Source: Afipia massiliensis (GTDB lineage: Bacteria > Pseudomonadota > Alphaproteobacteria > Rhizobiales > Xanthobacteraceae). Taken from it: a stretch of DNA of 64,000 nucleotides. This document shows positions 1-64,000 of this stretch, piece by piece; the stretch's first letter is position 1, and each line of letters begins with the position of its first letter. The notes under the pieces were generated by a model that worked only from the letters and a program-made list of their open reading frames with translations, was not told the DNA's origin and ran no database searches. The translations under genes and the position numbers were made by a program. The stretch is taken from the NCBI RefSeq assembly GCF_001006325.2, contig NZ_LBIA02000001.1, positions 434,001-498,000 of the forward strand, in the 5' to 3' direction.

Positions 1-198
1 CAGATCGAGACCTGAGCAGAATGAGTCTCCCGAACCGGTGATAGCCAAGATCCACACGTTGTCGTCCACTGCTGCAGCATCGACAGCTTCGACTATTCCC
101 CACGCTAGCCTTTGATTTATGGCGTTTTTCTTATCGGGGCGATTGAGGGTGATGGTTCTTACATGCCCGCTGTCTTTCACATGAAGAATATCGGTCAC
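1..198 (-). CDS. Enoyl-CoA hydratase/isomerase (crotonase) family protein, N-terminal part
   Basis: Only the first 66 codons are inside the window; the gene runs off the left edge. The translation begins MTDILHVKDSGHVRTITL and continues NRPDKKNAIN, the classic crotonase start, and reaches the oxyanion-hole segment SFCSGLDL. It starts at GTG, with AAGGAGA about 6 bases upstream, which supports this unusual start. Crotonases hydrate or isomerise enoyl-CoA thioesters. It is the last visible gene of the leftward catabolic operon, and its partner genes point to breakdown of an aromatic or branched acyl-CoA. The precise substrate is unknown. Confidence 0.85.
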   Translation of the reverse strand, partial: MTDILHVKDSGHVRTITLNRPDKKNAINQRLAWGIVEAVDAAAVDDNVWILAITGSGDSFCSGLDL

Positions 199-239
199 GT
201 GCTGTCTCCTTGTTTTTCGGATTCTGGATAAACACTAAG

Positions 240-1214
240 CTACGCAGCAATGTTCTTTAGGCGCGCGGTAATGATGTCATCGGCCTCACGCATGATACGA
301 TCAAGAAGCTCCTGGACTGTCGGAATGTCCTTGATGAGGCCCACGACCATTCCGCAACTCCAGCCCCCGGCGTCCATATCGCCGTCCTTCATGACTTTTG
401 GATAGACCCCCGCTACCTCTGGCGCTACATCGGCGAATGTAATTGCTTCGCCAAGTTGTTTCTCCTTGTCTAGGAGGCGCTGAACGCCAGCATTGGTGAG
501 GACGCGTTCGGTATTGCGCAACGGGCGCATGATAAGGCGCGTATCGAGCTCGGTTGCATTGAGGATTGCTTCCTTGACCCGCGGATGAACGGGCGCCTCT
601 TTCGTTGCAATAAACCGCGTCCCCATATTCATACCGTTGGCGCCCATAGCCAGTGCGGCTACCAGACTTCGTCCGTCTGCCATGCCGCCCGAAGCGACAA
701 ATGGGATCGTCAGTTCATCGGCCGCGCGTGGCAGTAGGATAAAGTTCGGCACGTCATCCTCACCGGGGTGCCCACCGCATTCAAATCCGTCGATGCTCAG
801 TGCATCCACTCCGATTGCCTGCGCCTTCAGCGCGTGCCGCACGGAGGTGCATTTATGTATGACCTTCACCTCTGCTTCTTTCAAAATCGGAAGCCATTTT
901 TGAGGATTATTGCCAGCTGTCTCGACGATCTCAATGCCGCCATCAATAATGGCGCGAATGTAACCTGGGTAATCAGGCGGCTTCACCGCAGGAAGAAACG
1001 TCAGATTGACGCCGAATGGCTTGTTGGTCATCTCGCGGCAACGGCGGATTTCCGCGGCTAGGTCGGCTGCGGTCGGCTGGGTCAACGACGTGATCAAGCC
1101 GAGACCACCCGCATTTGCTACGGCGGAAGCCATTTCCGCGAAACCTACATAGTGCATGCCACCTTGAATGATGGGGCGTTCGATGCCGAAAAGCTCAGTG
1201 ATACGAGTCTTCAT
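240..1214 (-). CDS. Nitronate monooxygenase / 2-nitropropane dioxygenase family flavoprotein
   Basis: 324 residues, full length for the FMN-dependent NPD/NMO TIM-barrel family. The start ERPIIQGGMHYVG is the usual N-terminal FMN-barrel strand. GFECGGHP at residues 143-150 is the family signature near the catalytic region, and VASGGMADG (173-181) followed by ANGMNMGTRF is the phosphate-binding part. The family oxidises alkyl nitronates, but many members in CoA-type catabolic operons have unknown substrates and may act as enoyl-CoA or quinone reductases. The start ATG is preceded by AAGGTCAGC. It follows the ABM monooxygenase gene by about 40 bp in the same operon. A paralogue lies at 34136-35107. 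Confidence 0.88.
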   Translation of the reverse strand: MKTRITELFGIERPIIQGGMHYVGFAEMASAVANAGGLGLITSLTQPTAADLAAEIRRCREMTNKPFGVNLTFLPAVKPPDYPGYIRAIIDGGIEIVETAGNNPQKWLPILKEAEVKVIHKCTSVRHALKAQAIGVDALSIDGFECGGHPGEDDVPNFILLPRAADELTIPFVASGGMADGRSLVAALAMGANGMNMGTRFIATKEAPVHPRVKEAILNATELDTRLIMRPLRNTERVLTNAGVQRLLDKEKQLGEAITFADVAPEVAGVYPKVMKDGDMDAGGWSCGMVVGLIKDIPTVQELLDRIMREADDIITARLKNIAA

Positions 1215-1253
1215 TGCTGACCTTGATGCTTAGAATTGAACGAAACCGTTGAA

Positions 1254-1553
1254 CTAGCGCTTTTCGACTTTCTCAGGCGTTATTATCTCGACCTTCACTG
1301 GGGCAGAGAAGCACTTCACAGCTATCCGCCCAAATGCGCGCATGTGATCTGATTTTGAATGGACCGGAAGACAGTCGGCGGAATCCCACTCTTCTACGAA
1401 AACCAGCTTGTTAGAATCGTCTACGCTCTCGTGAAGATCATACGCGACGCACCCCTCTTCCTTGCGCGTGGCCGAAATCGCCTCGCGCGCCGCTGCTATG
1501 AGCTCTGCCCGCATTTCCGGCTTCACCGTTAAAGTAGCGATCACGTAAACCAT
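1254..1553 (-). CDS. Antibiotic biosynthesis monooxygenase (ABM) domain protein, putative quinol monooxygenase
   Basis: 99 residues, a single ABM ferredoxin-like domain of the YgiN type. It starts MVYVIATLTVKPE and contains EEGCVAYDLHES and FVEEWDS, the conserved strands of this family. Such small cofactor-free or flavin-assisted enzymes oxidise quinols or polyketide phenols and act as dimers. AAGGAG lies about 7 bases before the ATG. It sits 11 bp after the SDR gene, so it is almost certainly co-transcribed. Together with the downstream flavoprotein it suggests an oxidised phenolic or quinone intermediate in the pathway, which is inference. Confidence 0.82.
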   Translation of the reverse strand: MVYVIATLTVKPEMRAELIAAAREAISATRKEEGCVAYDLHESVDDSNKLVFVEEWDSADCLPVHSKSDHMRAFGRIAVKCFSAPVKVEIITPEKVEKR

Positions 1554-1564
1554 CGTTAAACTCC

Positions 1565-2365
1565 TTATTTGCCCGACGCGTAGCGCGCCGCTGGCTTTCC
1601 GGTCACCAAGACCGACTTGTAGAATTTCTTGCGCGCGCTCTCAAATTCTGTCCATAACGCCGAATCCGCGAGCGTCGGAAACGTCACATTCTCCTTCATG
1701 TCGACTGCACGCATGGCTGTTTCGACCAAGGTGTCTGCCGTCATGAAAAGCTCTTCCGGAAAACCCGGTGATGACACGCCAGATGCTGCAAAGAACTCGC
1801 TCTTGACCGGTCCTGGCAGGATGGTCTGAACCGTGATGCCGCTTTCCGCATACTCCTGCTCAAGGGATCGTGAGAAATTTAGGACGTACGCTTTCGAGCC
1901 GCTGTAGGCAGCAGCAGTGACGGAAGGACCTAGCGCAATGACGGAGGCGATATTGACCAACAAGCCGTGACCGCGGGCCTTGAAGGCCGAAAGGGCCGCA
2001 AGCGATAACGTGGTCAATGCGAGCACGTTCACTTTGACAAGATTTTCGACGATGCTTACGTCAACCTTAGAGGTTGGCCCGAGTGCGCCAACGCCGGCAT
2101 TATTTACGAGGACGGAAATATCGCCACGCTCGGCAAATACATTCTGAACGCGGCGTAGATCTGCCTCATTCGCCAAATCGGCAACGATGGTTGTCACGTT
2201 GCTTCTGGAGTGCTCTTCGAGTGTGAAAGCCAGTTGCTCAAGCCGCTCCTTGCGCCGTGCAACCAAAATCAAGTCGTATCCTCGCTGCGATAGCTGTCGG
2301 GCATAAGCCAAGCCGATGCCAGAAGATGCGCCGGTTATGACTGCAGCGTGTCGAATGTCGCTCAT
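1565..2365 (-). CDS. SDR family NAD(P)-dependent oxidoreductase
   Basis: 266-residue classical short-chain dehydrogenase. The nucleotide-binding motif TGASSGIG is at residues 11-18, NNAG at 88-91, and the catalytic Ser141, Tyr154 and Lys158 are in place. The C-terminal part (ILPGPVKSEFF) resembles the DltE / ketoacyl reductase group. It probably oxidises or reduces a hydroxy/keto group on a CoA intermediate in the operon. The start ATG has AGAGGACC upstream. The gene lies 40 bp after the acyl-CoA ligase gene. Confidence 0.88.
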   Translation of the reverse strand: MSDIRHAAVITGASSGIGLAYARQLSQRGYDLILVARRKERLEQLAFTLEEHSRSNVTTIVADLANEADLRRVQNVFAERGDISVLVNNAGVGALGPTSKVDVSIVENLVKVNVLALTTLSLAALSAFKARGHGLLVNIASVIALGPSVTAAAYSGSKAYVLNFSRSLEQEYAESGITVQTILPGPVKSEFFAASGVSSPGFPEELFMTADTLVETAMRAVDMKENVTFPTLADSALWTEFESARKKFYKSVLVTGKPAARYASGK

Positions 2366-2405
2366 ACTGGTCCTCTCTAGACTGTGTTGCGAATTGTCGT
2401 GGTCG

Positions 2406-3962
2406 CTAATTCACGCGCCGCTCGTAGCCGCGCCAGTACTGCTCACGCAGCTCCCGCTTCAGCAGTTTTCCGGTTGGATTTCGTGGAAGGACATCGACAA
2501 ATTCGACAGATTTCGGAAGTTTGTATCCAGCCAGTCGCTCACGCGCGTATGCGATGATGGTTTCGGCGTCCACAGTGCTGCCGTTGCGGCGTATGACAAT
2601 TGCCTTTACGGCCTCGCCCCACTTTGGGTCGGGGACACCGATCACCGCAACATCCGCCACATCAGGTTGCCCGAAAAGCACGCTCTCGACTTCGGCGGGA
2701 TAGATGTTTTCCCCGCCTGAAACGATCATGTCTTTGACGCGGTCGTGGATAAACAAATAACCGCTTTGATCGAGATACCCCGCATCGCCTGTCGAGAACC
2801 AACCGTTGCGCAAAGCCTGCGCCGTATCCTTGTCGCGGCGCCAGTAGCCCTTCATGTTCTTGACGGTTCGGCAGACAATTTCACCGACCCGTCCCACTGG
2901 AAGCGCGTTGCCTGCTGCGTCCACAATGCGAATGTCGACACCATCGATTGGCTTTCCGCACGAACGGAGCAGTTGGGAGTCGGCGCGATCGTGATCGTCG
3001 ATGGACAGAACGGTTATGCCGCCCGTGGTCTCTGTGAGACCGTAGATCTGGATGAAGCCCGCGTCTTTGAAGGTCGTTACCGCTCTTTTTAGCAGATCAA
3101 GCGGTATGGGTGATGCGCCGTAAACGATCCGCCTTACACACGACAAATTAGCTTTGCCAATCAAAGGCTCGCTTAACAAAGCCAGGATCATCGCGGGCAC
3201 AAGGAAAGTGACCGTGATCCGCTCCGTTTGAATGGTCTTGATCACCTGTGCCGGCACGAAATCACGGATCAGAACGAACCGCAGTCCGCCGAGCAAACAG
3301 ATTAACCCGGTACCGCAACCCGCAATGTGAAACAGCGGCATTGCCACAAGGGCAATGTCTGATGATGACCAACCGCCCCATGACTTCAGTGTCTGGGGCA
3401 GCGAACCCAAGATGTTACGATTGGTCAGCTGGACGCCTTTGGGATGGCCGGTCGTGCCGCTGGTATAGAGTTGAAGACAGACATCATCAGCGTGGGCTTC
3501 AACCGCCGGATCATCGTCAGTTTGCTTGTCGCGCCACTGCCGATAGCTATTGTCGGTTGTTATGACACGTTCGACAGTCTTAAGTCCGGGGCCGGCCTTC
3601 TGGATAACGTCAACAAAGAGCTCTCCGATGAAGAGTACTTTTATCTCGGCATCGTTGATAACGTATTCTATCTCCGGCCCTGCGAGCCGGGCGTTTATTG
3701 GAACGATCACTGCATTTACTTTTGCAGCACCCAACCATATTTCGAAGAAGCAATCGGAGTTCTTATCAAGCACTCCGATGCGATCTCCCTGACCTATTCC
3801 GGCGGCACGCAAGCCGTTCGCGACCCGGCTGGACGCATCCTGCAGCTTGCCATAGGTGATATTTCTCCCCTCGTGGCTAATAGCGACAGCCTTCGGCCTG
3901 CGAGCTGCGTGAAATCGCGGAATTTCGGCAAGCGAACTCAACAGCGGATTTACATCCGACAT
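2406..3962 (-). CDS. Class I AMP-forming acyl-CoA ligase (fatty-acid/aromatic acid CoA ligase family)
   Basis: 518 residues, normal for the ANL superfamily. The P-loop YTSGTTGHPKG is at 166-176, the adenine-binding stretch IYGLTETTGG is in the middle, and the C-terminal hinge and catalytic lysine segment NPTGKLLKRELRE ends the protein. It activates a carboxylic acid to its CoA thioester through an acyl-AMP. A strong GGGGAGG precedes the ATG. It is one of two ligases in this operon (the other starts at 11228), so the pathway either has two acid entry points or makes a second acid after chain shortening. The substrate cannot be read from sequence alone. Confidence 0.9.
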   Translation of the reverse strand: MSDVNPLLSSLAEIPRFHAARRPKAVAISHEGRNITYGKLQDASSRVANGLRAAGIGQGDRIGVLDKNSDCFFEIWLGAAKVNAVIVPINARLAGPEIEYVINDAEIKVLFIGELFVDVIQKAGPGLKTVERVITTDNSYRQWRDKQTDDDPAVEAHADDVCLQLYTSGTTGHPKGVQLTNRNILGSLPQTLKSWGGWSSSDIALVAMPLFHIAGCGTGLICLLGGLRFVLIRDFVPAQVIKTIQTERITVTFLVPAMILALLSEPLIGKANLSCVRRIVYGASPIPLDLLKRAVTTFKDAGFIQIYGLTETTGGITVLSIDDHDRADSQLLRSCGKPIDGVDIRIVDAAGNALPVGRVGEIVCRTVKNMKGYWRRDKDTAQALRNGWFSTGDAGYLDQSGYLFIHDRVKDMIVSGGENIYPAEVESVLFGQPDVADVAVIGVPDPKWGEAVKAIVIRRNGSTVDAETIIAYARERLAGYKLPKSVEFVDVLPRNPTGKLLKRELREQYWRGYERRVN

Positions 3963-4038
3963 AATGGAAACCTCCCCTGAGAGCTCTTGTGCGGCTCTTT
4001 GAGTTTTGAAGTGAACGGTCGCTAGGAAAGTGAGGCTG

Positions 4039-4512
4039 CTAGGTCTCTAGCGGCTCCTGGAAGTAAGACACGCCGAGCCATTCTGCGATCACCGCGGGCT
4101 TATCGACGCCCTCGATCTCGACTGCGACTTCAGATTTCGACATGTATTCCTTTGGATTTCTCAGAGTCACTTCAATCAGCTTGAAGCGAGCGCGCACACG
4201 ACTGCCCGATTTAACCGGGGAGATAAACCGGATCTTGTCGAAGCCGTAGTTGACGCCCATGACCCTACCTTTGACGGCTGGAAGAGCGTCATACGTCATC
4301 GCGGCCAACATGGAGAGCGTGAGAAAACCGTGCGCCACCGTACCCCCAAAAGGGGTTTTGGCTGCCTTCTCCGGATCGACGTGAATGAATTGCCAATCCT
4401 CGGTAACGTCGGCAAATTTGTCGATGCGCTCCTGGGTTATGTCAAACCATCGCGACACACCGACCTCTTCTCCCTTTTTTGCGACGTATTCCTTGAATGT
4501 GAGCTCAGTCAT
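4039..4512 (-). CDS. MaoC family dehydratase (R-specific enoyl-CoA hydratase type)
   Basis: 157 residues with a single hot-dog domain. The start MTELTFKEYVAKKGEEVG is preferred because AGAGGTGG precedes it; a longer frame reaching 4584 would overlap the preceding gene. The hydratase-2 pattern DITQERIDKFADVTEDWQFIHVDPEKA, then GGTVAHGFLTLS, carries the Asp/His pair of MaoC enzymes. It should add water to a 2-enoyl-CoA. It lies between the substrate-binding protein and the ligase in one transcription unit. Confidence 0.88.
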   Translation of the reverse strand: MTELTFKEYVAKKGEEVGVSRWFDITQERIDKFADVTEDWQFIHVDPEKAAKTPFGGTVAHGFLTLSMLAAMTYDALPAVKGRVMGVNYGFDKIRFISPVKSGSRVRARFKLIEVTLRNPKEYMSKSEVAVEIEGVDKPAVIAEWLGVSYFQEPLET

Positions 4513-4541
4513 TGGAATTCCACCTCTACTGGTTGGAAGAA

Positions 4542-5762
4542 TTAGCGCTTTCGCGCGGTAAGCAAATCGCCGAACAGCTCCCAATGGGCCCCGGTGAACT
4601 TCATCATCTGCAGCTGTTCGAGCGGTGCGAAGTCGATGGAAGATGTCTTGATCTTGACGCCAGGAAGAAGGCCCTCCGGTTCCATTTCCAGATTCGCGGC
4701 CTGCTTCATGATGTTTTCGCGCGTGAGGTTGTCACTGCTTTGTTTGATGGTTTGCGCCGCTACCTGTGCAACCACATAGGCATACATGTTCAGTGAGTCA
4801 GCCTTGTTCGCGCCCGGCATGTACTTGTCCATGAACGCATGCCACTTCACGACCGCTGGATCCTTCGACCACTGCTGATCATTGACGTCCTTGAGATACG
4901 AAGCTCCCAGCACGCCTGTCGAGTTCTCGACGCCCGCCGGAATAAGTACGTTCACGATCGATGTCGCCGTGTTTGGAATGATCTGGATCGGTTTCCAGCC
5001 CAACTCACCTACCTTTTTGATGGCCTGGGCGACAAATTTGGGAGTCGCAATATAGAACACGACGTCAGGATTTGCCGCTTTCAACGATACAATGAGCGGC
5101 TCGATGGTTGGGGACGATGACTCGTAGGGAATGGCAGCAACAATCTGCTTGTCAGCCGCTGCGCCTAAGCTCTGCCGAAATCCTGCGAGGTAGTCTTTTC
5201 CAAAATCATCATTCTGATAGATGATTCCGATTTTCGCGTTGGGAAAGTTTTTCTGCAGATATTGGATGTAGATATCCGCCTCAGCCTGATAGTTATTGAG
5301 GAATCCCATCGTCCAAGGAAAATTCTTGGGGTCGTCCCACTTGTTTGCACCCGAGGTGAGGAACAGATGGGGAATTTTCCTGGCATTTAGGTATTTATGG
5401 ATCGCACTGTTTCCGGGCGTGCCTAACGGACTGAGAAGAAACAAAACCTCATCGCTTTCGACGAGCTTTCGAGCTTGCTCTACGGTCTTCGGAGGGCTGT
5501 AAGCGTCATCGTAAGAGATGTAGTTGATCTTACGGCCATTGATGCCGCCGTTGTCGTTGAGCATCTGAAAGTAAGCAGCTTGAGCCTTGGCGATTGTCGC
5601 ATAAGACGACGCGGGGCCGCTGTAAGGCGATATATTGCCAATCTTGATTTCGGTATCGCTGGCTCCAGTGTCATAGGCCTTCTGAGCACTGACATTACTC
5701 GCACACGTCAGTGTCATCATGGCAGCAACAATTGCTCCGAACGCGTAAGTTCGTCGTTCCAT
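4542..5762 (-). CDS. ABC transporter substrate-binding protein (branched-chain amino acid/aromatic acid type, LivK-like)
   Basis: 406 residues. The start MERRTYAFGAIVAAMM gives a clean Sec signal peptide cut near SNVSAQ; an upstream in-frame start at 5822 would spoil it. Mature protein motifs DTEIKIGNISPYSGPAS and NDNGGINGRKI are those of periplasmic type-I binding proteins of the HAAT family. It probably captures the aromatic or carboxylic substrate of this operon in the periplasm. No permease or ATPase subunits are in this window, so it either uses transporter parts encoded further left or elsewhere, or works as an orphan sensor. Confidence 0.88.
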   Translation of the reverse strand: MERRTYAFGAIVAAMMTLTCASNVSAQKAYDTGASDTEIKIGNISPYSGPASSYATIAKAQAAYFQMLNDNGGINGRKINYISYDDAYSPPKTVEQARKLVESDEVLFLLSPLGTPGNSAIHKYLNARKIPHLFLTSGANKWDDPKNFPWTMGFLNNYQAEADIYIQYLQKNFPNAKIGIIYQNDDFGKDYLAGFRQSLGAAADKQIVAAIPYESSSPTIEPLIVSLKAANPDVVFYIATPKFVAQAIKKVGELGWKPIQIIPNTATSIVNVLIPAGVENSTGVLGASYLKDVNDQQWSKDPAVVKWHAFMDKYMPGANKADSLNMYAYVVAQVAAQTIKQSSDNLTRENIMKQAANLEMEPEGLLPGVKIKTSSIDFAPLEQLQMMKFTGAHWELFGDLLTARKR

Positions 5763-5818
5763 TGGTTCCCCCGAGAGATATTCTATGTTTGATGAAAATT
5801 GACGGCGTGAGGACACCC

Positions 5819-6598
5819 TCAAACCGCGGTTAAGCCGCCGTCGACAGCTAAGATCTGACCGGTGATGTGTTTTCCGGCATCGCTTGCAAACAGAAGCGCG
5901 GCGCCCTTGAGATCTTCATCATCGCCAATACGGCGCAAAGGCACGCCTTCGGTGAGCTTCTCAACGCCTAGGGCCTTAATGGTACCGTGCGTCATCTTGG
6001 ACGGGAAAAATCCGGGAGCCAACGCGTTGACGGTGATGCCGTACTTGCCCCATTCGCCCGCGAGACCGCGGGTAAAGTTTACTACCGCGCCCTTGCTGGT
6101 GTTGTAGGCGATCGTCCCGGTAGGACCACGATTACCGCGGAGACCCGCAATGGATGCGAGATTGATCACGCGTCCGTACTTGTTCGGAATCATCGACTTC
6201 TTTGCGATGGCCTGCGAGAGCACGAACAGCGAGCGGATGTTAAGATTCATGACCTTATCCCACGCATCAACGGGATGATCTTCGGCAGGGGCGCCCCAGG
6301 ATGCGCCTGCGTTGTTGACAAGGATGTCGACCTTGCCAAGCTTGGCGATCGCCTCGTCGGTAAGTCGTGCAATATCTTGATCTTTTGAGTTATCGGCAGC
6401 GATCCACTCGACCTTCGCGCCTCTGTCTTTAAGATGCTTGGCAGCGGTCTCAAGGTCTTCGGCTTTGCGCGACGAAATCACGAGGCGCGCGCCTTGGTCG
6501 GCCAGTGCTTCAGCGATCTGCAAACCAAGGCCACGCGAAGCGCCGGTCACCAACGCTGTCTTTCCGGTCAGGTCGAAAGCTTTCATAGCTGAGTTCAT
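5819..6598 (-). CDS. SDR family oxidoreductase (FabG-like 3-oxoacyl reductase type)
   Basis: 259 residues. TGASRGLG at 18-25, NNAG at 95-98, Ser149, Tyr165 and Lys169 form a complete classical SDR active site, and the C-terminal TGQILAVDGGLTAV is the FabG-type ending. In a CoA pathway this enzyme most likely oxidises a 3-hydroxyacyl-CoA made by one of the hydratases. AAAGGAAC precedes the ATG at 6598; Met5 is a possible alternative start. Co-directional with and 28 bp after the acyl-CoA dehydrogenase gene. Confidence 0.88.
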   Translation of the reverse strand: MNSAMKAFDLTGKTALVTGASRGLGLQIAEALADQGARLVISSRKAEDLETAAKHLKDRGAKVEWIAADNSKDQDIARLTDEAIAKLGKVDILVNNAGASWGAPAEDHPVDAWDKVMNLNIRSLFVLSQAIAKKSMIPNKYGRVINLASIAGLRGNRGPTGTIAYNTSKGAVVNFTRGLAGEWGKYGITVNALAPGFFPSKMTHGTIKALGVEKLTEGVPLRRIGDDEDLKGAALLFASDAGKHITGQILAVDGGLTAV

Positions 6599-6626
6599 CG
6601 GTTGTTCCTTTCGATTTTCAGATTGT

Positions 6627-8435
6627 TCAAAGTGCAGCAGCGGCGAGGTCCATGAGCCCTCGCGAGCCTAGAGCTGCCCGTTCTAGAAAAGTTGAAGTCA
6701 TGGGAAGTTCGCGCTCCATCCAGTAGCGCGCGAGCACAAGCTTGCGCTCAAGAAACTCCCTATCTGCACGGTTGGCCTTGAGAAGATCGTGCGCAACGCG
6801 TGCGGCTCGGGCCCACATCAACCCAATGGAGACGACGCCGAATATGTTCAGGACGTCGTACGACGCGGCCGCAATGTCGTATGTCGAACCACTGTTCGCG
6901 CGTACCCATTCAACTGCAGCTTCAAGGTCTTTTGCTGCTTTTCGAAGCGCGTCCGATAGATCGTCCAGCCCTACTTCCTCGCAGCTTTCGATAGCTACCG
7001 TGATTTCGGACGCAAAGGCCTCGTAGGCCCGGCTGCCATCTGCCCCCAGCTTGCGCGCGACGAGGTCGTGCGCCTGGACGCCGTTCGCACCTTCGTAAAT
7101 CTGGTAAATGCGGGAGTCGCGGACAAACTGCTCAACGCCGTTATCCCGGATGTACCCATGGCCGCCATAAATCTGCACGGCAGCGTTAGTGCCGTCAAAA
7201 GCCCGATCGCTAAAATAGGCCTTGATGATCGGTGTCAAAAGCTGCGCAAGATCGCCTGCTCGACGTCGCTGATCTGGTTCTGAGGCGTTGCGTTGCTTCT
7301 CAATGAGAAGCGAGACCCATGATCCAAATGCCCTCGCACCCTCGTTGAACGCACGCTGCTTGATGAGCAAACGCCGAACATCGGGATAGGATATGATCGC
7401 ATGAGGCTGGTTTGAGCCTTTCGCGGGCTTTCCGGCTATACGCTCTTGCGCATATTGCGCCGAGTTCTGATAGGCCGCCTCCGAAACACCGAGCGCCGAG
7501 ATGCCGGTTCCGAGGCGGGCGCGGTTCATCATCAAAAACATGCCGCTCATGCCAGCCGCTGAGCTCGTCTTGCTTTCGGACTGGCTACCAAGCCGATGTG
7601 CTACCGCGTCTTCAAAATTGAGAACGCAGGTGGCGTTTCCCCTAATGCCCATTTTCTTCTCAACCGCGCCGACGGAAACGCCGTTACGGTGAGAGAGCCG
7701 CCCGCTATTCGGATCGATGTTCTGTTTTGATACCAGGAAGAAATTTACCGACGACAGATCGTCGACGAACTTGCCCTCGGCATTCGGCAGCTTTGCAAGG
7801 ACCAAGTGCACAATGTTGTCGGAAAGATCGTGATCCCCTCCGGATATGAAGATCTTCGTGCCAGTGATCTTGTAACTGCCGTCGGGCTGCTCGATCGCCT
7901 TGGTTTTCATCAACCGAAGATCGGTTCCGCAGTGGGGCTCGGTCAGGCACATGGTTCCCGTCCAAACACCGTCCACCATCTTCGGTATGATGTGCTCTAG
8001 CATCCAGGGCGCGCCCGTCACTTCAAGAGTCGACAGCGCGGCATTTGTGAGTCCGGAATACAAGGCAAGCGCTGCATTTGAACCGACAGCGATTTCGCCC
8101 GCGGCCATTCCGATCAAACCGGGCAACCCCGCCCCGCCAAATCGTTCAGGCGAAGCGAGCTTGTTCCATCCCGCTTCGCAGTATTGTTTGTAAGCCTCGG
8201 CAAACCCTTTCGGCGTCCGCACAGCCCCGTTTTCCAGGCGACACCCCTCCTCGTCGCCGCTTTGGTTTAGGGGTTGCCATTTATCTTCACAGAACTGGGC
8301 AATGCCTTCCAAAACGGGACGGGTCAGATCGTTCGTGAGCTCGGAAAAACCGGCCAGATCCTTGAGGTCCTGCACGCGTAGGAGATCGTGCAGAACGAAC
8401 AAGTAATCTTCGACAGGCGCTTTATAGATTGGCAT
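6627..8435 (-). CDS. Acyl-CoA dehydrogenase with C-terminal extension domain
   Basis: 602 residues, the long form of acyl-CoA dehydrogenase (about 200 residues beyond the usual 380-400). The FAD/substrate motif CLTEPHCGTDL, the FAD-binding KIFISGGDHDL and the C-terminal EGANGVQAHDLVARKL are conserved. Long ACADs of this kind act on bulky, often aromatic or methylthio-substituted acyl-CoAs. It overlaps nothing and begins 5 bp after the crotonase stop. A closely related long ACAD is encoded at 32345-34129; both start with M-x-Y-x-A-P and share the same architecture. Confidence 0.92.
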   Translation of the reverse strand: MPIYKAPVEDYLFVLHDLLRVQDLKDLAGFSELTNDLTRPVLEGIAQFCEDKWQPLNQSGDEEGCRLENGAVRTPKGFAEAYKQYCEAGWNKLASPERFGGAGLPGLIGMAAGEIAVGSNAALALYSGLTNAALSTLEVTGAPWMLEHIIPKMVDGVWTGTMCLTEPHCGTDLRLMKTKAIEQPDGSYKITGTKIFISGGDHDLSDNIVHLVLAKLPNAEGKFVDDLSSVNFFLVSKQNIDPNSGRLSHRNGVSVGAVEKKMGIRGNATCVLNFEDAVAHRLGSQSESKTSSAAGMSGMFLMMNRARLGTGISALGVSEAAYQNSAQYAQERIAGKPAKGSNQPHAIISYPDVRRLLIKQRAFNEGARAFGSWVSLLIEKQRNASEPDQRRRAGDLAQLLTPIIKAYFSDRAFDGTNAAVQIYGGHGYIRDNGVEQFVRDSRIYQIYEGANGVQAHDLVARKLGADGSRAYEAFASEITVAIESCEEVGLDDLSDALRKAAKDLEAAVEWVRANSGSTYDIAAASYDVLNIFGVVSIGLMWARAARVAHDLLKANRADREFLERKLVLARYWMERELPMTSTFLERAALGSRGLMDLAAAAL

Positions 8436-8440
8436 TGCGC

Positions 8441-9232
8441 TTAGCGTCCCTTGAACACGGCCTTGCGGCGCTCGACGAAGGATTGAATGCCCTCCTTCAT
8501 GTCCTCGCTGCTCATCACGCGATCGCGAATGTGCGGGATGATGTCGATTGAAGCTCTCTCGCCCGACTCAATGAACTTGAGTGCCGCCTGCTTGGTGATC
8601 TGAATGCCGATCGGCGCGTTCTTCGCAATTATCTGCGCGATCTCCATTGCCCTTTCGATCTGCTTTCCAGCCGGGACGACTTCCTGCACCAGACCAATCT
8701 TGAGAGCGCGATCAGCCTTGAACTCGTCGCACAGGAAAAGATGGTACATCGCATCACCCCAGCCCATCCGCGTAAGGTAGCGGAAATGGGCGCCGCCGAG
8801 CGGCGCGATGCCGCGCTTCGATTCCATCTGGCAGAAACGGGAGTTGTCGGCGGCAATAACGATGTCGCCAGCCAGCGAGATCTCAATGCCGATCGTGAAG
8901 ACAATGCCCTGAACGGCAGTGACAATCGGCTTCCGGCAGCGGCTCTTCAATCCGAAGGGATCGATGTTGCCATCCGGCAGGGGCTTTACCGTCGCCTTGG
9001 GTCCGAAAAACTTCGGCATATCCAAACCGGCCGTGAAGTCATCGCCATTTGCGCAGAGCAATCCGACCCATAGGTTTTCATCGCGGTCCAGAAGCGTCAT
9101 AGCGTCGGACAGTTCGCGCATCATTTCGGGGCTGAACGCGTTCTTCTTTGCCGCGTTATCGATGACGATCTTTAAAACGTTGCCGTGCGTTTCGTGATAA
9201 ACGCGACCGACTTTTTCTTCATTCTCAGCCAT
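8441..9232 (-). CDS. Enoyl-CoA hydratase/isomerase (crotonase) family protein
   Basis: 263 residues from MAENEEKVGRVYHE, which is preceded by AAGGAG; a longer frame to 9349 has no ribosome binding site and would run into the ligase gene. IDNAAKKNAFSPEMM and ANGDDFTAGLDM are the CoA-binding and oxyanion-hole segments, and FCQMESKRGIAPLGG is the second oxyanion region. Placed directly after the feruloyl-CoA synthetase-like gene, it could be the hydratase (or hydratase/aldolase) acting on the CoA ester, as in ferulate catabolism. That specificity is inference. Confidence 0.88.
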   Translation of the reverse strand: MAENEEKVGRVYHETHGNVLKIVIDNAAKKNAFSPEMMRELSDAMTLLDRDENLWVGLLCANGDDFTAGLDMPKFFGPKATVKPLPDGNIDPFGLKSRCRKPIVTAVQGIVFTIGIEISLAGDIVIAADNSRFCQMESKRGIAPLGGAHFRYLTRMGWGDAMYHLFLCDEFKADRALKIGLVQEVVPAGKQIERAMEIAQIIAKNAPIGIQITKQAALKFIESGERASIDIIPHIRDRVMSSEDMKEGIQSFVERRKAVFKGR

Positions 9233-9266
9233 GGAGAGCTCCTTAGTCCCGCTGTTGCGGTGTGGG

Positions 9267-11228
9267 TTAGAGAGGAATGGTGATGACGGTTGAATCCGGC
9301 GGATCGGCATAGAGACGCTGAACGTCGCGTGCACGACGACCGAGGCCAACCCGCTGATTGATGTAGCCTTTGTCGGTTATTTCATTTCCGTCGATGGACG
9401 GCGGCTCCAAAAGCAACACGACCCGTCGAATGGTTCGACTTCCCGCGTTTCCAGCGGCAGCGTTATGGGCCTTAAAGCTCGCCTTCAAAGCTTCGCTGAT
9501 TGCCGGACTTGAGATGAGTGCGCTCGTTGACGCCGAGTTGTCGCCTACAAAAGCGCGACACGCTTCGATATTGAGCCAGGCCAAAAGCCCGACATAATCG
9601 CGATCCTGGCCCGTGACGATCGCGTCCTGAATAAATGGGCTCGCGCAGGCAATCGCGTCTACCCTCAATGCACCAACTTGTACGAATGTGCTTGAGAGCA
9701 ATTTGAAGTCTTCGACCACACGGCCAGCGAACAGCAATCCCTCGTTGACATCATCCGGATCGAGGAATTCGACCATGTCGCCGATTTTGTAAAATCCCTC
9801 TTCATCGAAGGCGGCCGCGGTCAATTCGGGTTGATTGAAATAGCCGGGCGTGACGGAAACACTGCGTATTCTGATCTCGAACTTTCCGCCCCCTAGCGGG
9901 AGAAGCTTGATCTCGGTGCCTGCGCATGGCAGGCCGATCAACCCGACACGTTCGGTGAACCAGTGTGTCGTAGTCGCGGCTGGAGCAACTTCCGTCGCTC
10001 CGTAGGTCGAGACAAATACAATGCGCTGACCGATTGTTTCCACTGCCAGCTTTTGAAATCTATCGAAGATGTCGTCAGGCAGGCGCGCCCCGCCGTATGC
10101 CAATGTGTAGAGATTCTTGAAAAAATTCTTGCGCAGCGGTTCATCATGTTCGAGTGCGGTTGCGAGCGCGATGTATCCCGCGGGAGCGTTTGAATAGGTA
10201 ATAGGTGAGATTTCACGTAGGTTTCGAAGTGTCTTCTCAAACTGTCCGGGCACAGGTTTGCCGTCGTCGATGTAGAGGCTCGCGCCTCTTGCAAGGACGA
10301 GGTTGAAGACGGCGTTTCCGCCCATAACGTGATTCCAGGGGAGCCAATCGAGATAGCTCGCCTGGTCGGGAGGTAGATCTATTTCACGCGCCTGCATGAG
10401 CATTGCAGCGTTGGCGCACATCATGCGATGCGTTAACTCGACCGCCTTCGGCATGCCGGTCGAACCGGAAGTGAACAATAGCTTTGCAGTCGCGTCCGGA
10501 TCAATCTGTTCGATGGCCTTTGCAACCTTGGCCGTCGGCACGGCTTTGACGAGATCCTCGTACCTATGAGCTGAACCGGTCGCCCTTCCCTTTACGACGA
10601 TGAGGTCTATGTCGGCGAGGTCCACGGCTGATAGAGCTTTGGCATATTGATCGGCGTCTTGGGCAAACACGGCTCCCGGCTTGAGAAGGCCGAAGATGTA
10701 CTTGAGCTTTCCGTGGTCCGAGCTCTGCAACGAGTAAGCGGTGGAGATCGGTGCGACGGGAATTCCGGCCTGCATTGCCGCCATAGCAACGACGGCGTGC
10801 TCAATCGAGTTACCACTGAGGATAACGAGTGGGCCCCGAGCCACATTCGGCAGGGCAAACAAGGCCTCAGTGACGGAATCCACAATGCGTTTCCCCGCAG
10901 CGTACGTGAGGGTCTGCCACTGGTCGGACGCGTCCCGTTGGGCCAGCCAGATCTGATCTGGACGTTCCGTTGCCCATTTTGAGAGGAATTCCGGCAGGTG
11001 CCGGGCGTAGCGATCGAGCGCGACACGCGATTTCAAATAGATCACGCCGCCAGCGTCGCGATTCATCTCGATATCCCGAGCCATCCAAGACACTGGCCGG
11101 AATGGCACGCGCGACAACTGTTGCCGGATCTGCGAATTCAACGACAGTTCCTCCCAGAATGGCCGCTTTCGGCTCTTTTTGGCTATGTCGGCACGAGCTT
11201 TTGCGCTGCTCGCAGGTCCAACATTCAT
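9267..11228 (-). CDS. Feruloyl-CoA synthetase-like AMP-dependent acid-CoA ligase
   Basis: 653 residues from MNVGPASSAK. The P-loop TSGSTGMPK is at 253-261, YLDWLPWNHVMGGN and VSTYGATEVAPAATTTHW are hallmarks of the feruloyl-CoA synthetase subfamily, and the N-terminal segment (AQRDASDQWQTLTY) aligns with that group. It activates a phenylpropenoid or related aromatic acid. The start is uncertain: the frame stays open to 11342, and no strong ribosome site precedes 11228, but starting further upstream would place coding sequence over the palindromic operators. It is the first gene of the leftward operon, divergent from the TetR gene. Confidence 0.85.
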   Translation of the reverse strand: MNVGPASSAKARADIAKKSRKRPFWEELSLNSQIRQQLSRVPFRPVSWMARDIEMNRDAGGVIYLKSRVALDRYARHLPEFLSKWATERPDQIWLAQRDASDQWQTLTYAAGKRIVDSVTEALFALPNVARGPLVILSGNSIEHAVVAMAAMQAGIPVAPISTAYSLQSSDHGKLKYIFGLLKPGAVFAQDADQYAKALSAVDLADIDLIVVKGRATGSAHRYEDLVKAVPTAKVAKAIEQIDPDATAKLLFTSGSTGMPKAVELTHRMMCANAAMLMQAREIDLPPDQASYLDWLPWNHVMGGNAVFNLVLARGASLYIDDGKPVPGQFEKTLRNLREISPITYSNAPAGYIALATALEHDEPLRKNFFKNLYTLAYGGARLPDDIFDRFQKLAVETIGQRIVFVSTYGATEVAPAATTTHWFTERVGLIGLPCAGTEIKLLPLGGGKFEIRIRSVSVTPGYFNQPELTAAAFDEEGFYKIGDMVEFLDPDDVNEGLLFAGRVVEDFKLLSSTFVQVGALRVDAIACASPFIQDAIVTGQDRDYVGLLAWLNIEACRAFVGDNSASTSALISSPAISEALKASFKAHNAAAGNAGSRTIRRVVLLLEPPSIDGNEITDKGYINQRVGLGRRARDVQRLYADPPDSTVITIPL

Positions 11229-11283
11229 TTGGAAATTCAATGGAAATCGCTGCAAACCACGCGTACTGTGCCTCGCAACAATG

Positions 11284-11303
11284 TGCATGAGGACTATCAT
11301 GCA
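11284..11303. promoter_or_regulatory. Palindromic operator candidate, copy 1 (TetR-type)
   Basis: A perfect inverted repeat: TGCATGA, six central bases GGACTA, then TCATGCA. It lies between the divergent ligase and TetR genes, 58 bp upstream of the regulator start. Arm length, symmetry and place fit a TetR-family operator. A near copy begins 26 bp downstream. Confidence 0.6.
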
Positions 11304-11309
11304 CAAATC

Positions 11310-11329
11310 AACATGATGACTATCATGCA
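11310..11329. promoter_or_regulatory. Palindromic operator candidate, copy 2 (TetR-type)
   Basis: Seventeen of twenty bases match copy 1, and the core CATGAT-GACT-ATCATG is itself a perfect palindrome. The start-to-start spacing of 26 bp places the two sites on roughly the same face or half a turn apart. Likely bound by the adjacent TetR regulator to control both divergent promoters. Confidence 0.6.
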
Positions 11330-11361
11330 GATCGTCAAGCACTAATTTGAAGGGTTATCCC

Positions 11362-11952
11362 GTGGGGCATTCGCAAGCAGACAAGGCTCGGAACAGAGAG
11401 CGGATTTTGGAGGTAGCAGCCACGCAATTGCGCGAGGCAGGCCTCGACGGCGTGAGCATCAGCGACCTTATGAAGGCCGTCGATCTTACGCATGGAGGTT
11501 TCTATGGGCATTTCCCGTCAAGGGATGACTTGGTTGCAGCAGCTCTCGACAAGGCGTTGACCGATGGTGAGGCTTCAGCCGTTAAGTCCGGCTCGACCAG
11601 AGGTAAGCGAACGTTAAAGTCGGTCGCGAACAGCTATCTTAGCAAGATTCACCGAGACAACCCGAGCGCTGGGTGCGCAGTATCCGCGCTGGCGGGCGAC
11701 GTCGCGCGATCGAATATTCAGAATCGCGAGATCATGAGTAAGCACCTAGAGAAGTACTTCGATAACATCACTGGTGTGGTCGGCGACGAGTGTCCGCGCG
11801 ACTTGGCGATCTCTCTAATGTGCATGATGGTCGGCGCCGTTACCCTATCCCGCGTTATGACTGATCCGGGTCGCTCGGATGGAGTGCTGCAAGCCGCGCG
11901 GAATGCCATGTTGCAACTTGGCCAGCCGGAAAATCCTTCTTCGACCGAATAA
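11362..11952 (+). CDS. TetR/AcrR family transcriptional regulator
   Basis: 196 residues from GTG, with AAGGG upstream; a TTG at 11347 is an alternative start. The N-terminal helix-turn-helix runs ARNRERILEVAATQLREAGLDGVSISDLM and VDLTHGGFYGHFPSRDDLV, the invariant TetR DNA-binding pattern. The C-terminal part (PSAGCAVSALAGDVAR) resembles the TetR_C group near fatty-acid and aromatic operons. It stands divergent to the CoA-catabolism operon with two palindromes between them, so it probably represses that operon until an acyl-CoA or acid ligand binds. Confidence 0.9.
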   Translation: MGHSQADKARNRERILEVAATQLREAGLDGVSISDLMKAVDLTHGGFYGHFPSRDDLVAAALDKALTDGEASAVKSGSTRGKRTLKSVANSYLSKIHRDNPSAGCAVSALAGDVARSNIQNREIMSKHLEKYFDNITGVVGDECPRDLAISLMCMMVGAVTLSRVMTDPGRSDGVLQAARNAMLQLGQPENPSSTE

Positions 11953-12117
11953 TTTCTCACCGCCGGCCCGAGTACTACGCGGTTGTATCCGCGACATCCG
12001 GCGCTGACTCATAGGTACCAATTCTGAGCAGGTATGTATTGAAGCGGCCGCGCTCGCTGTTCGGATCCGCTTCGCATACGCGCAGGACCCATTCGATTTT
12101 AAATCACTAAAGGGTGG

Positions 12118-13086
12118 CTAATTGCCAACCGCCTTCGAAGACTCAACGATCTTACCCCATTTTGTAATTTCGTCGTTCACATAAGCTTTGAATGGAGTGC
12201 CAGTTAGATGCCCGGGTTCGACGCCAAGCTTTCTAAATGCTTGAGCCATATCCTCGGATGCCATGATCTTCTTCATCGCTCGCTCGAGCTCTGTCCGAGC
12301 TTCGCCTGAAAGACCAGCCGGCGCATAAAGACCAAACCAGGCGGATGCGGAATAGCCCGGAAGGTTGCCGGCCTCAGCAATCGTGGGCGTATTGGGCAGA
12401 GACGAGACGCGCTCGCCGTTCGTCACAGCAAGGATTCTCAGTTTTCCGGCTTCTGCGTTCGCCAGAACAGTCGGCAGGGAATCGAACATCACCTGGATAT
12501 GTCCGCCAATCAAATTAGCCATCGCTGGTGCCGCGCCCGGATAAGGCACGTGCATCATGTCGACTCCAGCCATCGACTTGAACAGTTCGCCGGCCAGATG
12601 ATTTGCGCTCCCGACCCCCGGCGACCCAAAATTCAAGGTGCCCGGCTTCGCCTTCGCATACTTGATAAGATCTGCGACCGAATAAACTGGCAAGTCGGGA
12701 TTGACGACCAATGCATTCGGTACAAGCGCGACGAGTGCTATCTCTGTGAAATCTTTCTTCGTGTCATACGGCAAGCTTTTTTGCAGAGTTGGATTGATGA
12801 CGTGGTGCGTCGAGCCTAGCAAAATGTGTGAACCGTCCGGCGCGGCGCGTGCCACGAACTGCGTACCCACCGTTGCGCTGGCGCCGGGCCGATTTTGAAT
12901 CACAACTGTGACGTCGAGCTCTTTGCCGAGGCGAGCACCCAACTCTCGCGCAAGAACATCGGTGGTGCCTCCGGCCGGAAATGGCACGGTAAGTTGTATT
13001 TGATTGACCGGATAGGACAGAGCGGACGTGGCGTAAACGATTCCGAAAGTGACACCGATCGTCGCAAGTATGCGAGTAACTCTCAT
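12118..13086 (-). CDS. Tripartite tricarboxylate transporter (TctC/Bug) family substrate-binding protein
   Basis: 322 residues from MRVTRILATIG, preceded by AGGGAG and followed by a signal peptide ending near ALSYP. LTVPFPAGGTTDVLARELGARLG is the Bug-family opening and PGASATVGTQFVARAAPDG is the ligand-loop signature. Such periplasmic proteins bind carboxylates, often aromatic acids. No TctA/TctB membrane genes are present here, as is common for this large orphan family. It shares direction with the IclR gene upstream, and a partial copy of the IclR-type palindrome lies at 13159. Confidence 0.9.
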   Translation of the reverse strand: MRVTRILATIGVTFGIVYATSALSYPVNQIQLTVPFPAGGTTDVLARELGARLGKELDVTVVIQNRPGASATVGTQFVARAAPDGSHILLGSTHHVINPTLQKSLPYDTKKDFTEIALVALVPNALVVNPDLPVYSVADLIKYAKAKPGTLNFGSPGVGSANHLAGELFKSMAGVDMMHVPYPGAAPAMANLIGGHIQVMFDSLPTVLANAEAGKLRILAVTNGERVSSLPNTPTIAEAGNLPGYSASAWFGLYAPAGLSGEARTELERAMKKIMASEDMAQAFRKLGVEPGHLTGTPFKAYVNDEITKWGKIVESSKAVGN

Positions 13087-13158
13087 GACTTTCTCCCTGT
13101 CGAAGCGATGCGCCCCGTTTTTACTACCTTGTTTAAAGTTCGCCAGAAGAACAAAATG

Positions 13159-13171
13159 ACCGCTTAGTGAA
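13159..13171. promoter_or_regulatory. Partial IclR-type operator candidate upstream of the Bug gene
   Basis: ACCGCTTAGTGAA matches 10 of 13 positions of the perfect palindrome found at 14109-14121 when that palindrome is read on the opposite strand (ACCGCTTAGCGGT). It sits 73 bp upstream of the Bug-protein start, inside the gap between the regulator and the binding protein. A role as operator is inference. Confidence 0.35.
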
Positions 13172-13231
13172 ATCGTAGATATCATCTGCAAGCTCTGCAA
13201 GCTGTGGTCAGCTATGCCTGCGTCGAGTGAT

Positions 13232-14044
13232 CTATGAATGCGTGAGCGACTTGCTCGGTCGAGCGCGTTTTGTATCTTGAACCGGAGCAGACATGCGCAA
13301 TCGTGATGCCGAGTGCCATAACCTTGGAAGAAATTGCTCAACTGCAGTTTTGTGTGTGAACTCGCCAGAGGCCAAACTCACATTAATAGCGGCAATCACA
13401 GCACCGTTCATGTCGCGCACGGGCACGGCAAGCCCGCAGATCGAATCGTCGAACTCTCGCTCGCCCCAAGCGTATCCTTGCTTGCGCACCTTGAGTATCT
13501 CGGCCTTCAACTTCGCTCGATCGGTGATGGTGACACTCGTCAACTTGCGCATCTTTACCTTGCGGAGAAATTGATCGAGTTCATCATCCGAGAGTCCCGA
13601 AAGAAGGACTCGTCCCATTGATACTGCGTAAGCAGGGATCAAGCTTCCGAGAGAAGGACTGACCGGAAGAATGCGCTTGGCGTGTTGCCGCTGCAAATAG
13701 ACGATATCTTCGCCATCTAGCACCGAAAGAGCACAAGATTGTTTGCTGACAGCGCTAAGCTCTTCCAGTGCGACCTGCGCTTCGCGCCAGTAAGGCAGCG
13801 TGGACAGATATGAAAGGCTCAGACGAAGTACGCGGGGTGTAAGCCAGTACTGCTTTCCATCGCTGCGGACGATTTCGAGATCAATCAACGTTAGCAGAAA
13901 ACGTCTTACCGCTGTGCGCGGGAGCTTTGTTGCGTCTGCTAAATCGGCAAGCGAATGGCGTCCTGGAGCTTGGCCCAAAACTTCAATGACCATCAGCCCT
14001 CGCGCGAGAGAGCGTACGAAAGCCTCACTCTCCGATGTTGCCAT
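13232..14044 (-). CDS. IclR family transcriptional regulator (PcaR/PobR-like)
   Basis: 270 residues. The N-terminal winged helix (VRSLARGLMVIEVLGQAPGR, then LADLADATKLPRTAVRRFLLTL) is followed by the IclR effector domain with SCALSVLDGEDIVYLQR and PAYAVSMGRVLLSGLSDDEL. The C-terminal FDDSICGLAVPVRD is the ligand pocket signature. Regulators of the PcaR/PobR branch control aromatic acid breakdown. It is divergent from the rhodanese/hydroxylase operon, with two palindromes in the gap, so it probably controls that operon and the Bug gene. Confidence 0.9.
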   Translation of the reverse strand: MATSESEAFVRSLARGLMVIEVLGQAPGRHSLADLADATKLPRTAVRRFLLTLIDLEIVRSDGKQYWLTPRVLRLSLSYLSTLPYWREAQVALEELSAVSKQSCALSVLDGEDIVYLQRQHAKRILPVSPSLGSLIPAYAVSMGRVLLSGLSDDELDQFLRKVKMRKLTSVTITDRAKLKAEILKVRKQGYAWGEREFDDSICGLAVPVRDMNGAVIAAINVSLASGEFTHKTAVEQFLPRLWHSASRLRMSAPVQDTKRARPSKSLTHS

Positions 14045-14087
14045 TTGAACAAGCCTTGACAGTTAGGGTCTGATGACTTTTATTTTA

Positions 14088-14100
14088 ACCGGTAAGCGGA
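14088..14100. promoter_or_regulatory. IclR-type operator candidate, site 1
   Basis: ACCGGTAAGCGGA, an imperfect copy of the palindrome 21 bp downstream (11 of 13 positions identical). The start-to-start spacing of two helical turns would allow binding of two regulator dimers on the same face. It lies between the divergent IclR and rhodanese genes. Confidence 0.5.
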
Positions 14101-14108
14101 CGATTATG

Positions 14109-14121
14109 ACCGCTAAGCGGT
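14109..14121. promoter_or_regulatory. IclR-type operator candidate, site 2 (perfect palindrome)
   Basis: ACCGCTAAGCGGT is fully symmetric around a central base. It ends 38 bp before the chosen rhodanese start and supports that start, because an earlier start at 14073 would bury both sites in coding sequence. Confidence 0.55.
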
Positions 14122-14159
14122 TACAAGTCAACTTCGTCGAGGATGGGCCGGAGGAAGCG

Positions 14160-15020
14160 ATGAAAGCTAAAGTGGAAACAGCGGAGTTATCCGCAAATGT
14201 CGCACAGGCCGAAGAACTGATTGCTCATCCGTCCACTGACCGGCTTTTCATCGATCTGCGGCTTGGTGATCCGGAAGAGGAACTGACGAGCTTTCGTACC
14301 TGTCATATTTTCGGGGCAGTCCACGCCCAGATACGCGAGGTGTTCGCGGCTCCGCCGACCCCAACCACAGGCAATCTGCCACTTCCGTCGATAGCGAGCT
14401 TGCAGCGATACCTTGATGATTGGGGTGTTGGCCAGGAAACCGAGATCATTGTGTATGGTCCGACGCCTGCGCTCGCAGCACGTGGCTGGTGGGTGCTGAA
14501 GTGGGCGGGCTTCCAGAAAGTGCGCCTGCTCGATGGCGGACTCACTGCCTGGATGGCGGCTGGAGGAGCCGTTGCGCAGGGTGACGAGATTGCGCGTGGT
14601 CCGGCATCGAAGCCCGTCCCCCTTAGCGCAGGTCATATGCCGACAATCGAGGCGGAGGAAGTCGAGCGCCTCAATGGTGACGTGACATTGATCGATGCAC
14701 GCGATGAAGCATCCTATTTGGCCGGATGCATTCCCCGCGCCCAAAATCTGCCCGCATCAGATCAGTGGACTCCCGCTCGAAAGCTCCGCCCTCTACCTGA
14801 GATCCGCCAACTTTATGCGGGCGTGGATGTGAGGCCGAACAAAGACAACGTTGTTGTTGTCTATTGTGGCGGTGGCGTCTTGTCCGCACTGGAGGTGCTG
14901 ACGATGGCAGCCGCGACTGGGGCAGTGCAACGGCTATACGTTGGCTCTTGGTCTGAGTGGAACAAGAGTTCTCATCGCCTTGCACAAAGCGCTGAATACA
15001 ATCAACAGCTCACCCGATGA
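14160..15020 (+). CDS. Rhodanese-like sulfurtransferase (two-domain)
   Basis: 286 residues from MKAKVETAEL, with GGAGGAAG just upstream. Two rhodanese modules: residues 1-140 with VYGPTP where the catalytic loop should be (no cysteine, so inactive), and 160-286 with VVYCGGGV carrying the active Cys236. This matches thiosulfate/3-mercaptopyruvate sulfurtransferase architecture. It moves sulfane sulfur from a donor to a thiophile. The first gene of the IclR-controlled operon, 19 bp before the hydroxylase gene. A sulfur-transfer enzyme paired with an aromatic hydroxylase hints at a sulfur-containing substrate, which is inference. Confidence 0.85.
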   Translation: MKAKVETAELSANVAQAEELIAHPSTDRLFIDLRLGDPEEELTSFRTCHIFGAVHAQIREVFAAPPTPTTGNLPLPSIASLQRYLDDWGVGQETEIIVYGPTPALAARGWWVLKWAGFQKVRLLDGGLTAWMAAGGAVAQGDEIARGPASKPVPLSAGHMPTIEAEEVERLNGDVTLIDARDEASYLAGCIPRAQNLPASDQWTPARKLRPLPEIRQLYAGVDVRPNKDNVVVVYCGGGVLSALEVLTMAAATGAVQRLYVGSWSEWNKSSHRLAQSAEYNQQLTR

Positions 15021-15039
15021 TTAAACTTTAAGGTGTTGC

Positions 15040-16785
15040 ATGAACGTGATCGCCCGACCCGTATCGAACACCGACGTTGACGTCATCATTTGTGGCGGCG
15101 GCCCAGTCGGTCTCGCGTTGGCTTATCTCTTGGGGCGGTGGGGTCTCCGTACAACCCTCTTCGAGAAGCGCGCGAGCACGACAATTTTGCCCAAAGGGCA
15201 GTATGTGCATGCGCAGACTGCTGAACTTTACCGGCAGTGGGGTGTATGGAGTCTTCTTGAAAAGCGTGGGTGGCCAATCGAGAAGTCAAATGGCCAGGGC
15301 GTTTACGTCAACGTGTCGCGCGGTCCTGTCGCCCAGGTGCGTGCGACAACTGGCAAGGAAGCCGATTACGCCAAGAAGTGGGAACGTCTGACCCCTGTCT
15401 ATCCGCGTAAGATCCCCGCTTCAGATTATGAAGCGGCGCTGTGTCAGCAAGCCCGCCAATGGCCGTCCGCCGAGATTCACTTTAGCACACGCGTCGTTGA
15501 TGTTCGGCCAAGTGACACGCACGTCACTGTACGCGTTCGAAATGAAAACACGGGTGCCGAGCGTGAGGTCCGCGGGCGCTATCTGGTGGCATGCGATGGC
15601 GCGCATAGTTTCGTGCGGAATCGTGTGGGTCAGGGCGAAGACCATGGACCGGCTTTTCTCAATCAAGTGCTTGTAGAATTCAATGCGTCGCTCGACGATA
15701 CGCTGGGCCGGGATGGGTTCTTCCATTCTTTCGTGATCGACCCACGTTACGCAGGCTGGTTCGGCAGCAAACATCCCGACACCGGCGTCTGGCGCTACAG
15801 CTTTCGTCACGATGAAGATAGCGTGCCGGATCATGAAACGATTTTTGCGCGCATTCGCGGCGCGCTCGGCATGGATATTCCGATCGAGATTCTGCAAATC
15901 TTCCGATTCGACTACACCACCGGCTTGCTCCGTCGCTGGCGGGAAGGAAATGTGTTCTTCGCCGGTGACGCCGCGCATTGGCACTCGCCGTGGGGTGGGT
16001 ATGGGGCCAATTCCGGTGTGCAGGATTCCAACAATCTTTCCTGGAAACTGGCAATGGTGTTGAAGGGGATCGCCTCAGACAGTCTGCTTGATACTTACGA
16101 AATTGAACGCAAGGCAAAGGCATGGCAGGTCGTCAAGGCCGCGACTTATAACTCTCTTCATTTCCAAAGCATCGTGCAGTCGGTCGTTGTGGGCGAACCA
16201 AAACTAGCTACGGAAGGAGAGCTGAGCGAGGTCGGTCGGCAGTTCTTGCAGCAACGATTCGATCCTCATGGCGACAATACGGTCTTGCATACAGGGTTCC
16301 AGCTGGGGACGGTATACGATTCTCACGCAGTGATCCGCGACGGTGCTGTAGCTCCGGTATCCGACCTGAAAAACTATGAGGAAACAACGGTGCCAGGCGT
16401 GCGTGCGCCGCACGTCTGGCTTCGCGACAAAAAGGGACAGCGTCTATCAATCGTTGACCTTTGGGGAACCTCGTTTAGGCTTGTCATCTCCGGCGACAGC
16501 CAAATTTGGCGACAAACCGTCAGCGCGTTCCACGCCGAGACCGGCATACCCCTTACACTTATCGACGTAAGCCCAGAAGGCGATTACGAGCCGTTGGATG
16601 TAAAGTTTGAGAAGCTTTACACCAAAAATGGCGTTGTCCTGGTGCGACCCGATGGCTTTGTTATGCGTCGTTTCACCAGCTCTCCAGCAGCCGATCTCAA
16701 CCTTCTTCAGGAGACGTTTCGCAATAGTTTTGGGTCATTAGGGCTGAGAAACTCTAGCGTTGAGAAGTACGCTCTGACAACCTGA
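15040..16785 (+). CDS. FAD-dependent aromatic-ring monooxygenase (PheA/TfdB/MhpA type)
   Basis: 581 residues, full length for group A flavoprotein hydroxylases. The dinucleotide fold CGGGPVGLALAYLL (19-24 is the GxGxxG), the second FAD/NADPH motif VACDGAHSFVRNRVG (DG at 186-187), and the third motif FFAGDAAHWHSPWGG (GD at 309-310) are all present. The C-terminal thioredoxin-like region of the phenol-hydroxylase subfamily follows. It should hydroxylate a phenolic or aromatic acid using NAD(P)H and oxygen. It is co-transcribed with the rhodanese gene and controlled by the divergent IclR. The exact substrate is unknown. Confidence 0.9.
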   Translation: MNVIARPVSNTDVDVIICGGGPVGLALAYLLGRWGLRTTLFEKRASTTILPKGQYVHAQTAELYRQWGVWSLLEKRGWPIEKSNGQGVYVNVSRGPVAQVRATTGKEADYAKKWERLTPVYPRKIPASDYEAALCQQARQWPSAEIHFSTRVVDVRPSDTHVTVRVRNENTGAEREVRGRYLVACDGAHSFVRNRVGQGEDHGPAFLNQVLVEFNASLDDTLGRDGFFHSFVIDPRYAGWFGSKHPDTGVWRYSFRHDEDSVPDHETIFARIRGALGMDIPIEILQIFRFDYTTGLLRRWREGNVFFAGDAAHWHSPWGGYGANSGVQDSNNLSWKLAMVLKGIASDSLLDTYEIERKAKAWQVVKAATYNSLHFQSIVQSVVVGEPKLATEGELSEVGRQFLQQRFDPHGDNTVLHTGFQLGTVYDSHAVIRDGAVAPVSDLKNYEETTVPGVRAPHVWLRDKKGQRLSIVDLWGTSFRLVISGDSQIWRQTVSAFHAETGIPLTLIDVSPEGDYEPLDVKFEKLYTKNGVVLVRPDGFVMRRFTSSPAADLNLLQETFRNSFGSLGLRNSSVEKYALTT

Positions 16786-16870
16786 ACCCAGAGGACGAGA
16801 AGGTTACTCTCGTGACGCAGCATCACCTAGGGTGGCAACAACTAGCTTGCCACGCACTTGTCTCAAAGGA

Positions 16871-16993
16871 TCATTCAATTTCCTCTTCACCATACAACTG
16901 GATAGCTTTTGCAGTTTCCTTATCAGTCGCTGACCGAATCTGCTCTAGCCCAATGGCCACAGTTTCGCGGCAGGACGTTCCATAACCGCTCAT
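16871..16993 (-). CDS. Small ORF, unknown function
   Basis: Encodes 40 residues: MSGYGTSCRETVAIGLEQI, then a charged helical tail ending LYGEEEIE. An in-frame stop lies just upstream of the ATG, so it is not the tail of a longer reading frame. There is no good ribosome binding site. The amino-acid composition looks protein-like (amphipathic, Glu/Lys rich), which is the only reason to list it. It sits in the otherwise empty gap between the hydroxylase operon and the methyltransferase cassette. Confidence 0.3.
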   Translation of the reverse strand: MSGYGTSCRETVAIGLEQIRSATDKETAKAIQLYGEEEIE

Positions 16994-17059
16994 TCCGCGA
17001 ATCTCGGGGAAAGCGCTTTACCGCGACTAACGTCGTCGCTGATTAGGCTTGATTCTGGA

Positions 17060-17083
17060 AATTTTTCACGATAATGAAAAATT
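17060..17083. repeat. Perfect inverted repeat in the island's left gap
   Basis: AATTTTTCA, six bases CGATAA, then TGAAAAATT. AT-rich arms in a GC-rich genome stand out. It lies about 210 bp before the methyltransferase start and could be an operator or a recombination site. The rest of 16786-17295 shows no gene apart from the small ORF at 16871-16993. Confidence 0.5.
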
Positions 17084-17295
17084 GTCCTCAAGCGAGTCAT
17101 TGGACAGGGTAGTGGCTCGCTCCTGCATCATCTGATGCGGTCAGACGCTAGGTGAGATCACTCCTCCATTGGTTAGTGGTCCTAGCTATATCCTGTTTAG
17201 TGCTCCCAGTGAGCGCACCTCTCAACGCTTTCACCAGCAACGGCTGGCGCGTGGCTGCGACTTGTCGCAGACGCCGCTTCAGCATGGAGACGGTT

Positions 17296-18618
17296 ATGCT
17301 CAATGTCCAATGGGTGCCTATTGGCACGCTTAAACAAAATCCTCGCAACGTTCGCACTCACAAAAAGAACCAGATCAAGCAGATCGCCGACAGCATTCGG
17401 ACGTTTGGATGGACCTTTCCGATTCTGACCGACGAGATGCGAATGATCGTCGCCGGAACCGGCCGCTACCTCGCATCCACAGAACTCCGGCTGCGCGAGG
17501 TTCCTATCATCATTAAAGCGGGCCTCACCGAGACCCAGAAACGAGCGCTCGCGCTTGCCGACAATAAGATCGCGGCCAATGCCGGCTGGGATCACTTGGG
17601 CTTAGCCGCCGAGTTGGGAGAGCTTGCTACCCTTCTTCCTGAATGCAACCTCGACCTGCGGATCACGGGCTTTGAAGCGCCGGAGATCGACAACCTCATG
17701 GGCGCCTTTAGCGATTCTGAGCAAGACCCGGTGGACGAGATCTCTCGGCCGGCGGATATCGCGATAACGCGACGAGGCGACCTTTGGACGCTGGGCCGTC
17801 ATCAGCTTTATTGCGGTGATTCCGGCGATCCAGTTGACGTGCGAACACTCATGAGGCGCCAGATGGCGCACATGGTCTTTGCGGACCCCCCTTACAACGT
17901 GCCGGTTCGTTCAATACAGGGTCGCGGCAAAATTAAGCACCGGGAATTTTCATCGGCGTCGGGCGAAATGTCGCCAAAGCAATTCACGAGCTTTCTCGCC
18001 AAATGGATGAGGCTTGCCGTCGAGTTCTCCGAGGACGGCTCCATTCATTTCTGCTGCATGGACTGGCGGCACATGTCCGAGGTCCTTGCAGCGAGCGAGG
18101 AGACTTATAGCGAACTAAAAAACCTTATCGTTTGGGCTAAATCCAACGCTGGACAAGGCAGCTTCTATCGGTCCCAGCATGAACTAATCTTCGTCTTCAA
18201 GAACGGCGATAGATCTCACCAGAATAATATTGAGCTTGGAAAGCATGGCCGATCTCGCTCCAATGTCTGGCAGTACGCTGGCGTAAATACCTTCCGCAAA
18301 GACCGACTCGCAGAACTGACGGTCCACCCGACCGTCAAGCCGGTCGCCCTCGTGGCGGATGCGATGCGTGATTGCTCGCGGCGTAACGATATCATTTACG
18401 ATCCATTTATGGGCTCAGGCACAACAATTCTCGCAGCCGAGAAAGTTGGTCGCCGTGCCTATGGGATCGAAATCGATCCACTCTACGTGGACGTAGCGAT
18501 CCGGCGTTGGCAAGAGTTCACCAAACGCGACGCGATCCTAGAGGCTACCGGCCAGACCTTCGACGAGGTCGCCGCGAAGCAATCCGCCTCCCCCGCCCTC
18601 AAGCGCGTGAGGACATAA
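17296..18618 (+). CDS. ParB-nuclease-domain DNA methyltransferase (N4/N6, beta class)
   Basis: 440 residues from MLNVQWVPIG, with GGAGA seven bases upstream; an in-frame ATG at 17284 is a close alternative. Residues 1-110 form a ParB/sulfiredoxin-like domain (LKQNPRNVRTHKKNQIKQIADSI, then IVAGTGRYLA). The methyltransferase has DPPY at 197-200 and, later, DPFMGSGTT at 369-377, the order of beta-class amino-methyltransferases; HPTVKPVAL precedes it. It modifies adenine or cytosine amino groups in DNA. It is joined to a DUF5681 and a terminase gene by overlapping stops and starts, a combination seen in prophage-derived cassettes. No restriction enzyme partner is adjacent. Confidence 0.9.
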   Translation: MLNVQWVPIGTLKQNPRNVRTHKKNQIKQIADSIRTFGWTFPILTDEMRMIVAGTGRYLASTELRLREVPIIIKAGLTETQKRALALADNKIAANAGWDHLGLAAELGELATLLPECNLDLRITGFEAPEIDNLMGAFSDSEQDPVDEISRPADIAITRRGDLWTLGRHQLYCGDSGDPVDVRTLMRRQMAHMVFADPPYNVPVRSIQGRGKIKHREFSSASGEMSPKQFTSFLAKWMRLAVEFSEDGSIHFCCMDWRHMSEVLAASEETYSELKNLIVWAKSNAGQGSFYRSQHELIFVFKNGDRSHQNNIELGKHGRSRSNVWQYAGVNTFRKDRLAELTVHPTVKPVALVADAMRDCSRRNDIIYDPFMGSGTTILAAEKVGRRAYGIEIDPLYVDVAIRRWQEFTKRDAILEATGQTFDEVAAKQSASPALKRVRT

Positions 18619-19046
18619 TGGAATCGGATTCGAAAGAGAAACGCCCCGCCCGAAAGGTGCGGCGGAGGACGAGCGACGACGACGTCGGCTACGGAAAGCC
18701 TCCCAAAGCGCACCAGTTCAAGCCGGGACAGAGCGGCAATCCGAAGGGCCGCAAAAGGGGCGTCAAGAATCACGCGACGATCGTTAAAGAACTAATGCAA
18801 CGTACAGTTCCCGTCCCCATGCGCGGAAAGATGCGGAAGATCAGCCTTCGCGAGGCCATCTACCTCCGCATCGCTGACGACAGCCTGAAGGGGAATATCA
18901 AAAGCGCTGCTTTCCTCTTCAATCGTGACCAGATGATCGAAATGGGTAACGACGACATTCGCGAAGGTCTAGGCGATGACGATAAGGCAGTACTTGAGGC
19001 CTATCTCGCAGAATTCCGATCAAAGTCTTCGGGAGATAAATCATGA
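18618..19046 (+). CDS. DUF5681 domain protein
   Basis: 142 residues from MESDSKEKRPARKVRRR. The ATG overlaps the methyltransferase stop by one base (TAATG). HQFKPGQSGNPKGRKRG is the DUF5681 signature, followed by a helical region. The basic N-terminus suggests nucleic-acid binding. Genes of this family regularly lie next to phage terminase large subunits, so a small-terminase-like or packaging-adaptor role is a reasonable but unproven reading. Confidence 0.85.
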   Translation: MESDSKEKRPARKVRRRTSDDDVGYGKPPKAHQFKPGQSGNPKGRKRGVKNHATIVKELMQRTVPVPMRGKMRKISLREAIYLRIADDSLKGNIKSAAFLFNRDQMIEMGNDDIREGLGDDDKAVLEAYLAEFRSKSSGDKS

Positions 19047-20440
19047 CAAAGCAAGATCAAGGTGTCGTTTATGCCCTGCTCCGTTCCGACTTCGAAAGCT
19101 TTCTGCATCGCTGCTTTCGCATGCTCAATCCTGGCGCGGCCTACTTGCCAAATTGGCACATTAAAGCAATCGCACGCCAACTTGAACGCATTCAGAACGG
19201 AGAGACCAACCGCCTAATCATCAATATGCCGCCGCGATATCTAAAGTCGCTAACGGTCTCGGTGATCCTGCCGGCGTTCTTGCTCGGACATAATCCTCGA
19301 ATGAAGATCTTTGGTGTGAGCTACAGCAACGACCTTTCGGCCAAGCATGCTGCTGACTTTAGGGCGATTGTTCGGTCGGATTGGTACCGAAAAGTATTTC
19401 CGAGCATGCAGGTCGCTCGCGTCGCCGATTCCGACGTCTTCACGACGAAGCGCGGGTTCCGCCGATCAACCTCTGTTTCGGCAACGCTGACAGGCCTTGG
19501 CGGCGATATGATCATTCTAGATGATCCGCAAAAGCCTGTGGACGCACAGTCGGACACCCTGCGTAATTCCCTGAATCAGTGGTTTACTAACACACTCCTC
19601 TCGCGGCTCGATAACAAAGCGACGGGCGTCATTATTCTGGTCATGCAGCGAGTTCATCTTCACGACCTGACCGGCTTTCTGGTCGATAATTCCAGTGATT
19701 GGACCGTGCTGAGCCTGCCAGCCATTGCCGAGATCGACGAGAGGGTCGAGATTGGCGAAGGTGAGTACCACGCGCGCCGAGTTGGCGAAGCTCTTCATCC
19801 CCGGTACGAGACCATCTCAACACTGGAAAAACTTCGCACCCAAATGGGTTCGGCCATCTTCAGCGCTCAGTACCAGCAATCTCCCGTTCCGGACGGCGGC
19901 GCAATGATCAAGCGTGAATGGTTACGCTACTATGATCGGCTGCCGGAGCGGGGTTATCGTACCAAGTTGATCCATAGCTGGGACACTGCGGCAAAGGTGG
20001 GAACTCAGAATGACTGGTCGGTCTGCACAACCTGGCTTCTGGTCGACAATTTCTTCTACCTGATAGACGTCATACGAGGCCGCTATGAATACCCTCAGCT
20101 CCGCGCAATGGCTATCACGCTAGCGCAGAGAGACCAACCGCTTAAGGTCCTAATCGAAGATACATCGACGGGTGTCGCTTTGGCGCAAGAACTTCGCCAG
20201 AGCGGCATCTATACGGTTAAGCCTGTACCCGTCGAGCGAGATAAGCTAGGTCGGCTGTTCGTGCATCAGGCCAAGTTTGAAGGGGGCTTGGTGCTGTTTC
20301 CGCGGAAAGCGCCCTTTCTGGCACAGCTCGAAACCGAGCTTTTGACTTTCCCGCAAGGAAAGCACGACGATCAAGTCGATAGCCTCAGCCAGGCCCTGTC
20401 ATACAAGGGGGGATTCGACACGACCTATTCCTGGGCGTGA
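19043..20440 (+). CDS. Phage terminase large subunit-like protein
   Basis: 465 residues. The start overlaps the DUF5681 stop (ATGA). An ATPase motor with a degenerate Walker A PPRYLKSL (63-70) and Walker B GDMIILDD (154-161) is followed by an RNase H-like nuclease: Asp314 in HSWDTA, Glu372/Asp373 in LIEDTSTG, and Asp442/443/446 in KHDDQVDSL. All parts of a working packaging enzyme are present, yet no portal, capsid or tail genes follow. It may be a remnant of a prophage or a domesticated cassette. Confidence 0.9.
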   Translation: MTKQDQGVVYALLRSDFESFLHRCFRMLNPGAAYLPNWHIKAIARQLERIQNGETNRLIINMPPRYLKSLTVSVILPAFLLGHNPRMKIFGVSYSNDLSAKHAADFRAIVRSDWYRKVFPSMQVARVADSDVFTTKRGFRRSTSVSATLTGLGGDMIILDDPQKPVDAQSDTLRNSLNQWFTNTLLSRLDNKATGVIILVMQRVHLHDLTGFLVDNSSDWTVLSLPAIAEIDERVEIGEGEYHARRVGEALHPRYETISTLEKLRTQMGSAIFSAQYQQSPVPDGGAMIKREWLRYYDRLPERGYRTKLIHSWDTAAKVGTQNDWSVCTTWLLVDNFFYLIDVIRGRYEYPQLRAMAITLAQRDQPLKVLIEDTSTGVALAQELRQSGIYTVKPVPVERDKLGRLFVHQAKFEGGLVLFPRKAPFLAQLETELLTFPQGKHDDQVDSLSQALSYKGGFDTTYSWA

Positions 20441-20589
20441 CGGAGTTTAATTTGTGCCAATTTCAATGCACTGTTAAACGCTGCGCTATGCAAGTTTGCG
20501 CGTGATACCATACTGAGGCTAAATCCAAGGTGAGCAAGTCAATGCGACATCGCCTCCTTGGCTTAACCGTGGAGTGTGGTTGTGGGCGG

Positions 20590-21159
20590 TTAGAGCTTGC
20601 GGATCGATGAGAAGCGCATTGTGAAGACCGGGCTCTTCATCGATCCTCCCAAGGTCACGCTCTGCTCTTTCACGCAATCGAGGTCCGATGGAAAAAACCC
20701 TCCAGAAAACCGGACGGTGTCACCTCTTTTCATCACGGCCAGAGATTTGAAAATGTCCGTATCAGGATCGATCAGAGTTTTATCAAATAAATCCGATAGG
20801 TCGTTGTTCCAGGTTGAGACGTGCAAGCCTGACGCAAGTTCGAGCGTAATCACACCTCGACCATCGCCATTGGTGGATAGATAGGAAATCTTTGCTATCC
20901 ATCCACCTGCGTGATGCCCCTGAAGGGCGCTACAGATCGCCTGCTGCCTGGCATTGCGAATTCCACCTGCGGCCAATTCATTCCCGGCCGACGTGAATTG
21001 GGATCGTGCCTGCGTAATGGCCGCTATGAAGCGAGCCTGATCGGATGGAGGGGGCACACTCGGGGCCGGCGGAGCCGCACTTCGGCCGCCGCCGACAAGA
21101 GTTCCGACAACGACAGCTCCAAGTGCGCAGCCCAAGGCCGCCTTGATCGCAATGTTCAT
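20590..21159 (-). CDS. Hypothetical exported or membrane-anchored protein
   Basis: 189 residues. The start MNIAIKAALGCALGAVVVGTLVGGG is a single hydrophobic helix (signal or anchor), then a proline-rich linker. The remaining domain has strand-rich patterns such as GVITLELASGLHVSTWNN and DTVRFSGGFFPSDLDCVKE, ending in FTMRFSSIRKL, which could be an OB-fold-like beta barrel. I do not recognise a named family. It faces the terminase cassette convergently and has no clear partner. Confidence 0.7.
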   Translation of the reverse strand: MNIAIKAALGCALGAVVVGTLVGGGRSAAPPAPSVPPPSDQARFIAAITQARSQFTSAGNELAAGGIRNARQQAICSALQGHHAGGWIAKISYLSTNGDGRGVITLELASGLHVSTWNNDLSDLFDKTLIDPDTDIFKSLAVMKRGDTVRFSGGFFPSDLDCVKEQSVTLGGSMKSPVFTMRFSSIRKL

Positions 21160-21176
21160 GGGACTACTCCCGATTA

Positions 21177-21302
21177 GTGTTCGATGTGCCCTTCCGCCGC
21201 ATCGTGAACCGCTCGGCGTGGGTGGATCAGCACATCGCTTCCTATGAGAGCAAAGTCCACAACACCTCGGCTGTCGGTGTCACTATCATCACCGTCGGTT
21301 AA
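21177..21302 (+). pseudogene. Possible C-terminal gene remnant
   Basis: A 41-residue frame, FDVPFRRIVNRSAWVDQHI and then SYESKVHNTSAVGVTIITVG, looks like the end of a real protein (mixed helix and strand, no bias), but it has no full-length partner. The frame stays open upstream only through the antisense of the neighbouring gene. It may be the tail of a gene cut by an insertion event at the cassette border. The family is not recognised. Confidence 0.3.
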
Positions 21303-21374
21303 TAAAATCCTATTTTGGGATAATCCGTTTCTGGGATCAAATTACTTGCCGCCGATTCACGGCCCTGGCGGCGC

Positions 21375-21650
21375 ATGCAGAAGACCCTCAAATCCGCGGA
21401 TTATGCCCGCCTGATCCACCTGCTAGTCGCAGTGCGGAAAGCTGCGGATGTTCGGCAGCAGGCGCTGGCCAAGAAGCTGGGCAAACCGCAGTCCTTTGTC
21501 GCCAAGTATGAAAACGGGGAGCGCCGCCTCGACCTCATCGAGTTTGTGGCCATCGCTCGCGCGCTTGGCGCCGATCCCGTGAAGCTGTTTAAGGACTACG
21601 TCGCGGCAAAGGGCTCGCCGAAAGCCGCCTCAAAGCGTCCGACCAAATAA
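21375..21650 (+). CDS. XRE family helix-turn-helix regulator
   Basis: 91 residues. A Cro/CI helix-turn-helix occupies residues 14-70: LLVAVRKAADVRQQALAKKL, GKPQSFVAKYENGERRLDLIE. A short lysine-rich tail follows. It probably regulates the recombinase cassette that starts downstream, as XRE genes are often found before these DUF3489/DUF2924/recombinase sets. Confidence 0.88.
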   Translation: MQKTLKSADYARLIHLLVAVRKAADVRQQALAKKLGKPQSFVAKYENGERRLDLIEFVAIARALGADPVKLFKDYVAAKGSPKAASKRPTK

Positions 21651-21792
21651 TCCGCTGATGCGCGAGCCCAGAGCCCTTTTTGGGCGGATCATTTCGTGAT
21701 CGTGGTCAACCGATAAGAGCCACAAGATTGCTGCGTTTCCGCTCGACTTCGCCAGCGCATGGAGCGTCACTGTCGCCGCAATCGGAGGCAAA

Positions 21793-22017
21793 ATGATGGA
21801 CCGCAAAATCACGGAACAGGCAATTGGTCTGATCCTCGTCGAGATTGGTGCTCGCCTTGGCGAGGCAGCACGGATTGCCAAGGCTGCCGAGGCGTGTGCG
21901 CTGGCCGGCAGCGTCAGTGAAGGCGTGAGAGTCTCGATGGATCTCGAACAGATTTTCTATGAGACCGGCCGTTTGCAGGATGCGGCTTCGCTGCTCAACC
22001 GGCTGTCGAGCGACTAA
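21793..22017 (+). CDS. Small conserved-type protein of the recombinase cassette, unknown function
   Basis: 74 residues, [20 protein letters not shown] and on, all helical, ending [19 protein letters not shown] precedes the ATG. No domain is recognised. It is placed immediately before the DUF3489 gene and transcribed in the same direction, so it probably belongs to the cassette. Confidence 0.65.
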
Positions 22018-22114
22018 GGATCTCTTCCGCCCAATGGATTCTCTGCCCGTCTGGAACGACGGGCTTGCGGCAGTGGCAGCACAGGATGCTGTCGTTCCCG
22101 CAGGGAGAACCGAA

Positions 22115-22471
22115 ATGGCCACCAGCAATCGAAAGCGCCCTCGAAAGACCGGGCGTAAATCCACACCGGCAGCAAAGCGACCGACAAAATCCGCTGTGAA
22201 GGTTCTGCCGTCCGACGCGTCGAAGAAATTAGCACCACTGAAGACGCCAGAGGTCGCCGCATCCAAACAGGACAAGGTCCTTAAGATGTTGCGCGCGCCC
22301 TCCGGCACCACCATTGCCGCCATCATGAAGGCAACCGCCTGGCAGGAACATTCGGTGCGAGGGTTCTTTGCAGGTACTGTGCGCAAGAAGCTCAAGCTGA
22401 ATTTGACCTCGGTCAAAACCGATGGCCAGCGCGTATACCGCGTCGTCGCGAAGGCGATCCCCGCGAAATGA
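22115..22471 (+). CDS. DUF3489 domain protein
   Basis: 118 residues from [16 protein letters not shown], with AGGGAG upstream. A basic, Lys/Pro/Ala-rich N-terminus precedes the DUF3489 core: [21 protein letters not shown], then [20 protein letters not shown]. The core looks like a winged-helix DNA-binding unit. It overlaps the DUF2924 gene by an ATGA junction. This pair routinely accompanies large serine recombinases in rhizobial-type genomes. Confidence 0.85.
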
Positions 22472-22956
22472 CCCAAGCCCCCTCCTCCATGAAGCCAGCC
22501 GATCCGGCGGTAGAAGCCGAACTGGATCGGCTGGCGACGGCTCCCATCGTCGAACTGCGCAAACGTTACCGGGAGGTGCTTCGAACGGATCCGCCAAAGG
22601 CTTTCGGTCCGGATCTGCTCCGTCGCAGCATCGCCCATCGGATTCAGGAAAAGGCTTATGGCGGACTGTCCGGTCCGACAAAGCGGCTGCTCGACCAGCT
22701 TGTGAAAGCCATGGCGGCCAAACCCAACGGGCGACTGGAACTGCCGCGCCGGATTAAGCCCGGCTCGGAGCTGGTGCGGACATGGAAGGGAAAGACCTAC
22801 CGCGTCGTGGTTCGTCCGGACGGCTTTGCCTATGAGGGTAAAACCTATGCGGGCTTGTCGGAGATTGCGTCCCTGATTGCCGGTAGCAACTGGAATGGAC
22901 CGCGGTTCTTCGGGCTACGGTCGAAGCCCGAAAAGGCTGAAGACCATGGCAAGTAA
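22468..22956 (+). CDS. DUF2924 domain protein
   Basis: 162 residues. [21 protein letters not shown] and the C-terminal [38 protein letters not shown] are typical of DUF2924. The C-terminal half is strand-rich and shared with many mobile-element accessory proteins. It overlaps the upstream gene by 4 bp and the recombinase start by 11 bp, so translation of the three is coupled. It is probably an accessory factor for the recombinase; no biochemical role is known to me. Confidence 0.85.
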
Positions 22957-24481
22957 CGCGCCTAAAACCCTGCGCTGCGCCATTTACACCCGCAAATCGA
23001 CTGAGCACGGCCTTGAGCTGGAATTCAATTCGCTCGATGCCCAGCGCGAGGCCTGCGAGTCTTACATCAAGAGCCAGGCGTCGTTGGGTTGGAAGGCGCT
23101 GCCACAGCTCTATGACGATCCAGCGTTCTCAGGCGGCAATCTCGAACGTCCTGCGCTCCAGCGACTTCTGAAGGATATCGACGCCGGCAAGGTCGATGTG
23201 GTCGTCGTCTACAAGATCGATCGCCTCACCCGTTCGCTGGCGGACTTTGCCAAGCTGGTCGAGGCGTTTGATGCCAGATCAATCTCGTTCGTCGCCGTGA
23301 CCCAGCAATTCAACACCACCACCTCGATGGGCCGGCTGACCCTCAACGTCCTGCTATCCTTTGCTCAGTTCGAACGCGAGCTATCCTCCGAGCGCGTCCG
23401 GGACAAGGTCGCTGCCTCGCGCCGAAAGGGGAAGTGGACCGGCGGCACGGTGCCGCTCGGTTATGAGGCTCGAGACAAGAAGCTCGTCATCAATCCCGCG
23501 GAAGCAGAAACCGTCCGCATCATCTTCCGACGCTATGTCGAGCTACAATCCTTTGGCCGCCTTGTTACCGATCTCGACAAGCGCGGCATCGTCACCAAGC
23601 GGCGGAATACCAAGGTCAAGAAGTTCAATGGCGGTATTCCGTTCACCTACGGTCCCCTCGCCCACTTCCTGAAAAACCGAATCTACCTTGGCGAGACCGG
23701 CCACGGCGGCAAATGGTATCCGGGCGAACACAAACCAATTGTTGACCGAAAGACATTCGACAAGGTGCAAGAATTGCTAGCTGCAGGTGTCAACAAACGC
23801 AGAGTCAAACGATCCGACAGCGGCGCGCTGCTCATCGGAAAACTGTTCGACGATCGCGGCAACGCAATGAGCCCGAGCTTTTCGTCAAAGAACGGCGCCC
23901 GCTATCGCTTCTATGTTAGCTCGGCAATTCTGCGCGGTCGCAAAACCGCAGCCGGATCGGTCGCACGGGTTTCGGCGACCGACATCGAACAAACGCTGAT
24001 CAATGCCCTGCGCCAACGGCTGAAGATTGATCAAGCTGTGTTGGATGCGGATATTATCGGCGCTTACGTCGCACGTGCAGAATTGAGCAGCCGCGCCGTC
24101 AAAATCAACACTACGCCGGCAGCAAAAATTCGATCGAACAAGCTCTCGATCCCTTGGCAGGTGCGCAAACCAAGTTCCGCGTCGGTCGTTGAGGCCAACG
24201 ACGAACGCCAGCCTGATGCAAAACTTGTTCAAGCGATTGTTAGAGCCCATGCATGGCTGCGTGATCTACAGAATATGAAATTTGACACAGCCGAGGCGCT
24301 AGCGGCCTCGGTCAAGCTGCATCCTAAGTTAGTAAGGCAAGAACTGCGTTATGCGTTTTTGGCGCCAGCCATAAAAGAGGCAATTTTAACAGGCGATCAG
24401 CCATCGGCCCTTTCGCTCGCACGGATTCCGAAGAACTTGCCGCTGGCATGGTCGAAACAGTGCCGCACCCTTGGTTTCTGA
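22946..24481 (+). CDS. Large serine recombinase (resolvase/invertase superfamily)
   Basis: 511 residues from [20 protein letters not shown]; Ser18 in YTRKS is the catalytic nucleophile. The resolvase domain runs to about 150 (VVVVYKIDRLTRSLADFAKL, FAQFERELSSERVRDKV), followed by the recombinase domain (KWTGGTVPLGYEAR, FLKNRIYLGETGHGGKWYPGEH) and a C-terminal region lacking an obvious coiled-coil motif. It can catalyse integration or excision of DNA between short att sites. It lies at the centre of the accessory island and may have moved the neighbouring defence genes. Confidence 0.92.
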   Translation: MASNAPKTLRCAIYTRKSTEHGLELEFNSLDAQREACESYIKSQASLGWKALPQLYDDPAFSGGNLERPALQRLLKDIDAGKVDVVVVYKIDRLTRSLADFAKLVEAFDARSISFVAVTQQFNTTTSMGRLTLNVLLSFAQFERELSSERVRDKVAASRRKGKWTGGTVPLGYEARDKKLVINPAEAETVRIIFRRYVELQSFGRLVTDLDKRGIVTKRRNTKVKKFNGGIPFTYGPLAHFLKNRIYLGETGHGGKWYPGEHKPIVDRKTFDKVQELLAAGVNKRRVKRSDSGALLIGKLFDDRGNAMSPSFSSKNGARYRFYVSSAILRGRKTAAGSVARVSATDIEQTLINALRQRLKIDQAVLDADIIGAYVARAELSSRAVKINTTPAAKIRSNKLSIPWQVRKPSSASVVEANDERQPDAKLVQAIVRAHAWLRDLQNMKFDTAEALAASVKLHPKLVRQELRYAFLAPAIKEAILTGDQPSALSLARIPKNLPLAWSKQCRTLGF

Positions 24482-24995
24482 AGGCTCGAAATCACAAGTC
24501 CAGTTGGAAACCTGTAAGTCCGCTCCTGCGCCAAAAGCTGGCCTTACCGCGTCGATCGCGCAATGTGGGACTTGGCGGCCGGAATCTGCCGGCCTGCTTC
24601 GCAGTTCGACGGGGGAAAGCGGCCGTCAGATCCGAGCCTTGGTGGCGGTTGGTCAAATGCGGCTGTGTGGCGCGACCGGAACCGCCGGCAAAGTTCATGC
24701 ATACTCGGATTGCGGCGTCACCCCGAAGGACCAAGGTTGTGATGCAGCATTGGAAAGTCGTTCCAAATGGATATGCACCAGATCCAAGCTCCGCATGAGG
24801 ATGATCCACCGGCTTGGATGCTCTTCTCCTGCCGATTCGGATGCCGGTTTGGGCTCGATGACGGCCCTGCATTTGTTCACGATCTGTTCAAGCGTGTTCT
24901 TTTGGCCTATACTTGGTTCTCGATTCGCAAGTTCGGGGCGATCACCGCACCTCATACTGCAGCTAATGCTCTCGATGGGAACAAGAGAAAGAATC
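24482..24995. other. Gap between recombinase and ubiquitin-like operon
   Basis: About 510 bp without a convincing gene. Several frames stay open but none has protein-like sequence or a ribosome site. It must hold the promoter of the ubiquitin-like operon, although no clear -35/-10 pair or operator can be read. It may also contain an att half-site of the recombinase cassette. Confidence 0.5.
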
Positions 24996-25235
24996 ATGGC
25001 TAGGCAATTTCAATTCAAGATCGAAGACGAGACCTATCACTGGGACGAGCAGTTCATCACTGGCGCACAGGTGCGGCAGGTTGGACCAGGCATCCCCGAG
25101 GGCATGGACCTGTACGTTAAGATCCGCAATCTCCCCGGCCGTCCAGTTGCTGACAACGAGAAGATCGACCTCGCAGAGCCGGGCATCGAGAAGTTCTATG
25201 CGCAGGATGCCAGCTCCGAGGCGGGCAACTCCTAA
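24996..25235 (+). CDS. Ubiquitin-like protein (multiubiquitin family, single domain)
   Basis: 79 residues from MARQFQFKIEDETYHW. The pattern FQFKIEDETYHWDEQFITGA, QVRQVGPGIPEGMDLYV, then NEKIDLAEPGIEKFYA fits the beta-grasp fold of the bacterial multiubiquitin family: a strand, a second strand, the G-P turn, a helix and the final strand with F-Y. Only one domain is present. The end is AQDASSEAGNS; there is no terminal diglycine, so either processing or a different C-terminal chemistry is needed. It is the first gene of a four-gene operon with E2, JAB-E1 and DUF6527. The extended frame upstream to 24471 is not credible. Confidence 0.85.
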   Translation: MARQFQFKIEDETYHWDEQFITGAQVRQVGPGIPEGMDLYVKIRNLPGRPVADNEKIDLAEPGIEKFYAQDASSEAGNS

Positions 25236-25237
25236 CG

Positions 25238-25666
25238 ATGGCGCTCCTCTTTGATGAAGACTACCAGATACTTAAAGATGCGGGTCTGACGTTTACCGAG
25301 GACGAGGCATCACGCTTTTTTATATTCCGCGATTTTCCACTGCCCGAAGGCATCTACACCGCGAACGGGCAGGTGCGAGCGACCATCGATGTGCTCTACA
25401 TCATTCCGCCCGACTACAACACATCGGGCGGTGACATGTTCTGGGTTCATCCGCAGCTCGCACGTGCCGACAGCAAGCCAATTCCAAACGTCGGCACGGC
25501 AGGCCCGAACCAAGATTCGCGTACTCATGCTGGCATCGAGTACACACGCTGGTCTCGCCACTGGAACCAGCCCAGCGTCACATGGAAGCCAAAGGTCGAC
25601 AATATTCGAACCATCGTTGACCGCATTATGTGGGCGTTCACCTATCCGGATGCGAAGCGCCCATGA
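25238..25666 (+). CDS. E2-like ubiquitin-conjugating enzyme (prokaryotic E2 family E), lacking cysteine
   Basis: 142 residues. ATIDVLYIIPPDYNTSGGDM, FWVHPQL and THAGIEYTRWSRHWN (W-S-R-H at 105-108) are the signature of prokaryotic E2 family E. The protein contains no cysteine anywhere, so the normal thioester E2 chemistry is impossible; a serine or threonine oxyester, or a scaffold role, must be considered. Ser106 and Ser113 are candidates only. It starts 2 bp after the Ubl stop and overlaps the E1 gene by ATGA, so the operon is translationally coupled. Confidence 0.85.
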   Translation: MALLFDEDYQILKDAGLTFTEDEASRFFIFRDFPLPEGIYTANGQVRATIDVLYIIPPDYNTSGGDMFWVHPQLARADSKPIPNVGTAGPNQDSRTHAGIEYTRWSRHWNQPSVTWKPKVDNIRTIVDRIMWAFTYPDAKRP

Positions 25667-27117
25667 GCGGACATCGGATCACACTGCTTGGCACGCAGCA
25701 CGATCGTCTGCGTATATGGCTCGACGATCATCCGGAAGGTCATGAGCGCGGAGCGATCATCCTGTTCCGCCGCTTCGAGCGCAACCATGCGGGCCTTCGG
25801 CCGTCAATCAGATTCGTCTGTGTCGACATCATTGAGATGCAAGACGACTGGATACTTGACAGCTCGCCCGTGCACCTGCGGATCAACCTTCGCAAGATGC
25901 AGGACATCTACTTTCGCTGCGAGCAGGACGGCCACGAACTCGGCTTCGTGCACAATCACCCCGGCGGTTTCCTTGAGTTCTCGGAAAAGGATGAGGACAA
26001 CGAGCGGCGCATCTTGAAGGGATATGCCGGCTGTAACGGTAAGTCTGTTGCACTTGTTTCGCTCCTCTGGGCGGAGGAACGATGGCGCGCTCGCATACGG
26101 CGGGGCGCCGCACCGCAGCAGACAGAAGCTGTGCGGCACGTGGCGGTGCTTGGCATCAACCTGGACATGCATATCAACGGTGAGGAGAGCGCACCTTCCG
26201 AGGTCCTCAAGCGTCAGGCGGCGGCTTTTGGCGTACCGTTCAATCGCAAACTCCAGTCGCTGCGTGTGGCCGTTGTTGGTGTAGGCGGCACCGGCTCCTC
26301 GGTGGCGACGCTATTGGCCCGCGCCGGCGTAGGCGAGCTCGTTCTGATCGACGGCGACGTGCTTGAGGGTACCAATCTCAATCGCGTGCGCGGCTATCGC
26401 ACCCAAGATGTGAAGCGAAATAAGGCCGAGGTGTTGACCGCCTACCTTCAGTCCCTGGAGTTGCCTGGCGTTACCGTGTCGGCCATTGGCAAGTATCTGG
26501 ACAAGTCGCCGGATGCCATCGACGCGATCTCTGGCGCTGACGCAATCTTCGGATGCACGGACGATGTTGCAGGGCGTGATCTCCTCAATCAGGCCACCTA
26601 CTACTATGCCTTGGCATTCATCGACGTCGGTCTCACCGGCAAGATCGACACCGGCGCCGACGGAGAGCCGTATCTTCGAGACCATCGCGGGCGCATCAGC
26701 CGCATCCTTCCGGAGGACGGCAAATGCCTACGCTGCCAGAAGGTAGTGACCCAACAGAAGCTCGACTATGAGCGCGAACTGAGAACGCGCCCCGAGCTTG
26801 CGGAACTCGACAAGGAAACGCTCAAGCAGGAATACTATCTGGTCGGCGGTGGGGAGCGAGCGCCAGGAGTCGGACCGTTTACGAGCGCGTCAGCGGACAC
26901 TGCAGTTGCTACGCTGATGGACCTCATCCGACCGTTTCGCAAAATCCCAAGCGACCTGCTGAAGGACAATATCTGGTACGACTTCGTCCACATGGTCATC
27001 CATAGCAACGCGTACCCAGATGATCCCGGCTGTTTCTGCTGCGGTCCTACAGGACTCAAGCTCAAGCGTGAACGCGGATACCGGCTCGACATGCCGGCGC
27101 TCGGGAAGATCACCTAA
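25663..27117 (+). CDS. JAB (JAMM) isopeptidase fused to ThiF-type E1 activating enzyme
   Basis: 484 residues from MSGHRITLLGTQ. Residues 1-165 are a JAB domain with an intact zinc-protease motif: His97, His99, Ser107 and Asp110 (H-x-H-x7-S-x2-D), with Glu28 as the likely general base. Residues about 195-460 are an E1 domain: GVGGTG at 206-211 for ATP, Asp230, Arg241, and zinc pairs Cys355/Cys358 and Cys457-460. Between the zinc pairs (359-456) there is no cysteine, so no E1 transfer cysteine is visible. Cys298 in FGCTDD is in the conserved nucleotide-pocket position. The protein could both activate the Ubl and trim or remove it. Confidence 0.9.
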   Translation: MSGHRITLLGTQHDRLRIWLDDHPEGHERGAIILFRRFERNHAGLRPSIRFVCVDIIEMQDDWILDSSPVHLRINLRKMQDIYFRCEQDGHELGFVHNHPGGFLEFSEKDEDNERRILKGYAGCNGKSVALVSLLWAEERWRARIRRGAAPQQTEAVRHVAVLGINLDMHINGEESAPSEVLKRQAAAFGVPFNRKLQSLRVAVVGVGGTGSSVATLLARAGVGELVLIDGDVLEGTNLNRVRGYRTQDVKRNKAEVLTAYLQSLELPGVTVSAIGKYLDKSPDAIDAISGADAIFGCTDDVAGRDLLNQATYYYALAFIDVGLTGKIDTGADGEPYLRDHRGRISRILPEDGKCLRCQKVVTQQKLDYERELRTRPELAELDKETLKQEYYLVGGGERAPGVGPFTSASADTAVATLMDLIRPFRKIPSDLLKDNIWYDFVHMVIHSNAYPDDPGCFCCGPTGLKLKRERGYRLDMPALGKIT

Positions 27118-27121
27118 CATC

Positions 27122-27577
27122 ATGTTTAAGTGGCTCGCAGATAGATTTCGTGCGTTTCTAGATAGCCTCTCGCGGCAGGAAGCTCCCGTTGAGCGTGTGC
27201 CTGAAGTCAAGAAGGAACCGCCGCCGCCACCTGTCTATTTCGAAAGCTGTGAGGTGGTTGCGAAGACGCCTGCGAATGCGTCCATCGGCGACCGGCAACT
27301 CATCAGCGTCGTCTATCAGGACAAGCCCCGCTGGACGATGTTCCGTTGCCCGTGTGGCTGTGGCGATATGATCTCTTTGCCCATGCAGCCGCCACACAAC
27401 CCACGATGGCGCCTATCATTGAGCGCAGCTGGCCGCGCGACGCTTTCACCCTCGGTGTGGCGCAATAAGGGCTGCATGAGCCACTTCTGGATCAGGGACG
27501 GCCGCGTGTACTGGACGCGAGATACAGGAACGGAACCCTGGCTGGCTCGACCAGATAGGTATTCCAAGCGAGCATAG
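27122..27577 (+). CDS. DUF6527 family protein of the ubiquitin-like operon
   Basis: 151 residues. An N-terminal amphipathic helix (MFKWLADRFRAFLDSL) and proline stretch precede the DUF6527 core: a Cys cluster CPCGCG at 76-81 and LSPSVWRNKGCMSHFWIRDG with Ser111, Cys118, Ser120 and His121. From memory, DUF6527 partners of bacterial ubiquitin-like systems have been proposed as processing or deconjugating proteins; treat this as unverified. Here it starts 4 bp after the E1 stop and closes the operon. Confidence 0.8.
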   Translation: MFKWLADRFRAFLDSLSRQEAPVERVPEVKKEPPPPPVYFESCEVVAKTPANASIGDRQLISVVYQDKPRWTMFRCPCGCGDMISLPMQPPHNPRWRLSLSAAGRATLSPSVWRNKGCMSHFWIRDGRVYWTRDTGTEPWLARPDRYSKRA

Positions 27578-27812
27578 ATTGTTCGGCCACGCGCGGATGC
27601 CATGCAGATCGCGACGTCCGATATAAACGCAACCGTTGCCGGTGCGCCTTTTTGGATAGAGTCCGCTTTCAGGAACATAGAGGGTCGTCTTCGACGACCG
27701 AATTTGGGGGCAAAGCAGTAATCCGAGACTTGATCTATTGAGTCATCTTTGGGTCAGGACCACACGTTCGGATAGCTGAGCTGATAATGCCCACAATCAG
27801 TTGACCCAGCCA

Positions 27813-29663
27813 TCATTTTGGGATGAAGCCTTTTCTTTCACCGTCCTTGGCTTTTTTACCGGGGAAGAACGTGTAGGCTAAAATAGCCGCAACGCCTTTC
27901 GGCGGCTCTTTGTTGTCCAGAACGATGATCTGCAAATCTGACTGAAGCTTTGCGATGCTTGCCCAAAACGCCGTTTGGATGCCCTCACCAACGCTATCAT
28001 TTGGATCCTCTTGACCCTCATCTCGACCTTCTTTGAATGTCGTGAGAGGCGAGTCTAGAACGAGAAAGCCCGGATGCGGCATACTATTTTCATGACAGAA
28101 ACGCAGAAGTCCAATCGCGAACGCTGCGTGAAGAATCGCTCGGACACCCTTGCCGTTTGATTGGCGCGGCTTGCCATCAACTTTGATATCGAACCGCTTG
28201 TGGTCGAACTCAACTCGCGCAGGTCCGTCCCAAGCCCATTCTTTAAGAACTTTTTCGATTACCAAACAAAATTTGTGTACAGCGATCTCATCAATACTCG
28301 CCCAGTCCTTCGGCGCAGATATTGGCTTGACGAGAGTGCTCTCCAAGGATTCTCGCACGGTATTAAGCGCGTTCGCCTGTTCCGAATCAGATTTGAGATT
28401 TTCTAACTCAAGGCGACGCGCAATCAATTCATCCAACTGGAGTTTGGTTACGCGCAATGCCGGCGCAAGTTCCTGCTCGACACGCGCATCGATCTTTGCG
28501 AGGGCAGCACTACCAGTCGCCCTCTCGGTTTCCCTCGCGCCGCGGCGAATTCCAAGGCTGCTAATTGTATCAACTAACTCGTTCCGAAGTCCGAGAATTT
28601 TAGCAGCTTCGGACTGCGCCGATTTGTAAACTGTTCCGACCTTCGCATAGCCCTCGAACTTGTGACGGTGTTCGTCATTCATTGGCTGGTCACAAACCGG
28701 ACAGCGCGCTTCTTGCAAGCCCCCGAGAAAGTGCGAGCCTTCCGCAATGAAATCCAATCTCTGAAGATCAGAATCATAACGTTCAGTAAGTAAATTATAG
28801 CGGCTCAAAAGCTCATCAATCGCAATCAATTGCGATTCTGCGTTTTGAACAATTGCAATAGCTTCACTACGGTCCCGATGTAGCCGCGCTCTTTCTTCCC
28901 GATCTTCTGCGAGGGAATTCGATAAACGCTCAATTGCTTCATCGACACGTTCAATTGTCGACTCTTGCTCCTTAGACCTAAACGGCTCCAAACGCTGCTC
29001 GATCGGTTTAAGTAACTCCGAAATCAGCGCCAATTTCGCCCTAGCTTCCGCCTGGGCAATTTCAGATCGTTCAGCGCTAATGATTCCTTCGTCATCGATC
29101 CCGGTCAGAAGATAAGACAGCAACCGTTTTCTCGCCGTCTGATCATATCCCGAATTGCCGAACATCGGTGAACTCTCAGCGATGATAGAGGTTTCATCGA
29201 CAAGGAATGCAGGCAATAGAGTCCTAACAGTTAGGCGCTGGGTTTTGCCTTTGGCATTTGAGCGAAGTTGCGCTTCTTTCATTCCAGCAAAAGAAAGAAA
29301 GATCGATGAAATATCAGGACCAGCGCTTTTTCCAGGACGTCTTTTCCACGCCACGGTCGTCCCATCACCGCTGATACTGTCAATCCTTGAGTAATGGACT
29401 TTGATATCGCCGCCGGTTAGGTGACGTATCAATGTCAATGGCTCATTGTTCGCACCGGCGAACTCCAGATGAACTAATTCATATCCGGCGTCCTCGTCGA
29501 TCTTTTTAGTCATCTCCGACGCGCCCAAGACGTAATCCATACAGCGCAGCATATAACTCTTGCCCGTGTTCGATAGGCCGGCCAGCACATTTGCGCCGGG
29601 CTCAAACTTAACCGATGCGCTGAGCTTTCCGGCACCCGTTAGGCGGATTTCGCGAAGCTGCAT
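27813..29663 (-). CDS. Rad50/SMC-like ABC ATPase of an ABC-3C system
   Basis: 616 residues. Walker A GLSNTGKS (29-36), a central coiled coil (about 200-430) interrupted by a zinc hook CPVC at 321-324, a signature-like QSNGKGVRAI (501-510), and Walker B FLVLDSPL (533-540). It should form a dimeric, DNA- or substrate-sensing ATPase. The ATG overlaps the preceding stop by one base (TGATG), so translation is coupled. It is the ATPase component of a three-gene conflict system with the middle component and nuclease effector encoded upstream. Confidence 0.9.
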   Translation of the reverse strand: MQLREIRLTGAGKLSASVKFEPGANVLAGLSNTGKSYMLRCMDYVLGASEMTKKIDEDAGYELVHLEFAGANNEPLTLIRHLTGGDIKVHYSRIDSISGDGTTVAWKRRPGKSAGPDISSIFLSFAGMKEAQLRSNAKGKTQRLTVRTLLPAFLVDETSIIAESSPMFGNSGYDQTARKRLLSYLLTGIDDEGIISAERSEIAQAEARAKLALISELLKPIEQRLEPFRSKEQESTIERVDEAIERLSNSLAEDREERARLHRDRSEAIAIVQNAESQLIAIDELLSRYNLLTERYDSDLQRLDFIAEGSHFLGGLQEARCPVCDQPMNDEHRHKFEGYAKVGTVYKSAQSEAAKILGLRNELVDTISSLGIRRGARETERATGSAALAKIDARVEQELAPALRVTKLQLDELIARRLELENLKSDSEQANALNTVRESLESTLVKPISAPKDWASIDEIAVHKFCLVIEKVLKEWAWDGPARVEFDHKRFDIKVDGKPRQSNGKGVRAILHAAFAIGLLRFCHENSMPHPGFLVLDSPLTTFKEGRDEGQEDPNDSVGEGIQTAFWASIAKLQSDLQIIVLDNKEPPKGVAAILAYTFFPGKKAKDGERKGFIPK

Positions 29664-30172
29664 CAACCCAGCTCCAAATCGCGCAAGGCCGTCAAACGCT
29701 CAAACTCAGCACCCCAGCGACCTACGTTTTCGGTCATAAAATCTTCCAATTCAGCATCGGTGATTTCGCCAAACCTTTCCACCACCCAACTCGCACGCGA
29801 AACTAGGCTTTTCGCGTAGCCAGATTTCAGAAGCGCGATAAAATTGGCGGTAAGTGGTGAGGCGGCATAAAAAATGCCCTTCGCCTCTAGCCGCTTGTCG
29901 ACCAGTTCGCGTGCAAACATTAAATCAAGTGCATCTCTGACTATATCGCGCTTAACCAGCCATTCGGAACCCCTGAATGGTACAGCGGGATGTAAGCTAC
30001 CTAGGCTTCCGTCGACGTCACCAGAATGCACGAGCAAATAGTCGTAAGTAATGAGGCGCTGTAGGTCCAGTTTCTTTGGCTTGCTGGCGTTGAGCAAATA
30101 CAGCAACCTCAGCCCGCATTCCAAGGGAGTATTGAATAATCGCTCCATCGGCGTCGCTTCTGACAAACTCAT
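29663..30172 (-). CDS. ABC-3C system middle component
   Basis: 169 residues from MSLSEATPMERLFNTPLE. LECGLRLLYLLNASKPKKLDLQ and LITYDYLLVHSGDVDG are the pattern of ABC-3C middle component 2, a helical winged-helix-like adaptor. The start ATG overlaps the effector stop (ATGA), which decides it over an upstream in-frame GTG at 30184. It should link the ATPase and the nuclease-bearing effector. Confidence 0.85.
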   Translation of the reverse strand: MSLSEATPMERLFNTPLECGLRLLYLLNASKPKKLDLQRLITYDYLLVHSGDVDGSLGSLHPAVPFRGSEWLVKRDIVRDALDLMFARELVDKRLEAKGIFYAASPLTANFIALLKSGYAKSLVSRASWVVERFGEITDAELEDFMTENVGRWGAEFERLTALRDLELG

Positions 30173-31308
30173 TTCTCGCACCACTCGATAGAACCATCAT
30201 TCGCCAGATGATGACAAACGCCTTCGCGATCGTTTGGCGTGGCGTGAAGATCGAGAACATGTCCGCCTAATTGAAGCGATTGAGACGCAAGCACTGTGCT
30301 CTGAAGGCGAACAAGTCCAGCTTGGCCAGAGGTCGTGTAAGCGTGAAAAAGACCGTCCCGGAAATGCCCTAATAGGGTATCGAAGAATGTAGCATCGGCC
30401 ATCTGATCACGCGCCAATTCTTTCAATCCCTCCGCACTGTAGAAAGTGATGCGTGACCGATCAAAGAGTTTTTGCATCGCTGGGCTTTGCGCAAAATCGG
30501 CAATCGACGCGACATTGACACCCAATTTTTCCGCAATGACTGCATAAAGCTGCGTCACGTATCGCGTTTCCTCGGGCGCGACCGTCGACGGTGGAGCTGG
30601 CGGCGCGGGTCTATCAATCAAAGGAAGGCCGAAGACAGCTAAGTGATACGATGTTTGTGCGTGTTCGTTGATAAGCTGAAGAGGCTGCTTCGCTTTAAAG
30701 ATGCTGAAGTCGAACGCGTTGATATGCGCTGTCAATTCCGGAGATAGCGCGACGGGATCTGTAGTTATTTTGGTCGCGCAATGCTTTGACCAGTTCGCAA
30801 GAATGAACGATCTCAATTTAGATGGATCGTCCAATAAGTCTTGCAAATCCCCAGTCACGCCTTTGTGCGTGACAAACCAATAGCTTTCTGGCGGCGTGTA
30901 ATCTCCACGCTCCGTATAGTATAGAACCTTTGCGATTTCAGCGGCTGCAACACCTGAGCCGAGCCGACCTGCATAGCGCTTACACTGATATAGATGCCAC
31001 CGACGGGGTTGGATATTCGAAGGGTCTAGCCAAACAACGATATCGCGGCCTTTGTCGCCCGCCCCTCCCCGCTGTTGAACATCAGCAACGCCGATTGGCA
31101 GTTTTGCCAAATAGCCGTCAGCCCATTCCAGAATGAATCTCTCAAAATCATTCGGGCTAAAGGTTGCAAGACGATCAAGGCTACTGACTGGCAGGCCTGC
31201 CCCAATACCGAGAAGACGAGCGTTCGCGTTCGGCCAAGGAGCGGGCTTGGGAATCGCGACAAACGCGCCGGGACCGATAGCCGCCGCTTTAATAGTCGTC
31301 TTCGCCAC
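30169..31308 (-). CDS. ABC-3C effector: Mrr-like restriction endonuclease fold with ABC-3C C-terminal domain
   Basis: 379 residues from GTG. Residues 45-125 hold a PD-(D/E)xK nuclease of the Mrr type: FSPNDFERFILEW, then GDKGRD (84-89) and LYQCK with Gln108 and Lys110. The C-terminal part (ITFYSAEGLKELARDQM, GLVRLQSTVLASQSL, DREGVCHHLAN) matches an ABC-3C C-terminal domain, the part that binds the middle component. The system probably cuts DNA once the ATPase senses invasion. It is the first gene of the leftward operon. Confidence 0.88.
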   Translation of the reverse strand: MAKTTIKAAAIGPGAFVAIPKPAPWPNANARLLGIGAGLPVSSLDRLATFSPNDFERFILEWADGYLAKLPIGVADVQQRGGAGDKGRDIVVWLDPSNIQPRRWHLYQCKRYAGRLGSGVAAAEIAKVLYYTERGDYTPPESYWFVTHKGVTGDLQDLLDDPSKLRSFILANWSKHCATKITTDPVALSPELTAHINAFDFSIFKAKQPLQLINEHAQTSYHLAVFGLPLIDRPAPPAPPSTVAPEETRYVTQLYAVIAEKLGVNVASIADFAQSPAMQKLFDRSRITFYSAEGLKELARDQMADATFFDTLLGHFRDGLFHAYTTSGQAGLVRLQSTVLASQSLQLGGHVLDLHATPNDREGVCHHLANDGSIEWCEK

Positions 31309-31757
31309 CCGCCCCCCAAGACGTTTGGGCTAACGCTATCACACGTTGTGAATTCGTCGCAATTTCGTCGAGAAACTTGCGATTGATAAAATGTCAGAGG
31401 AGCTGGATTTGACGGTACGCATCCGCTTCACGACTTTCGCCACCGTTCTTTGGAGCTTGCACGCGTATGCTTTAGGGTAGGCAAACATAACAAGTTCGGG
31501 ACGCCCCTGCGACATAAAGGGTCGTCTGCGCATGTTTTGACGACTGCCAGCCGCCCACTCCGCACTGATCGAACCGCGTCTCCGCCAGCAATCTCTCGAA
31601 AACGGGAATATCGGGGGCACCCGCCGGAGACTTCGCTCGTTCCACTGCGAGACAATGCTAATCGGGAGGCCAGAGACCGCACCGTTGACGTCAAAAGCCC
31701 GCCAATGGCGGGCTTTTCTGCGATTTCGGAAGAAGAAATTCTACTCGCTAGACTGGC
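31309..31757. other. Gap between ABC-3C operon and tRNA-Gln
   Basis: About 450 bp. It holds the ABC-3C promoter at its left end and the tRNA terminator at 31693-31717. Otherwise I see no gene; open frames here have no protein-like sequence. If an integrated element ends at the tRNA, its attachment core would be here or in the tRNA 3' end. Confidence 0.5.
31693..31717 (-). terminator. Intrinsic terminator of tRNA-Gln
   Basis: AAAAGCCCGCC, AAT, GGCGGGCTTTT: a perfect 11-bp stem with A/T runs on both sides, able to end transcription in either direction. It lies 41 bp beyond the tRNA 3' end. Confidence 0.85.
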
Positions 31758-31832
31758 TGGCTGGGGCGGGAGGATTCGAACCTCCGCATGGGGGAATCAA
31801 AATCCCCTGCCTTACCACTTGGCGACGCCCCA
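31758..31832 (-). tRNA. tRNA-Gln (anticodon TTG)
   Basis: 75 bases including an encoded CCA. The acceptor stem pairs TGGGGCG with CGCCCCA, the anticodon arm is GGGGA-TTTTGAT-TCCCC with TTG in the loop centre, and the T arm carries GTTCGAATC. Its 3' end points at the defence island, the usual orientation for tRNA genes used as integration sites. I found no second copy of the 3' end within the window. Confidence 0.95.
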
Positions 31833-32344
31833 ATAGCGCTGAACGGTTTACGGCGAGGCCGGCCTGAGCCGTTTCGCGCCGCTCGTGTCGGAAGGTGGCG
31901 AGCAGATGTCCTTGACGGAAGTCATGCGCCGCACCGATTCACCGTGGCAGCGCAGGTCTTAGAGCATTTTCCGTCAAAGTGGAAACCCGGTTTTCGGTGG
32001 CAAAATGCGGCCAAACACAACCCTTTTATCGTAATCGGCCGCCATGGTGCCGGATACCGCGACAGAGCACCGAACGACAAAACGACCGGCCGCTGGTCCG
32101 CCTGCGCGATAGTCCGCCAATAGAAAAGCCGTCACGGGCTCGCGAAAATCGGCCTGCGCCGCAGTTGAGAGCCGGTCGTTTTCATGGGAAGACAGGGGGC
32201 GTCGGGCGGGCCGGACAAGACCCGCCGGCGCGAGGAAAACTGACCACCAAACAACGAGTTGCAGGCGTTCTCCCGCCTCCGGCCAATGGCCGTAGCGCGG
32301 AACGAGCGCCGCCCGAGGCTCTGCCCGAACAGCGAGATCATGCC
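31833..32344. other. Gap upstream of long acyl-CoA dehydrogenase with intergenic palindrome
   Basis: About 510 bp without a supported gene; a frame in phase with the dehydrogenase stays open to 31979 but lacks a ribosome site. It carries the tRNA promoter and a 45-bp imperfect palindrome at 31964-32008, GCATTTTCCG at one end and AAAATGC at the other. This type of element recurs in related genomes. Confidence 0.55.
31964..32008. repeat. Intergenic palindromic element
   Basis: Starts GCATTTTCC, contains GTGGAAACCCGGTTTTCGG, and ends AAAATGC, giving an imperfect hairpin. Similar short elements are scattered between genes in Bradyrhizobium-like chromosomes (from memory). Only this copy is evident in the window. 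Confidence 0.5.
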
Positions 32345-34129
32345 ATGACCTACCGCGCGCCGATCAACGACATGCTCCTCTCCCTCAATCACGGCGCCGG
32401 CCTTTTGGCCGCCGTGGAAGCGGGACATTATAATGGCTACGATCCGGAGTTCTCGGCCGCAGTGATCGAGGAAGCCGGCAAGTTCGCCACCGATGTGCTC
32501 GATCCGCTGAATCAGACCGGCGATCGCGAGGGCATCAAGCTCACCGACAAAGGCGTCGTCACCGCGACCGGCTGGCCCGATGCCTACAAGCGCTGGTGCG
32601 AAGGCGGCTGGAATGCGGTGTCCGGTTCGGAGGACTTCGGCGGACAGGGCCTGCCGCTCGCCGTGCATTCCGCGGTCAATGAAATCTGGAGCGCCTCGAA
32701 CCTCGCGTTCGGCCTGTGCCCGCTGCTGACCCTGAGCGCGATCGACGCGCTCGATGCCCACGGCAGCGACGAGCTGAAAAAGATCTACCTCGCCAAACTG
32801 ATTTCCGGCGAATGGCCGGGCTCCATGCAGCTCACCGAGCCGCAGGCCGGCACCGATGTCGGCGCGCTGCGCACGCGGGCGGAAAAGCAGGACGACGGCA
32901 GCTATCGCCTGTTCGGCACCAAGATCTTCATCACCTACGGCGACCACGACATGAGCGACAACATCGTTCATTTCATTCTCGCCCGCCTGCCCGGCTCGCC
33001 TCCCGGCTCGAAGGGCATCACGCTGTTCCTGGCACCGAAATATCTCGTCAATACCGACGGCTCGCTCGGCGCGCGCAACGACATTTACGCCAGCGGCATC
33101 GAGCACAAGCTCGGCATCCATGCCTCGCCCACCTGCACCATGACCATGGGCGACAAGGGCGGCACCATCGCCTGGCTCGTCGGCAAGGAAAACGGCGGCA
33201 TGGCCGCGATGTTCACCATGATGAATCAGGCCCGCCTCGGCGTCGGCCTGCAGGGCGTCGGTCTCGCCGACCGCGCCTATCAGCGTGCGCTGGCCTATGC
33301 GCAGGAGCGCAGGCAGGGCAAGGCGCCGGGCAGCAAGGGCGACGGCTCCGATCCCATCATCATGTACCCGGACGTGAAGCGTAACCTGATGCTGATGCGC
33401 GGCATGACGGCGGCAGCGCGCACCATCTGCTACGCGACTGCAGTGGCCATCGATGTGTCGCATCGCGCCACCGATCCGAAGGTAAAGGCGAAGGCCGCGG
33501 CGCGCGGCGCATTGCTGACGCCGATGGCGAAGGCTTTTTCCACCGACATCGGCAACGAGGTCGCTGCCATCGGCGTGCAGGTGCACGGCGGCATGGGCTT
33601 CATGGAGGAAACCGGCGCCGCGCAATACGTCCGCGATGCGCGCATTCTCACCATCTATGAAGGCACCAATGGCATTCAGGCCAACGACCTCCTGATGCGC
33701 AAGCTTGCCATGTCCGGCGGCGAGGCGGTGTGGGATCTGCTTGGCGAACTGACCGCGATCGTCAAGAAGGTCGAAGCCTCCAACGATCCGGCCTTCGGCA
33801 CCACCGGCGAAAAGTTGCGCGATGCGGTTGCCTCGGTGGAGCGCACCAGCAAATGGCTGCTGGAAAAGATCGCAAGCTCGCCTGCGGAAGCGCTGGCTGG
33901 CGCGACGCCCTATCTGCGGATGTTCTCCACCACGCTTGGCGGCTGCATGCTGGCGAACGAAGCGCTGGCGGCGCGCACCGACGAAGCGCTGCAGAACGAT
34001 GCGCAGCGTTATGTCACGCTGGCTCGGTTCTTCGCGGAGAATGTCACAGTGCAGTCCGGTGCGCTGGAACGCACAGTGATAGACAGCGCCGGTGCGATCA
34101 CCGGCGCGGATGCCGTGCTGGTGGCGTGA
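32345..34129 (+). CDS. Acyl-CoA dehydrogenase with C-terminal extension domain
   Basis: 594 residues from MTYRAPINDMLLSLNHGAG. QLTEPQAGTDVGALRT, KIFITYGDHDMSDNIVH and YEGTNGIQANDLLMRKL are the FAD and substrate motifs of long-form acyl-CoA dehydrogenases. It introduces a 2,3 double bond into an acyl-CoA, passing electrons to ETF. It is paralogous to the gene at 6627-8435 but GC-rich like the core chromosome. It converges on a nitronate-monooxygenase-like gene with only 6 bp between them. Confidence 0.92.
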   Translation: MTYRAPINDMLLSLNHGAGLLAAVEAGHYNGYDPEFSAAVIEEAGKFATDVLDPLNQTGDREGIKLTDKGVVTATGWPDAYKRWCEGGWNAVSGSEDFGGQGLPLAVHSAVNEIWSASNLAFGLCPLLTLSAIDALDAHGSDELKKIYLAKLISGEWPGSMQLTEPQAGTDVGALRTRAEKQDDGSYRLFGTKIFITYGDHDMSDNIVHFILARLPGSPPGSKGITLFLAPKYLVNTDGSLGARNDIYASGIEHKLGIHASPTCTMTMGDKGGTIAWLVGKENGGMAAMFTMMNQARLGVGLQGVGLADRAYQRALAYAQERRQGKAPGSKGDGSDPIIMYPDVKRNLMLMRGMTAAARTICYATAVAIDVSHRATDPKVKAKAAARGALLTPMAKAFSTDIGNEVAAIGVQVHGGMGFMEETGAAQYVRDARILTIYEGTNGIQANDLLMRKLAMSGGEAVWDLLGELTAIVKKVEASNDPAFGTTGEKLRDAVASVERTSKWLLEKIASSPAEALAGATPYLRMFSTTLGGCMLANEALAARTDEALQNDAQRYVTLARFFAENVTVQSGALERTVIDSAGAITGADAVLVA

Positions 34130-34135
34130 TCCGCG

Positions 34136-35107
34136 CTATCGGCCTGATGTTGAGAAAGCAGGGCCGCGCCGCAACAACTCTTCTGCCTGCGCAATCATCG
34201 CATTCATGATTGCGTCGGCAGGCTGTTGCACCCGCACCAGATCGATACCCTCGCCGACGATGATTGCGGAAATACTGGTATCGCCGGCGTCGCGCGCCTT
34301 GGCGTAACGCGCCTGCTCCTGCGTCAGATTGCGGCCAAGTCCATCGAGATCGTTGACCCACTGCCGCGTAAAATCGTTGGTCAGCGTGCGGATCGTCCAT
34401 TGCTCGGGCCAATCGATCCCGCGCGCGATATCGAACAACGAACCTCTTGTGGTGGCGTCGCCGTTACCCGCGACCGCGTCCTTCTTGATGTTGGGATGAG
34501 CCAGCGATTCATCGGCGACCACAAAGGCCGTACCGCAAAGCACGCCCGCCGCACCCAGCATCAACGCCGCTGCAAGGCCTCGACCATCGGCGATCCCGCC
34601 GGCCGCGACGACGGGAATGTCGCCGACGGCGTCCACCACTGCAGGCACCAGCGGCATGGTCGCGCGCATGCTGCCATGACCACCGGCCTCTGTTCCTTGC
34701 GCAATGATCACATCGGCGCCCTCACCGGCGGCGCGGCGCGCCTGCTCGACCGACTGCACCTGCGCGATCAGCGGCAGATTGGCGCGCTTCACCGGAGCGG
34801 CGAAACTTCCGAGCTCGCCGAATGACAGAAAGATTGCTTTCGGCTGCTGATCGATCACCCTGTTCAGAACGTCCGGATTTCGCTCCAGCGCCCAGGTGAT
34901 GAACCCGACGCCGACCCGTGTATTGCCAGCCTCCTTCATCTCTTTCGCGATCCAGTCCGGATCGCAGTAGCCGCCGCCGATGAAGCCAAGCCCTCCAGCG
35001 TTGGTCACCGCAGCAGCGAGTTTTCCGCCGCTCACACCCGCCATCGGCGCCAGCAGCACCGGCGCGGAAATCCCGAGTTTTTCAGTCAGAACAGTTTGAA
35101 TAGCCAC
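34136..35107 (-). CDS. Nitronate monooxygenase / NPD family flavoprotein
   Basis: 323 residues. ISAPVLLAPMAGVSGGKLAAAVTNAGGLGFIGGGY is the FMN-barrel opening, AQGTEAGGHGS the conserved GTEAGGH loop, and VVAAGGIADGRGLAAALMLGA the phosphate site. It differs clearly from the 324-residue paralogue at 240-1214. It probably oxidises nitronates or serves as an FMN-dependent oxidoreductase of unknown substrate. Confidence 0.88.
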   Translation of the reverse strand: MAIQTVLTEKLGISAPVLLAPMAGVSGGKLAAAVTNAGGLGFIGGGYCDPDWIAKEMKEAGNTRVGVGFITWALERNPDVLNRVIDQQPKAIFLSFGELGSFAAPVKRANLPLIAQVQSVEQARRAAGEGADVIIAQGTEAGGHGSMRATMPLVPAVVDAVGDIPVVAAGGIADGRGLAAALMLGAAGVLCGTAFVVADESLAHPNIKKDAVAGNGDATTRGSLFDIARGIDWPEQWTIRTLTNDFTRQWVNDLDGLGRNLTQEQARYAKARDAGDTSISAIIVGEGIDLVRVQQPADAIMNAMIAQAEELLRRGPAFSTSGR

Positions 35108-35159
35108 GTCTCGCCCCTCGCATGGTCTTGATACTGCGGCACGCCTCGGTGCCTGCTGT

Positions 35160-35537
35160 TTATGAATCGCGAAGGTCGAAATGAAAGACTTTCGAGATGA
35201 TCTGCCAGCGCCCGTCGAGATGGACGAAGGTCAGAAAATCCTTGAAGCGCTTCGGCCCGATGGCGCATTCGGCATGAACGAACGCCGTGACGGGTCCCGC
35301 GAACTCGATCGAGACGATCTTGTCCGCGCGCGCCTCGTTGCTGCTCGCAGGCGAAGGCCGCTTGTCCACAATCGGAAAATACTGCGCCATGGTCAGCTGC
35401 GTTAGCGTGCCTTCCGTTGCGCAAGCATAGAGTGCCTGAGTATGGAACACTTGTCCCAGCAAAGACGTATCGCTGCGATAAAGGCCGTCGAAATAGGTCG
35501 ACATCGCGGCGGTTACTTCGGCAAAACGCTGGTCCAT
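35160..35537 (-). CDS. Nuclear transport factor 2-like (NTF2/SnoaL-fold) family protein
   Basis: 125 residues, one NTF2-like cone. MDQRFAEVTAAMSTYFDGLY, VIEFAG-type strands (IVSIEFAGPVTAFVHAECAI) and FLTFVHLDGRWQIISKVFHF are typical of the putative lumazine-binding/NTF2 group. Function cannot be assigned. It lies between the flavoprotein and the ring-cleaving dioxygenase in the same direction. Confidence 0.75.
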   Translation of the reverse strand: MDQRFAEVTAAMSTYFDGLYRSDTSLLGQVFHTQALYACATEGTLTQLTMAQYFPIVDKRPSPASSNEARADKIVSIEFAGPVTAFVHAECAIGPKRFKDFLTFVHLDGRWQIISKVFHFDLRDS

Positions 35538-35583
35538 CAGCCCCCCTGAAATTCTGCACGCATCCTTCGATGCAACGGTACGC

Positions 35584-36531
35584 CTATGTGATCGGCTTCA
35601 GCCCGGCTTCGATTTCCTTGCGGCGCGGCTCAAGAAATGGCGGCAGCGCCAGTTTCTCGCCGAGCGTTTCCATCGGCTCATCCGTGGCGAAGCCAGGCCC
35701 GTCGGTCGCGATCTCGAACAGGATACCGTTGGGCTCGCGGAAATACAGGCTGCGGAAATAGAAGCGGTCGATCTCGCCGCTGGAATGAACACCGAACTCC
35801 GAAAGCCGCGCCGTCCAGGCGTGATACTGCTCTTCATCCGGCGTGCGGAACGCGACGTGATGCACCCCGCCCGCGCCCTGACGCGACGCCGGCAGATCCT
35901 TCTGCTCAAGCACATGCAGTTCGGCCGCAGGCCCGCCCTCGCCCATCGAAAACACCTCGATGCGATGTTCGCCGTCGGGCGAGGCGTAATCCCGCACGCG
36001 TTTCATGTTCATGACGTCGCTCAGCACCGGCGCGGTGCGCGCGAGATCCGGCACGTTCAGCACGATCGGGCCGAGACCGCGAATCTGATGTTCCGCCGGC
36101 ACCGGACTTTTCTCCCACGGATGCGCCTCGCCGCGGCCCCCGTCATCGACCAGCACCAGCCGCTGGCCTTCGGGGTCCTCGAACGGCAGCGTCAGGCGGC
36201 CGTCGACCTCGGTGACCTTGCCGACATGCGCGCCGAGCTTGATCAGCCGGTCCTGCCAGAAGCCCAGCGCCTTTTCGCCGTTGACCCGCAACCCGGTGCG
36301 CGACACGCTTCGGGTGCCGCGATGTTCCCGCGCCGCCGGCCAGTCGAAGAAGGTCAGGTCGGTACCCGGGTTGGCCTTCCCGTCCGCATAAAACAGGTGA
36401 TAGGCGCTGACATCGTCCTGATTGACGGTCTTTTTGACCAGCCGCATGCCCAGCACGCCGGTATAAAACGCCACATTGCCCTTGGCGTGCGCCGAAATCG
36501 CCGTCAGATGATGGATGCCGGTCAGTTGCAT
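35584..36531 (-). CDS. Ring-cleaving dioxygenase (MhqO-type, two VOC domains)
   Basis: 315 residues. The first vicinal-oxygen-chelate half opens with [28 protein letters not shown], the second contains [21 protein letters not shown] and [20 protein letters not shown]; His and Glu in these segments bind the metal. Enzymes of this group cleave hydroquinone-type rings or detoxify quinones. It is monocistronic or shares a promoter with the NTF2-like gene. Confidence 0.88.
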
Positions 36532-36667
36532 GGCAGCGTCCCTTTTGAACTGGGGCCGGAAATCGGCTGGCCAAGATTGCCGTTCTGGCCATGATGTAGG
36601 ATGAACAATCGGGCAGCGCCAGCCACCTCCATGCTGCAGCGCCCTTCACTCTTCCAAGGAAACGACC

Positions 36668-37432
36668 ATGACCGACCATGTAACTGTCACCGACGAGGAT
36701 AGCGCGCGCATCATCACCATGCGGCGGCCCGACAAGAAGAACGCGCTGACCCAGGGCATGTACACCGCGATGGCTGACGCGATCAATTCCGCGCAGTCCG
36801 ATCCGAACATCCGCAGCATTGTGATCTCCGGCGGCCCCGGCGTATTCACCGCGGGCAACGACCTTGAGGATTTCGCCAGAGCCAATACATCGAACGACGA
36901 CAGTTCGCGGCCGATGGCAGCGACCCTGTTTCTCAGGGCGCTCGCCGACAACGAGAAGCCGCTGATCGGCGCGGTCGACGGCATCGCCGTCGGCGTCGGC
37001 ACTACCATGCTGTTTCACTGCGACTATGTTGTCGCGGGCTCCACCGCGACATTCTCGACGCCGTTCATCCATCTCGGTCTGGTTCCGGAAGCCGCCTCCA
37101 GCCTGCTCGCGCCGCGCGTGATGGGACATCAGCGCGCCTTCTCCATGCTGGTGATGGGCCGCACCGTCACCGCCGAGGAAGCCCGCGAGGCCGGTTTCGT
37201 CAACGCGGTGGTCGCACCCGGACATACCGAGGCCGAGGCGCGCAAGATTGCGCGTGAAATCGGCTCGCTGCCGAAGGACGCCGTGGCGCTGACCCGCAAG
37301 CTGCTCAAGCCGGCGCGGGAAGATGTGCAGCGCAGGATGGACGAGGAATCGCACCATTTCGGCGAGCGGCTAAAATCTGACGAGGCGCGCAACGCTTTCA
37401 GCGCCTTTTTCGCGCGCAAGAAGAAGGCCTGA
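36668..37432 (+). CDS. Enoyl-CoA hydratase/isomerase (crotonase) family protein
   Basis: 254 residues. MRRPDKKNALTQGMYTAMADA is the CoA-binding start, ISGGPGVFTAGNDLEDFA the oxyanion hole, and HLGLVPEAASSLLAPRVMG the second region. The missing Glu pair of true hydratases at the usual sites cannot be judged without alignment, so isomerase activity is possible. GGAA about six bases before the ATG supports the start. Confidence 0.88.
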   Translation: MTDHVTVTDEDSARIITMRRPDKKNALTQGMYTAMADAINSAQSDPNIRSIVISGGPGVFTAGNDLEDFARANTSNDDSSRPMAATLFLRALADNEKPLIGAVDGIAVGVGTTMLFHCDYVVAGSTATFSTPFIHLGLVPEAASSLLAPRVMGHQRAFSMLVMGRTVTAEEAREAGFVNAVVAPGHTEAEARKIAREIGSLPKDAVALTRKLLKPAREDVQRRMDEESHHFGERLKSDEARNAFSAFFARKKKA

Positions 37433-37485
37433 GCGCGGTTTATCGACCGCCCGCATCCTCAGCTAATATCGAAGTCAAGGCGCAG

Positions 37486-37508
37486 ATGCCCGGGACAAGC
37501 CCGGGCAT
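37486..37508. repeat. Dispersed GC-rich palindrome
   Basis: ATGCCCGGGACA then AGCCCGGGCAT, a near-perfect hairpin. The same GGGACAAGCCC / GGGCTTGTCCC core recurs at 43925, 43983 and in the repeats at 61331-61960, so this is one family of intergenic elements. Confidence 0.7.
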
Positions 37509-37570
37509 GACGCGTTAATATAGGCCACTTGCGAGGAATCCCTTCGGCACCAGAAGAAAGACAACGGTCC

Positions 37571-38500
37571 ATGCCGACACTGTACTATCACCACAAAGCA
37601 GGCCTGAACCATGTGACCGCCCCCGGCCACCCCGAGCGGCCGGATCGGCTGCGTGCGATCGAGGAAGGCTTGTCGGCGGATCGGTTCAAGACAATGGTCC
37701 GCGTGGACGCGCCGGAAGCGGATCTCGATGTGGTCGCACTCTGCCACAGCAACGAATACATCGACGAGTTGCGCCACATCGCCCCGAAGGACGGCATCGT
37801 CTATCTCGACGGCGATACGTCGATGTCGCCGGGCACATTGGAAGCCGCACTGCGCGCCACCGGCGGTGCAGTTGCCGCCGTCGATGCGGTGATGAAGAAC
37901 AAGCGCACCAATGCCTTTGTCGGCACCCGTCCGCCGGGGCATCACGCCGAAACGTCGCGGCCGATGGGCTTCTGCTTCTTCGACAGCGCTGCGATTGCCG
38001 CGCGCTATGCGCAGCGCAAGTACGGCATCACGCGCGCCTGCGTGGTCGATTTCGATGTCCATCACGGCAACGGCAGCCAGGAAATCTTCTGGGCCGATCC
38101 AACCGTGATGTACGCCTCCACCCATCAGATGCCGCTGTTTCCCGGCACCGGCAGCATGCAGGAGCGCGGCGATCAGGATACCATCGTCAACGCGCCGCTG
38201 CGCGCTGGCAACGGCAGCCGCGAATTTCGCGAAGCCTTCGATCTTGCGATCCTCCCCCGACTGGAAGCCTTCGAGCCCGAACTGATTGTGATTTCGGCGG
38301 GCTTCGATGCGCACTGGCGCGACCCGCTCGGCAGTCTCGAATTGCGCGAAGAAGATTTCGCATGGGTCACGCGCAAGCTGATGGAGATCGCCGACAAGTC
38401 GGCCGAGGGACGGATCGTCTCCGTGCTGGAAGGCGGCTACGACCTGCAGGGCTTGCGGGATTCGGTCGCCGTTCACGTCGCCGCGCTGATGAACAACTGA
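37571..38500 (+). CDS. Histone deacetylase family protein (acetoin utilization/acetylpolyamine amidohydrolase type)
   Basis: 309 residues from MPTLYYHHKAGLNHVTAPGHPERPDRL. GTRPPGHHAE, the zinc motif VVDFDVHHGNGSQEIFW and VISAGFDAHWRDPLG contain the Asp/His pairs and Asp that bind zinc in arginase-fold deacetylases. It removes acetyl groups from lysine, polyamine or small molecules. An earlier in-frame start at 37529 has no ribosome site. It is commonly followed by xseB in this bacterial group, as here. Confidence 0.9.
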   Translation: MPTLYYHHKAGLNHVTAPGHPERPDRLRAIEEGLSADRFKTMVRVDAPEADLDVVALCHSNEYIDELRHIAPKDGIVYLDGDTSMSPGTLEAALRATGGAVAAVDAVMKNKRTNAFVGTRPPGHHAETSRPMGFCFFDSAAIAARYAQRKYGITRACVVDFDVHHGNGSQEIFWADPTVMYASTHQMPLFPGTGSMQERGDQDTIVNAPLRAGNGSREFREAFDLAILPRLEAFEPELIVISAGFDAHWRDPLGSLELREEDFAWVTRKLMEIADKSAEGRIVSVLEGGYDLQGLRDSVAVHVAALMNN

Positions 38501-38502
38501 GT

Positions 38503-38620
38503 CGTCACCCTGAGGTGCGCGCTCTTGCGCGCCTCGAAGGGCGACGGCCTTCACGGAGAAAACCAGCAACGCGCATCCTTCGAGGCTCGCCGCACGAGCG
38601 GCTCGCACCTCAGGATGACG
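38503..38620. repeat. Dispersed intergenic inverted-repeat element
   Basis: Ends are CGTCACCCTGAGGTGCG and CGCACCTCAGGATGACG, inverted copies about 118 bp apart, with smaller internal repeats. Elements with CCTGAGGTGCG ends are common between genes in Rhizobiales (from memory). It fills the gap before xseB. Confidence 0.65.
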
Positions 38621-38731
38621 CTGCGCGAACCTCTTCCCCCACCGCCGCAAATCGCGCTAGATTGCCGCCACATTGCGCCCGCAAATCGTTTCTAGATTCC
38701 GCAGCGCTATCACCGATTCAGGATTCGCATC

Positions 38732-38983
38732 ATGACCGACACACCCCATGCGGACGTCAAGAAGCTCAGCTTCGAACGCGCAATCGAGGAATTGGAAACG
38801 ATCGTGAAGCGCCTCGAGGACGGCAAGGTGCCGCTCGAGGAATCGGTTGCGATCTATGAGCGTGGCGAAAGCCTCAAGCGCCGCTGCGAAGAGCTGCTGC
38901 GCCAGGCCGAAGCGCGCGTCGACAAGATCACCACCGACGCGTCAGGTCAGGCCGTGGGCACCGAGCCGCTCGACGTTCAGTGA
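38732..38983 (+). CDS. xseB: Exodeoxyribonuclease VII small subunit
   Basis: 83 residues, the expected size. KLSFERAIEELETIVKRLEDG and VPLEESVAIYERGESLKRRCEELL are the two helices of XseB, and EARVDKI closes the core. With XseA it degrades single-stranded DNA into short oligonucleotides. XseA is not in this window. Placed downstream of the deacetylase-like gene. Confidence 0.95.
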   Translation: MTDTPHADVKKLSFERAIEELETIVKRLEDGKVPLEESVAIYERGESLKRRCEELLRQAEARVDKITTDASGQAVGTEPLDVQ

Positions 38984-39004
38984 ACTTCGACTGCCTGAGC
39001 TTAC

Positions 39005-39559
39005 TCATTCCAATTCGCCGCTTTGCAACGCTTCCCATTCACTGACTTGTTTTTTAGCTAGCCCCACGAGCGCGAGCGAAAATAATCTATGCGTATCAAC
39101 GCGACGGTTGAAGACATAAATATTCTTTGAAATGCACTTATTGGGATTTGCTCGTCCATTGGAAGTACGCTCGCAAATCCCTACTGAAATTAGATAGTTT
39201 GCGAGTTTGCCGTCGTGCCGAACGGCAGAAATCGTCTTGTTTTCTCCAACAATATGAAACGCCCAAGGGCATATCGCGACATCCGCGTTAAATAAAACCC
39301 TTTTGATCGACAATATGTTTCCAATCGCCTCAACCAATTTGGGATCCGAATATTTCTTCCCATTAAAGGCCTGATCGCGCGATTCAATCGAAAGACAACT
39401 AACCTCGTCGATACGGACCACCGATTGATTCTGGGCAGTTACAGCCAGAAGTTCGCGCGTGTTGCCGGGTACCGCCAACGCGATGGCTGCGATAGTAAAA
39501 CCAGGCAAAAGCAACCCTGCGACAGCCCAACGGGGTTTCATCTTCCTCAAAATATGCAC
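39005..39559 (-). CDS. Hypothetical exported protein, atypical composition
   Basis: 184 residues; a hydrophobic helix near the start (MKPRWAVAGLLLPGFTIAAIALAV) suggests a signal or anchor. Met7 is an equally good start. The rest contains four cysteines (SCLS, ICPWAF, ICERTS, NKCISKN) consistent with disulfides outside the cytoplasm. It is visibly more AT-rich than its neighbours, which suggests a later arrival. No domain is recognised. Confidence 0.65.
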   Translation of the reverse strand: MHILRKMKPRWAVAGLLLPGFTIAAIALAVPGNTRELLAVTAQNQSVVRIDEVSCLSIESRDQAFNGKKYSDPKLVEAIGNILSIKRVLFNADVAICPWAFHIVGENKTISAVRHDGKLANYLISVGICERTSNGRANPNKCISKNIYVFNRRVDTHRLFSLALVGLAKKQVSEWEALQSGELE

Positions 39560-39805
39560 TCGAATACGTTCGTAGAACCGCGCGCAGGGGAACTTTGCCC
39601 GAGATTGCCGCCAATACCTAGGGCTACAGGGGCGATTTAAACCGGTTTACCCGACCCTTTATGCCCGAAAAGTGAGACTTTTCGCGCCTGCCTAACGGAT
39701 TGGCATTGTTTTGGAATTGGTATAAGTCACGGGTCCGTTTCGGGCCTTTCTGGGCATTTTTGCATGCCGGGCCGAGCGCCCCAAAATCATTGCGGATAAA
39801 TTGAA

Positions 39806-41740
39806 GTGTCAAATTCGAGCAAGACTCCCCTCCTCGACGCTGCGCCGACGCCTGACCTGCTGCGCAAGCTCAAGCCCGAGCAACTGCGCCAGTTCGCCGA
39901 CGAACTGCGGCTGGAGACCATCGATACGGTGTCGGTGACCGGCGGTCATTTCGGCGCGGGCCTCGGCGTCGTGGAACTGACCACCGCGCTTCACTACGTG
40001 TTCAATACCCCGGCCGACCGCATCATCTGGGACGTTGGCCATCAGGCCTATCCGCACAAGATTCTCACCGGCCGCCGCGATCGCATCCGCACGCTGCGCA
40101 CCGGAGGCGGCCTGTCCGGCTTCACCAAGCGGGCCGAGAGCGAATACGATCCGTTCGGCGCCGCGCATTCCTCGACCTCGATTTCGGCCGGCCTCGGCAT
40201 GGCCGTGGCGCGCGATCTCACCGGCGGCAAGAACAACGTGATCGCTGTGATCGGCGACGGCTCGATGTCCGCCGGCATGGCCTATGAGGCGATGAACAAT
40301 GCCGGCGCGATGCACTCGCGCCTGATCGTTATTCTCAACGACAACGATATGTCGATCGCGCCTCCAGTCGGCGCGATGTCGGCCTATCTCGCACGCCTGC
40401 TCTCCGGGAAAACCTATGGGTCGGCGCGCGAAGCGCTGAAAAATCTCGCACACAAACTGCCGAAGTTCTTCGAGGATCGCGCGCTGCGCGCCGAGGAATA
40501 TGCCCGCGGCATGGTCACCGGCGGCACGCTGTTTGAAGAACTCGGCTTCTTCTACGTCGGGCCGATCGACGGCCACAACCTCGACCATCTTCTACCGGTG
40601 CTCACCAATGTGCGCGATGCCCCGACCGGGCCTATCCTGGTTCACGTCGTCACGCAAAAAGGCAAGGGCTACGCACCCGCTGAAGCTTCTGACGACAAAT
40701 ATCATGCTGTTGCCAAGTTTGATGTCGCGACCGGCGCACAGACCAAGGCGAAATCCAACGCGCCGTCGTACACGGCTGTGTTCGGGCAAAGCCTGGTGAA
40801 GGAAGCGCAGAAAGATGACAAGATCGTCGCCATCACCGCGGCGATGCCGGGCGGCACCGGCGTCGACATATTCGCCAAGGCCTTCCCGAAGCGCACCTTC
40901 GATGTCGGCATCGCCGAGCAGCATGCGGTGACGTTCGCGGCAGGCCTCGCCACCGAAGGCTTCAAGCCGTTCTGCGCGATCTATTCGACGTTCCTGCAGC
41001 GCGGCTACGATCAGGTCGTGCACGACGTGGCGATCCAGCACCTTCCGGTGCGCTTCGCCATCGACCGCGCCGGCCTCGTCGGCCAGGACGGCCCGACCCA
41101 CGCCGGTTCGTTCGACAACGTCTATCTCGGCTGCCTCCCCGGCTTCGTCATCATGGCGGCGGCCGATGAAGCTGATCTGGTTCACATGGTGGCAACGCAG
41201 GTTGCGATCGACGACGCGCCGAGCGCCTTGCGTTATCCGCGCGGCGAAGGCCGCGGCGTCGACATGCCGGAAGTCGGCGTGCCGCTGCCGATCGGCAAGG
41301 GCCGCATCATGCGCCAGGGAGATAAAAAGGGCTCGAAGGTCGCGCTGCTGTCGTTCGGCGCCCGGCTCGGCGAATGCCTCAAGGCTGCCGACGAACTCGA
41401 TACGCTCGGCTTGTCCACCACCGTCGCCGACGCGCGCTTCATGAAGCCGCTCGATCTCGACATGATCCTCAAGCTGACGCGCGAGCATGACGTGCTCATC
41501 ACCATCGAGGAAGGCTCGATCGGCGGCTTCGGCACCCACGTGCTGCAGGCGCTGGCCGATCATGGCGCGCTCGACGGCCACGTGCGCGTGCGCAATCTCG
41601 TACTGCCGGATACCTTCATCGATCATGACTCGCCGGCGGCGATGTATGCGCAGGCCGGTCTCGATGCCAAGGGCATCGTCGCCAAGGTGTTCGAGGCGCT
41701 GGGCAAGGATATGAAGTCCGAAACGGTGAAGCTGGCCTGA
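39806..41740 (+). CDS. dxs: 1-deoxy-D-xylulose-5-phosphate synthase
   Basis: 644 residues, starting with GTG at [50 protein letters not shown] and [15 protein letters not shown] form the thiamine diphosphate and Mg binding half; [15 protein letters not shown] and [15 protein letters not shown] are the pyrimidine-domain motifs. It condenses pyruvate and glyceraldehyde-3-phosphate, the first step of the MEP isoprenoid path. The ribosome site is weak. In this bacterial group it is usually followed by tlyA, as here. Confidence 0.97.
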
Positions 41741-41795
41741 CCACCGGGCCCGGCGGTCACCGCAGATACGTGCTGTCACCCCGTATGCGATGCGC

Positions 41796-41913
41796 TCCCT
41801 CTCCCCGGTGGGGAGAGGGTTGGGGTGAGGGGCTCTGGATGTCTGAGCAAGGTTATCGAGCCCCCTCACCCGCCGCGCTTCGCGCGTCGACCTCTCCCCC
41901 TCGGGGAGAGGTG
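41796..41913. repeat. Dispersed CTCTCCCC/GGGGAGAGG repeat element
   Basis: Nested inverted repeats: CCTCTCCCCGG with GGGGAGAGGG, then GGGGTGAGGGGC with CCCCCTCACCC, and CCTCTCCCCC with GGGGAGAGG. It forms strong hairpins between dxs and tlyA and could act as a terminator. A shortened relative of the same element occurs at about 57201-57228. Confidence 0.75.
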
Positions 41914-41926
41914 AAAAGGTAAACAG

Positions 41927-42658
41927 ATGACCTCACGCAAGCGCGCGGACCTTCTGCTGGTTGAACGCGGCCTGTTCGAAAGCCGTGCCCGCGCTCAGGC
42001 TGCCATCGAGGCGGGCCGCGTCGTCGCCAACGGCAAGCCGGTTCTGAAACCGTCGGAAACCATCGCAGCGGACGCCGAGATCGTCGCCGAACCCGCCCAT
42101 CCCTGGGTGTCGCGCGGCGGCGTCAAGCTCTCCGGCGCGCTGGAGCAATACCCGATCGACCTTGAAGACCACGTCTGCGTCGATGTCGGCGCATCGACCG
42201 GCGGCTTCACCGAAGTGCTGCTCGCCAACGGCGCCAGCCTCGTCTACGCCATCGATGTCGGTCGCGGGCAGTTGCATCCGAGCCTGCACGGAAACCCAAA
42301 AATTGTCTCAATGGAAGAAACCGATATCCGCTCGCTCGCCGGCAGACGCCTCGAAATCCGGCCCGATGTCGTGGTGATCGATGTCAGCTTCATTTCGCTG
42401 AAGCTTGTCCTGCCTGCGGTGTTGCCGATCGCGGCCGCGCCGACCTATCTGCTGGCGCTGATCAAGCCGCAGTTCGAGGCCGAGCGGAAGCATTCCAAGA
42501 AAGGCATCATCCGCGACGAAACCGTTCACAAGGCCGTCTGCGACGATATCTCCGCCTTCGCGGAATCGCTGGGCTGCACCGACATCAAGGTGTTTCAATC
42601 CTCGATTACGGGCGGCGACGGCAACGCCGAGTTCTTCATCGGCGCGCGGCGCGGCTAG
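41927..42658 (+). CDS. tlyA: TlyA-type rRNA (cytidine-2'-O)-methyltransferase / hemolysin family
   Basis: 243 residues. An S4 RNA-binding domain at the start ([34 protein letters not shown]) is followed by a FtsJ-like methyltransferase with [18 protein letters not shown] and [19 protein letters not shown]. It methylates ribose 2'-OH in rRNA. AGGT lies 7 bases before the ATG. It is followed after 5 bp by another RNA methyltransferase, forming an operon. Confidence 0.93.
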
Positions 42659-42663
42659 AGATC

Positions 42664-43902
42664 ATGACCGAACGTCTCACCATCGATCATGTCGGCCATT
42701 TCGGCGACGGCGTCGCGCTTTCTGAAAGCGCAAACATCTACGTGCCCTATGCACTCGGCGGCGAGACCGTCGACGTGCTGCCCTCCCCCGGACATCCGGA
42801 CCGGCGCGCGCTCGCGCATGTCGTGACCGCAAGCCCGGAGCGGATCGATCCGTTCTGCCCGCACTTCGGCACCTGCGGCGGCTGCGCCATCCAGCACTGG
42901 CAGCCGGAGGCTTACCGGACATGGAAGCGGCAGCTTGTGATCGACACGCTGCATCATGCCGGCATCGACTGCGAGGTCGGCGAGTTGATCGACGCGCACG
43001 GCACCGGCCGCCGCCGCATGACGCTGCATGCGCGGCAGAGCCAGCAGGGCATTCTGCGCGTCGGCTTCGCGGCCGCCGGACGCCACGAGATCATCGCCAT
43101 CGATCACTGCCCGATCCTCGATCCCGCAATGGACGGCGCAATCGAGGCGGCGAACGAGATCGCGGAGTTGCTCAGGCCGGTGAGCAAGCCGCTCGATATT
43201 CAGGTTACCGCGGCGGACAACGGCCTCGACATCGATGTGCGCGGCTCCGGTCCGCTCGGCACCGCGCTGCTGACATCGCTATCGAAGCTCGCCGAGAAAC
43301 ACAATCTTGCGCGGCTGACGCGCCACGGCGAGTTGGTCATCATGCGCAAGCCGCCGGTGGTGCGCGTCGGCAAGGCGCAGGTCACCCTGCCGCCGGGTTC
43401 GTTCATGCAGCCGACCGCTTTGGGCGAAGCAACGTTGGCTGAACTGGCCTTCGCGCGGGCCAAGGGCGCGAAGCATATCGCCGATCTGTTTTGCGGGTTC
43501 GGTCCGTTCGCGTTTCGCCTTGCGGAGAAATTCAAGGTCTCGGCGTTCGACAGCGATGCGGTCGCGGTGGCGGCGCTGCAGAACGCCGTGAAGCTGACGC
43601 AAGGCCTCAAGCCGATCAAGGCCGAGGCGCGCGACCTGTTCCGCCGTCCGCTGATGCCGCAGGAACTGCGCGACTATGATTGCGTGGTGTTCGATCCGCC
43701 GCGTCAGGGCGCGCAGGCGCAGGCGCAGCAACTCGCCGCCAGCAGGATTTCGCTCGCGGTTGCAGTGTCCTGCAATCCGGCGACATTCGCACGCGACGCG
43801 CGCATTCTGATCGACGGCGGATTCAAGATCGACAGCGTCACGCCGGTCGATCAGTTTCGTCACACGCCGCATGTGGAACTGGTGGCGCGGTTCAAGCGAT
43901 AA
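42664..43902 (+). CDS. Class I SAM-dependent RNA methyltransferase (RlmD/TrmA/RumA family)
   Basis: 412 residues. A short TRAM-like start, the Fe-S cluster signature [14 protein letters not shown], then [20 protein letters not shown] as the SAM site, [15 protein letters not shown], and [16 protein letters not shown] with the catalytic cysteine. It makes 5-methyluridine in rRNA or tRNA. The start is 5 bp after tlyA, so both are co-transcribed. Confidence 0.92.
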
Positions 43903-43924
43903 CGCTCCATTATTTGAGACTGTC

Positions 43925-44005
43925 ATGGCCGGGCTTGTCCCGGCCATCCCGATCAGCGGCGCACCGAATTCAATCAATCGAGATCACCGGGACAAGCCCG
44001 GTGAT
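43925..44005. repeat. Pair of GC-rich palindromes after RNA methyltransferase gene
   Basis: 43925-43947 reads ATGGCCGGGCTTG then TCCCGGCCAT; 43983-44005 reads ATCACCGGGACA then AGCCCGGTGAT. Both share the GGGCTTGTCCC core of the family at 37486 and 61331-61960. They lie between converging genes and may terminate transcription. Confidence 0.7.
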
Positions 44006-44060
44006 GACAATTGAATGTGCGATAGCATTGTGCACCACTTCAGGGTGCCCTTGAGAAGAC

Positions 44061-44903
44061 TCACCTTCCCCAGCGCTCCTGCCAGATCTTCTCGCCGATC
44101 AGGCATGAGATGCGCGGCTCGCGGGTCGCGGCCGGCACGATGCGCGGCTCGGGCATCCGGTGCGCGACCTCCATCACCAGTTTGGTGCGGATCGCCTCCT
44201 TGAACTTCTCCCTGGTCTTGATCGGCACCACGAACGATCCCGCCCCGCCGATCACGCAATCCTCGTAGTAGATGTCGAGGTTCTCGATATCCATCGTCGC
44301 GTAGTTTGTTTCCTTGGACATGATCGGCAGGCCGTTGATGGTCACGCCCTTGGCCAGCGCAGCATCGCGCGCCACCGTCACCGGCTCGCCGTTGTTGTTC
44401 GGCCCGTCGCCCGAAATGTCGATCACCCGGCGCAGTCCCCGGTAGTCGTTGGTCTCGAACAGCGGCATGGCAAAATTGATCGCGCCCGAGATCGAGGTGC
44501 GCGAGGCGCGGCGCAGTGGCGCTTTCAGGATTTCCTCGGCCAGCGCACCGGCCGATTCCGGGCCGTCGATCACCCGCCACTGCACGACGATCTTCTGGTC
44601 GCTCGCCGCTGCCCACTCGAAATAGGTCACCGCGACCTTGCCGGTCGGCCCGGTCTTCAGCGCCTGCAAAAACTCTTTCGAGGTGACCGCGAGCGCATAG
44701 CCTTCGCGCTGAAGCGCCAGTTCATCCATGTCCATGGAATAGGAGACGTCGACCGCCAGGACCAGTTCGACATCGACCCGCCTGGCTTCGTCGGCAGCCT
44801 GCGTGGACGAAGGCGGCGCAGCCGGTGCAGCAAGGCCAGTAACATCCCCGCCGGCGATAGCTCCCGCAACAAGCACCGCTCCGATCGAGACACACCAGCG
44901 CAT
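44061..44903 (-). CDS. DUF1194 von Willebrand factor A-like exported protein
   Basis: 280 residues with a signal peptide (MRWCVSIGAVLVAGAIAGG). VELVLAVDVSYSMDMDEL is the metal-adhesion (MIDAS) D-x-S-x-S pattern, and INGLPIMSKETNYATMDIENL and VISGDGPNNNG-type segments are typical of DUF1194. It is secreted or periplasmic and may bind a protein partner in a metal-dependent way. Function is unknown. Confidence 0.88.
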   Translation of the reverse strand: MRWCVSIGAVLVAGAIAGGDVTGLAAPAAPPSSTQAADEARRVDVELVLAVDVSYSMDMDELALQREGYALAVTSKEFLQALKTGPTGKVAVTYFEWAAASDQKIVVQWRVIDGPESAGALAEEILKAPLRRASRTSISGAINFAMPLFETNDYRGLRRVIDISGDGPNNNGEPVTVARDAALAKGVTINGLPIMSKETNYATMDIENLDIYYEDCVIGGAGSFVVPIKTREKFKEAIRTKLVMEVAHRMPEPRIVPAATREPRISCLIGEKIWQERWGR

Positions 44904-45040
44904 GGCGGACCTCCCATCGTTCAGATCTGGATGGTGGCACGGTCCGTCCGAACCGGAAAGCTAAAACCCGGGCCGCCCCCTTCCTGTACACAGCAACCCC
45001 CATTCATGCCCTTTTTCGGGCCGGTTGCCCGATCCGGAGG

Positions 45041-45058
45041 CATTTACCAACATTTCAC
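45041..45058 (+). promoter_or_regulatory. Conserved upstream block of chemoreceptor gene 1
   Basis: CATTTACCAACATTTCAC. Same block with two to four changes lies upstream of the other two chemoreceptor genes (consensus C-M-TTTAC-N-AA-S-ATTTCAC). It ends 173 bp before the ATG. It is probably part of a shared promoter or regulator site. Confidence 0.5.
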
Positions 45059-45202
45059 GGAATTTGTTTACGTTTCGGATCGCGGATGCCCTCCTTGAAG
45101 ACGGGCCACCGACTGGAAATTGCCAACACCGCCAAGCCTTCCCAGGCGTCGAACTCGTTTCGACAGCCAAGCGGCAGCGTTTGGATTCGTATTTTCTTGA
45201 AC

Positions 45203-45217
45203 GGGTCAGAAAGACCC
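45203..45217 (+). promoter_or_regulatory. 5' leader hairpin before chemoreceptor gene 1
   Basis: GGGTC, loop AGAAA, GACCC: a five-base-pair stem right before the ribosome site AAGAGG. Equivalent hairpins lie before the other two chemoreceptors, with C-G replaced by T-A in the third copy. Confidence 0.5.
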
Positions 45218-45231
45218 TAAGAGGACCATTC

Positions 45232-46914
45232 ATGCTTTCCCGGCTCTCCATTCGAACCAAGCTTATCGCCCTCGTTTCCATCCTGCTCGTTGCCCTCACC
45301 GCCATGGGTGTCTTCGCCATCGTGGAAATGCGGGCCATCAACGCCTCCGCGCAGGTCATCAAAAATAGCTGGCTGCCGAGCGTTCGCCTGGTCGGCGAAT
45401 TGCGCACCCAGTCGGCGCGCTACCGGGCGGTGCTGCGCGACTACCTGACCGAGCCGGACGAGAAGTTCATGGCGGATATCCAGCGCAATCTCGATGCCCG
45501 CGCCAGGGATTACGACACCGCGAACAAGGCCTATGAGCCGATGATTTCCTCGCCGCAGGAAGCCGCCCTGTACAAGGAACTGTCGGCGACCTGGAAGACC
45601 TTCCGCGAAGCCGCCGACGAAGTCATCGCCCATGCCCGCAAGCGCGAGACCGCGCAGGCACGGGCCGTCAACGCCCAGCGCGCGACCGTCGCGGGCCGCA
45701 GCATGGACGCGGTGCTGACAAAACTTGTCGAGTTGAACGACAATGGTGCTGCGGCGTCCGGCCTTAAAGCTGAAAACGATTACGAGATGGCGTTCCGCAT
45801 CGTGCTGGCGGCCCTGATCGCCATGGTGCTGGCGGGGCTTTGCGCCGCGATCCTGATCGTGCGCGACGTCGCTCGCGGGATCGGCTCGGTCCTGACCCCG
45901 ATGCGCGCACTGGCCACCGGCGATCTCACCACGCAGGTTCCCCATCAGGGCGAGAGCACCGAGATCGGCCAGATCGCCGACACTGTCCAGGTGTTCAAGG
46001 ACGCCATGATCGCCAAGAAGGCTGCCGACGAGGCCGCCGCGGCCGAGGCCGCCGTCAAGATGCGCCGCGCCGAAATGCTGGATAAAGCCACCGGCAGCTT
46101 CGAGGGCATGATCGGCGAACTGATCAGCTCGCTCTCCTCGGCTTCCACTGAAATGGAAGCCACTGCCAGCACGCTGACCAACGCCGCCGACAACACCCGG
46201 CAGCTCTCCAGCGCGGCTGCGAACGCGTCGCATGACGTCTCGGAAAGCATCCAGTCCACCGCCACCGCCACCGAAGAGATCACCTCCTCGGTCAAGGAAA
46301 TCGGCCGTCAGGTGCTCGAATCCAGCCGCGTTGCCCAGGTCGCCGTCCAGCAGGCCGAAAAGACCGACACCAGCATCGCGGTGCTGTCGCAGGCCGCGAA
46401 CAGGATCGGCGACGTGGTGAAGCTCATCACCGCCATCGCCGACCAGACCAACCTGCTCGCGCTCAATGCCACCATCGAGGCCGCCCGCGCCGGCGAAGCC
46501 GGCCGTGGCTTCGCCGTGGTCGCCTCCGAAGTGAAGGCGCTCGCCGCGCAGACCGCGAAGGCGACCGACGAGATCACCGCGCAGATCTCGGACATGCAGA
46601 TCGCCACCGGCGATTCCGTGGTCACGATCAAGGAAATCAGCAGCACCATCAACCTGATGTCGGAAATCTCCTCGACCATCGCGGCTGCGGTGGAAGAACA
46701 GGGCGCCGCGACGCAGGAAATCGCGCGCAATGTGCAGCAGGCCGCCGAACTCAGCATGCGCGTCGCGACCAACATCACCGACGTGGACCGCAGCAACGGC
46801 GAGACCGGTGCGGCTTCGGCGCAGGTGCTCTCCGCCGCACAGTCGCTGTCGAAGGAAAGCAATCACCTGCAGATGGAAGTGCGCAACTTCCTCTCGACGA
46901 TCCGCGCCGCCTGA
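45232..46914 (+). CDS. Methyl-accepting chemotaxis protein 1
   Basis: 560 residues from [16 protein letters not shown]. First membrane helix at about 10-32, a periplasmic four-helix-bundle sensor domain (about 33-185) with [20 protein letters not shown], second helix at about 188-210, then HAMP and the signalling hairpin. [45 protein letters not shown] is the conserved tip region. It senses a periplasmic ligand and controls CheA. It is the first of three tandem receptors, each with its own leader and terminator. Confidence 0.95.
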
Positions 46915-46940
46915 CTCGATTCGCCTGGCGAACATTTTGA

Positions 46941-46972
46941 AGCCGGCGGCGCGAAAGCACCGCCGGCTTTTT
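46941..46972 (+). terminator. Intrinsic terminator of chemoreceptor gene 1
   Basis: AGCCGGCGG, ten-base loop, CCGCCGGCT followed by TTTT. It ends the first receptor transcript, so the second has its own promoter. Confidence 0.85.
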
Positions 46973-47070
46973 GCATGGGAGCACGCGAACGAGGCGCATG
47001 CATTCCGCGCAGCCGGCATCGGCGCAAACGCCGCAAGCGAAACGCGTTTTTCGCCACCGGATGCGGACAA

Positions 47071-47088
47071 CCTTTACGAACATTTCAC
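47071..47088 (+). promoter_or_regulatory. Conserved upstream block of chemoreceptor gene 2
   Basis: CCTTTACGAACATTTCAC, 144 bp before the ATG. Sixteen of eighteen positions match the block upstream of receptor 1. Confidence 0.5.
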
Positions 47089-47206
47089 TTCACGCAACGA
47101 AATTGAGAATGAGCGAATCCGAGCCGCTGAAAGCGGGCCGGTGTTCGATCAGCCATCGCCGTTCCGGCACATTCGCCCACTCTGCCGATCCATCCATCGA
47201 TCAAAC

Positions 47207-47221
47207 TGGTCAGAAAGACTC
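47207..47221 (+). promoter_or_regulatory. 5' leader hairpin before chemoreceptor gene 2
   Basis: TGGTC, loop AGAAA, GACTC. The stem is shorter here (three Watson-Crick pairs plus one G-U), but the loop and place before the AGGA ribosome site are kept. Confidence 0.4.
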
Positions 47222-47232
47222 AGGATCCCACC

Positions 47233-48924
47233 ATGCTTTCCAGGATGTCCATTCGCGCCAAGCTCACTGTCGTTATCGCATTCCTGCTCGTCGCCATGTC
47301 GGTCATGGGCCTGCTCGCCGTCCGGCAGATGCAGGGAATCTACGCCAGCGCCTCCGAGATTCAGAACAGCTGGCTGCCCAGCGTGCGCGTGCTCGGTGAA
47401 TTGCGCGCCGGCGTCATCACCTATCGCAACGTGATCCGCGAACACATGCTGTCGGAGCTGATCGAAGAAAAGCAGGCGCAGGAAAAGACGCTGGAATTGG
47501 TGGTCGAAAACAACCAGAAGCTCCGGCAGGCCTACGAGAAGATGATCACATCGCCGGAGGAACGCGCGCTGTACAACGAGTGGGTTCAGGTGTGGGACAG
47601 CTACCGGAAGGGCTCGCAGGAAGTGATGGCCCTGTCGCGCAAGGCCGCTGGCTCATACCCCCGCGAAGCGCATGACCTGAATACGATGACCGTCAACCTG
47701 CTCGGAATTAAGGCCGACGGTATCCTGAAGAAGGACGTCGATCTGAACAACAAGGGCGCCGACGACGCTGGCCAGGCCGCCAGCGACGGCTACAACGCCG
47801 CCTTCAAGATGGTTGTGATTGCGCTGGGTCTTGCCATCGTCCTGGGTCTTGCCGCCGGCTTCTATCTGATCCGCGACGTGACAAAAGGCATCGCCTCGAT
47901 CGTCACGCCGATGAAGGCGCTCGGCGAAGGTGATCTCACCGCCGACGTGCCGCATCAGGGCGAGAAAACCGAAATCGGGACCATGGCCGACACCCTTCAG
48001 GTCTTCAAGGAAGCCCTGATCGCCAAGAAGGCCGCCGACGAGGCCGCCGCAGCCGACGCCGATGCCAAGATCGCACGCGGCCAGCGCGTCGACAGCATCA
48101 CCCGCGACTTCGAAAAGCTGATCGGCGAGCTGGTCGGTTCACTGTCATCGTCCTCCACCGAACTCGAGGCCGCCGCGAACACCCTGACCTCCACCGCCGA
48201 AATCACCGGCAAGACCTCGGGCGAAGCCGCTGCCGCCTCGCAGGAAGTCTCCAGCAACGTCCAGTCGGTCGCGGTCGCCACCGAGGAGATCACCTCCTCC
48301 GTCGGGGAGATCGGCCGTCAGGTGCAGGAATCCAGCCGCATCGCCTCCGAGGCCGTGCGTCAGGCCCAGAAGACCGACACCAGCATCACCGAACTGTCGC
48401 AGGCCGCAAGCCGCATCGGCGACGTGGTCAAGCTGATCACCGCGGTGGCCGAGCAGACCAACCTGCTGGCGCTCAATGCCACCATTGAAGCAGCCCGCGC
48501 CGGCGACGCCGGCCGCGGCTTCGCCGTGGTCGCGTCGGAGGTGAAGGCACTGGCAGCGCAAACCGCCAAGGCCACCGACGAGATCAGCGCTCAGGTCGCC
48601 GGCATGCAGACCGCGACGCAGGAATCGGTTTCGACCATCAAGGAAATCGGCAAGACCATTACCCTGATTTCGGAAATCTCCTCGACCATCGCAGCGGCGG
48701 TGGAAGAACAGGGCGCGGCGACCCAGGAAATCTCGCGCAACGTCCAGCAGGCCGCGTCGCTGAGCGGCGAGGTCGCCACCAGCATCACCGACGTCAGCCG
48801 CGGCGCCGGCGAAACCGGGGCTGCCTCCGGCCAAGTCCTCTCCGCAGCGCAAATGCTGTCCACCGACAGCAACCGCCTCAAGATCGAAGTCGAAAAATTC
48901 CTCACCAACGTGCGCGCTGCTTAA
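47233..48924 (+). CDS. Methyl-accepting chemotaxis protein 2
   Basis: 563 residues. The N-terminal helix ([22 protein letters not shown]), a four-helix-bundle sensor with [19 protein letters not shown], a second membrane helix near 195-215 and a HAMP domain lead into the signalling domain. From the HAMP region on it is nearly identical to receptor 3 (about seven residue changes), while the sensor domain differs strongly. It shares the tip [18 protein letters not shown] with all three. It probably reads a different ligand than its neighbours. Confidence 0.95.
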
Positions 48925-48950
48925 AGCGCTCACAAAACAGACACTCCGAC

Positions 48951-48981
48951 ATCGGCGGCCATCACGGCCGCCGATTTTTTT
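48951..48981 (+). terminator. Intrinsic terminator of chemoreceptor gene 2
   Basis: ATCGGCGGCC, loop ATCAC, GGCCGCCGAT then seven T. A strong rho-independent stop. Confidence 0.9.
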
Positions 48982-49048
48982 ATGCCGCGAAAACAGCCGT
49001 CCTTACACCCAACGTGTGCAACACAGATACGCGCCTGGTGAAGAGATG

Positions 49049-49066
49049 CCTTTACTAAGATTTCAC
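49049..49066 (+). promoter_or_regulatory. Conserved upstream block of chemoreceptor gene 3
   Basis: CCTTTACTAAGATTTCAC, 164 bp before the ATG; matches the other two blocks at all but the variable positions. Confidence 0.5.
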
Positions 49067-49200
49067 CTGATCTGTTCATGATTCAATTGCGAATCCAGGC
49101 CTGAAGGCCGCGGCGTTCGACTGGTACTGCCCCTCCGCACTTCGTTGCGCCGATCGCGCTGCATCCGGATACGGCCGTCATCAGCGTCCTGTCCGCCAAA

Positions 49201-49215
49201 GGGTTAGAAAAACCC
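49201..49215 (+). promoter_or_regulatory. 5' leader hairpin before chemoreceptor gene 3
   Basis: GGGTT, loop AGAAA, AACCC. Relative to copy 1 the inner pair C-G has become T-A on both sides, so pairing is kept. It precedes the ribosome site AAGGA. Confidence 0.5.
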
Positions 49216-49230
49216 AAGGATTCGTTCAAA

Positions 49231-50913
49231 ATGCTCTCCAGGCTTTCGATACGCGCCAAGATCACCGCTGTTATTTCCTTCCTGCTCCTCGTCCTGCTCA
49301 TCACCGGCGGTTTCGCCGTGTACCAGATGCGCACGATCAACAACTCCGCACAGGATATCCAGACCAACTGGCTGCCAAGCATCCGCTGGCTCGGCGAGCT
49401 TCGTACTCAGGCCGCGCGGCACCGCGCCAACCTGCGCGATCACCTTCTCGCCACCAATGACAAGGGTCGCACCGAGGCGGAAGCCGCGATGGACGCGCGG
49501 ATCAAGAACTATGACAACGCTACCAAGCGCTACGAGACCATGATTTCCTCGCCTCAAGAGCAGGCGCTCTACGACACGGTGAGATCGCAATGGCAGAGCT
49601 ATCGCAAGGCCGTCGATGACGTTGTCGCCATGTCGCGCAAGGGTGAATTCGAGAAAGCGCGCGAGCTGAACGAGCGTACAACTGTGCCGATTGGCCGGGA
49701 CATGGAAGTCTCCCTGACCAAGCTTGTCGAGTACAACACCACGGGATCGGACAACGCCGGGCAGAAAGCCAATGACGACTACTCGTTCTCCTTCCGCGCC
49801 GTCCTAGTGCTGCTGGTGTTGGCCGCGACCGGCGGCATTATCGCCGGGTTCTATCTGGTGCGGGACGTGACAAAGGGCATTGCCTCGATCGTGAACCCGA
49901 TGAAGGCGCTGGGCGAAGGCGATCTCTCAGCCAACGTGCCGCATCAGGGCGAGAAGACCGAAATCGGGACCATGGCCGACACGCTGCAGGTCTTCAAGGA
50001 AGCCCTGATCGCCAAGAAGGCCGCGGATGAGGCCGCCGCTGCCGACGCCGACGCCAAGATCGCACGCGGCCAGCGCGTCGACAGCATCACCCGCGACTTC
50101 GAAAAGCTGATCGGCGAACTGGTCGGCTCGCTGTCGTCGTCCTCGACCGAACTGGAAGCCGCCGCCAACACCCTGACCACAACGGCGGAATCCACCGGCA
50201 AGACCTCGGGCGAGGCCGCCGCCGCCTCGCAGGAAGTCTCCAGCAACGTCCAGTCGGTCGCGGTCGCCACCGAGGAAATCACCTCGTCGGTCGGCGAGAT
50301 CGGCCGTCAGGTGCAGGAGTCCAGCCGCATCGCCTCCGAGGCCGTGCGTCAGGCCCAGAAGACCGACACCAGCATCACCGAACTGTCGCAGGCCGCCGCC
50401 CGGATCGGCGACGTGGTCAAGCTGATCACCGCGGTGGCCGAGCAGACCAACCTGCTCGCGCTCAACGCCACCATTGAAGCAGCCCGCGCCGGCGACGCCG
50501 GACGTGGCTTCGCAGTCGTCGCTTCCGAAGTGAAGGCCCTCGCCGCTCAGACCGCCAAGGCCACCGACGAAATCAGTGCTCAGGTCGCGGGCATGCAGAC
50601 CGCGACGCAGGAATCGGTCTCGACCATCAAGGAGATCGGCAAGACCATCACGCTGATCTCGGAAATCTCCTCCACCATCGCGGCGGCGGTGGAAGAACAG
50701 GGCGCGGCGACGCAGGAAATCTCGCGCAACGTCCAGCAGGCAGCGTCCCTGAGCGGCGAGGTCGCCACCAGCATCACCGACGTCAGCCGCGGCGCCGGCG
50801 AAACCGGAGCCGCCTCAGGCCAGGTTCTCTCTGCAGCGCAAATGCTGTCCACCGACAGCAACCGCCTCAAGATCGAAGTCGAGAAATTCCTCACCAACGT
50901 GCGCGCCGCGTAA
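49231..50913 (+). CDS. Methyl-accepting chemotaxis protein 3
   Basis: 560 residues from [19 protein letters not shown]. The sensor domain (NWLPSIRWLGELRTQAARHRANL) is closer to receptor 1, while the output half matches receptor 2. The membrane helices, HAMP ([21 protein letters not shown]) and signalling domain are all intact. Many silent base changes separate its output region from that of receptor 2, so strong protein-level selection rather than a very recent copy explains the likeness. Confidence 0.95.
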   Translation: MLSRLSIRAKITAVISFLLLVLLITGGFAVYQMRTINNSAQDIQTNWLPSIRWLGELRTQAARHRANLRDHLLATNDKGRTEAEAAMDARIKNYDNATKRYETMISSPQEQALYDTVRSQWQSYRKAVDDVVAMSRKGEFEKARELNERTTVPIGRDMEVSLTKLVEYNTTGSDNAGQKANDDYSFSFRAVLVLLVLAATGGIIAGFYLVRDVTKGIASIVNPMKALGEGDLSANVPHQGEKTEIGTMADTLQVFKEALIAKKAADEAAAADADAKIARGQRVDSITRDFEKLIGELVGSLSSSSTELEAAANTLTTTAESTGKTSGEAAAASQEVSSNVQSVAVATEEITSSVGEIGRQVQESSRIASEAVRQAQKTDTSITELSQAAARIGDVVKLITAVAEQTNLLALNATIEAARAGDAGRGFAVVASEVKALAAQTAKATDEISAQVAGMQTATQESVSTIKEIGKTITLISEISSTIAAAVEEQGAATQEISRNVQQAASLSGEVATSITDVSRGAGETGAASGQVLSAAQMLSTDSNRLKIEVEKFLTNVRAA

Positions 50914-50935
50914 GGCGTCGTCTTCATCACATAAC

Positions 50936-50970
50936 AAAAACGGCGGCTTCACAGCCGCCGTTTTCTTTTG
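50936..50970 (+). terminator. Intrinsic terminator of chemoreceptor gene 3
   Basis: AAAAACGGCGGCT, loop TCAC, AGCCGCCGTTTT with a T-rich tail. It may serve the converging cyclase gene too. Confidence 0.88.
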
Positions 50971-51002
50971 CGACAATGGCAACGGCTTGCGAACGGTCGG
51001 CG

Positions 51003-52229
51003 CTAGCTGGCGCTGGCGGATGACTGCGGCTGCCGAGCGCCGTTCGTGGCAGGCGTCTCGTCCGCTAGGCCATAGACGCGCTCGGCGGCGGAAAATCCCG
51101 CAACCGAGAACAGGCCGAGGTCGGTCCAGCCGGCATCGACATGGCTGGCGAATTCGGTGGACGCCAGCACCGTGCGGTTAAGACGTCCGGTGATCTTCTC
51201 GATGCGGGCGGCCAGATTCACCGCCGGACCGATGCAGGTGAAGTCGAGCCGGTCGCCGCCGCCGATATTGCCGTACAGCACCTTGCCGACATGCAACGCC
51301 AGCCCGAAACGGAAGTTGTCGAGCGTTTCGCGCTCATAGGCGTAACTCATCGCCGCCACACTGGCGCGGCACGCGCGCGCGGCCTCCAGCACGCGCCGGC
51401 AGACGGTTGCGGTATCGCCTTCCTTGTCGGTGATCGGAAACACCGCGAGCAGGCCGTCGCCCATGAACTTCAGGACTTCCCCGCCATTATCCAGGATCGC
51501 CGGCACCTGACAATCGAAATAGGTATTGAGCACATCGACCACGGCTTCGGACGACAGCCGGTCCGACAGCGGCGTGAAACCGCGCAGGTCCGACAGCCAG
51601 ATCGCAGCATGCATGGATTCGGTATGGCCGCGGCGGATTTGCCCGGCGAGAATGCGCGCGCCGGCGCGCGCTCCGACGTAGTTGTCGAGCAGGCCCGCCG
51701 CCGTTCGCCGCAGCAGCCAGATCTCGATCATGCGTGTCAGCGACGGCATCAGCGACCGCAGGCCGTCGATCTGGGCATCGCTGAAGCCCTCGGCGTGTTG
51801 CGTCATCCAGCTCGACGCATGAATTTCGCCGTCCGACATGTGAAGCGGGAGCGCAATGTAATCGGTCGCCCCGCTGGCACGCATCTCCGCCAGAAACGGC
51901 GAATTTCCCACCTTCTCGTCGAGCAACCGGCGCCGCACTTCCAGCCCCTGCTCGAACACGGTGGCAAGCGGGCTCGAGAGATAATCGTCGGACTCCTCGG
52001 ACCCATAGGCCATGCTGCCCATGGTCACGCCGGAGCCGCGCCGCCAGATGAAATTGCGGCCGACCATGTTGGGATGAAGCGTGGTGACGAACACGCCGAC
52101 GCGTGACAACGGCAGTCCGCCATCGATCATGCGTTGGCACGTCTCGATCACGAACTCATCGACGCGCCTTGCCGACTGTGCTCCGCTGATGAGCCAGTCC
52201 GTGACGCCCTGAAGGTTTACAGCCTGCAT
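51003..52229 (-). CDS. Class III adenylate/guanylate cyclase-domain protein
   Basis: 408 residues. The N-terminal 200 residues are a GAF-like sensor region. The cyclase homology domain follows: AIWLSDLRGFTPLSDRL (metal-binding Asp), LDNGGEVLKFMGDGLLAVF (second Asp) and LDFTCIGPAVNLAARIEKI. It should make cAMP (or cGMP) in response to an unknown signal. The family is common in Bradyrhizobium-like bacteria. It converges on the chemoreceptors. Confidence 0.9.
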   Translation of the reverse strand: MQAVNLQGVTDWLISGAQSARRVDEFVIETCQRMIDGGLPLSRVGVFVTTLHPNMVGRNFIWRRGSGVTMGSMAYGSEESDDYLSSPLATVFEQGLEVRRRLLDEKVGNSPFLAEMRASGATDYIALPLHMSDGEIHASSWMTQHAEGFSDAQIDGLRSLMPSLTRMIEIWLLRRTAAGLLDNYVGARAGARILAGQIRRGHTESMHAAIWLSDLRGFTPLSDRLSSEAVVDVLNTYFDCQVPAILDNGGEVLKFMGDGLLAVFPITDKEGDTATVCRRVLEAARACRASVAAMSYAYERETLDNFRFGLALHVGKVLYGNIGGGDRLDFTCIGPAVNLAARIEKITGRLNRTVLASTEFASHVDAGWTDLGLFSVAGFSAAERVYGLADETPATNGARQPQSSASAS

Positions 52230-52285
52230 ACGGTCCGTTTTGCGACGGCAGACCGGGCCTGGTCAAGATCGATGACGCCCCGCGC

Positions 52286-53452
52286 TCACCACAAATCACC
52301 ATAGTTCGGGAACTTCTTCAGCGTGGCGTCATAACGCACCGGCTGCAGCCACGGCAGGGCCAGTTTCATGACAGGGTTCAACAGCGGCGAGACGTGACGC
52401 ACATAAAGGTCGATCGGGTCGAGCCGGTGTCCGTAACGCAGCTTCGGATCGTAGTTGAGGCCGCTGCTGCGGACCCCTTTGAATCCGCACTCGATCGCCC
52501 AGGTCGTCATGTCCCTGACCACGTAGTGATAGAGGTGCAGATCGAGCGCGACGGCATAGTCGAAGCCGAGATACTCGGAGAACAACTGGTCCTCCTGAAT
52601 CATGAACATGCCGAAGGCAGCCAGCCTGTTGCCGCGGTGCCAGAGCAGGAAACGGACCTTGTCCTTCATTCGTACGCTTAGCTGGCGGAAGTAATCCCTG
52701 GTCAGTTTTTCGAAGCGAAGTTTTGAGCGTTCGTACACCTGCAGATAGAGCGGATAGATCTCGTCGAGCTGGGCCGAGACGTCATCGGTGACGCTCATGC
52801 GAATGCATTCCCCCTCCGCCGCCTTGAGATTCTTGCGGAAGTGCCGGCGCGAGTTGCCGCTGATGGCCTTGGAGGCGTAAGCGTCGAAGCTCTCATAGTC
52901 GACATTGAGCATGGTCATCGGCATGCTCGGAGCACGGGTAAATCCGGCTTTCACAAAGCACGCCAGAGCTTCACGGTACCGCGCCGGAAATTCCTTCAAA
53001 ACGATAAGATCCGCGCCCAGCGCCCGAGCATGTTTGACGATCTCGCGTGACAGCGATTCCGCTGCAACAGCGGCCGGCAGATCGTGCGCGCAGGCAAGAT
53101 GCCCCTCGCCGGCGGAGCAACCGACCATCAGGGTTCGCAACTTGAGAAAGCGCGGATTGATCCGGCGGACGAACGACACCCAACGCACGTATTCAGGCCT
53201 GACGCCTTCCACGATGTCCTGATCGATCAGGAAGAACGGCTGGATGGCCCGTGTTTTTCCGCTGTCATCGACAATGGCGAAATACCGGTATTCGAACCTG
53301 TCGGTGAGCGCGTCCTCGACAATCTCGTAATAGCGATGATCCTTCCGCTCGGGGGCGAACATCGACGGCCAGACGGCGCACGATTTCAGATCGTCGCGAG
53401 AGACGACCTCCACCGAAAATGGCGTCTTGCCCGAGCCGGCACGCGTATCCAT
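52286..53452 (-). CDS. GNAT/FemAB-like acyltransferase family protein
   Basis: 388 residues from MDTRAGSGKTPF; a further start at 53491 is possible. The C-terminal half, YASKAISGNSRRHFRKNLKA, YPLYLQVYERSKLRFEKLTRDYF and RLAAFGMFMIQEDQLFSEYLGFD, looks like the BioF2/FemAB type of GNAT acyltransferase that attaches groups to peptidoglycan or small molecules. The substrate is unknown. Confidence 0.75.
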   Translation of the reverse strand: MDTRAGSGKTPFSVEVVSRDDLKSCAVWPSMFAPERKDHRYYEIVEDALTDRFEYRYFAIVDDSGKTRAIQPFFLIDQDIVEGVRPEYVRWVSFVRRINPRFLKLRTLMVGCSAGEGHLACAHDLPAAVAAESLSREIVKHARALGADLIVLKEFPARYREALACFVKAGFTRAPSMPMTMLNVDYESFDAYASKAISGNSRRHFRKNLKAAEGECIRMSVTDDVSAQLDEIYPLYLQVYERSKLRFEKLTRDYFRQLSVRMKDKVRFLLWHRGNRLAAFGMFMIQEDQLFSEYLGFDYAVALDLHLYHYVVRDMTTWAIECGFKGVRSSGLNYDPKLRYGHRLDPIDLYVRHVSPLLNPVMKLALPWLQPVRYDATLKKFPNYGDLW

Positions 53453-53582
53453 GACCCGTGTCCATCGGCAGCGACAATAATGGCCGAACAATCAACGCTG
53501 CAGATCGGGCTTGTTTCCGCGTCCAGCCGAATTAGTTCGCGGCCACAGGCCACAACAGCCGGAATACTTTCCGTGGAAGGTG

Positions 53583-54665
53583 TTAGCCGCCGACCTGCCC
53601 GCGATGGCGCAGCAAGTGGTCCGCGATCACGCAGGCCATCATCGCCTCGCCGACCGGCACCGCGCGAATGCCGACGCAGGGATCGTGGCGGCCCTTGGTC
53701 ATGATGTCGGTGTCGGCGCCCGATTTGTCGATGGTCCGGCGGGGCGTCAGGATCGACGACGTCGGCTTCACCGCGAAGCGCGCCACCACCGCCTGCCCGG
53801 TCGAGATGCCGCCGAGGATGCCGCCGGCGTGGTTGGACAGGAACACCGGGCCGTTGTTGCCCATGCGCATCTCGTCGGCGTTTTCCTCGCCGTGCAGTTC
53901 GGCAGCACCAAAGCCCGCGCCGATCTCGACGCCCTTAACCGCGTTGATGCTCATCAGCGCCAGTGCGAGATCGCTGTCGAGCTTGCCGTAGATCGGTGCG
54001 CCCAATCCGGCAGGCACGCCCTCCGCCACGACCTCGACCACCGCGCCGATGGACGACCCGCGCTTGCGGATGTCGTCGAGATACTCGGCAAAGAATTCGG
54101 CCTTCGCCTTGTCCGGGCAGAAGAACGGATTGCGGCCGACCTCATCCCAGTCCCATGCGGCGCGGTCGATCTTGTGCGGGCCCATCTGCACCAGCGCGCC
54201 GCGCACCTTCACATCGGGCATGATCTTGCGCGCCACCGCGCCGGCCGCGACCCGCGCCGCGGTTTCGCGCGCGCTGGAGCGCCCGCCGCCGCGATAGTCG
54301 CGCAGGCCGTACTTCGCCTCATAGGTGAAGTCGGCGTGGCCCGGACGAAACTTGTCCTTGATCTCGGAATAGTCCTTCGAGCGCTGGTCGGTGTTCTCGA
54401 TCATCAGCGCGATCGGGGTGCCGGTGGTGACCTGGCCCTTGTCGGTGTCCATCACGCCGGACAGGATTTTGACCTGATCGGCTTCCTGCCGCTGGGTCGT
54501 GAACCGCGACTGGCCGGGGCGGCGGCGATCAAGATCAAGCTGGATCTCCTCCACCGTCAGCGGAATCTGCGGCGGGCAGCCGTCGACCACGCAGCCCAGC
54601 GCCGGCCCGTGGCTTTCGCCGAAGGTCGTAACGCGAAACATATGGCCGAAGGTGTTGAAAGACAT
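53583..54665 (-). CDS. aroC: Chorismate synthase
   Basis: 360 residues, standard length. [18 protein letters not shown], the arginine-rich signature [20 protein letters not shown] and [20 protein letters not shown] are the three family signatures. It converts EPSP to chorismate using reduced FMN. It follows the phosphoglycerate-mutase-like and fabI genes in the same direction, a known order in this group. Confidence 0.97.
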
Positions 54666-54780
54666 GGGAAATACCTGACAGGCCGCCGGGCCTCTATTCG
54701 CGATAATTGACGTAAAGTCGTAACGCGCAGCACCCTTAGGGTCAAATGCGAGGTGCTTAAAGTGTCAAGTTAAGGAAGCA

Positions 54781-55380
54781 CTAACTATGCTTTGTGACCT
54801 GCCCGTCGGCGAAAACGTAGACCACGCCCTGCTCCACCATCAGGTCCGACGCCCCGACCGGGGTCTCGACATCGAGCGCCACCAGCAGCGCCCGCATCGA
54901 GCCGCCATGCGACACCGTCACCGTGTCCTGAATCAGCGAGTCGTACCAGTCGCGCATGCGGATTGTCACCGAGGCGTAGCTCTCGCCGCCCGGCGGCGGC
55001 ACGCCCCACTTGTCGATCTGGCGTTCCGCAAAGACCTCCGGGTGCGACAGCTCCATCTGCGGCAAGGTCGAGCCTTCCCAGTGGCCGTAGCCGATCTCGC
55101 GCAGACGATCGTCCAACTCGTAGTCGTGCGGCGGCACGCCGAGCGCGCCGCGCAGCAACTCCATCGTGTTGCGGGCGCGGCCGAGCGGCGACGACACGAA
55201 CGGCATCTTGGCCGGGATGTGGGAATCGCCCGCGAGGATATCGACCAGCAGTTCGCCGGAACGGATCGCTTGGCTCTTGCCGAGATCGTTCAGCGGAATG
55301 TCCTGCGTGCCCTGAAAGCGGCCCGCGGCGTTCCATTCGGTCTGGCCGTGACGGACGAAGTAAACGGTGGGAGATGGCAT
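54781..55380 (-). CDS. Histidine phosphatase / phosphoglycerate mutase family protein
   Basis: 199 residues. VYFVRHGQTEWNAAGRFQG carries the catalytic RHG, FVSSPLGRARNTMELL the second phosphate site, and VTVSHGGSMRALLVAL the second catalytic His. It removes or transfers phosphate groups; as a short member it is more likely a phosphatase than a true glycolytic mutase. Lies between fabI and aroC. Confidence 0.88.
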   Translation of the reverse strand: MPSPTVYFVRHGQTEWNAAGRFQGTQDIPLNDLGKSQAIRSGELLVDILAGDSHIPAKMPFVSSPLGRARNTMELLRGALGVPPHDYELDDRLREIGYGHWEGSTLPQMELSHPEVFAERQIDKWGVPPPGGESYASVTIRMRDWYDSLIQDTVTVSHGGSMRALLVALDVETPVGASDLMVEQGVVYVFADGQVTKHS

Positions 55381-55402
55381 TCGAAAAACTCTAAGTTCTA
55401 GC

Positions 55403-55479
55403 CGTCATTGCGAGGAGCGTAGCGACGAAGCAATCCAGTTCTTGTTGCTCTGGATTGCTTCGCTTCGCTCGCAATGACG
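55403..55479. repeat. Dispersed CGTCATTGCGAG inverted repeat
   Basis: CGTCATTGCGAGG at one end and TCGCAATGACG at the other, enclosing repeated AAGCAATCC / GGATTGCTT units. A second copy is at 61966-62054. This element type is widespread between bacterial genes in this group and may fold as a hairpin. Confidence 0.75.
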
Positions 55480-55488
55480 TTGTTGGCT

Positions 55489-56310
55489 TTATTCCTTGCC
55501 GCCCAGCGAGATGTCCGGCGCCTCGGGGCGCTTCATGCCGGTGACGTGATAGCCGGAATCGACGTGATGCACTTCGCCGGTGACGCCGCGCGACAGATCG
55601 GACAACAGGTACATCGCGCTGTCGCCGACTTCTTCCTGCGTGACGTTGCGGCGCAGCGGCGCGTTGGCTTCGTTCCACTTCAGGATGTAGCGGAAATCGC
55701 CGATGCCCGATGCGGCCAGCGTCTTGATCGGTCCCGCCGAGATGGCGTTGACGCGGATGTTCTTCTCGCCGAGATCGGCCGCGAGGTAACGCACGCTGGC
55801 CTCGAGCGCGGCCTTGGCGACGCCCATGACGTTGTAATGCGGCATCCACTTTTCCGCACCGTAATACGACAGCGTCAGGATCGAGCCGCCGTCGGTCATC
55901 AGATGCTCGGCGCGCTGGGTGATCGCGGTCAGCGAGTAGCACGAGATCAGCATGGAGTTGGTGAAGTTCTCCTGCGTGGTCTCGAGGTAGCGGCCGTCGA
56001 GCTGATCCTTGTCCGCAAACGCGATGGCGTGAACCACGAAATCGATCTTGCCCCACTGCTTCTTCACTTCGGCGAACACCGCGTCGATGGTCGCCGGATC
56101 GGTGACGTCGCAATGGCCGAGCGTGATCGCGCCGAGTTCCTTCGCCAGCGGCTCGACGCGCTTTTTCAGCGCATCGCCCTGCCAGGTGAACGCGAGTTCC
56201 GCGCCTTGGTCGCGGCACGATTTCGCGATGCCGTAAGCAATCGAGCGGTTGTTCGCCACACCGAGGATAACGCCGCGCTTGCCGCGCATCAGGCCCATAT
56301 TTTCAGCCAT
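55489..56310 (-). CDS. fabI: Enoyl-[acyl-carrier-protein] reductase (NADH)
   Basis: 273 residues from ATG at 56310; GTG one codon earlier is possible. GKRGVILGVANNRSIAYGIAK is the FabI-specific NAD-binding start, Tyr149/150 and the active Tyr159-x6-Lys166 (YNVMGVAK) are present, and NAISAGPIKTLAASGI is the substrate loop. It completes each cycle of fatty-acid elongation. Its ribosome site lies inside the end of a 75-bp palindrome. Confidence 0.96.
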   Translation of the reverse strand: MAENMGLMRGKRGVILGVANNRSIAYGIAKSCRDQGAELAFTWQGDALKKRVEPLAKELGAITLGHCDVTDPATIDAVFAEVKKQWGKIDFVVHAIAFADKDQLDGRYLETTQENFTNSMLISCYSLTAITQRAEHLMTDGGSILTLSYYGAEKWMPHYNVMGVAKAALEASVRYLAADLGEKNIRVNAISAGPIKTLAASGIGDFRYILKWNEANAPLRRNVTQEEVGDSAMYLLSDLSRGVTGEVHHVDSGYHVTGMKRPEAPDISLGGKE

Positions 56311-56313
56311 CAC

Positions 56314-56388
56314 CTAGTGTCCCGTATCCGACGTTCGCTTTACTCTGCAGCGCCTTCCGAGCGAACGTCGGATACGAAAGGACACTAG
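56314..56388. repeat. Long palindromic element 1 upstream of fabI
   Basis: CTAGTGTCC, GTATCCGACGTTCGCT on one side and AGCGAACGTCGGATAC, GGACACTAG on the other: a stem of about 25 bp with a 20-base loop. It touches the fabI start codon, so the hairpin could limit ribosome access. A second palindrome follows after 12 bp. Confidence 0.75.
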
Positions 56389-56400
56389 CAAACCATGATT

Positions 56401-56477
56401 CCAGTGATCCTTTGGTTCTGACATTCGTAAAAGTGCCTGCGAAAGATACGATACGAATGTCAAAACCGGATCACTGG
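56401..56477. repeat. Long palindromic element 2 upstream of fabI
   Basis: CCAGTGATCC, TTTGGTTCTGACATTCGTA on one side, ACGAATGTCAAAACC, GGATCACTGG on the other. Unrelated in base sequence to element 1 but of the same length and design. The two together fill the divergent gap between fabI and the sigma factor. Confidence 0.72.
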
Positions 56478-56647
56478 TCCAGATTGTCGCGTGAAGGGAC
56501 GCCCCTCATGACATAGGCGCCAAGGCCGTTCAAGCCGGACCAACGGCGCAGCCCTAACCTTAACGGGCAAAACCGCCGGAATACTCCCCGGTTTGCGGTG
56601 TTTTTCAGAGTAGAATGGCACATGCGCCGTCGCGCTGGACGACCTGG

Positions 56648-57139
56648 ATGAGCAACGATTTCCGCCATAGCGTCGAGACCATGATCCCGGCCCTGCGGCG
56701 CTACGCGCGCGCGCTGGCGCGGGACACGGACATCGCCGACGATCTGGTGCAGGACACGCTGGTGCGGGCGCTGCGCTCGGAGAAGCTGTTCCTGGGCGGC
56801 GACCTGCGCGCCTGGCTTTATACGATTTTGACCAACCTCAATCGCAACCGCCGCCGCTCGCTGGCGCGGCAGCCGACGATGATGGAATTGCACGACACCA
56901 CCGCCGACGCCTCCGGCACCGAGGCCGAGGGCCGCGACATTTCCCGCGCGCTCGCCACGCTGGCGGAAGACCAGCGCGCGGTGCTGCTGCTGGTGGTGCT
57001 GGAAGGTCTGAGTTACCGCGACGTTGCCGACATTCAGGGTGTGCCGATCGGCACGGTGATGTCGCGGCTTGCCCGTGCGCGGGCGCATGTGAGAGCCGTC
57101 ATCGAGGGCGAACGCCCGGCGCTGCGGCGAGTGAAGTGA
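56648..57139 (+). CDS. ECF-type RNA polymerase sigma factor
   Basis: 163 residues from MSNDFRHSVETM. Region 2 (RRYARALARDTDIADDLVQDTLVRAL, LRAWLYTILTNLNRNRRR) and region 4 (LAEDQRAVLLLVVLEGLSYRDVADIQGVPIGTVMSRLARARAHVR) with no region 3 is the ECF layout. It directs transcription of an envelope or stress response and is probably held by the membrane anti-sigma factor encoded downstream. Confidence 0.92.
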   Translation: MSNDFRHSVETMIPALRRYARALARDTDIADDLVQDTLVRALRSEKLFLGGDLRAWLYTILTNLNRNRRRSLARQPTMMELHDTTADASGTEAEGRDISRALATLAEDQRAVLLLVVLEGLSYRDVADIQGVPIGTVMSRLARARAHVRAVIEGERPALRRVK

Positions 57140-57255
57140 GACACGACAGGGGACGAGCGAGATGGACTTGATGCGCGATGAATGGGGAGACCCGCTTTCT
57201 TCTCCCTCTCCCGTGTGGAGAGGGTGGCGCGCTGAACGCCATGCGATCGGCGCGC

Positions 57256-57296
57256 GGGGTGGAGGTAGACTCTGTACCTTGCGTAACCTCCACCCC
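57256..57296. repeat. Perfect inverted repeat between sigma and anti-sigma genes
   Basis: GGGGTGGAGGT and ACCTCCACCCC, 11-bp arms with a 19-base loop. Also in this 218-bp gap is a degenerate copy of the CTCTCCC/GGGAGAGG element. The hairpin could attenuate anti-sigma expression relative to sigma. Confidence 0.7.
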
Positions 57297-57357
57297 ACTT
57301 ATTCGCGAACATGATGCCAATGCTGCCGCAAGATACCGAAGCCGAGAGACAACGAAG

Positions 57358-58128
57358 ATGACCGACCACAACATTCCCGTCACCGAGGACGAGCTTCACG
57401 CCTACGTGGACAATGAGCTTCCCGCGGAGCGGCGCTTGGCAGTCGAGGCCTGGCTCGCGGCGCATCCCGACGACGCGGCGCGGGTGACGTCATGGCGCAC
57501 GATGAGCGACGCGCTGCATGCCAAGTACGATGCGGTTGCGGACGAACCGGTCCCGCCTCGCCTTTCGGTCGATCAACTGTCGCGGCCGCCGCGCCGCTGG
57601 ATGGTGGGCGCCATCGCCGCGTCGCTGCTGGCGTTCGCCGTTGGCGGCGGCGTCGGCTGGGCTGTCCGAGGCGCAAGCGCAACGCCGTCGGTGTTCGCGA
57701 ATTTCACCGGCGACGCGCTCGAAGCACACAAGCTTTACGTGGTCGAAGTGCGCCATCCCGTCGAAGTGGCGGGCAGCGAACGTGCGCATCTGCAACAGTG
57801 GCTCACCAAGCGCTGCGGCTGGCAGGTGCGTGCGCCGGAGCTGGGCGATAGCGGACTGAAGCTGGTCGGCGGACGGCTGCTGCCCGGCCCCACCGGCCCC
57901 GCGTCGTTCCTGATGTACGAGACCGCATCGGGCGAGCGGTTCACGATCTTCGCCTCGCGCGCGGAAACCGAGACGACGCAGATGCGCTATGCCGCAAGCG
58001 GCGGCAACGGCGCCCTGTTCTGGGCTGATCGCGGCGTGGGCTATGTCGTGAGCGGCGGCACCGACCGCGACCGCCTCACGCAGGTCGCGCGGCTGGTCTA
58101 CGACCAGAACGAGAAGGCGGGGCTGTAA
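57358..58128 (+). CDS. Transmembrane anti-sigma factor
   Basis: 256 residues from MTDHNIPVTEDELHAYVDNEL; ELHAYVDNELPAERRLAVEAWL is the cytoplasmic zinc-less anti-sigma helix-bundle pattern, then a membrane helix at about 82-104 (WMVGAIAASLLAFAVGGGVGW) and a periplasmic domain. It should sequester the ECF sigma factor encoded just upstream. Earlier in-frame starts reach 57178 but pass through repeat DNA. Confidence 0.88.
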   Translation: MTDHNIPVTEDELHAYVDNELPAERRLAVEAWLAAHPDDAARVTSWRTMSDALHAKYDAVADEPVPPRLSVDQLSRPPRRWMVGAIAASLLAFAVGGGVGWAVRGASATPSVFANFTGDALEAHKLYVVEVRHPVEVAGSERAHLQQWLTKRCGWQVRAPELGDSGLKLVGGRLLPGPTGPASFLMYETASGERFTIFASRAETETTQMRYAASGGNGALFWADRGVGYVVSGGTDRDRLTQVARLVYDQNEKAGL

Positions 58129-58134
58129 GCCTAC

Positions 58135-59409
58135 CTACTCACTCCTTGTCGCCAGCACCTTGTCGATGCGGCGGCCGTCGAGATCGACCACCTCGAATTT
58201 CCAGCCATCGGCATTGATGCTTTGCCCGACGGACGGGATCGCGCCGAATTTCTCCAGCAGGAAGCCCGCGAACGTCTGGTACGGGCGCGATGCAGGCAAC
58301 GGAATGTCGAGCAGGTGCGCGAATTCGAGCGCCGGCATCCATCCCGCGATCAGAATCGATCCGTCGTCGCGCTTGACGAAAGCCGGTTCGGCGGGCCCTT
58401 CCTCGGTGTGAAAGCTGCCGACGATGGATTCGAGAATGTCCGCGCTGGTGACGACGCCCTGAAACGTGCCGTACTCGTCATGCACCAGTCCCATGTGAAC
58501 CGGCGAGTCGCGCAGAATCGCGACCACGTCCCGTGCGTCGACGGTTTCCGGAATCACCGGCGCGTCGCGGATCAGCGCCCGGATATCCGGCTCTTCATCC
58601 GACAAATATACATCGAGCATGTCCTTGGCCTGAACGATGCCGAGGGTTTCCTCGCCGTCGAACACCGGCAACCGCGAATGCGAGCTGTGTTTGAACGCAA
58701 GCCGGATCACCTCCGGCGGGTCAGACAGATTGATCGTGCTGACTTCGTGGCGCGGCGTCATCATCGCACCAACGGAAAGATCGCCGAGCCGCATCACGCC
58801 CGCGATCATCTCCTTCTCGCCGGGCTCGAGCACGCCGGCATTCTCCGCTTCCACCACGAGCGTGCGGATCTCCTCCTCGCTGACTTTTTCCTCGGCATCG
58901 CCGCGATGGCCGAGCGCCCAGAGCAAGGCCTTGCCCGAGCGATCGAGAACCCACACCAGCGGCAGCGAGATTTTCGCAAGCACGACCATGGCCGGCGCGA
59001 CCTTCACCGCGACCGCCTCAGGATCGCGCAGCGCGATCTGCTTCGGCACCAGTTCGCCAACGATGAGCGAGGCATAGGTGATCAGCGTGACCACCACGCC
59101 GACGCCAATTGCGTCGGCGACGCCTTGTGACAATCCGGTGCTCACAAGCCAAGCGGACAGGCGCGGGCCGAGCGTTGCGCCGGAGAATGCGCCCGAGAGC
59201 ACGCCGACAAGCGTGATGCCGATCTGGACGGTGGAGAGAAATTTTCCGGGATTGGACGCCAACGCGAGTGCGCGGCGCGAACCGCTCACGCCCTTTTCAA
59301 CCAGGCCCGTCAATCGCGCCGGGCGGGATGAGACAATGGCAAGCTCCGACATCGCGAGCAGGCCGTTGATCACGATGAGAACGGCAACAATTCCAAGTTC
59401 GAGTAACAA
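58135..59409 (-). CDS. CNNM/HlyC-CorC family transporter-like protein (DUF21-CBS-CorC)
   Basis: 424 residues from a TTG start, chosen because AAAGGAAC lies right before it; an ATG-like frame to 59520 has no support. Four membrane helices of DUF21 (LGIVAVLIVINGLLAMSELAIVSSRPARL), two CBS domains (MMTPRHEVSTINLSDP, FDGEETLGIVQAKDMLDVYL) and a C-terminal CorC domain. Related proteins take part in Mg/Co efflux. Confidence 0.9.
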   Translation of the reverse strand: MLLELGIVAVLIVINGLLAMSELAIVSSRPARLTGLVEKGVSGSRRALALASNPGKFLSTVQIGITLVGVLSGAFSGATLGPRLSAWLVSTGLSQGVADAIGVGVVVTLITYASLIVGELVPKQIALRDPEAVAVKVAPAMVVLAKISLPLVWVLDRSGKALLWALGHRGDAEEKVSEEEIRTLVVEAENAGVLEPGEKEMIAGVMRLGDLSVGAMMTPRHEVSTINLSDPPEVIRLAFKHSSHSRLPVFDGEETLGIVQAKDMLDVYLSDEEPDIRALIRDAPVIPETVDARDVVAILRDSPVHMGLVHDEYGTFQGVVTSADILESIVGSFHTEEGPAEPAFVKRDDGSILIAGWMPALEFAHLLDIPLPASRPYQTFAGFLLEKFGAIPSVGQSINADGWKFEVVDLDGRRIDKVLATRSE

Positions 59410-59531
59410 TTTGTTCCTTTGCGGTGAAGTACTCCGGGTACGAGTGATAGCATGCCGGAGGCTCGCATGCAGCATCGCCATCGCCGCAGGACCATGTGGC
59501 ATGCGCGAGATCATTTGCATGTCAGCCGCGA

Positions 59532-60416
59532 TCAGGACCGCTGCAGCGCCAGTGTGACACCGCCGAGCGTAAACGCCATCGCCAGCACTTCCCTGATGCC
59601 GAGCGGTTCGCCCACCACGAGAGCGGCAGACACCACACCGATGACAGGAACCATCAGCATTCCAGTGGACGCGGTCGCGGGCGGCAGACGGCGCAAGGTT
59701 TCAAACCAGGTGAGGTAACACACGCCCATCGGAATGATCGTCATGTAGCCGATCAGCGCCCAGCCGGTGAACGACACCGCTTGAAAATCCGGCTTCTCGA
59801 ACAGCAAACCGAAGATCAGCATCACAAGGCAACCCAAGCCGACCTGCCACGCCACAAGCGCAACCGGCGGCACCGGTATCGGCGCGCGATTGAGAACATT
59901 TCCAAGTGCAAAGAGGATTGCCGCCGAGAGCGCCAGCGATGCGCCGGCCAGTTTCTCATAAGTGAAAGTGAAACCTTCGCCGCCGAACAGGATCACGATC
60001 CCGACGATTCCGAGACACAGGGAGACAACATTGCGAAGCGTCGGCCGCATGCCCAGCAGCGGCCATGCAAACAGCGTCGCCCAGATCGGCATCGTGTAGG
60101 CCAGCAACGCGCCTTCGCTCACGCTGACCCATTTCATGGCGACGGTGCCGAAGCCCATCCACGCAATGACATTGGTGAATGTCGCCAGCAGCAGCCGCGG
60201 CACGACCTCGCGCGGAACGCTCAAGCGTTCATGACGGCTGAGCGCGACAATTGCCAGAATGAGACAAGCAGTGACGCCCGCCAGTCCGCGCGCGGACAGC
60301 GGCGGCAGTTCGCGCAGCAAGAGTTTCATGAAAGGCCAGTTCAGGCCCCAACCGAATGCAGTGATCCCGAGACAAGCGACGCCGATCCATCGCGCATGGC
60401 CATGAGAGTTATCCAT
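59532..60416 (-). CDS. DMT superfamily (EamA) transporter
   Basis: 294 residues with about ten hydrophobic helices in two EamA repeats (ITAFGWGLNWPFMKLLL at the start of the first, AAILFALGNVLNRAPIPV in the second). Drug/metabolite exporters of this kind move amino acids, metabolites or drugs across the inner membrane; the substrate is unknown. Confidence 0.88.
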   Translation of the reverse strand: MDNSHGHARWIGVACLGITAFGWGLNWPFMKLLLRELPPLSARGLAGVTACLILAIVALSRHERLSVPREVVPRLLLATFTNVIAWMGFGTVAMKWVSVSEGALLAYTMPIWATLFAWPLLGMRPTLRNVVSLCLGIVGIVILFGGEGFTFTYEKLAGASLALSAAILFALGNVLNRAPIPVPPVALVAWQVGLGCLVMLIFGLLFEKPDFQAVSFTGWALIGYMTIIPMGVCYLTWFETLRRLPPATASTGMLMVPVIGVVSAALVVGEPLGIREVLAMAFTLGGVTLALQRS

Positions 60417-60452
60417 GCATGCGATGGTACGACCAGTCGCCGTGATTCGGCT

Positions 60453-60740
60453 TTACTCGCCGACAGCTTCCGGCTCGGGTGCCTTGACGACCGCCAGTTT
60501 CTTCGGTGCGGCCTTTTTCTTTTTCGGCTCCACCGGTGGCGGATTGGCGGCGTCGTGCGCCTCCTTCGCCAGTCGCAGCGCCTTCAGGCGCTCCATGTTC
60601 CTGCGGACGTCGACATACTCCTTGTCGACCTGGGCGAGAGCCTGTGCGCCCTCGATCTTGGCCAGACGCTGCTTTTCGAGGCGGGCCAATTGTTCGGGCG
60701 TTTGCGGCTTGGTCTGCGATTTGCTGGTCATGATCAACAT
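60453..60740 (-). CDS. Small hypothetical charged protein
   Basis: 95 residues from MLIMTSKSQTKPQTPEQ; the start could equally be Met4 at 60731. All-helical core (EQLARLEKQRLAKIEGAQALAQVDKEYVDVRRNMERLKALRLAKEA) with a proline- and lysine-rich tail ending EPEAVGE. Low-complexity composition makes homology hard to judge. It is conserved in style with small DNA-binding or ribosome-associated proteins but no function is known. Confidence 0.6.
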   Translation of the reverse strand: MLIMTSKSQTKPQTPEQLARLEKQRLAKIEGAQALAQVDKEYVDVRRNMERLKALRLAKEAHDAANPPPVEPKKKKAAPKKLAVVKAPEPEAVGE

Positions 60741-60879
60741 ATGGGTATTCCGACCCCGGATTGCCACCGCTTGTAAAATATCGTTCCACGACGGAACTTT
60801 CCCGCTTCCAGCAGGCAGATTTGACAATCTCACAACTTATGATTATATTCCTATTATCCTGTTCGTGAGGGGCGCTTCT

Positions 60880-61210
60880 CGAGGGCGCTTTTGAAGCGGA
60901 GCAGGATGCGGCGCCTGCGCGCACGGTTCGCACCCGTTGCGTCCGGGAGGCTGGGGTCACCGTCCGGGCCAACTACGTGGCTCTGCCGTTCGCGGCTGGA
61001 CGTCGGTGAGGACGAAGGCGGCGAAAGCCGCCGGATCGGGGCGTGAAAGCGTCCGTCCTCACCCGGAAGTACGGTCCCCTCGCCCAAAATCGCCGCAATG
61101 GAGCGCCGCAAGGCGATGCGCTTTCGGAGTTCACCGCCTCGCACGCGGTGCCGGAAGCGAAACGATACCAAGGTGCGCCTCGCGGCGCTCCATGCCCCTC
61201 ATCTTTTCAA
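60880..61210. repeat. Probable dispersed degenerate repeat
   Basis: Contains GAAGTACGGTCCCCTCGCCC, AAATCGCCGCAATGGAGCGC, and GGCGCTCCATGCCCCTC. Similar strings recur in many Bradyrhizobium-like genomes (from memory), often miscalled as short genes. A minus-strand frame of 105 residues here is very Arg/Ser-rich and is not listed as a gene. The wider gap 60741-62165 holds only repeats. Confidence 0.45.
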
Positions 61211-61330
61211 GGGGCGCGATTGAAAGCCCACCTCGCGCGATGCGCGAGAACGAATGCGCGTGCGCAAAATGGAAGTGGCTGTTTGAAAATCGAATCTGGA
61301 ATGCGGAATGACGCAAGGCGCTTCAACACC

Positions 61331-61960
61331 CACAATCGTCATCACCGGGCTTGTCCCGGTGATCCACGTCTTACTTGTAACGCGTGGCAAACTCCAAAGT
61401 CGTGGATGGCCGGGTCAAGCCCGGCCATGACGAACTGTAAGTAAGGTGTTCGCTACACCCACGATGTCGTCCCCGCGAAAGCGGGGACCCATAACCACCG
61501 AACGCCGTGGTGATGGCGAGAAGATTGCTCCGACAACTCCCTCAAATCGAAAACTCAGGGAGTATGGGTCCCCGCTTTCGCGGGGACGACCGGAGAGAAA
61601 TTGCGATACTGCACACACTCACAGTCGTCATCACCGGGCTTGCCCCGGTGATCCATGTCTTGTCCATGTCTTACTTGTAACGCGTGGCAACTCCAAAGTC
61701 GTGGATGGCCGGGTCAAGCCCGGCCATGACGAACTGTAAGTAAGGTGCTCGCGACACCCACAATGTCGTCCCCGCGCAGGCGGGGACCCATAACCACTGA
61801 ACGCCGTGGTGATGGCGAGAAGATTGCTCCGACAACTCCCGCAAATCGAAAACTCAGGGAGTATGGGTCCCCGCTTTCGCGGGGACGACCGGAGAGAAAT
61901 TGCGATACTGCAACACTCACAATCGTCATCACCGGGCTTGTCCCGGTGATCCACGTCTTC
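61331..61960. repeat. Tandem duplication of a 0.29-kb block of palindromes
   Basis: Unit A 61331-61619, unit B 61620-61917 and a partial third unit from 61918 to about 61960. Each starts CACA(A/G)TCGTCATCACCGGG. Within each unit are four palindromes: TCATCACCGGGCTTG with its complement, GGATGGCCGGGTCA with GCCCGGCCATGAC, and GTCGTCCCCGC with GCGGGGACCCAT, and the opposite ATGGGTCCCCGC with GCGGGGACGAC. Small insertions separate the units. No gene. Confidence 0.85.
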
Positions 61961-61965
61961 ACTTC

Positions 61966-62054
61966 CGTCATTGCGAGCGAAGCGAAGCAATCCAGGCGGG
62001 AACCGCATCAAGCGAAGACTAGATTGCTTCGTCGCGAGTGCTCCTCGCAATGAC
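61966..62054. repeat. Second copy of the CGTCATTGCGAG element
   Basis: CGTCATTGCGAGCGAAGCG at the left and TCCTCGCAATGAC at the right, with AAGCAATCC and GATTGCTTCG inside. Related to the copy at 55403-55479. Another short palindrome with GGATGGCCGGGTCATAGG and GCCCGGCCATGAC follows to 62132. Confidence 0.75.
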
Positions 62055-62165
62055 AACGAATGCCTCTCCAAAACGTGGATGGCCGGGTCATAGGCGAGCG
62101 GAAGCGACGCCGTTCTTCGAACGGCTATGCCCGGCCATGACGAACAGAGAGATCACGCTTACCCG

Positions 62166-63185
62166 TCACTCGAAATCGCTGCGCGGATTGGTCGGATGCT
62201 CGGTGCGCCATTTCTCCATGAGCGCTTCAAGCTCCGCGTCATTGGCGTCCGGCAGGACGATGCGCGTGGTCGCGAACAGATCGCCCGCGCCATCGGCTCC
62301 CGAAACGCCCTTGATCGGCATGCCCTTGCCCTTGAGGCGGAACGTGCGGCCTGACGAGGTGTTCTTCGGAATCGACAGTTGCACCGCGCCGTCGAGGGTC
62401 GGCACCCGTACCTTCGCACCAAGCACCGCTTCATACAGCGTGATCGGCAGTTCGAGCCGCAGGTCGTTGCCGTCCACCTTGAAATACGGATGCGGCGCAA
62501 TGTTCACGGTGATCAGCACGTCGCCGGGACGATGACCGGGCGCGGTGTCGCCCTGTCCCTTGAGACGGATCTGCTGGCCGGCGGTGACGCCCGCCGGAAT
62601 CTTGACGTTCAGTTCCTTGCCGGTCGGCAGCCGCACGCGCCGCGTCGCGCCCTGCACAGCTTCCTCGAGCGCCACGCTCATGGTGACATTGAGGTCGAGA
62701 TCGGCAGCAAACGGCGCGTCGTATTCGAACGTGCCCGCGCCGCCGCGCGGACCACCGGGACCGCCAGCACCCATGCCGGCGCCGGCCTGACCGCCGAACA
62801 TGCTTTTGAGAATGTCCTCGAACGCCCCGCCGCTGGCATAACCGCCGGCGCCCGGCCCGCCGGGATTGCCGCCGGTGCGGAAGGAATATTCGAAGCCGCC
62901 CGGCCCCGCACGGCGTCCACCGCCGCCTCCGGGGAAGCCGCTTTCAAAACTCTGAAATTTCGGTTTGCCCTCGGCGTCGATCTCGCCGCGATCGAACTGC
63001 TTGCGCTTGTCCTCGTCGCCGAGAATTTCATTCGCAGTGTTCAATTCGGCGAAGCGGTCGGCCGCTTTCGGGTCGCCCTTGTTGGCATCGGGGTGGTGCT
63101 TTTTGGCGAGCTTGCGAAACGCGCTCTTGATCGCCGCAGAACTGGCACCCCGCTGCACCCCCAGGACCTCATAGGGGTCGCGCAT
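62166..63185 (-). CDS. DnaJ-like co-chaperone (J-domain plus DnaJ C-terminal domain, CbpA type)
   Basis: 339 residues. The J-domain at 1-65 (DPYEVLGVQRGASSAAIKSAF, KKHHPDANKGD with HPD), a Gly/Phe-rich linker at 75-150 and a DnaJ C-terminal domain (NVTMSVALEEAVQGATRRVRL, FRLKGKGMPIKG). There is no cysteine-rich zinc domain, so it is CbpA-like rather than DnaJ itself. It stimulates Hsp70 ATPase. Confidence 0.92.
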   Translation of the reverse strand: MRDPYEVLGVQRGASSAAIKSAFRKLAKKHHPDANKGDPKAADRFAELNTANEILGDEDKRKQFDRGEIDAEGKPKFQSFESGFPGGGGGRRAGPGGFEYSFRTGGNPGGPGAGGYASGGAFEDILKSMFGGQAGAGMGAGGPGGPRGGAGTFEYDAPFAADLDLNVTMSVALEEAVQGATRRVRLPTGKELNVKIPAGVTAGQQIRLKGQGDTAPGHRPGDVLITVNIAPHPYFKVDGNDLRLELPITLYEAVLGAKVRVPTLDGAVQLSIPKNTSSGRTFRLKGKGMPIKGVSGADGAGDLFATTRIVLPDANDAELEALMEKWRTEHPTNPRSDFE

Positions 63186-63386
63186 CCGTCAGGTCTCCTT
63201 AGTGGAATTCAGGTGAGAGCCGAGTGGCCCCTTTGCCCTGATGTGGGGTTTTCGTGACAATCCTGCAACGGGTTTCCCCCGTTGCGGTGTCAAAACTGCG
63301 GTGGGCGCGGCGGTTCTGGCCGTGCGTTTCGATCTACTGGCTGCGCCATTAGCTGCGCTTCCAAACTTCAACTTCGCTTCCAGGGC

Positions 63387-63908
63387 TCAACTTCGCTTCC
63401 AGGGCTTCAAGTTGCGAATTTCCCAAGACCCTTTGGGCTGCTGGCAGGCTTCGCCCTGCAGCCAGCCTTCATTGGTGCCGCGCACGTAGCTCGCCAGGAA
63501 ATCCCGGCAGGTCCGGCCCTCGGAAGTATAGGTCGAGGCCAGCGGCGTGACCGAGCCGCGCGCCCCGGTTTCGGGATTTTCCCAGGGCTGGCTGACATCC
63601 TTCTGGCCCCGGGTCAGCACGTCGGAGGCTGCGTTGCGGGCCAAAGCGAGGTCGGCGTCGGTGAGATTGGTATCGTCGTGGGACCGCAGGATCGGGCCGA
63701 TGGAGCCGGTGACGTCCGAGGCGTCATCCTTCTTGGGCTCCTTGCTGAACATGGTCCCCATGCTGCAGCCGCTGGCCGAACAACCCACAGCCACCAGCGA
63801 TGCCGCCGCGATCAACCGCCCGATCGGCGATAGGCCGCGGCCCTCACGTACCCTATATAGGGAACGCTCGAGAACAGGCTTGGCACGAAGGGGCGCCAGG
63901 ATACGCAA
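63387..63908 (-). CDS. RT0821/Lpp0805 family surface protein
   Basis: 173 residues from a TTG start, preceded by GGAG. The N-terminus carries a hydrophobic stretch and SASGC, a possible lipobox cysteine. NPETGARGSVTPLAS, CRDFLASYVRGTNEGWLQGEAC and the ending LKPW are the family pattern. It probably sits in the outer or inner membrane facing the periplasm. Confidence 0.85.
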   Translation of the reverse strand: MRILAPLRAKPVLERSLYRVREGRGLSPIGRLIAAASLVAVGCSASGCSMGTMFSKEPKKDDASDVTGSIGPILRSHDDTNLTDADLALARNAASDVLTRGQKDVSQPWENPETGARGSVTPLASTYTSEGRTCRDFLASYVRGTNEGWLQGEACQQPKGSWEIRNLKPWKRS

Positions 63909-63923
63909 TCGGATACTCCAGAC

Positions 63924-64000
63924 ATGACCGGTCCAAACACCATCAAAACCCCAGCCGAGTTAATTTCCGGTGATTTCACCGCCGCCGACGAGCCTTTTGG
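63924..64000 (+). CDS. pdxH: Pyridoxamine 5'-phosphate oxidase, N-terminal part
   Basis: Only the first 25 codons are visible; the gene runs off the right edge. MTGPNTIKTPAELISGDFTA then ADEPFG is the PdxH N-terminal leader of Bradyrhizobium-like proteins. The divergent position next to the RT0821-type gene supports the call. It would make pyridoxal phosphate from pyridoxine phosphate. Confidence 0.7.
   Translation, partial: MTGPNTIKTPAELISGDFTAADEPF

Follow-up and report, generated by a model that had tools for sequence, protein, structure and literature searches.

A Bub-class ubiquitin-like operon from a divergent clade, with an E2 that lacks cysteine and carries a near-invariant serine

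How might a ubiquitin-like protein (Ubl) be handed from an E1 to an E2 that contains no cysteine? The question is raised by a four-gene operon in a 64,000-nucleotide stretch of Afipia massiliensis (contig NZ_LBIA02000001.1, positions 434,001 to 498,000 of the forward strand), hereafter the window, whose own numbering is used throughout. An initial annotation, made from the letters alone, had described the operon as lacking a usable E1-E2 cysteine relay and had suggested filing it under the Bub (bacterial ubiquitination-like) class. We followed up this reading by homology searches, residue counts in alignments, a tree and structure comparison.

Gene order and class of the operon

The genes for the Ubl, the E2, the JAB-E1 fusion and the DUF6527 protein lie in line on the plus strand at 24996-27577.

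24996-25235, plus strand: Ubl (BubA-type), one beta-grasp domain, 79 aa; Multi_ubiq PF14452, 3e-8
25224-25226, plus strand: codon of Gly77, the predicted mature C-terminus, followed by an Asn-Ser tail; Gly in this column of 17/17 aligned Ubls
25238-25666, plus strand: E2 (BubB-type, Prok-E2 family E), 142 aa, no Cys; PF14462 Prok-E2_E, 9.3e-29; 9EAE_C, VIA Z 16.2
25663-27117, plus strand: JAB-E1 fusion (BubCD-type), 484 aa; ThiF, 8.7e-37; BubCD 9EA4, 1.6e-27 over residues 2-431
27122-27577, plus strand: DUF6527 protein, 151 aa, C-x3-C-x37-C-x2-H; PF20137, 1.7e-23

The gene coordinates agree with the order first proposed, in which neighbours overlap or lie at most 4 bp apart: the E2 and JAB-E1 genes share 4 bases, and gaps of 2 bp and 4 bp separate Ubl from E2 and JAB-E1 from DUF6527, respectively. 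No sigma-70-like promoter was detected in 24300-24995. The family profile check suggested at the outset returned Pfam matches for all four proteins, and those to Multi_ubiq, Prok-E2_E, ThiF and DUF6527 every one exceed the curated cut-offs. The JAB half (E 0.063) falls below the Pfam cut-off, and was recognized by its JAMM residues and BubCD homology as a JAB fused to a ThiF-type E1.

The Ubl contains zero cysteines, and its closest PDB match is the multi-ubiquitin protein 9cd2 (3.3e-10). A terminal-type glycine was found in 70/72 separate Ubls, followed by 0-3 residues in 68 of the 72, and in 26/27 E2-fused Ubls, where it precedes the E2; the motif list used for these counts was derived from the same Ubl tails. 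A glycine with a short tail, such as Gly77 with its two residues, is the pattern expected of a processed precursor.

The DUF6527 protein, predicted to bind metal, has counterparts in 79/80 homologous loci and is fused to the E1 in one (L038). An invariant Cys76-His121 pair was considered and rejected, as L095 has Ser76; Cys80 and Cys118 are jointly absent in 9 rows. Searching the PDB by fold yielded no convincing solved-fold match (Foldseek best E 1.4, VIA best Z 3.5), a viral fold search returned one 89-residue protein (1.5e-6) and one 116-residue protein (0.017), and our literature search on DUF6527 found no paper.

By homology, the operon is a member of the already described Bub class. The suggested filing is borne out by the BubCD match listed above, a profile-search match of the E2 to solved Citrobacter BubB (2.4e-22), the E2 fold and the gene order. 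The AF2 model of the E2 (pLDDT 91.2) matched BubB 9EAE_C with a Foldseek value of 1.2e-6 and an rmsd of 2.1 over 122; the remaining rows among the matches listed were mostly ordinary E2s, at Z 7.2-8.6. Citrobacter Bub enzymes reportedly form oxyester intermediates. Citrobacter BubB and BubCD have solved structures (PDB 9EA4, 9EA5, 9EA8, 9EAE, 9EAV; Ye et al. 2026). Citrobacter Bub shares with the window a family-E E2 with W-S-R-H and a JAB-E1 fusion, and its close plasmid homologues likewise have Ubl and DUF6527 in line. Unlike the window, these Citrobacter-like homologues have Ubl and E2 fused, lack the zinc Cys pairs and carry Thr at the first pair; E1 identity is 27%. Plasmid loci are annotated in the same order, Ubl-E2-E1-DUF6527, although in one of them an IS256 transposase separates E2 from E1; in other homologous loci, Ubl and E2 are fused.

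Other known systems fit less well. The E2 of Bil (BilABCD) has a catalytic cysteine, whereas the window E2 has none, and the best solved matches of both E1 and E2 are Bub proteins. CBASS Cap2/Cap3 and 6A-MBL have an E2-E1 fusion with a CD-NTase or MBL partner; in the window the E2 is separate and the E1 is joined to JAB. The 6A-MBL model reached 48 bits vs a cut-off of 320, and the PADLOC E1-E2 models matched just around the ThiF domain (~residues 167-368).

The passages of Iyer 2006 on type 6e (PMC1779556) had already described an E2/RWD-like domain without cysteine, together with a Ubl, a JAB-E1 fusion and a metal-binding protein with a C-x3-C-x(35-38) signature, which the DUF6527 protein resembles. 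The window has a single Ubl domain, whereas type 6e there carries two or three, apart from a single case with a solo domain. Loci L167-L173 also have a ThiF-type E1 followed by DUF6527, with a Ubl match upstream in 6/7, but their E1s (388-451 aa) differ by eye in the N-terminal part, and the loci gave no match to a family-E E2; they may fit the E1s that, in a remark of the same source (PMC1779556), bear a domain X instead of JAB.

Clade W and the E1 loop

Homologous rows were grouped as W (the window's own), Z and N (Citrobacter-like). E1 matches scoring 80 or less (18/121, all on viral contigs) were left out, as was the partial L103 from the E1 counts and L052 additionally from the residue-conservation counts; the tree was built after removing L103, L052 and a further 16 rows that were odd or nearly identical to others. 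The tree places the window operon in the well-supported clade W, a distinct branch of the Bub class. This branch is long (2.47 changes per column) and spans Mesorhizobium, Desulfobacterota, Bacteroidota and gammaproteobacteria. The Mesorhizobium loci L023-L031 have the same four genes, with E1s 64-66% identical, but differ in a Cys at E2 position 103 (Thr in the window) and in their shared metabolic neighbourhood. A protein search with the E2 across 385 genomes of the host's class recovered its own genome and two matches at 36-39% identity, so there is no close relative in this sample. Phage sequences gave no tblastn match with the E2, and an IMG/VR scan with a single E1 sequence gave nothing useful; with alignment A1 the scan returned 20 loci, 18 of them weak.

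25744-25992, plus strand: JAMM metal-site residues E28, H97, H99, S107 and D110, kept in 30/30 W, 62-63/65 Z and 7/7 N rows
26725-26736, plus strand: first zinc-type pair C355/C358, in 30/30 W and 65/65 Z rows; Thr/Ser at 355 in 7 Citrobacter-like rows
26737-26862, plus strand: E1 crossover loop, residues 359-400, no Cys; Thr363 (26749-26751) a candidate hydroxyl, Tyr392 (26836-26838) near-invariant
27031-27042, plus strand: second zinc-type pair C457/C460

The ATP-site (adenylation) residues of the E1 are conserved. Its cysteines lie at 53, 86, 124, 298, 355, 358, 457, 459 and 460, in keeping with the earlier claim of none at residues 359-456. The aligned stretch is free of Cys in 64/102 E1s, and no loop position holds a conserved Cys. 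Within E1 residues 359-411, no Ser/Thr/Cys position is common to groups W, Z and N. Residue 363 is Ser/Thr/Cys in 25/31 W and 6/7 N rows and in 5/65 Z rows; 405 is Ser/Thr in 59/65 Z and 7/7 N rows and never in W; 407 is Thr in 31/31 W and 62/65 Z rows and Asn in 7/7 N rows. These counts led us to reject a single E1 hydroxyl common to all groups. In clade W, Thr363 and Thr407 are candidate E1 hydroxyls.

The E2 serine and the proposed route

25544-25546, plus strand: E2 Thr103; Cys in 25/30 clade-W E2s, Gln in 71/73 others
25553-25555, plus strand: E2 Ser106 of W-S-R-H, proposed oxyester nucleophile; Ser in 101/103 E2s and in solved Citrobacter BubB

The 142-residue E2 indeed has zero cysteines and therefore cannot hold a thioester, which the initial annotation had excluded. 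The bare absence is weak evidence and not striking: chance alone would leave no Cys with P = 0.33 for the E2, 0.47 for the 98-residue E1 stretch and 0.15 for both, at the background of 49/6296 residues in 12 hand-picked window proteins. The weight rests instead on homology, namely an E2-fold protein without Cys plus the near-invariant W-S-R-H serine. At least one Cys occurs in 84/103 aligned E2s; 19/103 have none inside the window E2 span, or 17/103 with up to eight flanking residues included. Judged from the alignment, zero Cys in the E2 is no signature of the Bub class, and Ser106 is the constant feature. Position 103, three residues before Ser106, is C/T/S/D/L/F within clade W; this variation makes it unlikely to be essential, and Cys103 looks dispensable. 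The two E2s without Ser106, L011 and L012, have S-W-H two columns upstream in the alignment (by eye). Alignment of the E2 family profile to the canonical E2s UBE2D2/UBE2N failed (probability <3%), so either 103 or 106 may be the canonical-Cys equivalent. We infer that Ser106 is the Ubl acceptor; its conservation could also have a structural reason. The earlier suggestion of a serine/threonine oxyester or direct transfer is partly supported: Ser106 is a candidate acceptor on the E2 side, and on the E1 side no hydroxyl is common to the three groups.

We consider it probable that the operon works by JAB trimming, E1 adenylation, an oxyester at Ser106 and transfer to a target. The JAB domain would remove the two-residue Ubl tail and expose Gly77, which the ThiF domain would adenylate. 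The Ubl would then pass to Ser106 as an oxyester, either directly from the adenylate or via an E1 hydroxyl (Thr363 or Thr407 as candidates), and from the E2 to a target protein. JAB may reverse conjugation too, and the DUF6527 protein would act beside the E1, probably as a small metal binder with a role in recognition or regulation. Carrying this mechanism over from Citrobacter is an extrapolation, because the Citrobacter proteins, which have Thr at 355 and none of the zinc cysteines, belong to another group and the clade W branch is long.

An unlikely variant, specific to clade W, is that the Ubl moves from the adenylate directly to Ser106 with no covalent E1 intermediate, Cys103 being non-essential and repeatedly changed.

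We regard it as rather improbable that the E2 serves as an RWD-like binding domain without catalytic activity, with the E1 itself transferring the adenylated Ubl to targets. Such an inactive role was proposed from the missing cysteine in the type 6e passages of Iyer 2006 (PMC1779556), and the window E2 likewise has none. Against this stands the motif W-S-R-H, whose near-invariance over 103 rows points to a role beyond docking. A joint structure of BubB and BubCD has also been solved, as the PDB title of 9EAE states ('Structure of Citrobacter BubCD(D104A)-BubB'), although a complex alone is no proof of catalysis.

That position 103 is itself catalytic, clade W being a thioester branch (Cys103) with Thr103 as the nucleophile in the window genome, appears highly improbable. 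The prevalence of Cys at 103 in the clade speaks for it, and the window Thr and the Ser of L033 are likewise nucleophiles; but L035, L040 and L049 have Asp, Leu and Phe, on which grounds Cys103 as an essential nucleophile was rejected. Changes between C and non-C number at least 4 on the tree, most E2s outside the clade have Gln, and the E1 loop offers no conserved Cys position. Transfer through Ser106 remains our preferred reading.

Neighbourhood and meaning

A DNA-damage controller is a common but not obligatory neighbour, CapW or CapH+CapP accompanying 219/544 operons and CapK+CapS 59/544 (PMC13373217). Window positions 14000-36000 yielded no ImmA/HTH match and no gene resembling CapH/CapP or CapK/CapS in a search at 1e-5; its 11 query proteins did not include CapW, and it also missed an HTH gene in L042 that was detected separately. 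The idea that clade W is without controllers was rejected: three eye-picked upstream genes encode WYL proteins and one an HTH_3 protein. At tRNA-Gln no att repeat was found: the longest piece of 31720-31860 that recurs exactly, in direct orientation, elsewhere in the window measures 13 bp. Decay or loss of function of the operon in the window genome is very unlikely: the controller and promoter searches came back empty, but all four reading frames (4/4) are intact and tightly packed, and the motif residues are retained.

The find is mainly one further Bub member, from the divergent clade W. Its new detail is that natural variation in this clade tells the constant Ser (106) apart from a Cys (103) that looks dispensable, and these natural variants suit testing the need for a covalent E1 step in a ubiquitin-like relay. 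If direct transfer were true, clade W would hold natural intermediates between Cys-bearing and Cys-free E2s around one constant serine, and its route would be shorter than an E1-E2 relay.

Identity of the operon

Each of the four genes placed here by the initial annotation proved to be a plus-strand frame with an ATG and one stop:

24996–25235, + strand, Ubl
25238–25666, + strand, E2
25663–27117, + strand, JAB-E1 fusion
27122–27577, + strand, DUF6527 protein

In a Pfam profile search, Multi_ubiq, Prok-E2_E, ThiF and DUF6527 all exceeded their own cut-offs; the JAB part of JAB-E1 scored under its cut-off, yet its JAMM residues are present. The suggested membership in the Bub class was borne out by the best PDB matches, which are Citrobacter BubCD for the E1 (9EA4, 1.6e-27, residues 2–431) and Citrobacter BubB for the E2 (5.4e-5 with the single sequence, 2.4e-22 with a 50-row profile). 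The solved fold nearest to the AlphaFold2 model of the E2 (pLDDT 91.2, pTM 0.86) is 9EAE_C, "Structure of Citrobacter BubCD(D104A)-BubB" (Foldseek 1.2e-6; VIA: Z 16.2, rmsd 2.1, 122 aligned), followed, among the 50 VIA matches listed, by ordinary E2-fold proteins with Z of 7.2–8.6.

Ubl, E2 (fused or separate) and a ThiF-type E1 were found together in all nine plasmid loci fetched. DUF6527 is annotated in eight of them and matched without annotation in the ninth (L020); in the plasmid locus L014, an IS256 transposase sits between E2 and E1. Among the best 80 of 285 relatives in the genome collection, DUF6527 and E2 were each matched in 79, the loci with a missing match being L064 and L052, the latter ending at a contig edge. 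In an E1 tree of 86 rows built by a quick method, the window and 28 others formed one clade, W (support 100*, stem 2.47 changes per column), which spans Mesorhizobium, Geobacter and relatives, Bacteroidota, Rhodothermia and gammaproteobacteria. Cys355, Cys358, Cys457 and Cys460 are kept in the E1s of W and of the other zinc-type group, Z; the seven rows of the Citrobacter-like group, N, have Thr/Ser at 355 and Asp/Ser at 358. The locus L002, from another genome of the window's genus, is of the Citrobacter-like zinc-less type, and two distant Bub types are thus found in a single genus.

The account of operon type 6e in Iyer et al. (2006, PMC1779556) lists a poly-Ubl, an E2/RWD-like domain without conserved cysteine, a JAB-E1 fusion and a metal-binding protein. 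Bub operons were recently defined, with 544 identified (PMC13373217). The window operon is a real, intact-looking Bub operon from a divergent clade, of a kind already known.

Candidate residues for transfer and Ubl maturation

The reported lack of cysteine held for both proteins, with none in the E2 and none between 358 and 457 in the E1. On composition alone such an absence is unremarkable (P = 0.33 for the E2, P = 0.15 for the E2 and E1 stretch together). Ye et al. 2026, a study of Bub mechanism, reportedly concluded oxyester chemistry.

The proposed E2 nucleophile, Ser106 of a W-S-R-H motif also present in solved Citrobacter BubB, is Ser in 101 of 103 E2 rows; in the two exceptions (L011 and L012) an S-W-H precedes that column by two (by eye). 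Position 103 is Gln in 71/73 non-W rows versus Cys in 25/30 W rows, the window being one of the 30. Judging from the alignment, most clade-W E2s carry a cysteine close to the presumed active site, which the window protein would have lost or never had. This cysteine is unlikely to be essential, because the remaining five W rows have other residues at 103, Thr in the window and Ser, Asp, Leu and Phe in the other four, and the tree requires at least four changes between Cys and non-Cys, a count that does not distinguish gain from loss. A profile alignment to UBE2D2 and UBE2N did not discriminate between 103 and 106 as the possible counterpart of the canonical E2 cysteine.

Adenylation residues are conserved, and Tyr392 is Tyr in 101/102 E1 rows. 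Since no Ser/Thr/Cys position within residues 359–411 is common to W, Z and N, either the E1 nucleophile would be group-specific, with Thr363 and Thr407 as candidates in the window, or the reaction would have no covalent E1 intermediate. Position 363 is Ser/Thr/Cys in 25/31 W and 6/7 N rows and Asp, Asn or other in 60/65 Z rows; 407 is Thr in all 31 W and 62/65 Z rows and Asn in N; 405 is Ser/Thr in 59/65 Z and 7/7 N rows and in none of W.

A Ubl match is absent in three of 102 loci having an E2 match. A terminal-type Gly lies close to the C-terminus in 70/72 separate Ubls, followed by 0 (25), 1 (4), 2 (25), 3 (14), 6 (1) or 8 (1) residues, and ahead of the E2 in 26/27 Ubl-E2 fusions, as counted with a motif list compiled after inspection of those very tails. 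Independently of that list, the aligned column is Gly in 17/17 rows. The tail sequences follow the pattern expected of a precursor needing cleavage, for which JAB would be the obvious protease.

Genomic setting

The operon is embedded in lower-GC sequence (about 0.50–0.60 at 17–31 kb; 0.61–0.65 at 31–38 kb and back to 0.57 at 38–41 kb), with these features:

about 17000–31832, lower-GC island, ending at tRNA-Gln
27813–31308, − strand, Lamassu/ABC-3C (LmuA, LmuB, LmuC), directly downstream of and convergent with the Bub operon
31758–31832, tRNA-Gln, end of the lower-GC stretch

No direct repeat longer than 13 bp was found for the tRNA-Gln region within the window. Upstream of the operon are a serine recombinase/DUF3489/DUF2924 trio, a terminase-like gene and a DNA methylase-ParB gene. 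The Lamassu/ABC-3C system is complete-looking (PADLOC: LmuA 1.3e-103, LmuB 3.2e-168, LmuC 1.4e-52), and the surroundings resemble a mobile island carrying genes for defence. Bub has been placed among systems apparently directed mainly against phages, as worded in PMC12687455; PMC13373217 describes phage protection by Bub as so far undemonstrated.

In contrast to the window's island and to a typical hopping defence locus, the Mesorhizobium clade-W loci (L023–L031) share one common Bub site: upstream, 9/9 have Lrp-type genes along with genes for aldehyde dehydrogenase and fumarase, and downstream, 6/9 have an aminotransferase; two of the three lacking it end early. Upstream ImmA-like genes occur in 35/50 Z loci versus 1/30 W loci, CapK/CapS in 3/30 W and 1/50 Z loci, and WYL proteins in three clade-W loci, chosen by eye.

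The DUF6527 family

The window protein has C76-x3-C80-x37-C118-x2-H121; the type 6e metal-binding protein is given the signature C-x(3)-C-x(35-38) with the last pair printed as H-x2-C (PMC1779556). The most constant residues are Pro110 and Ser111 (130/131 rows each) and His121 (128/131), the remainder being gaps. In nine rows (L017, L066–L068, L075, L076, L088, L095 and L098), Cys80 and Cys118 are both missing, and the presumed metal site is therefore not preserved there. The predicted model is confident (pLDDT 92.9, pTM 0.74) and gave no good match in fold searches of the PDB, which is no proof of a new fold.

In L038, a clade-W locus from a Bacteroidota MAG, JAB-E1 and DUF6527 are fused in a single open frame (5992–7830), which suggests that E1 and DUF6527 act together. 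DUF6527 occurs in 29/297 genomes of the order and 1/14 control genomes, and family-E E2 in 12/297; the family extends beyond Bub. Seven of 14 fetched regions (L167–L173) carry an E1 followed by DUF6527 with no family-E E2 match, a Ubl match lying ahead of the E1 in six; these E1s, of 388–451 aa, have a different N-terminus (by eye). The homologues in L175 and L177 adjoin phage-lysozyme-like genes (by eye), and the DUF6527 family may therefore reach outside Ubl systems too.
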